This document shows, piece after piece, positions 1-64,000 of a stretch of 64,000 nt of DNA; position 1 is the stretch's first letter; the number at the start of each line of letters is the position of its first letter. The translations under genes and the position numbers were made by a program. Location of the stretch: assembly GCA_009760855.2 (NCBI GenBank), contig WPIO01000027.1, positions 308,501-372,500 of the forward strand, given 5' to 3'. The notes under the pieces are model-generated. The model saw nothing but the letters and a program-made list of their open reading frames with translations. It had not been told where the DNA came from and searched no databases. Source of the DNA: Cristatella mucedo (Eukaryota > Bryozoa > Phylactolaemata > Cristatellidae).

Positions 1-44
1 GATCCAATAAATGACTAAGGGGAACCGTCGACACCTGCGCCAGC

Positions 45-440
45 GTGTTCCCCTTGACTTCGGCACGATTACCCTCCATTGGCGTGATGTTGAATGGCCA
101 GCTCGCTACTGCACTTGTTGACACTGGCTGCTACCGAACGGCGCTTGCAGCAGTGCTGGCCTCCTTACGTGATCTGCAGCCTGCCAGGGAGGGTATCTTG
201 ATGAATGGTGACCGAGCTCTGTGTACCTCTACATGTAAGGTCTGTCTGCTAACTAAAGGAGTACCGCTGGAGGTTAATTGTTTGGTGACCGATATAATTG
301 CTGGCTGGGACATCATCCTTGGGATGGATGTCATAAGAGCGCCAGTTGACGTCAGTGTAGGGCATGGCGGTGTAGGCCATGTTGACTTTGGTAATGAGGC
401 TCCAGCACCCGATGCATCCGTGGCGAAAAAAAAGGTGTAA
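45..440 (+). pseudogene. LTR retrotransposon pol fragment: retropepsin-like protease
   Basis: This 131-codon open frame carries an aspartic protease signature: ALVDTGCYRT, with the catalytic DTG, followed about 55 residues later by WDIILGMDVI, which resembles the hydrophobic-Gly flap-to-C-terminal strand of retropepsins. In an LTR retrotransposon this domain cleaves the Gag-Pol polyprotein. The frame ends in TAA at 438-440, where an intact pol would continue, and a SINE follows about 100 bases later, so the element is broken. RT, RNase H and integrase pieces follow in the same order and strand. No LTR is visible, and any gag would lie left of the window. I infer an old Ty3/Gypsy-type copy from domain order and the RT/RNase H wording; the exact clade is not certain. 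Confidence 0.72.
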
Positions 441-544
441 CCTACCCTCACCTTCCCCCGGCCACCGACGTCTCGCTCGTTGCTAACGTCGAAAATTCGA
501 AGCGAGCTTATAGTCTCCGACAAAGATTTTAGTGAGCCGTGATG

Positions 545-707
545 GCTCACTAGGTAAGGTGGCTGCTTTCACGACCTCGGTCCCGAGGTCGTGGGTTCGA
601 TTCCTGCGGTGGGCGATTCTTTATAACCACTGCAAGCGGTGGTGATAGCCGTAAAGTCTCTTCTATCGCTTTACAGAAAAAGGCTGTTTAATCAGCTAGG
701 ATTTTTT
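545..707 (+). mobile_element. SINE family A (tRNA-derived), inserted in pol
   Basis: The head contains a tRNA-like segment with a B-box match (GGTTCGATTCC) and an upstream A-box-like stretch. A body with 'ccactgcaagcggtggtgatagc' character follows, then a tail ending near 'gaggctgtttaatcagctagg' wording. A close sister lies at 47990-48160. It sits between the protease and RT pieces of the retroelement, so it landed after pol or helped break it. Its head holds a short palindrome, GACCTCGG-TC-CCGAGGTC. Confidence 0.75.
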
Positions 708-724
708 TTACTGCCGTATTCCAA

Positions 725-2110
725 AATGGCGCGTGGTACGTTCGCTGGAACTGAAAAGAAGGCGTACAGGCACACTTGCTGCAGAACCGCACGTCCTCAT
801 ATCGCATTCCGGCTAAGGTAGAAGTAGACTATGAACGGAAAGCTGAGGACTGGATAAGGTGTGGTTGGCTTCAACCTTTTAGCGGGGAGTTCGGCGGGAT
901 GATTCCCTTGATGGCGGTGGCTAAAGGCAGCAAATGGAAAGTGAGGCCCGTCCTAGATCATCGCGAGCCCAACCAGTTCGTGTCGAGCCACACGGCTGGA
1001 GGGGACGTGTGCAGTAATAAACTTCGTGCGTGGCGGTGAATGGGACGAAAAGTAAGCGTCGTGGACCTGCGAAAGGCCTATTTGAAAATTCGCGTAGACC
1101 CATCATTGTGGAAGTACCAGGTAGTTGAATTTCAAGGCCGTCGACACTGCCTGACTCGCCTGGATTTTGGCCTTAACGTTGCACCAGAAATAATGACTAT
1201 TATCTTAAATCAAGTGTTGTCCATGGACGAGCGAGTCAGATCCGGCACGGATTCATTTGTTGGCAATATTTTGGTGAACCACGATATCGTTTCAAACGAC
1301 CGTGTGATCGAGCTTCTCCGCGCGTACGGTCTTAAAGCAAAACCACCCGAGAAGTTAGAGGGTGGTCGTTTCCTAGGCCTCCGCATTGAAAGTAGACGTA
1401 ACAAGCTCGTAAGGCGCCGCGATAATGCCGTAGGCTCCGTACAGTCAGGGATGACTAGCAAAAGTTATTTTCTTGGTGTGGGAAACTCGTTGGGCATTTT
1501 CCGGTAGCCGGATGGCGGCGACCCGCTTGCAGTTACCTCAAACGTATAGCCAGCGATTGGGACTGGGACAGCAAAGTGCCGAGTGAGTTTCTGGAAATTG
1601 CTTACGATGTCCACCACAGGGTGCTAGCTTCTGATCCGGTCACTGGTGCATGGCAGGTGCCCAATGTTGTCAGTAGAAAATTGCAGTGCGATGCGAGCAG
1701 CATCGCTATTGGAACGTGCCTTGAGATTGACGGTAAAGTGGTTGAGGATGCCTCGTGGCTTCAAAAGCCGGACGATACCTCACATATCAACACCACCGAG
1801 GTAGAAGCCGTCATCTAAGGCCTTAACATCGCTATTTCGTGGGGACTTCAGAAAGTTCAAATTGTTACTAATTCGACTTCGGTGTTTGGTTGGCTGAAGT
1901 CGTTGATCGATGGGGATAAACCCTTGAGGGCGAGCGGCATGGGAGAGGCGATAATTCGACGACGACTGGGCCTACACTTCGATGTTGTAACGGAGTGCAG
2001 TCTGGAGACGACTGTAAGCCTAGTAAGGTCGCCGGAGAACAAAGCAGACCAGCTGACGCGAGTACCGCAAAAGTGGTTGCAGTTCACGGCTTGCTGTACC
2101 ATTGCCGTCG
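725..2110 (+). pseudogene. LTR retrotransposon pol fragment: reverse transcriptase and RNase H, decayed
   Basis: Reading across three frames gives RT then RNase H. RT signs are a Trp-Lys-Val-Arg-Pro-Val-Leu-Asp block near 940, the motif VVDLRKAYLKIRV near 1056 (catalytic Asp of motif A) and TRLDFGLNVAP near 1157. Where the YxDD box should stand, near 1255, the frame reads SFVGNILV, so both catalytic aspartates are gone. RNase H begins near 1685 with LQCDASSIAIG. The glutamate block NTTEVEAVI is present, but the next acidic position reads TNSTSV where I would expect TDSATV. Stops or frame changes occur near 1037, 1505 and 1816. The element cannot make a working polymerase. Similar pol proteins occur widely in invertebrate Gypsy-like elements. 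Confidence 0.8.
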
Positions 2111-2114
2111 CTCC

Positions 2115-2990
2115 TAAGGTCAGTTTGCGACTCCCGACGTCGACCTCATGCAATTCCACAATCTGCACCAGCTGGGCGTCGATAGGACGTTATACTTGGC
2201 GAGGCTATGACACCCTAATGCGAATCCTCAGAACCCATATATAATGGATTGTTCATTCTTGTCTGCGCTGCAGATCAATGGATCCGTCACCGATGTCGTG
2301 GCAGCGAGGCAGTCTTGAAGCCACCGAGCCCTGCTCTCGTCTTGCGATCGAAGTCACACACTACTGCGACGAGAAATATCTGACGCTGGTGGACTTCGGG
2401 CAGAGCAGATTTACGCTATGGCGGCACATTCCTAGCGAAGAGGTGCACCTTATCACCAGAATGCTGGAGCAAATCTTTCGAAAGAGAAGCCCACCTACAC
2501 AGCTTCTGAAGGATAACACGCCTCGTTCCGATCTGAGGCAGTTCGGCATCTCTGCGAACCCTGGGGCGTTAAGACCGTCAACCCGTGTGCTTACCGACCG
2601 GAAGGCAGCTGCATAGTCGAACGCATGCATCGGACGATCAAGGGCATGGCAGCTCGCACCGGTAGAGGAGTACTAGATACGATGTACTGGTACAATTCGG
2701 CGCGGACTGAGGGGATAAAGGGCGAAACCGTGCCTCGCATGCGGTTATTTACGAATGAATGGCGGTGCCCGCTCCAGCCGAAGAAGGCACAGCACTGCAA
2801 CGCCCGATCTCCCATCAACTACACAGCGGGCCAAAAGGTTTTTGTAAAACCAGCCGATGCACGGTGTTCGACAGAATGGCCGGAAGGAACTGTAACCTCG
2901 GGGACTCACGGCCTTGGTGTCGAGGTGAACGGAATCCGAAGACATGTGTCGGGCATCAGGCTAGTTCCGTATGCTGAGCAGGTATTACCG
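2115..2990 (+). pseudogene. LTR retrotransposon pol fragment: integrase core and C-terminal domain
   Basis: Past the RNase H end the translation shows integrase features in more than one frame. IVERMHRTIKGMAARTGR near 2618-2670 carries the last catalytic Glu of the DDE triad and the usual helix. It is followed by YWYNSA and a C-terminal segment with VFVKPADARC and a short basic-hydrophobic end (GIRRHVSGIRLVPY). The N-terminal zinc-binding part and the first Asp are blurred by stops near 2242 and by frame changes between 2300 and 2600. The last open stretch runs on to 3212 but no longer resembles integrase after about 2990. Confidence 0.72.
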
Positions 2991-3169
2991 GCTCAGCCGC
3001 TAGCACCCTCCCAGATACGAAGCGAAGATGATGAGTATGACGGGGCAGAGGAAAGGGGCAGCCACCAGCTCGGCAAGCGGTCGGAACTGCAGCGCCCGCT
3101 TTGGTTCTCCACTTGGCTTTCCGTATTTCCCCATGCCGTCGCCTTCGATTGCTGCGCATTGCCCTCGCG

Positions 3170-4560
3170 TGTACGTTCAAGATTGATTGATAGGATGCGG
3201 TTGCACTTTTAATAAAGCACACTGATGCATACGCAAGAAAAATGTGATCTCCTCCCACCAGTTTTTTGTAACTAACAGACAATCATAGATTGCTGTATTG
3301 TCTCTGGCAATTGCCGTCGATTGCCATGGATTGCCCAAGGCTGCACGCGAAAAAGGAGTGCATGCGCGCCCACACTGAGCATTGTGTAGCAGGATAATTA
3401 CAAATTCGAACAGCCAATTTCCAGCAAATTTGAACCAGATTGTTGCAGAGATCGGACCATTGCCGTGCATTGCCATCGATTGTGCCTTTGTCGATTGCAT
3501 AAAAGGATCTGGCTGTACTTTTAATGCAGTGCAGTGCAATACCCAAGAAAAATCGGAGCTTCTCTCAGCAACTGTCGGCGTATTTGTAACCGTCCGTTAT
3601 GGATCGGCATATTTTCCCGGGCCATTGCCGTAGACTGCCGTGGGTTGCCGTCGATTGAATGCGTACCATAGGTAAGAATTATGCGCGCACACAGGTACAT
3701 GTTACGTGGAATGAGAGTTGCAGTGCTTTGCAGCCAATCTTGTCGATTTTCCACGGATTTCGCTATCGGCCCCTACCATTGCTGTTAATGGCCGTGCATT
3801 ATTGACAGTATCAAACAAAGTATCTTGAAAGTCCATGGTTTTACTTTGGATGCAGCAGAATGTTATATGCAATGACAATTGAGGCTTCCATGCTGCCAAT
3901 ATCTCTTCAACTCACCAGGAATTGGGGTATTGGCACAGGACATTGCTGTCGATTGCCGTTCATTGCTCGCGATTGTATGTGAGCGATTGGTTGAAAAGAT
4001 TTGATTGCACTTCCAACACAGTGGGCAGTGACAGGTAAGATAAATTTGATCTTGACCAAGTCACTATCCAGTGATTTGCGATGGGCCATAATGGATTGTC
4101 GTATTTGCCTGGGTCATTACCGTCTGTTGCCATGCATTGCCCATTATTGAACGGTCAGAGCTGGTTGAAAGTATGTGTCCATTCAGTGAAATATTACGCA
4201 GAATGAGAATTGGAGCTTCGTGCAGCCGATTTCTCGTCAATTTGCCACGGATTTCGGTATTGGTCCCTGCTATTGCTGTCAATTGCCGTGTATTGTTGAC
4301 AATTAACGTGCAAAATAGCTTGAAAACTGCTTTAAAGTTCCGTGATTTCACATTTAGCACAAAGAGATGTGAAATGCGATGACAATCAGCACATCGTTAA
4401 GCCAATGTAGTGTCAACTTGCCACGGATAGTAGTGGATTGCTGCTTCGACCCGAGTTGTTGCCGTAGATTGCCATGCATTGCGCGAGATTGTACGAGTGA
4501 AATTTCTTAAAATGATGTGGTTGAATTAAACCAGTGTGCTTTGTAACATGCATTAAAAAT
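3170..4560 (+). repeat. Diverged tandem satellite, ~160 bp units in a ~490 bp higher-order period
   Basis: A landmark of the type cattgccgt-n-gattgccgt recurs near 3306, 3460, 3622, 3777, 3941, 4115, 4270 and 4456, spaced 154-186 bp apart. Three unit types can be told apart. Type A has a 'ggttgcacttttaa..cacagtg..aagaaaaat' body, type B has 'gaatgagagttg..cagccaat..ccacggattt', and type C has a 'cttgaaag..ttt..gcaatgacaatt' body. From 3500 the order is A-B-C-A-B-C-A. Type B units at about 3705 and 4190 match each other better than they match their neighbours. The array starts just past the retroelement pol remains. Open frames here are not conserved between units and are not genes. Confidence 0.72.
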
Positions 4561-4659
4561 TGAAGCATTGCGAAACCGATTTCAGGGCATTTTGCATCTG
4601 GTCCAGCTGTGGTCCACTTCTAATGAGGCGTTGACACAGGCCAATAACCCGCTTGTGAA

Positions 4660-4681
4660 CCGATGGTGGATTCACCATCGG
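4660..4681. other. Short inverted repeat (9 bp arms, 4 base loop)
   Basis: CCGATGGTG, GATT, CACCATCGG form a perfect short hairpin. It lies in otherwise unassigned sequence between the satellite and a SINE. No function is implied. Confidence 0.5.
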
Positions 4682-4954
4682 GGTCGGCGTATGCAAGACC
4701 GTTGTCGAGGAGAGGAGCCTCGAGTGGGAGAGAGGGGCAGGGGAAGTCGTGCTGCTTCTGCTCTGTGAGTAGTATACTAACATTGTTGGTGCTGGTACTG
4801 TGCCAGCGTTCTGTGTGCCGTGTGAATCAAAGCACACGTAGGTAGTCGGGTATTTAGAAAGCCGGTAGCAAGGAGATTAGTTGGACTCCACCACCACTCA
4901 GCGACTGATTAGGAGAAAAGCTGCTTCGAACCCCTGTAGCTGCCTGGACAAACC

Positions 4955-5095
4955 GTATTGGTTTGGTCCAGTTGGTTAAGGTGCTCTACCCGACCAAGGT
5001 CTGGCTGAGGTCGTGGGCTCAAGCCACGAGGCATATGTGAAGCTCCTGAATAGAGATTAACTTCTCTTGGGGCGCTAAAAAAAGGAAATATATAT
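4955..5095 (+). mobile_element. SINE family B (tRNA-derived, LINE-like 3' tail)
   Basis: The head reads as a tRNA relative: 'ggtttggtccagttggttaagg' (A box) and 'gtcgtgggctcaagcc' (B box). The 3' end, 'gaatagagattaacttctcttggggcgct', then A/T-rich, matches the last bases of the LINE family L copies in this window. Confidence 0.8.
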
Positions 5096-5583
5096 TTTAA
5101 ATAACCTGGTCCTCTACTGCTGCTGCTGCTACTATCGCCTGGTTGAGCTAGATCCTTCAATGCAGGTTCCCGCAGGGAGGGGGTGCTAAAAGGGTCTGCG
5201 AAGTGGGCTTAACGGGCATTCTGGACACCAGCACCTCCAGCACAATGCTTGCAGGTAGGTCTTTAGGCCGCTACTCATCACCAGGTGACTTAATTGGCAG
5301 CTTAGTAGCCTTATTTCCAAAGCAGTGAGCGTAGAAAATGAAGTCTATCTAGCTGCACTGGTACTCAACGTAGTCTGATGACTAAATGTTTAGCCTACCG
5401 GCAGGCTTATAAAATTAGGGAGATGATTATAGGCCTTGCGAGAATTTGAATTTACTCGTAATAATAGACCGCACGGATAATTTTCCGCTGTAGTCTATTC
5501 AAGGAAGCTTTATTTCAGCGAGTTGCAGATTTAACGATGGTGCTCTTTTCTCGAGTAAACTGACTTTAGTAAGCACATCTCAC

Positions 5584-17315
<11,732 letters not shown>

Positions 17316-17619
17316 CTGTAACGACAGAGAGTTCTTAAGAATCGTGCTTATGTTTCTGATTACCGGCTGTGACTAAATTAATAATTCAAACTTAAAGGAC
17401 GCCTAACCTGAATCAAAGCCTGTGGTGTGCACACGTCAGCCCTTTAAAGGTGGTTCAAGGCTATCGCATAAAATAAAGGATAAATGATGACGGCTCAGTG
17501 CGAACGAGCTGACGAAAAACGTCGCTGGACTTGTTAAAGCAGCTGGGACTGTCGCTCTGGTATCAAATTCACGAGCAGAACTAGTTTTTCATTTATTATT
17601 ATGTATAGCTTCTTTTGTA

Positions 17620-17695
17620 GCGAATTGTACGGCTCTTGAATAGAGATGAAGATCTCTTGGACGCTACACGTAAGAAAATTATTATTACCATCACA
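17620..17695 (+). repeat. SINE-B / LINE-L 3' tail fragment
   Basis: 'cttgaatagagatgaagatctcttggacgct' followed by ATT triplets is a remnant of the shared tail. Confidence 0.5.
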
Positions 17696-17699
17696 AAGC

Positions 17700-18510
17700 G
17701 TTGGTTCTCGACAGAAGCTGATTAAAGTTCAGAGGGCTATTGAAAGCAGCCAGTTTTAAAGAGCTCGAAATACCGTGTTCGTAGAGCAGGAGTAACCCCA
17801 CACGACATGCCCGAGGTTCATTTCCCCAAACTTCCCCAGTAGATAAAGGTCTACCGGTAGAGGGGATAATTTTAGAGGAGCTTCCTCTTAAAATAAGCGA
17901 TAATGCATAGTGATAAAACACTTAACCACTGCCTCTTTGTTGCCCTACAATACGGCTACTATTACAAAAAACGGATTTCTTTTCTGATCGGCGAACGTGC
18001 TAGAAGCAGACACGATAGCAAAGAATGTGACGTTTGTAAGATAAGCTCTAAGCCCCCGTTCTATTGGCATCGCAAATCCGACAAAGCTCGCTGTACTCCA
18101 GTACTCTCCGTTCAATAAAGTAGGCATGCGAACGGCCGGGGCCGTTCTATAGAGCGGGGCCTTTTAATGATCTGTGGAGGGGAGCCGAGTGGCAATTGTT
18201 CGGGCGTCACATTCGTAACACCCCAGTAAATTACTTTGAGATGGCAGGATGGAGCTGGATTTTAAACTCCGCATTTTCGGCTAGCTAACTCGGCCAGGGA
18301 GAAAAACGGGCTCAGTCTCAAGCATGATGGAAGCAACCGATCTCCTAAATAAACGAGCGGGCTTATCAGAAGGTGAACTAGCCGAATTGCTGCATCGGGC
18401 TATTGAAGAACTTTGGCCCTACTACTGGCGCTGCTTAGAAGCATTGGTGGGTAACAGTTAGGGGGCGTGTGCGTACAACAATATCGCGAATGGAGACTCC
18501 GTTAAACGAC
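17700..18510. other. No supported feature
   Basis: Unique-looking sequence. Frames at 17903-18118 show no domain. Confidence 0.4.
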
Positions 18511-18515
18511 AGTGT

Positions 18516-18910
18516 CGTAAGAATAGTAATAATAATAATTCACTTGATAAAGCGCCCTCAGATAACTTAATCTCTCTCTAGGCGCTTTACATTTGCTGTA
18601 AAGTGAAATGCAATTGAATGGTAAGTAAAATCATGCTTGAAAAACAAACGAAATGAATAATATGGTTAGGGGTGACACGCACAGGGTCAGCATGCAAATG
18701 TGGTTAGTGGCAGCATGCACAGTGTCAGCACGCATAAGCACATCAAGGACGAATCACAGGAACCCACTAAATGCTATCCTAAATAGGTGTGTTTTTAGGT
18801 TCTTTTTAAATGTGGTCAGGTCAGGGGATGTTCTGACGCAGGTCGGGAGGTAGTTCCAGGCTTTGGGAGCATATGAACTAAATGCACGGTCTCCAAAGAG
18901 AAAGTCCTGC
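18516..18910 (-). mobile_element. LINE family L, 3' end fragment
   Basis: TAATAATAA at the left, then the shared tail hairpin, a 3' untranslated part with 'catgcacagtgtcagc', and the last codons of the RT ORF. It is 5' truncated. Confidence 0.85.
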
Positions 18911-19429
18911 ATCGCTTAACGCATCTTGAAGCACTGCTGCACTAAACCATCACATCGAAGCAGAGATCGCTCTTAATGAGCGCTTCCGTCTGGAGTTAGG
19001 ATCTATAAGGACCCAGGACAAGCTAAGCGGCTACAAGGTGCATGCGACGCCTAGGAACAGGCCAGGCGGCTTATGACGATCACCTGAGATCAGCTAGATT
19101 TGTCTCCCAGGTGGAAGGCGAGCCTCAGAAGTCGGACTTTTTCTGGTGCGACGGGCAAACACAGTTCTGCGATCGCTCTACTGCAACGTCTGAACTAAAA
19201 TCCTTTTCTGCAAGCAAAGTGAGAATATGCAATGCTAGTCCTTGCAGCCAGCGCCAGACCGTAGCTAAGCTATTGTCTTCAAGCACGGCTGATCAGTTTT
19301 AGAGGTCACGTGAGTGCACGCAGGCTTGGCGAAGATAGTGAACCGACTGCCGCTCAGTGCTTCGACCTGAGAAGACAGTGCCAATGAAGGGCTTGAACTA
19401 TTTGAGGTTGACCCGTATGAATACGTCTC

Positions 19430-19560
19430 GTTTGCCCCTGGGTCTGCCCAAGGGTCAAGGTGCTCGCTCATCAAAACCATGTCGTGAGCTCTAGTTCCTG
19501 CTGTGCTAGCAGGCAATTCATTTTTGCCCACTGCAAGCGTTATAATGAGGCTGTTTAATC
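19430..19560 (+). mobile_element. SINE family A copy, internally altered
   Basis: 'cctgggtctgcccaagggtcaaggtgctcgctc' and 'gcccactgcaagcgttataatgaggctgtttaatcag' bracket a damaged B box. The minus-strand frame across it is therefore not a gene. Confidence 0.65.
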
Positions 19561-19739
19561 AGATGCCTTTTATTTTATTTTTACTAGCGGGAGCGACAGC
19601 CCCTAAAGCTCTGTTGCCGCTTTACAAATGAGACAGCTGAACATACGGATCGTTGAATTAATTTGTCGCACACTTACAATCAGGTTTATCATATGAAGTC
19701 AATCACCTGCATTCTGTATTAGCTGATGGTAACTAAAAG

Positions 19740-20680
19740 ATAATGAAACTAACTTACTAGTTATGGGCAAACCCAGTGTGATTCAGAAATTGGAAAAGCT
19801 GACTCTCAAAATTGGCTCTGCCAGCATATGTCCAGTTGAATCAGCTCGAAATCTAGGTGTCATATTCCAAAGCGACCTCTCGTTAGACGACCATATCAGC
19901 TCCACAGTCAAATCTGCCTATTTTCAGCTTCATAACGTTGCTAAAATTCGGGCTTTTTTAAATAAGGATACCACGTCCAAGCTGGTTCATGCAGTCATGA
20001 CATCTCGTCTCGACTTCTGCAACTCACTGCTTACTGGCCTACAAGCACGTGCGATCAGGCGATTGCAGCTGGTGCAAAACTCTGCAGCTAGGCTTGTCTG
20101 TCGTGAGAGTCGCAGTTGCCACATTACTCCACTTCTCACCGACCTGCACTGGCTACCAGTCAAGCAACGGATTGACTTCAAGGTTTTGTCGGTCACCTTT
20201 AGGTCCCTTCATTCTATGGCTCCAGCCTATCTCTCAGATATACTACGCCATCAGGCCAAGCATCGTACCACTCGCTTTTCGGAATCCAACAGTCTAGAAA
20301 TACCTCGTGCAAACCTTAAATCGTTTGGAGACCGTGCATTTAGTTCGTATGCTCCCAAAGCCTGGAACTCCCTCCCGACCTGCGTCAGAACATCCCCTGA
20401 CCTGACCACATTTAAAAGGAACTTAAAAAACACACCTATTTAGGACAGCATTTAGTGGGTCCCTGTGACTCGTCCTTGATGTGCTTATGCGTGCTGACAC
20501 TGTGCATGCTGCCGCTAACCACATTTACAAGCTGACCCTGTGCATTTCACCCCAACCATATTATTCATTTTGTTTGTTAATCAAGCATGATTTTACTTAC
20601 CATTCAATTGCATTTCCCTTTGCAGCAAATGTAAAGCGCCTAGAGAGAGATTAAGTTTTCTGAGGGTGCTTTATCAAGTG

Positions 20681-20722
<42 letters not shown>

Positions 20723-20725
20723 GAT
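19740..20725 (+). mobile_element. LINE family L (L2/CR1-like), 3' third with RT C-terminus
   Basis: An open frame at 19763-20443 encodes the region after the RT catalytic core: MGKPSVIQKLEKL, then RNLGVIFQSDLSLDDHI, SAYFQLHN, SRLDFCNSLLTGL, HITPLLTDLHWLPVKQRID and KAWNSLP. This block is typical of L2/CR1-clade LINEs. A 3' untranslated part and the tail hairpin follow, ending in ATT triplets. The palm with YADD is missing, so the copy is a 5' truncated dead element. The last codons shift frame relative to the 36.6 kb copy. Confidence 0.88.
20684..20722. repeat. (ATT)n at a LINE 3' end
   Basis: About 13 ATT triplets directly follow the LINE tail. The simple repeat is probably part of the LINE terminus. 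Confidence 0.9.
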
Positions 20726-20924
20726 TGAAGCACCGACGGATCTCGAACAGCTTCTTGCAATCAGCAGGCATATACCTGCACAACTTCCTGCTGCCTGAGC
20801 CGTAGGGCCTAAGTACGGGGCCGTGAGCAACGCCTCTTCCAAGCCTGTCATGTGCCCTCCCCCAACTGGTAGAGGCGCCGGTGAAAGAACACAATAAGAA
20901 ATCAGCATATTCACATAATATTAA

Positions 20925-20985
20925 TAGGCCGTTTGTATAGAACCCTAAGAGAGCTCAATCTCTATCCACAGCTCCCTGCTTCAAG
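20925..20985 (-). repeat. SINE-B tail fragment
   Basis: 'gtttgtatagaaccctaagagagctcaatctctat' is the reverse complement of a degraded shared tail. Confidence 0.5.
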
Positions 20986-21434
20986 AGAATCAATACCCAC
21001 GTGGTTAGTGAAATCCACGGAGTCAAACATGCAAAAGCAAGCATGTATCGTAAACGGGCTCGAATGCTAAAGTAAGCATTAAGACATAGATAGCCGCCTC
21101 TTAGTAAAACCTCTGGCTAGCAACGTGCACTGAATCGTGTTCAGGTAAGCGTGCAAAGCACACTAAAGCGAAAAAAATAAGCTGATGGGGCCATGGCAAA
21201 GCTGACCGGAACAGACGTGTTTTCAGCTGAGATTTAAAAGATGAAAGATCCTCGCAGTTAGTGACCATAGCCAGAAGACTGAGTTTGAGACTGTCGACCC
21301 ATCCGTGCTGAAGGCGTGATCAACAAAAGATTACTATTCCGTTCTAGGGACGGCAAGACGACCAGATTCTAAGGAGTGGGTAGTGTACAAGCACGTGACT
21401 GGAGCAACACAGAGTTTAGATAGGTAGACCCGGG

Positions 21435-21605
21435 ATTTCAGCCAAGTGGTGTGGTGTTCGCTCTTCACGACCCAGGTCGTGTGCTCGAGCATTGTGCAGT
21501 GGATGATCCTTTACTGACTACTGCAAGCTGTGCTGGTTGCCGTTAAGGTTCTTCTGCCGCTACATTACAGACGAGACTGCTGAAATAACAGACGTTTAAA
21601 TTTAA
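21435..21605 (+). mobile_element. SINE family A copy
   Basis: 'gttcgctcttcacgacccaggtcgtgtgctcgagc' then 'actactgcaagctgtgctggttgccgttaaggttcttctgccgct' and a 'gagactgctgaa' tail. Confidence 0.78.
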
Positions 21606-23045
21606 CTTGATACTGGGGCAAGTGATTGACGTGACCAGTAAGTGAGAGAAGAAATCCTGATTTTGATTCGCGGCTTGATAATTGCATGGATAATTTCGGA
21701 CATATAAGCTCGGTGGCGGCGCCTCTACACAATAAGATCTCAATGCCGGCAGTCTAGGCCTCGCTTGTGGCAGTTCCAGCCACCCTCAGAACAAGCAAAG
21801 CAATTTCTCGCGAATCATCTATCACCAATTAAGAACTACACCCGGTCACTACTCTGGTCGCTCACGCACAAATTGAAATCGCGAGAAGTAAATTTAGCGT
21901 CTTCGAAGAAAGTGGCGAGTACTTTTACTATGCATCACACGGATGATTAGTGATGACGAGACGCGTACACAAAAGTCTTGGATTCTAACTGAGATATGTC
22001 GTTGCTGTTAATTCAAGACGGAAGCACGGTGTCCTGAGCCTCACACTGCATGCAAAAGCAAGGAAAGCGCACGCTATTCGTGTGCGATGCAGACGACTCA
22101 AAATCGTACGGTCGCACAATTTCGCAGGATGGGTTAAAGCAAAGTCAAGAATGAAGTCAAAGTCTAGCCGAACAGCACCAGAGACGCACATATGCACTGA
22201 TCGTTAAAAAATGACCACTTTCAATCTTGCATGGCCTCAGTTGGCCCAACGGTCAGCGGAGATGTTTAAAAACTTAAAAATATTACAGTAGGTTTGGCTA
22301 GCGGGGAGCATGATGCAGACAACACTTGAAGAGAAATTCCCTCGAGCGCATCGACAGCTGAATTATAAAGCTAACTACTTTCTAATACTAACTTTCTAAT
22401 ACTGAGCCGAAATCCTTACATGAATGCGCACGTTTTGCCACTGGGTAGCCTAAGCACTGCTTTCACCGGCTGCTTGACCCGAGAGGCTGAGTGCCAAGGA
22501 GCGAATTATCTAGAGACTTTGCAGCGGAGAGGCTTTTGGATGCAGCTCCGAAATATCGGTCCTATCGGCGGCTTTCAACAAAAGCGCAATTTATTACGAG
22601 GCTTGCTGTTCGTTCACTTCACGAGTGCAACTTCTTCTGGCTCTTAACGCGGCGGCCTAGGCCCCCTAGGTGAGGCGGAGTAATTCTATTCCTAGGCTGA
22701 GGTGACTAGGGTTCTCGAGAAACGTGAGACTCACTTAAGCGTAGGCATACTTAAGGGGGAGCATGCCGCGAACCTGTTATTACCCGAAGAGTCGACGGTT
22801 GTGGTAGTTGAGAACTTTCTGCGCTCTAGTTCCTGTCTTACGTAATTGTCCTCAGATAGCAGCCGCATTGCTGACGGCAGCAGCCAGGTGGCTTGGCCTT
22901 GCGCGTACTCGCACTAGCCGCCAAATAGGCAAATTAGTGGGGCCGGGTAGGAATTCGGCTGCCTAGCCTGGATGACAGCGGGGGGGGGGTGGAGTGTCAC
23001 TTAAAAAGCAGCCGCAGTCCCGTGGAACGTATTCCCGCGCTCGAG
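21606..23045. other. No supported feature
   Basis: Unassigned sequence with a G10 run at 22981-22990. No convincing coding or repeat structure. Confidence 0.4.
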
Positions 23046-23049
23046 ATAT

Positions 23050-23625
23050 TCTCAAGCACAGCATTGAACCTGAAGTGCGCCCGACCTCGGCGCATTAAAA
23101 TTGAGCGAAGCCTCGAAAAGTAGCCGTAGTCTCGTAATCGTCCATTCAAAGAGCGAAAGTAAAAGTTTCTCACGCGCAAGTAATCGCTGCGACGACGCCC
23201 AGTCATGGGACCTGCAGTTGCTCGGAGGAATTTTTTTTTGCTTGAAACAAACGCACGGGTCGGCGGTCACGTGTTCGGCTCTTTTCGATGCACGACCGTC
23301 GCGATCGAACTGAAAGCCGCGAGCTCGCTGCAAGAGCGGCCTTGCTTCAGCTGCCGAACCGCGATCCTTCCAACCTGGCTTCTGACCTCTTTTTAACCCG
23401 TCGGCCATTACTAGATCCGCTGAGAAAGACTTGGCACTCGAGCACCAAAGTCGCACAGATTCTCTCGAGACAGAAACTTAATCGCGCGGCACGGTTTCCG
23501 GCACTTACCACACCCCCGAAACAGCGGCAGCAGAGTAGCGAACGCGAGAACCGTAGGAAGTGCCGCGCCAACGATCATTGTGGCGCCGGTTCTCGTAGAG
23601 CTAGCTGTTCGTGCACCCGGTAGTC
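23050..23625. other. GC-rich, CpG-containing block
   Basis: Higher GC and many CpG, with overlapping open frames on both strands that share no family signature. It could be a promoter region, but direction and gene are unknown. Confidence 0.35.
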
Positions 23626-23684
23626 GAGAAAGGGGGGAGGCGTCTGATCTTTGCTTTGCCTTTTTACGCAGGCACTCGCTATCT

Positions 23685-23868
23685 TCAGTCCGGGCGGCGA
23701 TATGGAAATGTCCCTGAATGCTGAACTCGTGGTCAGCGGTATGGGTGCGCGCGGTATTATCTCTTCATGTTGGGCTATCAGCTCGTTATCCGAAGCTCCA
23801 GCCCCATTGTTGTGTGACCGTTCGTCATGGCCAACCGGAGCATTGATGATTCCCAGAGCTCAATTGGG
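23685..23868 (-). CDS. Candidate exon, unidentified (uncertain)
   Basis: After a pyrimidine-rich stretch ending in attgag, the minus strand stays open through wording such as GHDERSHNN, NELIAQHEEIIPRAPIPL and DISISPPGLKIASAC, then meets a donor GTAAAA. The Pro/Ser-rich content would suit a linker of the MAM gene, but the phase does not fit the exon at 17315 directly. On the plus strand an equally good acceptor (ttttacgcag) abuts this block. Confidence 0.22.
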
Positions 23869-24195
23869 GAGAGGGTGGGGCGTTGTGAAAGTCCGACTGC
23901 TGAAATTACTCACGGGCCTGCAATTTTGGTTTATATCGAAAGCAGAAAGTCTCATTTGCAATGGTTATAGGTATTGCATACAAAATTTGTTTGACATGCT
24001 GCTCTGAATTGACATTTTCTCTGTCAAATGTCGTTTACTGTGGCGAGTGTAAGTATCAGATTTGACAGGCGAAGGCACAAACCTTAGTAAATTGCCCTTT
24101 AGCCAAGCATAGCGGAAATCTGAAGCGTAGAGCAAAATACTGCAGAAATGAAATCGCGAGCCTGGGCTGAATTCTATGAAGTTGCTCACAATTAC

Positions 24196-24400
24196 CTGTA
24201 AGCCGTACCTCGAACGACCAAATCCTCCACCTCTACGCGAATCGGCAGTAGAGCAAGGGAAAATAAAGACTAGGTCGATAATCGCGATAGTGCTGGGTTC
24301 GCAGTGCGAGGGATCTCTCTGTTTGCTTGTAAATACGAGATAAGTGATTTGGCAATCAATCACGACTGTCAAAGCTGCCTCGCTCTTCTGCTGCTGACAA
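24196..24400 (-). CDS. Candidate MAM C-terminal exon (uncertain)
   Basis: The frame reads ALTVVIDCQITYLVF then STIAIIDLVFIFPCS, resembling the end of a MAM domain (xxIAIDDIxxxxxPC), followed by a good donor (TTACAG|GTAATT). It lies upstream of the other MAM exons on the same strand, so it may be a third domain of the gene. The upstream acceptor is unclear and the borders are approximate. One of the usual paired acidic residues reads Ile. Confidence 0.33.
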
Positions 24401-24529
24401 ATCCGGTACGTGCACCGTGCACGTTTGGCTACCACAGATGGCTATAAATATGGTTGCAAGGCTAGTTTCCAAGTACCAGTAATTTAAGAACGTGTCTCCT
24501 TTGCTAAAAGAGCTAAGATGGCTAACGGT

Positions 24530-24955
24530 TGATAAACGGATGCAGATTAAAGTTCTTACGCTGGCCACGGCTTGGCTACAAGGCCGGCCACGGCTTGGCT
24601 CCTCCATACCTAGCTGAACTGCTGCAACAGTTTCAGCCTCATCATTTCCTCAGATCCTGTATGGACAATAAATTGGCTGTTCCATTGCTCCGTTTAAAGA
24701 CCGTTGGCGGCAGTAGCTTTAGCTCTGCAGGTCCTAGACTGTGGAACTCGCTTCCACAATTCTTTTGCAACGACAACGATTCTTCTGCTGCCTGCTATGG
24801 CTCATCCTTTCCAGCGGTCCTGAGCCGTTACTCCCATGCTAGTCACTCCCTCAACTGCTCTCCTGACTCTGCTATGCTTCCCACTTTCTCTTCGCTGTGC
24901 GAGACGAAGTCTGTTGGCTACCGAATGCGTACCGAAAGCCGCTTTGGCTGTTAGT
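24530..24955 (+). mobile_element. LINE family 2 (L2/CR1-like) RT C-terminal fragment
   Basis: Translation gives GLAPPYLAELLQQFQPHHF, then SFSSAGPRLWNSLP, the usual RT C-terminal wording, distinct from family L. A related copy is at 44390-45230 on the other strand. It has no catalytic core and a frame break near the start. Confidence 0.75.
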
Positions 24956-24959
24956 GCTC

Positions 24960-25605
24960 TACACACAACTCTCCAGCGTAACACTCACACAGCAGTTTTT
25001 TTGGCTTTCTGGAGTTACAGACGGAGATGCATTACTTTACATTTCGTTTTCTCTACTCTGACGGAGCACTTTCGTATGGAGCAGCATCAGCGTCTACCTA
25101 CTCACAGAGCACAAGCTACTCGACGAGCGTTCACCTTGTAGCGTCCTTGTAGGCCTCCTAAAATTCCTTTCAAACCATGAGTTACTTTGTACTTTTTCTG
25201 GGAGGGCTGCAGTCGGGAGAAGGGTAGGATAGCCTTTAGGCCCGACCTCCTTCGGTCGATTTGATAAAGAGGCGACGCCTAGACGGACGCACCATTTACA
25301 AAGTTCTCGAGGCCAAGCTGTTGATCGGGCTCCGGAGCAGGGAGAGCACCGAGCTTAGGGATGGTTTCAAGAGGCTTGCAGGGCGGCGTGCTTAGAGTGT
25401 CGCAGCTTCAACAGCTAGGGAGACCGCCATTTTGGTTCAGAGGTCTGCCGGGCAGAGCACCTTCACAGCGCAGGAAGGATGCAGTAAGGGGAGCTAGCGA
25501 CACGACCCTTGAGCGTTCCATGCCCAGCGGCCTCTGAAAGAATAGACATCTGCTGCTTCTTTTGCATAATCCTGGCGACGCCAGCGCCTCGGTGTGCAGC
25601 TTAAG
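24960..25605. other. No supported feature
   Basis: Possibly the 3' untranslated part of the preceding LINE. It has no tail I can match. Confidence 0.35.
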
Positions 25606-25609
25606 GGTT

Positions 25610-25700
25610 TATATATATATATATATATAATTATAATAATTATTATTGTATATATATATAATTATAAGTATATATATATAATTATATATATATATAATTT
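25610..25700. repeat. TA-rich microsatellite
   Basis: Alternating TA blocks with ATTAT interruptions. Confidence 0.9.
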
Positions 25701-27760
25701 TTTCGGAGCCCGTCCGTCGGCAACCATTTTCGGAGCGGCAAATAGATTCCTTAGGTCTGGCTTTCTTAGAAAGACTCTTTCTGGTATGAGACTTCAGCGT
25801 TCAACGTCGCACTTCTAACATGAAATCTTTCGCTGGAGCAAAAGGACAGCCAGCTACTGAACAGTCAAAAAATGTTTACTCTTTAAATCCTACTGTTATA
25901 CCATAACAAGTAGGTGTGACCCAGCTACTGTGAGTGGCCCGAGAATATCTACAATCAGCTCTTAGTCGCTTCAGGTTGCCCTAATTCGACACCGCTACGC
26001 AGCTCAATAAGTAGCATCTTTCTTTTTACCAGCTGCCAAAGTCCCTCGGTAAGTGCTGTTACGAACTTCTGAAAGTGCTCTGAACCATTTCTTTCGGACA
26101 AACGCAAAGGAATGAGTGCTAAGCCTCATTTCACCTAAGCAATACTAAAATAGTTTGCACTTCTTAGCAAGCTTGCACTTCGCAGAAGCAGTCTCCACGT
26201 ATGCATCTAACTTTACTTTTTCCGAAAACAAATTTCATAATCACCCTATCCTCAGAAAATATCCAATTCTCAGAAATTATCACTTAATCCTCAGAACTTT
26301 ATCAACATGCCTGTACGAAAGCATCCAGCTCCAGTCAATTTCGTCTTTTAAATTTCTCTGAGGTCAATCCAAGAAAAAACATGAGAAAATCTGCAATAGT
26401 TGCAGGTCTGCTCCTATTTGACACGAATCTCAGATGATTTTAGCTAAACAAGGTAACAGCAGTGTTTTTAAAATACGGTACTAGAAGCATGCAGAGTAGT
26501 AAAATGGCAACGCATTGCCTAGACAACTGGTAAAATTAAAAGTTTTACCTAATGAAATAAATATTGAAAATATTTTAGGTGGCGGCAAAGTGCCTCCTGG
26601 TGTCATCAGAAAGTGATTGTACACTTGAAAGAACGTCGTTCTCGATCAATACTGCTTAAAGCCATAAATACGCTTTGCAGCGTATTTTGGGAAAGGAGGG
26701 AACCTCCTGATCTTTGTCATCTCAACAAAATTTCCACTATGCTATCGTGCTTGAAACTTGGCGACGCATTCTTTAGCGAATCGTAATAAGCTACTGGTTC
26801 CAAAGCTGGGAGTAATTTTATCCATTAAGATTATCTTTGAGTAGGGCTGGAGAAATGTCTTGGACTGAAGCCACTCTCATCTTTAAAAATGACACACCAC
26901 GGTGTGCCAGTACAGGTCCCAGCATTTTCCTGTTGCACTGCTGCATGCTATGCGGAAAATAACGATGGTCTACTGTCGTCTGGAAAAAAATCTGCAACTG
27001 TCGTTGTGCTTGTGGGTCACTTTCTCCCACTCAGCCGTAACGTTAGGTTGACTTTAAAGTCACGAGGCATTAAAGATGAGGAATTAGCAGTCAACCAGCC
27101 GATTTCATCTTCAGCCCGGCCTTGCAAAAATCCTCGACGCCTCCCGACTCGCATCCACAATCGGCTTGAGTTTTCCCGATAAAAGCGATCTCTAAAGGAG
27201 CTCTCAAAGTTATCTGTGATTTGCTGGAAGGGGCAGACTGGAGGGGCGGCGTCGAGGACGAGGAGCGAGCCAGAGCCTTTTCTCTTTATTTAGGCTTATG
27301 GGACGTGAGGGATCCGGGCTGCCCGAACCAAATCTGCAGCGGTGCAAGACCATCTTTTGCAGAGAGCACTCCTTTAGCACCATCCCGTGGAAGCCTTGCA
27401 GCCTTTCCTTGATGGCCATCAGGCTTATGTCGACTCTGGCGTGCGCCCTTCGGTGAAAAGCTTTAATTTATTTCGTCAGAGTTTAGTTAGTATGGACTTA
27501 ATTTTACTTGGAGGCTGGAAAAGCTACGAGGCTGCAGCGATGAACATGCTCAAGGCCGTTTTCCAGAGAGGTATATATTTTCCAAAGGGAAATTGCATTT
27601 TTTGAGCTTCTGCCAAAAGGAATTGCATTTAAAAATATCAAGTCTTTTTAAACAGGTCCACAGTTTCCTCGCAAATGTGAACAGAGCTTTCCGAGCTGCT
27701 GGCATTTTTGCACAAACCTCCAGAATTTCCAGGTGGCAGTGCGCAGTTCTTTTTAGTAGT
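25701..27760. other. No supported feature
   Basis: AT-rich, unassigned. Short frames without domains only. Confidence 0.4.
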
Positions 27761-27762
27761 GT

Positions 27763-27990
27763 ACGCTTGAGTGCAATGCTTCAGTGCATGAACGCTTGAG
27801 TGCAATGCTTCAGTGCATGAACGCTTGAGTGCAATGCTTCAGTGCATGAACGCTTCAGTGCAATGCTTCAGTGCATGAACGCTTCAGTGCAATGCTTCAG
27901 TGCATGAACGCTTCAGTGCAATGCTTCAGTGCATGAACGCTTCAGTGCAATGCTTCAGTGCATGAACGCTTCAGTGCAATGCTTCAGTGC
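27763..27990. repeat. 29 bp minisatellite, about 8 units
   Basis: The unit is acgcttSagtgcaatgctt plus cagtgcatga, repeated every 29 bases. The first three units carry CTTGAG and the rest CTTCAG. Confidence 0.92.
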
Positions 27991-27994
27991 TGCA

Positions 27995-29290
27995 CGGAGC
28001 TTCGGCTCCCCGAAAAAAGTTTTCACACAGGCTGAAGAACCATCTGAAGATGGCACGTTATCGGTGTGACGCAGTGTGACGTTACTATGCTGATAATTTC
28101 GTCAAGTCAAGTTGGTGTTATGCTGAAGAGCTCACCATCACGCAATCAAAGCTAAGACGTCTTTCGGTTCGCGAGCGGCAACTAGAAGCGTTCATCTCAA
28201 ACCGTGAAACCGTGATCTGCAAAGCGAATTGCTTTGTCCCTAAAATTCCCTACGTCCAAGAATGTCACAATTCATTTAGTGTCCTAAGAGAACTTGAGCT
28301 CACAGTGAGGCTGAAAATGGTATTACAGGTCCGTCAGATACGTCGGAGCCAAATCTTGGCTTTCCTTACAGATCCGAGTAAGTAAGAATTCGGTCTGCAT
28401 TAGTTCGTCAACCGTGAGCTATCGCAGTTCCTATCAAATGTGAATGATGAATGAATTTCTTGAATTTAAAGAAGAATATGGCGGGAATAATTATCATCAA
28501 CTACAGACGCTGAAAGATTTTTTTTCCAGTCGCCTGGCCAATGCAGAATTTCAGAAGATTAATCTAATGGGAATCTGAAAAATAGCTTCAGCTACCCACC
28601 GTAGTACTATGATGACTATTTGTGGATGGGGGCATGTGCATAGACATTTCTAGCGTTGAGTAACGGTCAAAATAATATACGTACATTTTGAATATACATT
28701 CATCGCATACACTACGAGCACTTGATAACAGTTGCACCACTACAACTCTAATTAGGAGACAGGCTTTACCTATTTCAGTCTTACTAGGAGCTTCCTAAGA
28801 TAAGTTCGTTTTTTCTATCAAGGCTTAGCTTGAAATATGCCAAAATCCAGATTTTTTGAAGCTCATTCTGATGGGTGCGAATCGAGTGACTAGCATAGCA
28901 AAGTTTCATCGTTAGGAAGGTATAGCCCATATCACGGGCCTGAGTTAACTACTTCAGATGCACCTTATAGATTACCAGCGTATTCTTCTTATAATTCTGT
29001 ACTTTATTGGGCACTTTATAGACTTGTTGTGTAACAGAAAGTGGAGCTGTATCGTTTTCATACCAACCAACATTTACGATTAACTTAAACATAAATATTA
29101 CCATAACAGTATTAACCAGCATAGGCATCAAGAGCTTAAGTTTCAGGTTTATATCATCAAATAACATATCGGTGCCAATCGAAGGAATGCAAATTCAGAT
29201 CGAGAAGATCTGTAAAATGAAGATGTTGGAGAAGATTTTCTCAGTATTAATGCTTCTGAAGTTAGGGCACTGAAAAATCTTGACGCTGGC
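27995..29290. other. No supported feature
   Basis: Unassigned AT-rich sequence. Confidence 0.4.
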
Positions 29291-29299
29291 GTGCTTAGC

Positions 29300-29465
29300 A
29301 CAAATACAGAGGTAAAGTGCTTACACTTCACCATCTAGGTCGTGGGTTCGATTCCGGCAGCAGGCAATCCCTTTTTGCCAGTTCCTAGCCGTAACGGGAG
29401 CCATTAGTGATCTTCTGCCATTTTGTGATTGAGGCTGCTTGATCATCTGAAATTTTATTCGAACG
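29300..29465 (+). mobile_element. SINE family A copy
   Basis: 'ggtaaagtgcttacacttcacc' and 'gtcgtgggttcgattcc' (B box), then a damaged middle and the tail 'gattgaggctgcttgatcatctga'. Confidence 0.75.
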
Positions 29466-29849
29466 CAATGGAAGCGAGATCGATCCACCATCCCAGATTG
29501 CCATTGGTCGCAATAAGGTTACTGGGGTTAGGATCCAAAGTTCCAGACATAGCTACAAATATGAGTTGCGTGACGGTGTGTTAGACCAATCTTAATTAAG
29601 ATAAAAGTTTAAAAAATTAAGGCTGCCAGAACGTACACAAGAAGCCTAAATCCACAAATAGGTTTGGCTGAAGGACGGAGCTGGCCTGCAACAACAAGAA
29701 TTAAAGCAGCTCAAGCCCTGCTTTAAAAGATGCACTCCTTTGGCCCAGCCTGAGAGGCCAAGCAGCTGAGTAGCTGGGAGGATAAAAATCCAGGTGTACA
29801 CATAATTGGTCAATGAAGTAAAGACATAGGCAAGATTAATGTTTATAAT

Positions 29850-30080
29850 AATAATAAATAGTATAGCGTCCTCAGAGGAACTTAGTCTCTTTCTGGGCAG
29901 TTTATATATATGCTGTAAAGGAGCCATAATTGAATGGTTAGTGGTACAAGCTCAATGTCAACAAGCGTAACACGGTTAGTGGTAATGTGCACAGGGTCAG
30001 CATGCGTAAACACACAAAGAACAAATCCCATTCACCCACTAAATGCGCGTAAAATATATCCGTTTTCGCTTATTTTTAAA
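29850..30080 (-). mobile_element. LINE family L, 3' end fragment
   Basis: 'ataataataaata', then the tail hairpin in reverse ('cctcagaggaacttagtctctttctgggc') and the 3' untranslated wording 'cacagggtcagcatgc'. It abuts a SINE-B. Confidence 0.78.
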
Positions 30081-30084
30081 ATGA

Positions 30085-30213
30085 TTAAAGTGCTCGCCTC
30101 GACCAAAGGGAAGGTTAATGTACTTTCTGACCAAGGTCATGGGCTCGAGCCCCTCCCCCTCCGTGAGAAACACCTGAGTAGAGATTAAGTTCTCTTGGGG
30201 CGTTATACAAATG

Positions 30214-30250
<37 letters not shown>
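30085..30250 (+). mobile_element. SINE family B copy with TA tail
   Basis: B box 'catgggctcgagccc', tail 'gagtagagattaagttctcttggggcg', then 'aaatgaat' and a (TA)n run at 30218-30248. Confidence 0.78.
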
Positions 30251-30251
<1 letters not shown>

Positions 30252-30299
30252 TCACAGAAATCCTGAGTCACGTCTTCATCAATTAAATTCCCATTCTCA

Positions 30300-30720
30300 G
30301 AACTCCTGTTGGGGCCATTAATCATCTTCAACTGGTGCAAAGCTCAGTATACTGTCTGGTCTGTCTTTCACGGTGCAGCTGTCATACCGAACATTTTCTG
30401 AGCTTCCCTGGCTACTTATCAAGCATTGCATTGGCTTCAACATTCTGTCCCCAGACCCACATATCGCTTCATTCGCTTGTACCCACTTACCTATCCGACC
30501 CTTTAATTCCGACATTTTAATTGTGCTCTAGAATCAACCCCTACTCGGCTTCGAGTCATCTCACTGCTCCTTGCAATAAATCTGACGATCGTGTCTTCAG
30601 GTTGTTTTCGCTGAAAGTTTTGAACTTTTTTAAGGCTTCTGTCACCGCCTGCATTGAATTTGCATCATTCAAATCTCAGCTACAGACCCATCATCTCCGC
30701 GTAGCTTTCACTGAACCCAA
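30300..30720 (+). mobile_element. Degenerate LINE RT C-terminal fragment
   Basis: Scattered frames give wording such as FASFKSQLQTHHL near 30665-30700, the usual C-terminal end of L2/CR1 RTs. Many stops. Confidence 0.5.
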
Positions 30721-30724
30721 GGAA

Positions 30725-31735
30725 CATGAAGTATTTCCGATAGGCTCTCCATACTTACCTGTACATGATCCAGGTAGTATTGCTAACTAGGGGTCATACC
30801 AATCAATGATGCTGGTTGTCTTTTTTGTGTAATTTTGCATGCAAGTCTAAGCTCAATAATTATGAGAGCTTTGGCATGCTTCTCAGAGCCGGATAAAATT
30901 GCTCAAAGTACTGACATCATTATTGATATCCTCCATAAACGATTCTTTTAAAACTACTTACTATTTTATTCTTCACCTGCGAAGCTTGAAGGATTTTAAT
31001 CCTTCTGTCCAAAACCTGGACTGCTAGTTTATTCTGGATCAAAATTCTTAACGCACTGCATTATATATACAGTCCATCATTGCTGGCCTCACGAGGAGTA
31101 CTCTCACTGGTCAAAAAATCAATGTAAACCCTTTTTCGAGGGATTAATTCACAGCTCCATGGTTATTATGATCTTCTGTGGATTAGATTCACGGAAATAT
31201 CAGGTTTATTGAACCTCGGACCATCATCTGTTGTGAAAAACCAATAATATAATTAGCCTCTTTAATAATTCTTGTTCAATAGCTGCTGGATGGGTCTTTT
31301 TGCTCTCACTGTTCTCGTATCGTTACCAAGCGTTCTGTACCACCTTTGTGTCTTCATATTTCGTGGGCTTAAGTGAAGGGTTTGATGTACCTCTTCTTCA
31401 ATGTATGGCCCTTGCTGATCTTTCTGGTGTCTCTATCGGTCGACATGCGTCCAATTGCTCAATTATTTGTGGTTTCTCTGCCCTGTAGAGTACTATCATT
31501 TCCTCTCACAACCTTACCAAAAGACAAGGTTGCTATTTTGAATTGTATTAGTGGGTTGTCTGCTAAGATTCATGAGCACCTACTGGCCATGTTGGTTTTA
31601 GGATGCATCAACACTCGTGATAACTAACTGCCGTCAAAGACGTCAATGCATACAATTTGTGTAGTTGCTTCCCATAGGGTGGTTGATACTAATGTCAGCA
31701 TCTTATCACTGGTAACACACAAGGCTTAGATGCCA
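30725..31735. other. No supported feature
   Basis: Unassigned sequence. Short frames only. Confidence 0.35.
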
Positions 31736-31739
31736 AGCA

Positions 31740-31910
31740 ATCCACTATATAATATATAATAATATAATAATTCATTTATATAGCGCCCCAAGAGAACTTA
31801 ATTTTTATTCAGGCGCTTCACATGTGCCTCGGGGCTCGAGCTCACGACCTCAGTCAGACCTTGGTCGGGGCGAGCTCCTTAACCGCTAAAACAAACCCGA
31901 TAGGTGATCG
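31740..31910 (-). mobile_element. SINE family B copy
   Basis: In reverse: AT-rich end, 'tagcgccccaagagaacttaa' (tail), 'ggggctcgagctcacgac' (B box), 'ccttaaccgctaaaac' (A-box side). Confidence 0.82.
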
Positions 31911-31914
31911 TGAG

Positions 31915-32425
31915 CTCGCGGCCGCATAATAAAGGCAAACAAAGCGGCAGGGAGAGAGTAACAGTGGCGCACTGACCAAGGTTTGCGAAATCAGTGTTAG
32001 CCGGAAAAAATTTGGCAAGATAAAATGGACTATGATATATATGCAGGGTGGTTACTGGCTAAAACTCAGCTATTGGTGAAAACTAAGCAGCGATGTGATC
32101 CGCTTTGTTTGTTTCCAAGCGATGTTCTTTCTTGCCTGCAAATATGATCGCCGGTACGCCATTTGTTCGTTTAGAAGCACACTTTGGCCGTCTGTTGGCT
32201 AAATGGACAGCAGTAGCTAAATGAAATGCTTGGCCTCGCTGCGCTTACTGCACATGGAAGGTCGCCTGGTGTGATTATCTGGCTATAAGGGCAAAGGAAT
32301 AGTCAAATTTTGGATTATGGTAGCCTATAATTCTCCCGAGAGGCCGCCTTGCAGATCCACCTATCGGTTTATCCACAAACCACATGGCGGGAAAGATATT
32401 CTGAATGTTCTGATAAGAACTTGAT
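31915..32425. other. No supported feature
   Basis: Unassigned sequence. Confidence 0.35.
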
Positions 32426-32429
32426 TATA

Positions 32430-33555
32430 TAAGAACTAGGTTCTATAAGAAAGGTTTACACTCTCCCTCTTGCTGATGTGAAAACCAAGCACAATCTAGT
32501 CTTTAAGTTTTAAGCAGATGACACCCAGTTGTACTATTGCTTTGATCCCTCCAAGCCATTCAGTACGTCGAATTCTCTCAGCTCTCTTACTGCATGTATT
32601 GATGGCATCCTCACATGAATGGCAGCACATTTCCTAAATTGAACGATGATACAACCAACTTACTAGCTATGGGCAAACCAAGTGTGAATCAGAAATTGGA
32701 AAGGCTAACGCTCAAAATCGGCTCTGCTGGCATATCTTCTGTTGAATCTGCATGAATTATGGGTATCTTGTTCCGAAGTAACCTTTCATTACACGACCAC
32801 ATTGGCTCCACAATCAAGTCAGCCTACTTTCAGCTGCATAACATTGCTAAGATTCGGGCTTGTTTAGACAAGGATACCAAGTCAAAAGTTGATCCATGCA
32901 TTTTTGACATGGTCTACCTGCCTGTGCACTTAGGGGCTTACAGCTGGTGTAGAACTCTACAGCTAGGTTCGTCTGTCAAGAGCTTCGCAGTTGTCATATC
33001 ACACCACTTCTCGCCGACCTGCACTGGTTACCAGTCAAGCAACGCATCAACTTCAAGGCTTTGTAACTCATTTTTAGATCCCTTCATTCTTTGGTTCCAG
33101 CCTACCTACCAGATCTACTGCCAACCAGGCTAAGTAGCGTACCACCAACTTCTCGGAATCTAATCGTTTACGTATTCCTCACACAAAACTCAAATCCTTT
33201 GGAGTACATGCCTTTATATCATATGGTCCCAAAGCCTGGAACTTACTCCCGACCTGAGTCACGACATCTCCTCCCTTGTCCGCATTTAAATAGAAATTAA
33301 AAATTCGCATATTTATGAAAGCATTTAGTGGGTCCATGTGATTTGTCCTCTATTTTCTTATGCAAGCTGACACTGTGCATGCTGCCACTAGCAAAACTTG
33401 CATGCTGACCCTGTGCATGTCACCCCTAAACATGTTGTTCTTGTTGTTCATTGAACGTCTACCACCAACCATTCCTACGTGCTTCATTTACAGGAAATGC
33501 AAAGTGCTTACGAAGAGATTGAGTTATCTGAGGGTGCTATATCAAGTGCATTACT
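32430..33555 (+). mobile_element. LINE family L, degenerate 3' half
   Basis: Begins just before the YADD region: 'gatgacacccagttgtac' encodes DDTQLY. It continues through MGKPSVNQKLERL, SAYFQLHNIAKIRACLDKD and a damaged HWLPVKQR block to the 3' untranslated part and tail hairpin near 33510. Several stops and frame changes. Confidence 0.8.
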
Positions 33556-33699
33556 ATTATCAATTAAGAACGAGAAAGTTCTTTATGCCCACTTATGTTA
33601 CGGAACAAGAAGTTACGCACTGTTACGCAAGAAGCTAAAGAAGCTTCAAGCGCAGCTGTTTGTTACAGCATTTCTTGTTGGGTCTTTGTAATTTGTTCT

Positions 33700-33855
33700 T
33701 CCTAAGCATGACCGCACTTGCTTCTATCGTTCTTGCTGTTACCATTGATCTTAGCATGAATCGTTTGGTAATGCTTTCTATGCAGCATCTGTAAAGTGCC
33801 AAGGAAGGGATTCAGTTCTATGAGGGTGCTTTGCAAATGTATTGTTACTATTATA
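33700..33855 (+). mobile_element. LINE family L tail fragment
   Basis: 'gcagcatctgtaaagtgcc', 'gggattcagttctatgagggtgct' and a final 'ttgttactattat' mark a second tail directly after the previous LINE. Confidence 0.65.
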
Positions 33856-34605
33856 TCGGAATATTGTCTTCTGTAATTGAAGTTAGAAAGATCATACGGT
33901 GCTTGAGCAGCAGTGAGATTGCTTACATCCGTCAACTTGTGATAGACTTGAACTCAGACCATAACCTGGAGCTCGACGACGAGCAAGGTCCTCTGCATTA
34001 TTTAAAAATAATTAAAAAATCTATCAATACAATGGGCAATATCATGAAGGGTTTATCCCTTCGCACAGTTACGTTTATCCAAGCGGCAGCACACAGCAGC
34101 AGTTTTGCTCAGTCTGCGCACGTACTTAAGTTCAGGCAAATTCTGTAGCGCTTTACATCGTATAGGGAATTTCAAGCTATACATTCTACATTTAAGTTAG
34201 CCAGTGTCACATAGACCAACAAGAATGCCCCTGCACAATTTTAAGTACGGCCTGGACTTTGCTCCAGGTCAAACCACGACTCATTTGCGATTAGGAGGGC
34301 AGTTTCATCAGCAGGTCAAACAACGGATGCGAAGAATTATTACCAAAAATAAATAGCAAAGCTACACATGGAATTTGCCCTATATATTCATCAAAAGCAT
34401 TGTAATGGAACGTACCGCATAATTAATTCATTTATAATAATAATTGTTTTGTTTAGCACACCTAGATAGCCCAATCGCACGCAGGCACTTTATTATCCGT
34501 AACAAGGGAGACGGAAATCGAGAATAAACGACAAGATATCAAACAGATCTCTCACTTAGGAAGGATCTAATCTAATTTAGTACTGCACCGGCTACACATT
34601 GGCTT
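33856..34605. other. No supported feature
   Basis: A frame at 33831-34148 has no known domain and begins in a LINE tail, so I do not call it. Confidence 0.35.
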
Positions 34606-34614
34606 GTGGAGAGG

Positions 34615-34975
34615 AAATCTGCGAAGGAACGCTACTCTTGCAGCCAGCGGGCCCTGGGCGGAGACCTTTCGAGGGCTCTCAGACTGCCTAAGCAGCCGCA
34701 CGCTCACGACCGGCGGAAGGGCAGACGAGGACTCGGCAGATGACGCGGAAGTCCTGCACAAATCTATGCATTGGTGGCATCTGTGGGGACATCCATCTAC
34801 CACAAACTGCCGCCAGCTGTCGGGCGGGTTCGGAATTAACGATGGCCCGATAGTGATAAAAACTATGCATGCATGGAATATAAGGGCTGCCGAAGGAGTA
34901 AAATGGGAGGGGAGGGCGATATCCCTCGACAACGGCAGCCATCTAGTGTGAGTATACTGGGCTTGGCCGGCGTAG
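34615..34975 (+). repeat. Unidentified dispersed repeat, left copy of an inverted pair
   Basis: Its reverse complement reappears, diverged, at 40240-40570. Shared words include 'aaatctatgcattggtggcatctgtggggacatcca', 'actatgcatgcatg' and 'atatccctcgacaacggcag'. It lies about 670 bases before the TEX264-like start codon. Class unknown. Confidence 0.7.
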
Positions 34976-35642
34976 TTAGAAATAAAGGTTTTGGTGCTGG
35001 AGCCAGCAGACTTGTTGCTCGGTCGCGATACCTAGCCTGACTACAGGTCGTCCGGAGGGCTGTCATAAACTCCAAAAGAGTCCCGTTTTCAATCGTGTCG
35101 AATGCATCTGAGATATTTAGCAGAGATACCTACCCGGTCAGTGTTAATCGGATGCTGTTCGATAGTGTATAGACATTTTTTTCAGTTAACTATCAACATG
35201 AAGCACCACTCAGTCCTGTAAGTTCTAATAACAGTGCAGTGTTTCTGACCTAATTTAGTCTGAACATGATTCTTAACTAACAAGAGCATCAATAAACATC
35301 GTACTCAGCCTGCGAACGGATCTAACGCAGACCGTGTATGCTGGGTGGCAAACCACTTTGGAGAACACGAAAAATTGCGGCCAGACCCACAGCAACGGAA
35401 TGTCTTGCGGCTTTGTGTCACTCATACCGTGAAAAGCTGAATAATTACGCCATACTGAACGCATATATTCCGACAGTTTTAAAATACTATTAGCCACACT
35501 TGGTATGCAGTCTTCTCAGCTGCGCTGCACCCAGACCTAGCGAAAAACCGTCGGGAGCGCCCGGGCAAACTACTGCTAGCTCTTTTGGATTGGAGGCCAA
35601 TTGCATCACGCATCCTCCCTTCTTCATCCACGTGCCGCCGAA

Positions 35643-35894
35643 ATGGATTGGATGCTCGTGCTTTTCTTCCTTCTACTACTTGCCTTTCTTATAACTTGCC
35701 TAGCCTTTGTAGCTTATTCAGGTCTTTTTCATATGATTGTTGTGTCAACGGGAACCAAGGTGATAAGCGAGATGACAGTCGCCTACAAGTACTATACCGG
35801 ACCCTACAGGGAGTGTGGAGCCGCATTTACGGCAGCCGTTACTCTCGTGCCCGAAAAGCGGGCTATTGCAATCTACTATGACGATCCTAAAACA
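35643..35894 (+). CDS. TEX264: TEX264-like exon 1
   Basis: 84 codons with the membrane anchor and first half of the GyrI-like fold. The donor is GTAAGT. Upstream in-frame codons exist, but the ATG at 35643 has the best context and places the helix at the N terminus as in the family. Confidence 0.87.
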
Positions 35895-38800
35895 GTAAGT
35901 ATTATGAAATCTCATGAGTTTTAATCATTTCTTATATTTGTGCTCCGTTTTTGTGTTAACATTAACCCCAAGCGCCCCCCCGGAGTAGACGTGAACCGAT
36001 GCGACCCATATATTATTATTCCGCCAAGTCTGGACGTACCTAATTTACATTTGTCGACCAAATGTATGCCTCTAAACGGGCAGGGGTGCAATGTGCTACA
36101 CACTATGACCTTGCCGATTCGAGTGAGGTGGTCGCTTACTCAGCTTTTCCCGTCGATTAGGCTTGAAATGTAAACCGGAAAAAGGACGTGTCAAGGTGTG
36201 TGCCTCGAACCAGAAAATTTAGCTCTCATTAGAATGGTATACCATGTGGTGGGCTGCTTATGACAGGACAGTGTTAAGTGCAGGCACCCGCCGGCGCTGT
36301 TGTCATCTTTAACTGTGCCTAAGCTACCGGTTCATGCCTGGATTCGCCATTTAGATGGAATTTACTTATCTGGATTGTGATAATAATAATAATAATAATA
36401 TTGCACTTGATAAAGCGCCCTCAGAGAACTTAATCTCTTTCTAGGCGCTTTACATTTGCTGCAAAGTGATACGCAATAGAATAGTAAGTAAAATCATGCT
36501 TGAAAAACAAACAAAATGAATAACATGGTTAGGGGTTACATGCTCTGGGTCAGCATGCAAATGTGGTTAGTGGCAGCATGAACAGTGTCAGCACGCATAA
36601 GCACATCGAGGACGAATCACAAAGACCCACTAAAGGCTGTCCTAAATAGGTATGTTTTTAAGTTTCTTTTAAATGTGGTCAGGTCAGGGGATGTTCTGAT
36701 GCAGGTCGGGAGGGAGTTCCAGGCTGTGGGAGCATACGAGCTAAATGCACGGTCTCCAAAGGATTTAAGGTTTGTACGAGGTATTTCTAGACTGCTGGAT
36801 TCCGAAAAGCGAGTGGTACGATGCTTTGCCTGATGGGGTAGTATATCTGAAAGATAGGCTGGAGCCATAGAATGAAGAGACCTAAAAGTGAGCGACAAAA
36901 CCTTGAAGTCAATCCGTTGCTTGACTGGTAACCAGTGCAGGTCGGCGAGAAGTGGAGTAATGTGGCAACTGCGACGCTCACGACAGACAAGCCTAGCTGC
37001 AGAGTTTTGCACCAGCTGCAATCGCCTGATCGCACATGCTGGTAGGCCAGTAAGCAGTGAGTTGCAGAAGTCGAGACGAGATGTCACGAATGCATGGACC
37101 AACTTGGACGTGGTATCCTTATCTAAACAAGCCCTAATTTTAGCAATGTTATGAAGCTGAAAATAGGCTGATTTGACTGTGGAGCTGATGTGGTCGTCTA
37201 ACGAGAGGTCGCTTTGGAATATGACACCTAGATTTCGAGCTGATGCAACTGGAGATATGCTGGCAGAGCCAATTTTGAAAGTCAGCCTTTCCAATTTCTG
37301 AATAACACTAGGTTTGCCCATAACTAGTAAGTTAGTTTTATCATCGTTTAGTTTTAGAAAATTTGCTGCCATCCATGATCGGATGTCATCAATGCATGCA
37401 GCAAGTGAGTTGAGAGAATTTGAGGTGCTCGAAGGCTGGGAGGGATCAAAGCAAAGGTACAACTGAGTGTCATCCGCATAGAAGTGAAAGCCTAGATTGT
37501 GCTTGGCAATCACATCAGCGAGAGGGAGAGTATAAACGGTGAAAAGGACCGGACCTAGCACAGAGCCCTGAGGTACTCCATATTTTAGAGGTACTTCAGA
37601 TGATCTTTGTCCATTCACGTCAAAACACTCTGGAGTCTCCCACTGAGATAGGACCTGAACCAATGCAGAGCAGTGCCAGTGATGCCCAGGCGAGATGAGA
37701 GGCGCTCTAGAAGTACTTTGTGATCGATGGTATCAAAAGCTGCCGAAAGATCAAGCAAAACAAGCAGAGACACTCTACCCATGTCTGCATTCCTAAGTAG
37801 GTCGTTGTATACCCGAAGCAATGCTGACTCTGTGGAGTGATTAGCTCTAAAGCCAGACTGGAACTTACTAGCAAGGTGTGAGGTTTCGATATACGAGTTC
37901 AGCTGGTCTGCCACGACCCGTTCCAGTGTCTTTGATAGGAATGGTAGAAGGGAGACTGGGCGGTAATTGCTTAAGTTCTCTTGGTCTAGTGTAGCTTTCT
38001 TGAGAAGTGGCCTGACTACAGCTTTTTTGAAAGGTGCTGGGACATGACCTGAGGCTAATGACATATTAATGATGTTAGTTATGCATGGCAGCAGCAGATC
38101 AATGCAACGTAGGAGCAGGGCAGTGGGAATAGGGTCCAAAGGACTTGTCTTCTTTGATTGGGATACGAACTTCAGGACTAGATCACTAGTGACCTGTTTA
38201 AATGCAGACATTGAGGCGCAGCCAGGAACCGAGGAACAGCATTCTAGTGGGAAGGTTGTCATCGCAGGGATGGATTCCCTGATTTTGTCTATCTTCTGCA
38301 CAAAGAATCGAGAGAAGCGATCGGCTAGATCATCACAAGGATCATCAGGTAAGGAGCTAACCTGGGAACGGTTGAGGAGATGGTTTATTGTCGACATCAG
38401 CATTTTTGGATTGTGCATCTGTGATTCAACAATGTTTCTATAGAAGCTAGACTTAGCCTTTGCTAGGATCGATTGGTACGACCTACAGTAGTCTTCATAT
38501 GCCTGTCGATGGACAGTTAGTCTGGATCTTTTGTATGCCTTTTCAAAATTTTGTTTAGTAGACTTGGCTAGTTTAATGTCTGTGGTAAACCATAGGCCGT
38601 CTGGGCGAGGGCGTGATGTAAGCTATTCTACTAGTCGATCTGTTATTTTAAGTTAGTACCGTGTGCTGTTAGTCTCTGTGCGACCAGGTGGTTTTAACTC
38701 TCGAGTTTCAACCTGCTACGTTGAGATGCCTCAGTCTCAGCTGTGAGCTTGATCTGACCGTTTTGTTCCCTTGAAGATAAGCTAAATAGCTCGTGCGGGT

Positions 38801-39368
38801 TCTGCATTGACAGCTGCCAACTTCACCTCTAAATTATTATTTTCTAATGTGTAGGTTCCTGCTGACCAGCTAAGATATGCAGTTGGATGCATCGTAAGCA
38901 ATGGTGATGGCACGATTGATGAGAAAGCATGGGCAATTTTCAAGGAAAACGGATACTCTCTGAAGAAGCTTCCTGCACCCTCCGTTTCTGTCCACACGAG
39001 CTTCCCATTCACAACTGATGTTTCTGTCATCCTAGCTGTCTGGCGTGTATATCCTGCATTGGATGCATATATCAGGGTATGTGCTGCCCGCAACCTGAGT
39101 GCATTCACGTCGAGCAGTATCAATTGGTCACGATGTGCTGTTAAGAGGTCTAGCTAGTTTTTGCTGCAGTTCTTTTACTTCAATGTGGGTGGCATGCTGT
39201 CTGACTTTTTATTATGCTTAGGAAAGTTCTCTATCCTGGGGGCCGACCATGGAGATTTATGAAGGCAGCACCATAAAATTTGTCGTGCCTCAGGATGAAC
39301 AGGATGGCTTTTACGTGCCAGAATCATCGATTCAAAGCCAGCCGAAGTCGACTTCAAAAGAGTACTAA
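35643..39368 (+). CDS. TEX264: TEX264-like ER-phagy receptor, three exons
   Basis: Exons 35643-35894, 38855-39076 and 39222-39368 join in phase 0 to 206 codons. The ATG (GAAATGG context) is followed by a single Leu/Phe-rich membrane helix at residues 5-27. The GyrI-like domain follows: MTVAYKYYTGPYRECG, AIAIYYDDP, VPADQLRYAVGCIV, FPFTTDVSVILAVWRVYPAL and DGFYVPE. These match human TEX264 position by position. TEX264 is an ER membrane protein that recruits ATG8 proteins for ER-phagy through an LC3-interacting motif in a long disordered tail, and also assists repair of DNA-protein crosslinks. Here the protein stops about 16 residues after FYVPE, whereas the human protein has 313 residues, so the tail with the motif is absent from this gene model. 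Intron 1 holds an antisense LINE. All splice sites are canonical (GTAAGT, GTATGT; tgtgtag, atgcttag). Confidence 0.88.
36383..38620 (-). mobile_element. LINE family L, longest copy, RT nearly open
   Basis: Inserted antisense in intron 1 of the TEX264-like gene. On the minus strand the frame opens near 38617 with DGLWFTTDIKLAK, in the linker between endonuclease and RT. It runs through LSNYRPVSLLPFLSKTLER, LLDLSAAFDTIDH, GVPQGSVLGPVLF and the catalytic FYADDTQLYL to the RT C-terminus at 36617. One single-base frame change near 37615-37660 splits it. The element then has a 3' untranslated part, the tail hairpin at about 36409-36450 and ATT triplets. The endonuclease is missing, so it is 5' truncated. 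Its wording fits the L2/CR1 group. Confidence 0.92.
38855..39076 (+). CDS. TEX264: TEX264-like exon 2
   Basis: 74 codons from VPADQLRYAVG to ALDAYIR. The acceptor is ctaatgtgtag and the donor is GTATGT. Confidence 0.88.
39222..39368 (+). CDS. TEX264: TEX264-like exon 3, with stop
   Basis: 48 codons plus TAA: MEIYEGSTIKFVVPQDEQ, DGFYVPE, then the short Ser/Lys end SSIQSQPKSTSKEY. The acceptor is ttatgcttag. Confidence 0.85.
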   Translation, partial: ESSLSWGPTMEIYEGSTIKFVVPQDEQDGFYVPESSIQSQPKSTSKEY

Positions 39369-40239
39369 GTAAACTAATGCACACAGGGTCTATTAGCATC
39401 GATGATGTGCCATTTGATTTCTTTGTCTGTACTTAACATAAAGTTCACGGCTACACCTACATTTGCAGTTGGTCACCACGAACCTGTAAATCAGTTGTGG
39501 TTGCCTTGTCTACAAATGTTGTGCGTTTTTCATGTGAAACAATTACTGTATCTGTACTGTTAAAGTAGCTCCCAATTGTATCACTATGCTCGAGGCTGTG
39601 CTTCCACGTTGCGTAGCCTTGCTGGCTTTCGAGTTAATCTCTTGCTGCGACAGATTCTGTAGCTTAGCCACCTCGGTCAATTTGTGTACTTCGCTCCATT
39701 TGATAAAGCCTAATAATGACTTGTAGGTCAGTGCATTTACTTGCGGGTTGTTTGGCTTTTGTTATCCTTCTAACGGTTGGCTGAAATCCGATCTATTTAT
39801 TAACCCACTATATATTTACAATGCTGCTTCATAAAGGCAGCAGCAGAGCACACTTTGAATTATCGCATGGAAAGATATATTGAAATATATCCTTACACTT
39901 TGGATTTTGACAACCCTCCGACACTCGACACACATTTTCGTGTTGCTTGTGGTTGTGTCTCAACATGTCTAGTTTGGTCATTTGTCCACCTGCAAAGATG
40001 ATTACACAGGAGCAGCTCTTGTTATCTCGCCCCTTCCCTATAGGAGTAAGCATTATTGCTAGAGCATTGGCTTTTAGCTGTCGATGCATTGCTAGGAAAA
40101 TAGTTTGACATAAGAAGATAATGCTATGTTGGTGGTAAACACTTTCCAATGGGCAAGCACTTGCAGGATTGGGCTAATTGATTACTCAGTCTGTGTGCTG
40201 CTTGCTGGTAGCAGCCTAGCATTTAATTCTGAAAATTCA

Positions 40240-40570
40240 GGCTGGTCAAGCCCAGTCTACACAGTCGAGACTGCTGCCGATGTCGAGGGATCTAGCCCTC
40301 TCTTGGTTGTACTCCTTCGGCAGCCCTTATGTTTCATGCATGCAGTGTCTTTGCACTGTCGAGCCATTGTTTGTTCGGAACCCACCAGGCAGCTGGTGGC
40401 AGTTTGTGGTGTCCCCATAGCTAGATGGATGTCCCCACAGATGCTGCCAATGCATAGATTTGGGCAGGACTGCCGAGTCATCGTCAGTCCTGCCCTCCAC
40501 AGCTCGTGAGCCTTCAGCTGCTTAGGCAGCTCTGAGCCCTCTTAGGGTCTTGCTCGGTGCTCTCACGCTG
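40240..40570 (-). repeat. Unidentified dispersed repeat, right copy of an inverted pair
   Basis: Reverse-complement relative of 34615-34975: 'gatgtccccacagatgctgccaatgcatagattt' mirrors the left copy. It lies about 870 bases after the TEX264-like stop codon. Confidence 0.68.
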
Positions 40571-40599
40571 CAGTGTCGTGTTCCCTCACTTAATAATAA

Positions 40600-41290
40600 G
40601 ACAGTTGTACAGCATCCCCCAGGATAACTAAATCTTCTGAGCACTTTGTGTATGCTGTCAAGGTCAATGGAAGTCAATTGGTTAGTGATATCATGCAGTG
40701 TCAGCACCCACACGTACATACAGGACAATTCGCACGAACAGTAAAAGTGCTGTAAGGAACAGGTGAATTTTATCTCATTTTTAGAATGCCATTCCCAGGG
40801 ATGTAATTATACTTGTCACTTGTGAATTCTGTATTTTGGGAGCATAGGAGCTGAAAGCATGGACTCTAAAGAATGCATGTTGGATTAGACCCACAATTAA
40901 GGTGAGGCAGAAGAGCAGGTTCGAGGCCTTATATAGAAGGCAATCTGATGAATAAGCCTCAGCAAGAGAATAAAGGAGCTCTACAGGCTGCTTGATAGGG
41001 AAGTAGTGTGGGACGATGAGATGTGGTGTGATGCCGCAGTTTCGACGTGCACGACCAATAAGTACAGTTGCTGAGTTTTGCATCAAATGTAAGCAGCTTA
41101 TTTCACATTCAGGGAGACCTGCACATGATGTCACACATGCATGTGCCAGCTTGGCTGTGTCGTCCGTATCCAAGTAAGCCGGAGTTTTTTGTAGTCGTAT
41201 GGACCTGAAGGTAGGCCGACGTGACTGGAGTTGATACAGTGAAAGGCCGTTTTGGAACAGGGCTTCAGGCTCCCTGATTTATTCGGTTTA
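40600..41290 (-). mobile_element. LINE family L, degenerate 3' part
   Basis: Tail remains near 40620, then RT C-terminal wording on the minus strand (TDDTAKLAHACVTS, ITPHLIVPHYFPIKQPVE). Confidence 0.72.
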
Positions 41291-41294
41291 TGTA

Positions 41295-42775
41295 TTGCAT
41301 ACATATATTTATTTGTACCTGATGCTATAGATTCTTATTAATAGCTCATTGAGCTACGAAAACCATTGCTGGCGATTTTTCATCAGTCCACCCAGATTGT
41401 AAGTGGCTTTCACTGCAGCTGCCGTAGCCAGCAGCCTCCATCTCACTCGAAACAGATAATTGGGTAGCTTCGATAAGCCAGGAGGGCAGCCACGAAGCCA
41501 CCGTAGGAGTGGCATGGGACATTTGGAAGAAAACCCGAGTTAGCAGGAGAAAAGATGCCTTTTTAGAGATAATCTTTATGATCATTTTATGAAGTGTGAG
41601 TTTTGCAGTGTGAGACCCTCGGATCGCAAGTTTTTGCTGCAGGAAATCAAATGAAAGAAATGGTATGGTTAGACTACTATCCTGAGTATAGCAATAAATT
41701 AACTAGCTACCTCGGTAGACCAAGACTAGGTCAGAGTAACCATTTATGTAAGCTATTCAAGGAAGCCACCTCTTCCTGACCAGCCAAGCAACCCGTTATG
41801 CTTGAAACTGATTTCGACGTTTGTATAATTTTCCTTCCAGGTGTGCTTTGTTTGCTACTAACTGGACTTCAAGCCTGAGACTACCTCATGTGTTGCAAGA
41901 ACCTGACAAAGTATGAAGTACTTGAAGAATTTAAATCTCTTTGCAGTCTGCTTAGCTCAACCCGATCCAGCTTGAGCAGCCATTAGGGATATGGAGCAGT
42001 TTTCAGTTAATTCCTGTACATGACGAAGAAGCTGCATTGTGTATATAGTAGCTCTTTTTTTTGTTAGAAAATGATGCAGACATCATAGGCCAAGCTAAGG
42101 GGGGCTGAGAGACATCAGGCTCCACTTGGAGTGAGACACTGGGTGGCCTTGCACAATAGGCAGAAAGGTTACTAAGCTTATTGCCGATATGAAGCAGGAT
42201 TTGTAATGCTGCAATCACGTAGCTATTGAAGATGCACCGAACCATTTGGGTATATGCGATTTGAGGTTCGTATTATGAAAGCTGGATAGCAACAGCTTGG
42301 GCTATGGCAACGATAGAGCCGGCGTGATCGACTGAAGAAGAACGTTCCGAAGCATCAATAAAGCATCTATGCAGAGCAATCCGTTTTCCTTGTAACCTCT
42401 TAAGAAATGCTTAATACTGTTGATAAATCAAAATGTGCAGGAAATTATGAAGCGGGTGCCGTTCTCCAGCATGTAAGCATGAATCTGGTTTTCATGGACT
42501 TGGTAATGATGATGCTGTAGTGCATAGTTAAAGTGGGCATTTTCGGGTGCTCACAGCGATCCCTTGGAGGAGAATGATTAACATATTTTTAATTAAAAGC
42601 ATATGAGGTAGTATATTCAGCAGTCAGTTGGATCCCAAAGCCCGGTGTTAGATAGAGCCTAAGGTATCAAGGAATATCCCGAAGCTGAGACGTTGTGGGT
42701 GCAATAAGTAGGGTTTTTTAAAAGGCCTTATCTTTTTTATTAGAGTAGACTCGACAGGCTCAGGAACGGTGCTGC
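41295..42775. other. No supported feature
   Basis: A minus frame at 41346-41585 shows no known domain. Otherwise unassigned. Confidence 0.35.
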
Positions 42776-42779
42776 GTAG

Positions 42780-44345
42780 CATGCCAGTTTCGCATTGTTT
42801 GAATAACATGTTAGGGGTGACATGCACAGGGTCAGCATGCAAGTGTGGTTAGTGGCAGCATGCACAGTGTCAGAACTCATATGCACAAGCAGGACGAATC
42901 ACAGGGACCCACTAAATGCTATCACGTTTAGGTGCGTTCTTTTTAAATGGGGTCAAGTCAGGGGATGTGGCGACGAAAGTCGAAGTGAGTTCCAGGCTTT
43001 GGGAGCATCGAAGTAAATGGCACGGTCTCCAAAGGATTTGAGGTTTGTACGAGGTATAGGTGAACTGTTAGATTCCCAAAAGCTGGTGGTGCGATGCTTT
43101 GCCTGGTGAGGGAGTAGATCTGATAGGTAGGCTGGCGCCAAAGGATGGATGGACCTAAAAGTAAGTGACAAAACCTTGAAGTCAATCCGTTGCTTGACAT
43201 GTAGCCAGTGCACGCCGGCTAAAAGTGGTGTGATGTGGAAACTGCAACCCTCACGAAAGATAAGCCTAGCTTCAGAGTTTTGCACCAGCTGTAAGCACAT
43301 GAGTGCACATGCCAGTAGGCCAGGAAGCTGTGAGTTACAGAAGTCAAGACGGGATGTCACAATTGCATAGACCAACTTATATGTGGTATTGCTTTCTAAA
43401 CTATCCCGAATTTAGCAATGTTATGTAGCTGAATGTAGGCAAACTTGATTGTGAATCCGACATAGTCGTCTAACGAAAGGTTATTTTGGAACATGACACC
43501 TAGATTTCGAGCTGATTCAACAGCAGATATGCTAACAGCCAATTTTGAGCGTTAGCCTTTCCAATTTCTGAATCCCACTTGGTTAGCCTATAACTTATAA
43601 GTTACTTTTATCATCACATAATTTAAGAAAGTTTGCTGCCACCCATTTGGGGATGTCATCGATATATGCAGCAAGGGAGTTGAGAGAATTCGAGGTGCTC
43701 GAAAGGAGGGATCAAAGCAAAGGTACAACTGAATGTCATCCGCATAAAAGTGAAAGCCTAGATTGTGCTTGGCAATCGCATCGGCAAGAGGGAGAGTATA
43801 CACCGTGAAGGAACCGGACCTAGCACGGAGTCCTTAGGTACCCCATATTTTAGAGGTCTGTCGGATTATCTTTGTCAGTTCACATCAAATACTTTGGAGT
43901 CTCCCACTGAGATAGGACCTGAACCGTTGTAGAGCAGTGCCAGTGATTCCCAGGCGAGATGAGAGGCTCGCTCAGGAAGGACTTGGCGATCGATAGTGTC
44001 AACAGCTGTCGAAAGATCGAGCAAAACAAGCAGAGAAACTCTAGCCAGTCAGCATTCCTAGGTAGGTCGTTATACACCCGAAGCAATGTTGACTCTGTAA
44101 TTACTTCTAAAGCCAGGCTGGAACTTACTAGCATGGTTTGAAGTTTCACTATATGAGTTAGCTAATCTGCCTCGACTTGTTCCAATGTCTTTGACAGGAA
44201 CAGTTGGAGGGAGACTGGACGGTAGCTGCTCAAGTTCTCTTGGTCTAGTGTTGCTTCCTTGAGAAGTGGCCTGACTAAAGTTTTTTGAAAGGTGTTTTGT
44301 ACTTTTCAGACAATAACTGAAAACTTTATTTCCCAAAATGCAATT
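42780..44345 (-). mobile_element. LINE family L, decayed copy
   Basis: On the minus strand: ESTLLRVYNDLPRNAD, FHFYADDIQLYLCFD (YADD kept), SRLDFCNSQLPGLLA, VHWLHVKQRIDFKVL. Several frame changes. It lacks the very 3' tail and the endonuclease. Confidence 0.85.
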
Positions 44346-44389
44346 GAGGAAGTCAAATGTAACCTTAATTTTAATTTTTAATTCCGAAC

Positions 44390-45235
44390 TTAGGGAGCGA
44401 CTTGGAATAAAATCAAGATGTGAGTGTACTGCCGACTTTTTAATTGCCTAAAGAGAGCACATAGAAGGAGCAAAATCGTAGCAGTTGACCGGGAAATAAA
44501 AAACCTGATGCAAGAGTTGATATCATGAGTGGAAGGTGGTAGTGCAATTAAATAAAAGAGTCGCGTGCTGCTACATGTTCCCTGGAAAATGAAGCGTAAT
44601 GCATCTCTGCGTGTTAATCTATGCATTCGGTAGCCAACAGACTTCAACTCACGCAACAGAGAGAAAGTAGGAAGCATGGCAGAGTCAGGGGGCAGCAGTT
44701 GAGGTAGTGAGCAGCATGGAAGTAACAGCTCAGGACCGCTGGAAGAATGCGGGACAGTAGATGTTGTTATGGAAGAATAGTAGAAGTGAGTTCCACAGTC
44801 TAGAGCCTCCAGCGCAAAAGCTTCTGTCGCCAACGGTAGTTAAGGGGAAGAATGAAATAGCTACCTAGTTGTCCGTAGAGGACCTGAGGGCACGGGGAGG
44901 CTAAAACTAGTGCAGTATTTCAGCTAGGTATGAAGAAGCTACGACGTGGCTGGTTTTCAGGGTCAGTGTGAGAGTTTTACACTGTATCCATTGATCAACA
45001 GGCAGACATCCAAGCTCTTGCAGTAAAGGAGATGTACAGTCAAATCTCTGGGGTTTGTAAACTAGCTTTTCACCAATATTCATCATCAGTTTCAGTGTCC
45101 TAGTGGCTTTTTTTGGTACCTTAGCCAAAATTGAGTTGCAATAATGTAGTCGGAACAGAACCAGGGATATAGTTTTGCAAGCCATCGTGCAAGATGGCTA
45201 CTAATCTTAGATACGGATCAGATGTGGTGGCTAGC
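44390..45235 (-). mobile_element. LINE family 2 fragment
   Basis: On the minus strand: LFRLHYCNSILAKVP, SPLLQELGCLPVDQWIQCK, SSYLAEILH, then the SAMLPTFSLLRELKSVGYR wording shared with the 24.5 kb copy. Decayed. Confidence 0.72.
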
Positions 45236-45419
45236 TGTGGAAGCAGTCTTCTTAACTAAGCTTTCAAAATTTAGGCAGCTGTCGAAGAGACACCTGAATT
45301 CCGAGCATACAGCGACGATCGCACAAAAGCATCACCTATTAGAAGAGCAGTCTTCTTGTTCAGCCACAAGCTTGGGTTGTCGTTGAGCTAAGTTGTGCTC
45401 TAGGCCACTTGCTCCGTAA

Positions 45420-45590
45420 TGCCCTTGGCGCAGGGGTAAGATGCTCGCTCTTCACAATCCAAGTCGTGGGTTTGAGTTATGAAGTAGGGAATCTTTCATC
45501 GGCCACTGCAAGCGATAGTGATAACTGGTAAGGCACTTCGGCAGCTATGCAAATGAGGCTGCTGAATCACCCAACCAAAGAACTGCATTA
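45420..45590 (+). mobile_element. SINE family A copy
   Basis: 'cccttggcgcaggggtaagatgctcgctcttcac', a B box variant near 45470, 'ccactgcaagcgatagtgata' and 'tgcaaatgaggctgctgaatcacc'. Confidence 0.8.
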
Positions 45591-45621
45591 GGTCACGGCA
45601 GGCAATGGAAACACTTGTTAC

Positions 45622-45946
45622 CCTCATTGGTAGTCGAATAAGCTTCTCTGCGCAGCGATAAGGATGAATAACCTCAGTATATGAGCACTCTTCTTTGATA
45701 CCATGTTCAGCCATTGTCTGCACACCCGCCTGCATTTGTGTGATTGGCCAGTTATAAAATTCACCCCATCCGATCACTTCTGCGAGTGGACTCGAGCTGC
45801 GTGCAATCAAGCCGAAGTTTTGGCTGCCGTTATGCAGCCCTCTTTGCTCGCCTCCGGGAAGTGTAGAGCTTCCGTATATTCCAGCGTGGAAAGCATCACT
45901 CGGTGACCACGACACAGCATTTATTGCTGGACGAGCAAAGACGCAC
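45622..45946 (-). CDS. Candidate exon, unidentified protein (uncertain)
   Basis: 108 codons stay open between an AG (actcaaagcccag) and a GTAACA donor, in one phase-consistent frame. Wording includes VFARPAINAVSWSPSDAF, AEVIGWGEFYNWPITQMQ and EECSYTEVIHPYRCAEKL. The residue composition, with Trp, Cys and Tyr well spread, looks protein-like rather than random. I do not recognise a family. The SINE at 45420-45590 is just outside it. The acceptor lacks a good pyrimidine tract. Confidence 0.33.
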
Positions 45947-45949
45947 CTG

Positions 45950-47985
45950 GGCTTTGAGTGACCGGCCGTACCGGATAAACAGACCCACAATTAGAACCAC
46001 GAATCGATCATAAATTGGCGAGGCTAAAACGTGTATCGAGTCCTACCCTAATTTAGAGCTGTGCCGCATAGCTAGCATTGCGAACGGGGGGAGGAGGTGG
46101 CTGCTTCTCAGCTAGAGTTCACTGACGCAATCGCAGCACCAGTTTCGGTGCTAATCCTTTCAGACGTCAGCGAGTCGTATATACTGCCTCTATGCACGCT
46201 GGTATTCCGACGGAGAACGGCTGCAAGAAAGAGCGAACCGTACCTTAATATAATGAATCCACGTCGGTAATTTGGATCCGTCTAAGACATAGCAGCAAAG
46301 AGGTAACTGGGTATACTGCCAGTCGCAGAGCGAAAACTCACTCCGACGCGTAAAGAAAAACTGAACTAGCCATCTCTTGCATTAGGCTTTAAAATCAGCA
46401 TAAACCTACATAACTATGACAAATAGCCTCTCTACGTCATTACAACTCAGGACTATCTCATGTCCTATCATAATCCAACCACTATGGCATGCACACGCTT
46501 CGCTTAATATAGTTGAGTCGCCACTTTACAGGAATTTTAAAAGTATCAACGGCTGCCTAGCAAAAGTCTGCTCCATGATCACCCAATAGGATACCTACGA
46601 GCGACAGCGTAGGCAGGCATCAAGCAACAGCAGGGTCCTGGCCCCCCTTTGACTCCTGGAGTGTGCTAAAAAGTCTGTAACCAACAGGCAGCTCCTTTGA
46701 GCTTCATAGTATAGGTTGCTTCTGGCAAGGTTAAGAAGTTATCCCTCATTGTTTTTGTACCGTCTACGTTTGAGCCTTTAAGCAGCGAGGTCATCGAGTG
46801 GCTAGCCATCCCAAAGCGGAAGCTGCTTGAGCTTGGTAAGGGAACGCATTGCGACACTCAGACAACAGCCTACGAAAAGAGTCGTCATTGCTGCTTCTCT
46901 CTAGAATTCGGAACTACTTACCGAAGGGTGAGAATCCGGGATGATCATGGCTTACATTAGGCTAGATTGGAGGAATGCAGTTTTTGTATTCTTAAGAAAT
47001 TCGACCGCAAATCCGCAGTTTCAAGTTAATTAAAGTGAATAGGCTAATCCTCAAATCCGTGCAATTTTGATGAGTCAGGCCAACTGCGTCACAACTTCTT
47101 CCAATCGAGTATCGAATACACTAAAGTATTTAATTACTTACCCAGAAAGACCACCACGCCTCATATGCAGAGTGCCAGATGAATGCCTACTGTCCTTCTT
47201 GAACCCTCATGCCCTCTCCATACAGTATACTAGCTGCCCACTTTCCCCGAGGATTTCGGTGACCAATGCACATCTGACCTCTTGCGGATCTCTATCTATC
47301 TGCAGCAGAAATTTTCTGCAAATGGCAAAACCTACAGAGCCTCAAAATTAGAGCTGTTCTTATAAAATATCTGGCATTAATGCTTACTCACCCACTTGAC
47401 CTGCGCTTGCTGGTTGAATGTTACCATACGGTGTCCTTTGATGTTGAGAGCAAAGTTGCTCCTCCACTAAGCTCAACGAGCGCACTCGCCCAGATAGCCG
47501 AAGGCTTACTACCAATATTGAAAAAGCCAATACAAAATCAGGACTCAGCACTGCTACAAGTTGTACCAACTTTCTCAAGGATATTGACTTTGGTAATGCC
47601 TCTCTGCTATCTTTAAATAGGTCTGTTGGGATAATGTGTTCCCACTAATCACAAAATCATTCTCGACTGTCTGACGTCTCACCTAGCCATAACAGGTATT
47701 GTGCTGCAAAGGTTTCGGTCTCATACCTCAGCGGAAAGATTCAGAGGGCAGAGGTGAATAGCCAGTGAGATTGCCCTTGAAGTGTTGAGTGCCCCAGGAA
47801 TAATGCTCATTTCTGTTCACAATTTACGCTAGCAATTGAATAGCCGATAAAATCCCCCAAAAAAATTTAAGCCGTTAACACGATTTGTTAATACAATTTG
47901 ATACTGACGCTACTTTGGTCCTTGTTAGTGCTTTGATCCTTCCCTATACTATCTAGCATCTCAGGCTCTCCCAGCTCCGTCAAAC
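45950..47985. other. Unassigned, with weak candidate exons on the minus strand
   Basis: Minus-strand stretches at 47392-47466 (donor GTGAGT) and 47142-47316 (donor GTAAGT) have protein-like frames but one contains an in-frame TGA. A frame at 46666-46857 is also open. No family recognised; see findings. Confidence 0.25.
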
Positions 47986-47989
47986 CATC

Positions 47990-48160
47990 TATTGCTGGCA
48001 CACTAGGTAAGGCGGTTGCTTTCACGACCTCGGTCCCGAGGTCGTGGGTTCGATTCCTGCGGTGGGCGATCCTTTATCGCCACTGCAAGCGGCGGTGATA
48101 GCCGTAAAGGCTCGTCTGTCGCTATAAAAAAGAGGCTGTTTAATAAGCTAGGATTTCTAG
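47990..48160 (+). mobile_element. SINE family A copy, sister of the one at 545
   Basis: Shares the palindromic head variant 'gacctcggtcccgaggtcgtggg' and most of the body with the 545-707 copy, so the two form a subfamily. Confidence 0.88.
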
Positions 48161-48189
48161 GATTCGTGCTTTGATGACAGCAACATTTT

Positions 48190-49000
48190 CCTGCATATAT
48201 ACATTATACATATATCGGTAGAACGAACTTGATAAATGATAAAAACCAAATGTTGCTCAAACAATTTGAAAATGCAGCTCTCAAAATGGCCAGGCCAGCT
48301 TACTTTATTTAGCCTTTAAACGGGATCCAATGTTTTCTTCCGGCATGGTTTACACTAGATGAGCACGTCAGCTCCACAGCCGAGTGTGCTGCCTAATTCC
48401 ATCCAAGTAACATTGCCAAAATTTGGGCCTGCTTATAAGGTGATTAATGTGAAATTAATCACTTTTTAGATAAGGACACAATAGCCAAGCTGGTTTGCAC
48501 TGCATACGTGACATCCGGACTAGGCTGTAACTCACCACTTGTCGGTCTTCCTGTACGTGCAGTAAGACATTTGCAGCTGGGGAAAACTCGGTAGCCACGC
48601 TAGCTTTACGTAAACATTACAATTGCCACATACTTAACTACTTCTTATCTATCGGTAGTGGCTCCCAATCAAGCAGCATTTCGACCTAAATATTGTTTCA
48701 CTAACCTGAAAGTCTCCATTCTTATGCCCGACCTAACTCACTGACTTTTCTTATTACGCATCCAGCCACGTCACCTGCTCTTCTTAACCTGGTCGTTTGG
48801 TTGTGCCCCTTAATAAGTCCAAATCCCTCGGAGACGACGCCCTTAGTTAGTTACTCTACTCCCCAAGCCTGGAACTCACTGCCGACTGAAATCACGTCGT
48901 CTTCCAAATTGACGTAGCCCAAAGGAACCAATAAGCCTCTCTGTTTCTTACAGCCATTGTTCCGGTAGTACTAGTTTTCAATTCCGTGCACGGGTGTACT
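48190..49000 (+). mobile_element. LINE family L, heavily decayed
   Basis: 'gatgagcacgtcagctccacagccgagtgtgctgcctaattcc', 'gtgacatc', 'cccaagcctggaactcactgccgac' follow the family L order, but no frame survives. Confidence 0.6.
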
Positions 49001-49359
49001 AAAACTGTGCAAAAAGTGACTGGCCAATGGACTTTTTTCATTATATACAGTATAAGTAAAGTCCCTTAAAATGAATTTCGGTTCTGTTGGGGTGCTGGAT
49101 GCGGGTTTTATGATTATTATGTACCTCTTCTTTTGCTGGTATTTGGGTTTTTCTGTTCGATTCCAAGCCGCCTTTTCATTTGTACTTCTTTGCTTTGTAT
49201 TTTCTACTAATCCTACTTACATAATTGATTGACCAGATAATACATCTACGCCTGTTTATTTTTTAATAATATGCGAGACGAGGCTGCTGACTAAGAATTT
49301 GCCAAGAAAAGTCTATCGGTCGTACAAATCACATTAGAAAAACCCATTTAATCGTCACT

Positions 49360-49396
49360 CACGCACGCGCGAGCACACACACACACACACACACTC
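49360..49396. repeat. (CA)n microsatellite
   Basis: ACGCACGCGCG followed by nine CA units. Confidence 0.9.
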
Positions 49397-49399
49397 CTG

Positions 49400-50780
49400 G
49401 AATATGTATGAGTAAAATTGAGCCAAGCCCTGTAGCTAAGTTCAAAGGTATTACACATATAGAAACAGCTGCATCTGTTGGTTTTAAGTACCAAAGATCC
49501 TTGGGAAGCACTGCGTTGATTACAGGGAGGTAGCATCAAACATTTGAAAATTTGTAAGGTTGACAACTGGGCCACATTTACGAGGTTCGTTGGAGAGAGT
49601 AGTTGAATTATTTTGGAACAGCTCCTGCTTAGTTTTTCATAGAAAATGAAATACTCCTAACTGCCATGACCTTAGGCGTGCACCGAAAAATCACATTGGG
49701 CAGGCCTGAGAGCGATCTCGCACAATTATAACTGTGCCAATCCTTTAGCAGTCGAATAAGCTTGTGATTTGGTTCAGAAGCTATTGGAATTTCAGCTTAC
49801 GCAACTTCCTGGCGTACCAAAATAGGTCAAGAAAAATATACTGCCTACTAGAAGTCTGCGTTCGGAACTAAACCCGCATGGAAGTCAATTATTTTCTAGT
49901 GTACTGGCTCTGAAGATATAGCACGCAGGCAGAACCAAGTAAAGTAAAGGCAACATTAAAGTCACGTTCATGCATTTTTTTAATTGCCAGACGCAGACTT
50001 ATTCATCTATAATGGTTGTCTATATGTCTGCTTCGCAGCGGCTCGTGGTGTTGATATATTTGAGTCTAATAGCCCTCAACTCTAGTTTCGCCTTTCTAGT
50101 TATGGCTCTGATAAAGCTACCTCGATTCTAGCTCGGATCCACATAACTTCCATACTTCGATTGGCCCAGCGTTAGCGCGCTGCCAAAATTTAACTGCGTC
50201 GTTCTCCAGGAGCCATCGAGAGCTTTCTGACCAACGCCTTTCTTCTGCTTTCGTTTCGCCCTGTTTGGATCGTCATTTACAGTTTTAAGTCGTGCCAGAG
50301 TCACCTCGTGCAAGCACAGGACGTGGATGACTATAAACATATTCCGAGAATCTTAGCGTCAGTCAAGTAAATAAGTAAAATTAAACGTTGGATTTGAATT
50401 TGATGTTTTGTAAGCTCGGAGGTCCAATTTGTTATTCGGATCCAATTTGTTATTTGTTACTCGGAGGTCCAATAAGTCGGAGGTCCAATCTCATCTGACA
50501 GACCGTGGGTGGGTGGAGGCGCATCCACGTTGATTGTACAAGCAGGTCAGTCATTGGCTCAAGCCATCGGCTGGTCACTATGGTTGGGGTCATGGTAAAC
50601 AACCGTCATGGCCGTCCATACTACGTAACTAGGATGGCTGAGATATGGTAGCTCAAAGTCATCATGCAATTAAGCTCGGACTATTCGTCAGACTTACCCA
50701 TTGGGCTCTTGAAACACAGGTTATACAGGGAACGGCAGTGTAAGCTCGTCACAATTGTGGAAATACCACTTCAGTCTGCG
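49400..50780. other. No supported feature
   Basis: Includes a small direct repeat of 'tcggaggtccaat' at 50417-50490. A minus frame at 50128-50340 has no certain family. Confidence 0.35.
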
Positions 50781-50806
50781 TGGAGAATGGATCTGCAGTA
50801 CCCACA

Positions 50807-50995
50807 ATGAAGTCCGGCGCCGACGTTATTACAGAGCGAGGAGGGGACTCCAGGCCCAGCCGGGCTCATGGTCTTCAGAGGCCGCTGCACCCATTGCAAG
50901 TCCTTGCTTGGGTTGTAATCATTGTCATTGGAGCACTGTATTTCGGAGTGACTGTTCCAGGGCTTCCTTTCGCTTGGCAGCCAGCTGCGTACATT
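50807..50995 (+). CDS. ZDHHC-like exon 1
   Basis: 63 codons, from [14 protein letters not shown] through the first membrane helix to PAAYI. The donor is GTATCC (weak). The in-frame GTG further up is not a start. Confidence 0.85.
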
Positions 50996-53900
50996 GTATC
51001 CTTTTCTGCCAGAACTGGCCTGAAAACGTGTGCATGCCGAGCCGGTTTTATCGTTTTGTTCTCAAGATTAGAATTTTACCAAGTTTCTAACACCACAGTT
51101 TGCTTTCATTTACTTATTTACTTGACTGACGCTAAGATTCTCGGAATATGTTTAGTCATCCACATCATGTGCTTGCTCACAGCGTCTTATATAAATCCAG
51201 CCGATAACAGTGTTTTACGGAAAAATAGGCCGCAGAGTGCTACTCCGTTCGACAGAAGTTTACATAAGCATGTCATTGAGAACTTATATTGCAACATTTG
51301 CTTGGCTGACGTGTAAGCGCTAGTCACCCGCGTTGTTTGTATCTCGCACGTGGCACTTCATGCTCAGCTTTGCCTGTCAGGGAGCAAAGAAATCGTGTGA
51401 ATCCATGCTGCACCCTTTTCCTATTTAACTTGTAGGGGGTCAAAGACGAAGCATTGTGGTGCATGCAACAAGTGCATATCGGATTTTGACCACCATTGTA
51501 AGTGGCTGAACAACTGTGTCGGTGGCAAGAACTACAGGTGAGAGACCCGTTGCGTTGGAGTTTTGATTATGTTTTCTAATGAATTATGCGGTGCTGTAAA
51601 TAAAGAACTCAGGCAAACTTCAAACCCGGATGCAAACACTCTAATCCTGCATCGGTTGTTCACCGGTTCACCATTTGTTGCTGTTTTGCTTAAATGATAG
51701 TGATGATAAAAATGTCATTCATATTTTTCCTTAGGTCGAGCGATGCCAACAAGCAGCTTGCTTGTAATAGCTTACGTTAGAGCCTTAACTAAATGTTCAC
51801 GTGTTGCTCGTAGCCACGCTGTATTTGTACTTGCTGCCTGCCTACTGTACTGCCTTTTCTAAGACGATGGGCTACTTTGGCATAATAATAATAAAAACCA
51901 TACACTTGATAAAGTGCCCTCAGAGAACTCAATCTCTGTCTAGGCGTTTTACATTTGCTGCAAAGGAAACACGATCGAATGGTGAGTGGTATCATGCTTG
52001 ATAAATAACATGGACAACATGGTTAGGGGTGACATGCACAGGGTCTGCATGCAAGTGTGGTTAGTGGCAGCATGTAACAGTGTCAACACACACAAGCACA
52101 TAAAAGACGAATCGCAGACACACAAATATCCTAAATGCACGTTGCATATCATCATGCATATCATCCTTTGATAACTAATTTTTTGAGGCACTTTACATTA
52201 GCTGCAAAGTAAGCATGCCCATTGGTTAGGAATCATATGCATTTTATCGGCTCTCATAGACATACTGAAGACAATACAAAACAAATGCTTCGAGAAAAAG
52301 TACGACTAGAGGCTTTTGTAAATGTCATCAAGTCAGGTTATGTCGTTGGCTCAGTAGGTAGCGATTTTCTGGCAATAGGAGCATATCAAGTTGCAGTTTT
52401 TCAAAGGATTTCATTTTGAATAGGCACAGCTAACCGACTTGAGTCATAAGACTAGGTGGTATACTGCAAAAACGTATTAGGGAGTACCGTATTTTACAAT
52501 GTATAAGCCCCCTGATGTTTAAGCCCCCAAATCTTTGAACCAATTTTTTAGAAAAAATCGTCATTAATAGATGAATGAACTGAACAGTATCAAGACTCAT
52601 AATAATCTCTCGTGTCACTGTCACTATCCTCTGCATCAAGAATGGTGAGGATACCCTCTCCATCTTCCTCGTTCATATCGCAGGCTTAAAATTTGTTGGA
52701 AATTCCGTAATCATCATTATCATCGTCACTCTCTTCATAGACTGTATCTTCTGTTCGGGCCATGGCAATTGTAATGGCACCCTTATTGAAAGATCTGACT
52801 ATAATCTCTGGCTACCTGGCTATCCGGCTGTCGAACTCATTTTGGCAACTAAGTAATCTTTGTTGGGCGACATTCAAAGAAGGTACGCTGTTTAGCACAA
52901 TATTATAGCAAAAAAGTAATCTTCCTTGTGTAAGCCCCCTCTCCATTATCTGACCCCAAATTGTATGGAAGAAGGGGCTTTTACACGATAGAATACGGTA
53001 CTTTAAAGACGTATTGCGAAGCAAGGGAATGAAGTGACTTAAAAGAGCATGGCAGAAACTTGAAGTCGTCACCCTGCTTGATTGGGACTCAGTGCAGGTC
53101 GAAAAGAAGTGGGGTAATGTAGCAATTCAATTTTTCCTTGGGTCGAGCGATGCCAACAAGCAGCTTGCTTGTAATAGCTTACGTTAGAGCCTTAACTAAA
53201 TGCTCACGTGTTGCTCGTAGCCACGCTGTATTTGTACTTGCTGCCTGCCTACTGTACTGCCTTTTCTAAGACGATGGGCTACTTTGGCATAATAATAATA
53301 AAAACCATACACTTGATAAAGTGCCCTCAGAGAACTCAATCTCTGTCTAGGCGTTTTACATTTGCTGCAAAGGAAACACGATCGAATGGTGAGTGGTATC
53401 ATGCTTGATAAATAACATGGACAACATGGTTAGGGGTGACATGCACAGGGTCTGCATGCAAGTGTGGTTAGTGGCAGCATGTAACAGTGTCAGCACACAC
53501 AAGCACATAAAAGACGAATCGCAGACACACAAATATCCTAAATGCACGTTGCATATTTGCTGCTTTGTCCCTAGTTTGGTGTATTCATGTAATGCAAGGG
53601 GAAAACAAAGATAGCCATTGTTGTAGAAGCACAAGAATGGTATGAATATGCTGTCAAATGGAGTAGTCGTGCATCAGGCGATTGGAGCCAGACAGCTCAC
53701 TTTTCGTGCTACTCGCCAATCTGCCTAACCAGTACATGCATCTGCGGTGTCTATGACGTCAATTTTTGGGTGTGTCCGGCATTTGTGCCTGGAAGCGCAC
53801 ACACGGCGGTGCATACACACGTGCGGATGCGAGCCGACTCCTCCACCCACTCATCAACCACCGTTCAGCTTCATGCATGCATACAAGCACAACACCCATA

Positions 53901-56900
53901 CATAACTGCACAAATAGCTGCAGACACTCTCACATACCGAGCGCACAAGCCGCCCAGCCCATTGAACCTTCTTGCGATTATCTTCATCCCCGATTTCTTA
54001 TCCGGCGTGTCTTCGTCGACATCCACGCACCTAGTAGCTTCGCGTCCTCGGCTCGTCTTTCCAGTTCAGAGCAGGAGCCAGTTGCGCTCGGTTCAAGCGA
54101 AGCCCCGCCCCATCTTCCGTTTCAGGTGGTTCATAGCCTCTCTGACTACTGCCGTTATTTGCTGTGCAATCATCACCGCATTGTGTCTGCTGCAATTCGT
54201 CGCCTATTTCACGGACGCTCACACTGGCAGCCTCCTGCAACAGTACTCCAGCAAGTAGCTCCAGCTGGAGGCAGCGCGCTCTCTCTCCCGCTCGTCGCTG
54301 CGGTAGCTCCTGAGCTCGCTGTGGGGTCACAAAGTGTGAGAGGCCCCGGCACTGTGCCGGAGGCCGGCGAAGGTTTGTCGGTCGGTGGGCGGTCCAGCTC
54401 AGCCGTTGCTCTCGCTGCTGCTGCTGCTGCTGCTGCCACGGCTGAGTTACCATGCTTTGCTGCCTAGCCGTAGCGGCACACAGATGAGCGGCCGAGATTA
54501 CTTCAATCACGTGCTGCTGCTGCTGCTGCCCTCCAGGCTGAGGCTGCTTCCGCTTCCTGCTGCAGCCACAGACAGATGTGACCGCTGTAACTGCTGGAAC
54601 CGCTAATCGTTCAGACCTCGGTGATTATTATTTTAATACCAAACCTGGTGTTACTCGGCTCTCAGTCAGAAAGTTTGTGAGAGCCTGCCTATCGTCACCG
54701 TCATTCATCAGTTAAACTTGGGAGCGTTTGCCTGATCTAAAGTAAAAACAAAAACCAAGGTCGCGTGATTCAAGCACCTCATTTAAATAGTGGCAGAAAA
54801 GCTTCACAGGCGATCAGCCCTGCTTGCCGTGAGCAGCACAGGAGAAAAATATTAATAATAGTAATGCATTTGTTATAGTGCCCACAGAGGCATCAATTTC
54901 TTTCTACTCTTTTCTTTCTCTTTTTAAATTCTCTAGGCACTATGCATTTGCTGCAAAGGAAGAACGATCGAATGGCTAGTGGTAGCATGCTCAATGAACA
55001 ATGAAACAAGTATGACCTGGTTAGAGGTGACATGCACAGGGCCAACATGCAATTTTGGTGAGGAGCTGGTTTGGTCTAGCGGTTAAGGTGCTCGCCGCGA
55101 CCAAGGTCTGACGGAGGTCGTGGGCTCGAGCCCCGAGGCATATGTGAAGCGCCTGAATAGAGATTAAGTTTACTTGGGGCGCTATATAAATGAATTATAT
55201 TTTTAGCAGCATGCACCAACTCAGCACAAACAAGCACATAAAGGACGAATCGATTGGTTCCACTAAAAGCTGCGATAAATAGGGGTGTTTTTAGTCTCTT
55301 TTCAAAGCAGTATTGTCAAGCCATGTCGTGACGCAAGCTGGAAGTGAGTTCCAGGCTCTGGAATTGGGAAAAGTAATTTCCCACTTTAGGACTCGAATCC
55401 GTGACCTTGACAGCAAAGTTTGAGCAATCGCCCATACTTTCGCAGCAGACTTGCTGCTACCTGCAGGTCTATATTCATCTGCTTGGTGCGAGTGCAGATG
55501 CTGCACACTCGTCAGATATGTGCAGTTCTATTTATATCTCGTTTGCGCTTTTTTGCAGCATTTTTAAATGGCAATACTTCAGCGCTACCGACAGCAAGTG
55601 GTGAGTACCCAGAGTGAGTATGGCAGCAAGGGGCTGGGAGCAGCGGTAGCTTGTCGTGGACGATCTGGGCAAAATTGAAGGACGTGGCAAAACCGACCGA
55701 AGTCACACGAAACACGTGCTTGGCCGTGAAACCAGGCAGTCTGTGCTATCCGGTCCTCCAATAACTCCTCATTACTCGCACGGCTGCCCCTGAGGTATAA
55801 CGAAAGCAGGAGGTAATCACGCTTGACGACTTGGGTTATAGTTTGGAGTCATATTGGCAGGCTCTTTCTTATTGCCTATTGCAAGTGGGGGTCACATTAA
55901 GCCACTGTACAGCTGTTCCGCTGCTACAGGCTGTAAATAAGGCTGTTTTTGCCGATATTTGCCTTTTTTCTTGCAACTGCATTCACACACGCTTTGTTGC
56001 TTTTGTGCACAGATGCATTTGTATGGTATGGCCAATATCCCCCTCTCTCACTCACTCACTCCCTCACTTCTTTACTCACTCACTCACTCACTCACTCACT
56101 CACTCACTCACTCACTCACTCACTCACTCACTCACTCACTCACTCACTCACTCTCTCTCTTCCTTCTCTCTTTCCCTTCCCGTAGCTTCTGCTTCTGCTC
56201 TCATTCTATCCCTTTCCTTCTTTCTAAGCATTCATTCACTTACTCTCACACACTCTACTACATTTTAACTTACTCTTTCTCCCCACTTGTCTGTCTGTCT
56301 TGGTCTATCTGTTTCCTTGTAACCCTCTCTCTTTCTTTTCTTTGTGTATCGACATGTTTTGCCTAATCAGCAGGGCCTGAATGCAAGTTATCAGCGTTAG
56401 GTCGCTTGGTCGATCTCATACTTTTTGTGCACTGATCGTTGCTGCCTTTTAACTAGCGCAGCATTTCTCTGCAGCCACTAGAATGCCAGGTTGATCTTAA
56501 TAACAAAAGGTTGGCGGTAGCTTGCAACAGAGTGGCTACCTCAGAGTTAGCATGATTAACTTACCAGTGACGTGTTGGAAACAAACCCTCAATTGGAACC
56601 TTGACTTCAATGCAAAAATCCTCACCATGATATTAGCCGTTGTATCATTACACATAATAGTGCAACGGCACTGCAGTCACAATTATGATTGTGGTAGATG
56701 AGAGGTGGCAGCAGCAGAGCTGGCAGCATCAGCAGCAGCTGCAGGAGCTAGCCCTGGCTTTGAAGTAGCGGCAATCTGCATTGCCATCGGTGCTTACCAC
56801 GGCATTTCGACTGCCTGCGTGCAGACACGCTGAGGGTGTTAGGGGTTTGCGGTTTCAGGTTGCCTTCGGATTGCAGCAGCCTCTGCTGCCACTCACACTG

Positions 56901-57952
56901 CCTGGCAGCATAGGGAGTCTTCTTGTATTTAGAGTCTGCTTTCTCTGCCACCCTGACTGCCCCTGCTGCTAGCTTCGGCTGCAGTTTACTTGTCTGCCCG
57001 CCCGATTGACCGTCACGCCGTCAAAAGGCTGCACAGCGTGCCGGCGCGCTGTGCAGCCTTTTGACGAGTTCAGCAGTTGCCACCCGGCAGCTACTGTCGC
57101 GATGGCAGACATTCTCTGTGCTCGCTCTTTGCACCTTTGCTTCTTCCTCTGTTCAAGTCAAATCGAGATCCATCTAGTCAAGCTCGGCGACTTGCGGCCG
57201 CAGTCCGAGCACCGAAGCGCCAGACTCCAAGCCGAGGCTGCCCTCGTTTTCGGGGCGGCATGATCTCTGGGTGTGAGCCCTCGTTGCTCTTTGCTTTGCT
57301 CTTCTCTCGTTTCGCCAGCCTACTGTGCCCGCCTACTGTGCCCGCCTACTGTGCCCGCCTACTGTGCCCGCCTACTGTGCCCGCCTACTGTGCCCGCCTA
57401 CTGTGCCCGCCTACTGTGCCCGCCTACTGTGCCCGCCTACTGTGCCCGCCTACTGTGCCCGCCGGCTGCTCGTGCTAGTTGAAAATTGCCCTGAATCACC
57501 GTAGTGCTGATAAACCGTTCGATGGCGTAAGAAAATTCAGTGCAGCTCAATGGTAGCATTGCTGAGCCCGGTGTCATTGATGCTCTCAACTTATGGGCAA
57601 ACCTGTGGTCATATCGTCGACTAGTGCTTGCACCGTCTAGACGTGGCTCCCACATGCACAATTCACTTGCAATATCGCACACGTGCCAACTCATGGAATA
57701 TCTTCATTAATTCTGCCTTCCTGTGGTTGATTGACAGTGATGTATACCATCTGTCAGGCAGCCATTAGACAATGAGTGCAGCGGCAGTGAACGGCACCCT
57801 GTATGCACTGTCCCTGCTTGCAGCCGACTTCAGGATCATGAGCGCTAATGTGCCACACGAGGCTTGGCTGGCGGTGACTGTGCTCGAGTGCGCGCTCACC
57901 CTTGTGGCACTGCTGCTTCTCGCTCACCTGATCGTGTTCCACATCTACCTCA
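50807..57952 (+). CDS. ZDHHC1/11-like palmitoyltransferase, five exons seen, 3' end outside
   Basis: Exons 50807-50995, 51137-51312, 51436-51537, 54126-54250 and about 57782-57952 encode some 254 residues. The order is TM1 ([20 protein letters not shown]), TM2, the NPAD turn, a Cys-rich domain ([18 protein letters not shown]) with the catalytic motif [10 protein letters not shown] intact, TM3 ([16 protein letters not shown]) and TM4 ending HLIVFHIYL. The spacing agrees closely with human ZDHHC1. Such enzymes sit in ER or Golgi membranes and transfer palmitate to cysteines; vertebrate ZDHHC1 and ZDHHC11 also act on STING/MITA signalling. The start is the first ATG in frame (ACAATGA context). 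Exon 4 appears to use a GC donor. The last exon ends in phase 1 at GTAAGT where the human protein continues with a Trp-His-rich turn; no following exon was found up to 64000. The assignment to ZDHHC1 versus ZDHHC11 is not settled. Confidence 0.9.
51137..51312 (+). CDS. ZDHHC-like exon 2
   Basis: [37 protein letters not shown]. Ends in phase 2 at GTAAGC. Confidence 0.88.
51436..51537 (+). CDS. ZDHHC-like exon 3, catalytic DHHC exon
   Basis: [32 protein letters not shown]. The acceptor is ttaacttgtag and the donor is GTGAGA. The catalytic Cys is the fourth residue of DHHC. Confidence 0.93.
51725..52149. repeat. 425 bp direct duplication, copy 1
   Basis: Matches 53132-53556 at a constant offset of 1407 bases, with only about three differences noticed. 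It includes a LINE-L 3' end (-) at 51880-52149 and about 150 bases of other sequence. Confidence 0.93.
52165..53130 (-). mobile_element. LINE family L fragment, split by a TIR element
   Basis: 'gaggcactttacattagctgcaaag' begins a 3' end. RT C-terminal wording continues to 52478 and resumes at 53009 ('gcatggcagaaacttgaagtc'). Confidence 0.65.
52479..53008. mobile_element. Non-autonomous DNA transposon (TIR element, ~530 bp)
   Basis: The left end, from 52483, reads agtaccgtattttacaatg, then tataagccccc. The right end, to 53002, is its inverted match with a few changes (aggggcttttacacgatagaatacggtact). ACGTATT stands on both sides (52472-52478 and 53009-53015) as a likely target duplication, and the LINE resumes across it. 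There is no transposase frame. The superfamily is not certain; a 7-8 bp duplication would fit hAT-like elements. Confidence 0.72.
53132..53556. repeat. 425 bp direct duplication, copy 2
   Basis: Second copy of 51725-52149, same orientation, within the same ZDHHC-like intron. Confidence 0.93.
54126..54250 (+). CDS. ZDHHC-like exon 4, third membrane helix
   Basis: Joins as AG|G to give Arg, then [33 protein letters not shown]. The best donor is GCAAGT (GC-AG class), phase 1. The open frame running upstream from 53770 is intron and not part of the protein. Confidence 0.82.
54416..54437. repeat. (CTG)n microsatellite
   Basis: Seven CTG triplets in a GC-rich part of a ZDHHC-like intron; another short CTG run is at 54512-54530. 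Confidence 0.85.
54770..54835 (-). repeat. SINE family A tail fragment
   Basis: 'gtgattcaagcacctcatttaaatagtggcagaaaagcttcacaggc' matches the reversed 3' part. Confidence 0.5.
54845..55350 (-). mobile_element. LINE family L 3' end, split by SINE-B
   Basis: The left half (54860-55065) has the tail region with an extra T/C-rich insertion and 'gacatgcacagggccaacatgc'. The right half (55201-55350) continues with 'agcagcatgcac' and 'aagcacataaaggacgaatc'. The SINE lies between. Confidence 0.82.
55066..55200 (+). mobile_element. SINE family B, cleanest copy, nested in a LINE
   Basis: Head 'gctggtttggtctagcggttaagg', B box 'gtcgtgggctcgagccc', tail 'gcgcctgaatagagattaagttt' then 'acttggggcgctatataaatgaattatat'. 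Its orientation is opposite to the host LINE. Confidence 0.9.
56046..56152. repeat. (ACTC)n microsatellite
   Basis: About 25 tetranucleotide units in a pyrimidine-rich intron stretch that continues to about 56340. Creates Leu-Thr-His-Ser frames that are not genes. Confidence 0.95.
57019..57066. other. Perfect 20 bp inverted repeat with 8 base loop
   Basis: CGTCAAAAGGCTGCACAGCG, loop TGCCGGCG, then its exact reverse complement. It lies in the fourth ZDHHC-like intron. It could fold as a hairpin RNA or cruciform. No other copy seen in the window. Confidence 0.9.
57318..57463. repeat. 13 bp minisatellite, about 11 units
   Basis: The unit gcctactgtgccc is practically identical throughout, ending about 320 bases before the ZDHHC-like exon 5. 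Confidence 0.95.
57782..57952 (+). CDS. ZDHHC-like exon 5, fourth membrane helix
   Basis: [14 protein letters not shown], then [20 protein letters not shown] and VFHIYL. The donor is GTAAGT, phase 1. The 5' border is uncertain: gtgcag at 57781 fits the phase, while ag at 57768 or 57787 are alternatives. Confidence 0.8.
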
Positions 57953-58084
57953 GTAAGTGGCCGCCGACGTTGCTCAGCGCTGCCAGCAGCACAGCCAGAC
58001 TGTGCGGTGCCAAGCCAGTGCCATGTCGGCCAGTCCTGGATGAAAGAAATTGCAGTCGCGGTCGGCTTATTTAGCTGCCTGAAT

Positions 58085-58275
58085 AATACAGAGGGCAGAA
58101 GATTTGCATGCTGACCCTGTGCATGTCACTTCTAACCATTGTAGGCTTGCTGCCATTGAGCATGCTACCACTATACATTCGACCGTGCTTCCATTGGAGC
58201 AAATGTAAAGTGCGTAGAAAGAAAGGGATTGGGTTCTCTGAGGGCACTATAACAGTTGTATTATTATTATTGTTG
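58085..58275 (+). mobile_element. LINE family L 3' end fragment
   Basis: 'gcatgctgaccctgtgcatgtcac', 'gcaaatgtaaagtgcgtag', 'gattgggttctctgagggcac' and ATT triplets to 58270. Confidence 0.85.
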
Positions 58276-58400
58276 TTACTATAAAGAGCCTTAGTGGCCT
58301 CGCCTGCCTACAGTCGGCAGAAATGCAGGAATGCCTGCCATAAGGCTCTAGCCGACTGCCTGGGCCGTGAAGTGCTAGCACCTCACCATTCTGCTAAGAC
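58276..58400 (-). mobile_element. SINE family A fragment
   Basis: 'ataaagagccttagtggc', 'ctgccgtgaag'-like centre and 'cacctcaccattctg' in reverse. Diverged. Confidence 0.5.
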
Positions 58401-58824
58401 CAAGATGCATCGGCTACAAGAAACAGCTTAGCTGGCATGAGGGTAGTGTAAAGTCGAAGGCGATGTGTGGTGAAGATGCAGGGTCGATGCTAGTGTTTGC
58501 CATTCAGCTCAGGCAATGCATCGCATAATAATATAATAATAATAATATTGCACTTGATAAAGCCGCAAATAGCTCGCCGCGTGTCTCCTAGAAAAATAGC
58601 TAGATTATGTAGCAGCCTCATTTATATCTCTACTAATTAAAGAGAGAAATTCCACTCTTCCCTCCGTCATGCTGCAAGATGGCACACCTGCTGCACGTGG
58701 CAAGATGACTCAGCAGTGTCTCCCGTGACCGATACTTCCAGGAATGACATGTAATAGACGTCTAATGTGTGTCTACGATGACTCAGCGAAGCGAGTCCAC
58801 TGGCAGTGAGCTGTTCGGAGCTGC

Positions 58825-58945
58825 CCCAAAGCCTTAACAGCTATCACCACTACTTGCAGTGAACAATAAAGGATCACCCACTGCAGGGTTCGAACCCACG
58901 ACTCTCGCCATGAAGAGCAAGCACCTTACCTCCTGGGCGAAGACC
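58825..58945 (-). mobile_element. SINE family A copy
   Basis: 'ccttaacagctatcaccactacttgcagt', 'gggttcgaacccacgac' (perfect B box) and 'accttacctcctgggcgaagacccaggggc'. Confidence 0.85.
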
Positions 58946-58954
58946 CAGGGGCAA

Positions 58955-59130
58955 AGTTAAAATTTAGCTGATTCATCAGCCTCATTTATATCGAGACAGA
59001 AGAGCCTTACCAGCTATCACCCCCACTTGCAGTAGGCAATACAGGATCTTTCACTGCAGGACTCGAACCGACGACCCGGTTCGTGAAGAGAGAATACCTT
59101 ACCAACCTCTTCCCACGGCTAACACCCAGG
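58955..59130 (-). mobile_element. SINE family A copy, tandem neighbour
   Basis: 'agctgattcatcagcctcatttatatc' (full tail), 'agctatcacccccacttgcagt', 'gactcgaaccgacgac'. Same orientation as the copy just before it. Confidence 0.85.
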
Positions 59131-59452
59131 TCCTAAAGAGCGTGTGGCATCCTGTTGCGGCATGTAGCTGGGAACTTGTGTGCCGATGCACACTTCATTC
59201 ACTGCGATACAAACCAGTAGACACGTTTCGGCGACAAAGATTGTCTGCACCACTGTTACTGTTGTCGGGCTGGACTTGCACACACACTGCCGGGCTGGAC
59301 TTGCATGTACACTGACAAAGTGCAGCGTAAGTGTGAATGTCGTGAAAATATTGAGGAGACTGGTGCCACAATCGTATTATTGCTTAAGATAAATTTCAAA
59401 CGACAAACATATTGGGCTCTGAAATGGGATTGAATTTTGTACGATTTCCAAG

Positions 59453-59632
59453 TATTAGAAAAACATTAGAAAGCTGATTAGGCAAACTATGTCTAGCTAG
59501 GAAGTAAACCGTAAGCAGCATATATACAAATAGCAAATTTACTATTAGGAAAACATTAGAAAGCTGATTAGGCAAACTATGTCTAGCTAGGAAGTAAACC
59601 GTAAGCAGCATATATACAAATAGCAAATTTAC
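59453..59632. repeat. 90 bp tandem duplication
   Basis: Two units with one or two differences, e.g. 'aagctgattaggcaaactat' at 59471 and 59561. Confidence 0.95.
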
Positions 59633-59639
59633 CGTTATC

Positions 59640-60510
59640 TGCATCATATACAACCAGTGTCCCCAGTTTGTTGAATCGCTTTGTTGATCGAGGCAGCTGG
59701 TTGAAGTATATGCTTGTTGTGACTTTTAAACAGACTAATTTACAGCATAGCTTTGTGCCTTGTAAATTTCATAACTAGGCTTATACATGATGGATCAATG
59801 TTAAACTTGTGAAAAAAGGACACCCCCATGGTCCTGCATGGAACCCGCACAGCACTGTGACCGAAAGTTCATATTTGCTGCAGCTGTGAAAACAAATTGC
59901 TGTGTTTGTGTGTGCATATACGTGTGTTTCCCTGTCTGTGTGTATGCACGCACTCTCACGAGGGAGAGAATCGCCATAATTGAAAACTGGCACTGAGGCT
60001 TCAAATTAATGCCGTGTTTATGCATTATAGGCAAGGAGAGATTGGGGGATACACAAGCAATGGTGGGCAGATAGGTTTCAAAATAGGAGCTGCTATTTTG
60101 TAATGCTAATATGGTTAGCTAATCAGTCGATGTCAGTGACAGTTTAAGGCACTTATCGAAAACATTGAGATGGTGCTTTCCAAGTAATGTGCTTCATGAA
60201 ATGGCTCGATATCCTACCTGTCGAAACTAGCTGATACTGATGTGCCATATGGCAGCCTACCTGTGCTAGTATGGCTGCCATGCCTTGGAACACCGATTGT
60301 GCTATGCATGTGCTCGTATGTACCGACAGATGGCCTTGTTACCTGGACGTACATGTAACTGCTGGGCCTGGCTGAAAGTCTAAACCCGTGCATGCTGTGT
60401 GTATATAGGCATGCCATGCAGCCTCATCCCTTGGTGCTTCTGGTACCAGTATCTGTCGTCGTGTTTACTCGGCAATGTGGCTACTAGCCAGCCAAGGCGC
60501 CACTTTGGCT
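59640..60510. other. No supported feature
   Basis: Unassigned sequence. Confidence 0.35.
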
Positions 60511-60514
60511 CGGC

Positions 60515-60725
60515 CTCTCCCTCCTATCGATGCTCCCAAAGCCTGGAACTCACTACCGATGCACATCACAGCATCCTCTGACATGGCGTCATTTAATAAG
60601 AAGCTTAAAATGCACCTTTTATTACAGCATTTGGTGGGTCTTTGTAATTCGTCCTTCATATTCTTGAACCTGCTTACTTTCTTGTTTCTGCTGCTTTTGG
60701 ATGGGTGCTATGCAAATGCAGATTA
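60515..60725 (+). mobile_element. LINE family L RT C-terminal fragment
   Basis: DAPKAWNSLPMHITASSD and FNKKLKMHLLLQHLVG follow the family L end. Confidence 0.75.
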
Positions 60726-60734
60726 TTTTTATTA

Positions 60735-60835
60735 ATATCGATCGAAGGGTAAAGTGCTCACCCTTTGATCGATCGTTCGAGTCCTGCAGTAAACATTATC
60801 TATTATCAGTTGCAAGCAGGGTGATGGCTGCCAGT
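60735..60835 (+). repeat. SINE family A head fragment
   Basis: 'aagggtaaagtgctcaccc', 'gttcgagtcctgcagta' and 'cagttgcaagcagggtgatggc' keep the order. An imperfect inverted repeat of GATCGAAGGGT flanks its start. Confidence 0.5.
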
Positions 60836-60924
60836 TATAGTAGTGATAATGATAATGTTACATTTGTAAAGAAAGCACGTCACTATTGTCACTGATGGCA
60901 TACGCAGTGTAAGCACTCATAAGT

Positions 60925-61930
60925 ACCAACGGACAGTTCTCAGAGACCCGGCTAATTCTGCGAAGAAGTGGTGCGTTTTCCTCCTTTTTAAATGCGGTCA
61001 TGTCAGGGGATGTCGTCAGAAGCAGGGTCAGAATTGTTATCTAATGGGCAAACCTGCAACATTGTATTATAGTCGGGGCAAGATCCCAAAGATTTTCAAA
61101 CGACATAGGAATTGGGATGGCCCAGGTCATTGCCCGTGAGATATCATGTGATATGAGATATCATATGAGATGTCATATCATGAGATTTGACCTAAACCGT
61201 TGCAGAACAGTGTCGATGATGCCCAGGCAAGATGAGCGATGCTCGAGACAGATGATCAATAACGAGATGATCAATAGTATCAAAGGCTGCCGAAAAATCA
61301 AGCAATACAAGCTGTGAAACTTTACCTAAGTTTGGGTTTCTGAGAAGCTCGTTATACACTCGAAGCAATGCTGACTTTGTAGAGTAATTAGCTCTTAAGC
61401 CTGGCTGGAACTTATTTGCTAGGGTTTGAAGTTTCAACACCAGAGTTTAGCTGGTCTGCCACTTCTAGTTCTGGTGTCTTTGACAAGAACTGCAGGCTGG
61501 GCAGACTGGGGGGGGGGGGGGGAGTTGCTGAAGTTGTCCTGGTTTATTGTCACTTCTTTATGAGTACCCGAACAGCAATCTTTTTGAAAGGTGCAGAGAT
61601 AAGTCCTGAGGTAAGGACATGTTTAGTATGTTAGCTATGCATGACAGTAGCAGAGCAATGCATTGCAGAAGTAGAACAGTGGAAATCGGGTCAGAAAGGC
61701 TAGTAGTCTTCTATGTATGAGAGATGACGTTCAAGATGAGGTAACTAATGACAGGCTTGAATGCAGACATTGAAGTGCTGCAAGGAATTGAGGAAGAGGA
61801 GTCCTGAGGCAATGTTACTGTGGGAGGGGAATCCAGTAGGGATGCTATTACCTTAGTGACGGAGCCTGATGTTGTCAATCTTACTGACAAAGAAGCTGGA
61901 GAAGGTAAGGTGCTTCTCATCGACTAGAAG
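60925..61930 (-). mobile_element. LINE family L, internally deleted
   Basis: On the minus strand: STSMSAFKPVISYLIL (before RT), KFQPGLRANYSTKSALLRVYN, LLDFSAAFDTIDH, then a jump near 61040-61185 to the C-terminal end. The YADD box is lost in the gap. A G17 run lies at about 61510. Confidence 0.8.
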
Positions 61931-61934
61931 TACG

Positions 61935-62700
61935 ACGTAATTCTCTCGTTAGCAACAATACGGGTGTAGTACAAGTAACCACGCCCGACTGATATTTTTC
62001 GCAAAATACAATGCCTATGCAACGTTTCTGAAACTTACATATTATGTGTTACTAATTTCTATTTCAACTAACGCCTCTAAGTACGATTAAAAAGGTCGTG
62101 GGAGGAGCTCCAATGCAGAGCGGGAGAGCGATTAACGTGACCTGCATCGAGATATGTCCCAGTGTTGTCTGCCTATACGTTCATCCACTAAAGGAGCCCA
62201 GCCGCCCAGCAGGAATAAGGCAGATGGGAAACTTGACCTAGTCTCGAGTTAGCAATGCTTTAGATACCATAAGCTTTGGTACCTGAGGTCATATAGTTGT
62301 CTTAGCTCAAGAATCGCTCATCCCTGCAGTGGTAATCCAGGTTGAATTAATCTACCCTGTGTTTACTATGCACCTAAAGCCGGGAAGTCTTTTCGTCTTA
62401 TATTCCCTAATCCAATAGCAGTTATAATAGTCATGGAAAGTTTATATAGTTCCCTAAAGGGAATCAAACTCTTTCTACGAAACACACTACACGTGCTGGT
62501 AAAAGAAGCCTCTCTATTGCTCAGTCTTAAAATGGTCGATTTCAGATTGCACGTGCCCTTTAGTCACGTGGCCTCAGTGGAGGCTGTGAGGTACAGATAA
62601 GTTTTTAGCTAATTTTATATATGAATTAGGAAGTTGGCATTTAGGCAGTTGCTAACGATTTCTAGTCTTCGGCACACATTTACTGAAGCCACTGTCGCCG
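61935..62700. other. No supported feature
   Basis: Unassigned sequence. Confidence 0.35.
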
Positions 62701-63285
62701 AGAGATTTTTAGTTCGTACTAGGCACAATCAAACGACTAGAGATAGATGAGCTGGTGGTGAGATAAGAGGCCAGATTAGGATCATTCAGATGGGTTTGAC
62801 GAAGGAAGAGAATATGTGGACCTAGAATTTGAGTGGCGATACCTTGAAGTCGATACACAGCTTGATAGGCAGCCAGTGTAGATAAGTAGTGTGATTTGGC
62901 AGTTTCGAAGCCTAGCTGCCGATTTTTTTTACCAGCTGTCAGCATATTATTGCACAGGCAGGAATACCTTCGAGTATTGGCTTACACAAGCCCAGTCGAT
63001 TTACCTCGTATTTATGGACCATTTTAGCTCTATTGTCTGTATCTAAGCAACCCTAAACTTTTGCGTTGTTACGTTGCTGAAAGTATACAGACTTGACTGT
63101 GGTGCTGATGTGGTCGTCTAGTAATAAGTCAGTTTGAAAGAGGACATCATGGTTGCATGCAGACACAACAAAAGATAAGTTGGCCGAGCCAATTCGGAGG
63201 TTTAGGTGGTCCCGTTACATAGTAACATTAGTTTTGCTCATTATTATTAAGTTGGTTTTATCTCATTCAATTTCAGAACGCTTTC
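62700..63285 (-). mobile_element. LINE family L, decayed middle part
   Basis: 'ccttgaagtcgatacacagcttgataggcagccagtgta' and 'gacttgactgtggtgctgatgtggtcgtctag' mirror the family L RT C-terminal region in reverse. Confidence 0.7.
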
Positions 63286-63399
63286 TGCCAGTAGTGAATG
63301 TCAGCAATATATCCTTAATCCTGCAAAAAGGCATTGCGAATTTGAGATGCTGGAAAGCCAGGAAGTTTAAAAATCAAATGAATGGGCCTTAAAGGAACT

Positions 63400-63620
63400 T
63401 TACAAAATGTATAGCTTAGTGATAAACCTACTTGCTACTCACAATATTCAATTAATTCTTTATGTACTCATGCGTACACTAATTGTGCAAGTTATTACCA
63501 CTTATCACGTGACATGCTTTTCTCCAGCCTATGCGAAGTATCTAGGAAGAGATACATCTGGTTCTCTTAAGGGGATGTGCGAATGCATTAATCTTATCAT
63601 ATTTATTATTATTGGATCTA
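63400..63620 (+). mobile_element. LINE family L tail fragment
   Basis: 'gtgacatgcttttc', a degraded tail hairpin 'gaagagatacatctggttctcttaagggg' and ATT triplets near 63600. Confidence 0.6.
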
Positions 63621-63624
63621 AAAC

Positions 63625-64000
63625 CATGGTCTATTATTAAAATCATGGTCCATTTTGTCCAATTCTAGAATACCAGCTAAGTGACAGCAGCCTTCCCATG
63701 AACTTTGCCTTTCCGCGTGCTTGCCCTGAAACCAGACCGAGAGTCTCATGAGAGGGGCCACGACCATCTTTAAAGCCAAGAAAAGTGCATGTGAAGGGCG
63801 TCGGTCCTGCATACGTTTACCGGGGTTGAGCCTGAAAGCCTTCAGCCACACTGGACTTCTTAAGACCCCTAAAATAGCTTTACTTTAACATTCTGCTTAG
63901 TACGAGACTTGATGTGTTTTAGAGTGCAAAGGCTTGTCAACCTATGACTATGTGATGAAGGACCAAAGCCAGGACGAAGCCAGCTCGGGAAGAAGACCTG
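63625..64000. other. No supported feature
   Basis: Unassigned to the window edge. Confidence 0.35.

Follow-up and report, generated by a model that had tools for sequence, protein, structure and literature searches.

A tRNA-like SINE of the bryozoan Cristatella mucedo with an L2-type hairpin tail closest to that of an apparently extinct LINE

The closest described systems are pairs of an L2 LINE and a SINE that ends in the same tail. In the eel, the L2 LINE UnaL2 and the SINE UnaSINE1 have been shown to function as a pair via their common 3' sequence. Table 1 of PMC3747384 lists further SINEs with an L2 tail, namely SINE2-8_SP with L2-1_SP (sea urchin), Nve-Nin-DC-SINE-1 with L2-22_NV (sea anemone) and MIR with L2 (mammals); pairs of a tRNA-type SINE and an L2 tail are known, according to that table, in fish, mammals, sea urchin and sea anemone. 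The recognition step is described in sections of PMC4176376: in zebrafish L2 LINEs a stretch between the endonuclease and the reverse transcriptase (RT) binds the 3' stem-loop, the stem being read generally and the loop specifically, and in UnaL2 a single bulged nucleotide in the stem is required for efficient retrotransposition. Recognition of L2 tails is reported there to be strict, and stringent L2 LINEs are said there to reject each other's hairpins.

Here we describe a SINE of this kind in a window of 64,000 nucleotides (the whole stretch of DNA that was analysed) from C. mucedo, together with searches of the genome (572 Mb in 688 contigs). The pair belongs to the known class of L2-tail SINEs; the twist is that the best-matching LINE looks extinct.

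SINE-B, LINE-L and their common tail

A preliminary description of this DNA had named six copies of a SINE (SINE-B) and five 3' ends of a LINE (LINE-L), and had proposed that the LINE mobilises the SINE through a hairpin tail common to both. All six SINE-B copies, which are the full count for the 64-kb window, and all five LINE-L ends (18522-, 20699+, 36385-, 51884- and 58277+) are present, with several more LINE-L ends besides:

4959..5099, plus strand: SINE-B copy (profile search of the window)
15036..15176, plus strand: SINE-B copy (profile search of the window)
16614..16765, plus strand: older SINE-B copy, its tail end TTAGGGTGCTATGCAAACGAG closer to LINE-M, a second LINE described below (profile search and tail reading)
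30073..30227, plus strand: older SINE-B copy (profile search and tail reading)
31758..31898, minus strand: SINE-B copy (profile search of the window)
55067..55207, plus strand: SINE-B copy with an A-box/B-box-like head and then a hairpin tail of about 62 nt, inside a LINE-L 3' UTR
55143..55187, plus strand: hairpin part of that SINE-B tail, with outer stem AAGCGCC/GGGCGCT, inner stem and consensus loop UUAAGU
18522..18812, minus strand: LINE-L 3' end
20409..20699, plus strand: LINE-L 3' end
33283..33563, plus strand: older LINE-L 3' end
36385..36675, minus strand: LINE-L 3' end with ORF end, 3' UTR, hairpin tail and ATT repeats
36617..37732, minus strand: LINE-L RT ORF, C-terminal part (ORF and Pfam)
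37615..38622, minus strand: LINE-L RT ORF, N-terminal part in a different frame, the copy being 5' truncated (ORF and Pfam)
51884..52134, minus strand: LINE-L 3' end
53291..53542, minus strand: LINE-L 3' end; it overlaps a second copy of the 51.7-52.0 kb stretch, 99% identical to the first
54848..55066, minus strand: LINE-L 3' UTR, one half, split by SINE-B
55204..55306, minus strand: LINE-L 3' UTR, second half
58100..58277, plus strand: old LINE-L 3' end

The SINE-B copy at 55067-55207 thus splits a LINE-L 3' UTR into halves at 54848-55066 and 55204-55306, and this nesting implies that SINE-B was active later than that LINE-L copy. The window also holds an ORF (50744-51316) that we take to resemble an animal ZDHHC palmitoyltransferase.

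The 30 best genomic copies of SINE-B give a consensus of about 141 nt, made up of a head followed by the tail. The head appears tRNA-like, with a putative internal pol III promoter made up of an A box (TGGTCTAGCGG, at 13 of the consensus) and a B-box-like motif (GGCTCGAGCC, at 64), both recognised as motifs only; GGCTCGAGCC is one base away from the B-box consensus. ARAGORN finds no tRNA at the SINE-B copies and Rfam none in two copies at E<=10, so that the tRNA head proposed earlier holds for its promoter-like motifs and is not borne out by either tRNA search. Truncation of SINE-B copies at the 5' end, with the tail retained, is a pattern given by target-primed reverse transcription. Target-site duplications, on the other side of the ledger, are mostly short or absent, with few clear ones in 24 readable copies; a shared word of at least 7 flanks 17% of these 24 (from 30 copies) versus 6.7% in re-paired controls, a difference too weak to use, and they were dropped as support.

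LINE-L is a young LINE with endonuclease and RT. The ORF of its window copy contains RVT_1 by Pfam, in agreement with the RT ORF described before, and the genomic copy L061 has a single open frame of 1068 aa in which an APE-type endonuclease (Exo_endo_phos, 138-328) and the RT (RVT_1, 612-840) lie together. The RT ORF is followed by about 240 nt of 3' UTR, and the 3' ends close with the hairpin and then short tandem repeats, (ATT)n. Compared with solved structures, LINE-L has its best sequence matches in L1 ORF2 and R2, and scans of viral contigs and genome contigs, which reach no further than close relatives, gave none for the ORF. When L061 is aligned by hand with ZfL2-2 of zebrafish, anchored on the W, three of the six named residues (W325, R338 and E341) are identical in register and three are replaced (P324 by L, R334 by K and W344 by Y); the stretch is predicted to resemble the known L2 tail-binding region. 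LINE-L is tentatively labelled an L2 element on the basis of sequence motifs and of this tail-binding-like stretch.

The tail common to SINE-B and LINE-L, reported in the preliminary description, extends over about 62 bases. A profile of the six SINE-B copies alone scores LINE-L ends at 26.7, 25.8 and 24.0 bits, confined to tail positions 70-138, versus a best of 7.3 bits in 20 dinucleotide-shuffled windows; decayed LINE-L ends score low (7.9 bits at 58224, in the copy at 58200, and 7.7 at 29892). In an alignment of the two consensuses, SINE positions 79-141 and LINE-L positions 197-261 reach a local score of 78, versus at most 36 in 500 shuffles. Chance was considered as the cause of this similarity and is ruled out by both the profile and the alignment. 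The SINE head and the LINE body score 16, versus a shuffled maximum of 28, and the bodies are indeed unrelated. The 16-mer agagattaagttctct, present in the consensuses of both families (30 best genomic copies each), occurs exactly at only two places in the window (30180+ and 36423-) and within two mismatches at six more on the plus and five more on the minus strand. A genome search with the 52-nt SINE tail, allowing up to three mismatches, gave 6093 hits, and the reversed control gave none. Tail similarity beyond chance with unrelated bodies is thus found for LINE-L; LINE-M is closer still.

Affinity of the SINE-B tail

The family that bears on the origin of the tail is represented in the window by one old copy:

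20900..21420, minus strand: LINE-M copy, an old L2-like LINE, 3' end with ORF remnant; the consensus tail of the family is the best SINE-B match found

Relatives of this copy (40 scored of 854 first-look candidates) are, itself excepted, 68-73% identical to it and all old. A 3' consensus was made from 20 genomic copies and the window copy (21 in all), from which the copies diverge by 17-27%; its tail is TGTAAAGCGCCTGGATAGAGATTAAGTTCTCTTAGGGTGCTATACAAACG. Among 40 scored of 8984 first-look candidates, the best genomic match to the consensus is 85% identical and no young LINE-M was found. Upstream of LINE-M ends, the ORF remnants are broken in three of five stretches, and the other two give no match. 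LINE-M therefore looks extinct, as far as these copies indicate.

The LINE-M consensus is clearly closer to SINE-B than LINE-L is. In 50 positions it has six mismatches to the young and four to the old SINE-B tail; young LINE-L has 10 and 10, and old LINE-L 12 and 12 (position 50 being alignment-dependent). A SINE-tail-only profile gives the LINE-M consensus 51.3 bits and LINE-L 34.6-38.1; individual LINE-M copies, being decayed, score 11.7-44.7, and two of the 21 exceed the best LINE-L copy (38.9). Eight positions distinguish the LINE-L from the LINE-M consensus, and copies were read there against a reference left blank at these sites, with 11 of 117 hits unclassified and excluded. All 46 readable SINE-B copies go with LINE-M (two of 48 dropped as short), as do all 18 readable LINE-M copies (three of 21 dropped), while LINE-L copies go with their own family in 54 of 58 cases (three with LINE-M, one tie). 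Another 20 SINE-B copies, chosen for a LINE-M-like tail, all go with LINE-M.

The SINE-type tail reads TGAATAGAG...CTCTTGGGG...CTATATAAATG. In older SINE-B copies (the 14 whose heads are most diverged) TTAGGG and CTATACAAA are found, as in LINE-M, with C at position 45, again as in LINE-M, and A at 34. The LINE-L state is found at position 38 in both the old and young SINE-B consensus (35 of 46 copies), and at position 45 in the youngest SINE-B and in most copies (30 of 46). The tail of the youngest SINE-B, with TTGGGG and TATATAAATG, is not an exact match to either LINE.

These readings weigh on the original pairing, in which LINE-L would be both tail donor and helper of SINE-B. That the 62-nt tail is common to both far above chance, that inner hairpin and outer stem are identical and that the ages of the two families overlap (see below) all speak for it. 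Against it, the older SINE-B consensus agrees with LINE-M at seven of eight informative positions and with LINE-L at one, the 46 readable copies are unanimous, and old LINE-L is farther from SINE-B than young LINE-L, which means that the two do not converge backward in time. Moreover, a LINE-L body with a SINE-type tail was not found in the 572 Mb within three mismatches of one joined pattern. We regard the double role as quite improbable, and LINE-L as the origin of the SINE-B tail is largely refuted: LINE-M is the different LINE with the clearly better match that the preliminary description had itself named as evidence against its proposal.

A search with the LINE-M tail adds to this evidence. 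The LINE-M tail has 569 matches at up to three mismatches and none exact. Forty were taken from 100 of the 569 and chosen by their letters (20 mostly SINE-like, 20 mostly LINE-M-like); by profile 32 adjoin a SINE-B head, two an old LINE-M body (L190 and L197, 79% and 75% identical to the consensus) and none a LINE-L body. Judged by eye, five of the six uncalled places (L162, L186, L187, L191 and L198) resemble decayed SINE-B; the sixth, L194, is ambiguous. Five of the six listed tails with a single mismatch were read, and all five belong to SINE-B (by profile in L160, L161, L183 and L184, by eye in L162). Some SINE-B tails are thus 46/47 identical to the LINE-M consensus. On the evidence of these tail comparisons, we assign the SINE-B tail to the LINE-M branch and not to LINE-L.

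Predicted hairpin and candidate helpers

The two-part hairpin proposed for the tails is recovered by folding, with z of -3.7 in the SINE tail at 55140 and -5.3 in the LINE tail at 36405. Among 14 single copies folded, three young LINE-L copies give -5.3, -4.7 and -4.4, and some decayed copies lie near or above zero (+1.0 at 33492, +0.2 at 29857 and -0.6 at 58202). In the predicted folds, the SINE-B and LINE-L consensus tails both form two stems, outer and inner, and a loop of six bases. Young and old SINE-B have a predicted fold identical to that of LINE-M, in which an A.A beneath the outer stem is left unpaired; the predicted LINE-L stem is continuous there. The consensuses of SINE-B, LINE-M and young LINE-L agree at all of the inner 16 bases, including the loop. 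The loop is UUAAGU in young LINE-L, LINE-M and SINE-B and UUGAGU in old LINE-L; as a separate observation, the loop of the living LINE-L now equals that of SINE-B, unlike the loop of old LINE-L. The tail pieces have no match in Rfam, and the covariance model of the UnaL2 3' element, which has an Rfam entry, is not among the Rfam results for them. Apart from the RT matches, searches with Rfam, ARAGORN and PDB assigned neither the tail nor the head to a family.

Covarying stems, which had been suggested as support, do not exceed shuffles: two-sided changes occur in four pairs, versus a shuffled mean of 3.7, in 74 distinct tails. The set was drawn from 138 hits, of which 119 were kept, 77 were distinct and complete and 74 were used, three being left out for inserted bases (L056:1702, L059:2177 and window 58204). 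Since the tail differences mostly resemble decay after insertion, this result speaks neither for nor against a functional stem. In the same 74 tails, 88.1% of stem cells pair, versus 36-58% when the partners are slid. The stems of the tail are conserved, without demonstrated compensation. It could be argued from the covariation result that the common tail is a relic, in which case SINE-B would have moved otherwise and its hairpin would be recognised by no LINE. This is hardly credible given the pairing of the stem cells, the truncated copies that keep their tail and the persistence of the tail as the 3' end of SINE-B copies across a wide span of divergence.

SINE-B and LINE-L were active in overlapping periods. 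At 90 of 110 scored places LINE-L protein identity is 98-99%, mostly over residues 36-371, with frames open up to 1068 aa, and three LINE-L 3' ends are 100% identical over 264-307 bp. Leaving out short alignments, the best-matching SINE-B picks have a median non-CpG divergence of 3.3% (n=29) and the LINE-L search picks 2.4% (n=30). Copies other than the search picks span 0-17.1% in SINE-B (n=12) and 1.8-26.7% in LINE-L (n=32), and a preliminary sample of 20 other SINE-B copies spans 0.9-29.1%.

A rival reading is that a third, young and unseen LINE with a LINE-M-type tail mobilises SINE-B today, LINE-L being uninvolved. Such a LINE would fit the youngest SINE-B tail, which matches neither LINE exactly, and the mutual rejection of hairpins reported for stringent L2 LINEs in PMC4176376. 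Several searches argue against it. Sixty exact 52-nt SINE tails, taken in listed order from 100 listed of the 6093 with one (L002) skipped, all have SINE-B upstream, full or truncated (55 by profile, five by eye), and the 40 LINE-M-like tails above led to 32 SINE-B heads and two old LINE-M bodies, with no LINE-L and six uncalled. From 150 places matched by a LINE-M protein piece, 16 LINE 3' ends were picked, one of them as a LINE-L control, and all 16 have LINE-L tails. Lastly, among the LINE-bodied ends of a 254-kb sequence sample, none scores higher than young LINE-L with the SINE-tail profile. We consider a third LINE less likely than the reading below, though a serious rival; in these searches no young L2-like LINE other than LINE-L turned up that has the loop and main stems of SINE-B.

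Our preferred reading, to which we give a probability of roughly two in three, is that the SINE-B tail came from the LINE-M branch, that LINE-M has since died out, and that LINE-L is the likeliest helper of the young copies. The ORF2 protein of L2-like LINEs would recognise the two-part hairpin at the end of SINE-B RNA, and this RNA would be copied in trans by target-primed reverse transcription. LINE-M or a close relative would have been tail donor and first helper; LINE-M would then have died out while SINE-B went on copying. LINE-L, recently active and with the same apical loop and two main stems, would be the most likely helper of young SINE-B, and may mobilise its youngest copies. The identity of the inner 16 bases including the loop makes this possible. 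It is uncertain, however, because the A.A mismatch is missing from LINE-L and PMC4176376 describes the recognition of L2 tails as strict; the bulge requirement of UnaL2 reported there suggests that the A.A feature of SINE-B and LINE-M may matter. The stronger statement, that SINE-B has survived the LINE branch from which its tail came and that the sister LINE-L copies it today with the tail unswapped, is one we put forward tentatively and with some doubt; a switch of helper would be possible because the apical loop and the main stems do not differ.

Comparison with known L2-tail pairs

LINE-SINE pairs are often named by tail similarity, and here the best match is an old, decayed LINE and not the obvious, abundant one. 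This cautions against pairing a SINE with the nearest living LINE. One SINE and two sister LINEs that differ in a handful of positions outside the loop may also provide a natural test of how strictly L2 LINEs read their hairpins. In the papers searched we found neither the tail and head sequence strings nor a description of the pair.

Like UnaL2 and UnaSINE1, as presented in passages of PMC3747384 and PMC4176376, the C. mucedo elements combine an L2-like LINE with a tRNA-type SINE and have a common 3' tail followed by short repeats. They differ in that UnaL2 ends in TGTAA repeats (PMC3747384, PMC4176376) and LINE-L in ATT repeats, in that UnaSINE1 is classed as a CORE-SINE in PMC3747384, whereas little or nothing separates head and tail in SINE-B, and in that the tail pieces here have no Rfam match. 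In common with ZfL2-1 and ZfL2-2 of zebrafish, as characterised in parts of PMC4176376, LINE-L has an endonuclease, a candidate tail-binding stretch before the RT, and the RT in one protein, together with a 3' stem-loop; unlike ZfL2-2, it has L for P324, K for R334 and Y for W344 among the residues named in that source. SINE2-8_SP with L2-1_SP, Nve-Nin-DC-SINE-1 with L2-22_NV and MIR with L2 are likewise SINEs with the tail of an L2 LINE, a likeness drawn from their listing in PMC3747384 and not from sequence. SINE-B differs from these three pairs in having young copies alongside a best-matching LINE that looks extinct.

Apical loop and rearranged ends of LINE-L

The apical loop of the 3' hairpin has the consensus TTGAGT in old copies of LINE-L, the young L2-like LINE (n = 18), and TTAAGT in its young copies (n = 40); the young state is also that of SINE-B and of LINE-M, the older L2-like LINE. 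One LINE-L end in the window is overlapped by a direct repeat, which is a local duplication of recent date:

51723-52022 and 53130-53429, direct repeat, 99% identity, spacing 1407 bp

Elsewhere in the genome, two inverted LINE-L tails lie almost back to back and form a large palindrome (L006, a fetched stretch, local positions 2081-2214).

Other tRNA-like SINE heads

A dispersed tRNA-like repeat family, distinct from SINE-B, is present in the window:

7886-7994, copy
16926-17034, copy
58830-58938, copy
59003-59111, copy

One of these copies is called as tRNA-SeC by ARAGORN (16971-17044, minus strand); the call probably marks the head of a SINE and not a gene. A second fetched stretch, L008, contains two copies (1381-1500 and 1955-2076) of a tRNA-like SINE head in reverse orientation with an L2-type hairpin tail after it. 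The head in both copies resembles window 16976-17052 and 58880-58943, and the two copies may belong to a further type of SINE or stem from local duplication.

Tandem arrays and coding-like stretches

The remaining features of the window include:

6701-7120, tandem array, 20-bp unit
27731-28019, tandem array, 29-bp unit
57275-57494, tandem array, 13-bp unit
15-3212, plus strand, pieces presumably resembling an LTR-type element
50744-51316, plus strand, open frame

Within the LTR-like stretch, the reverse transcriptase piece (1040-1507) matches RVT_1 weakly, under the cut-off, and the domain search of the piece at 2517-3212 returned no RVT_1 match. The open frame looks like the N-terminal portion of an animal ZDHHC palmitoyltransferase.
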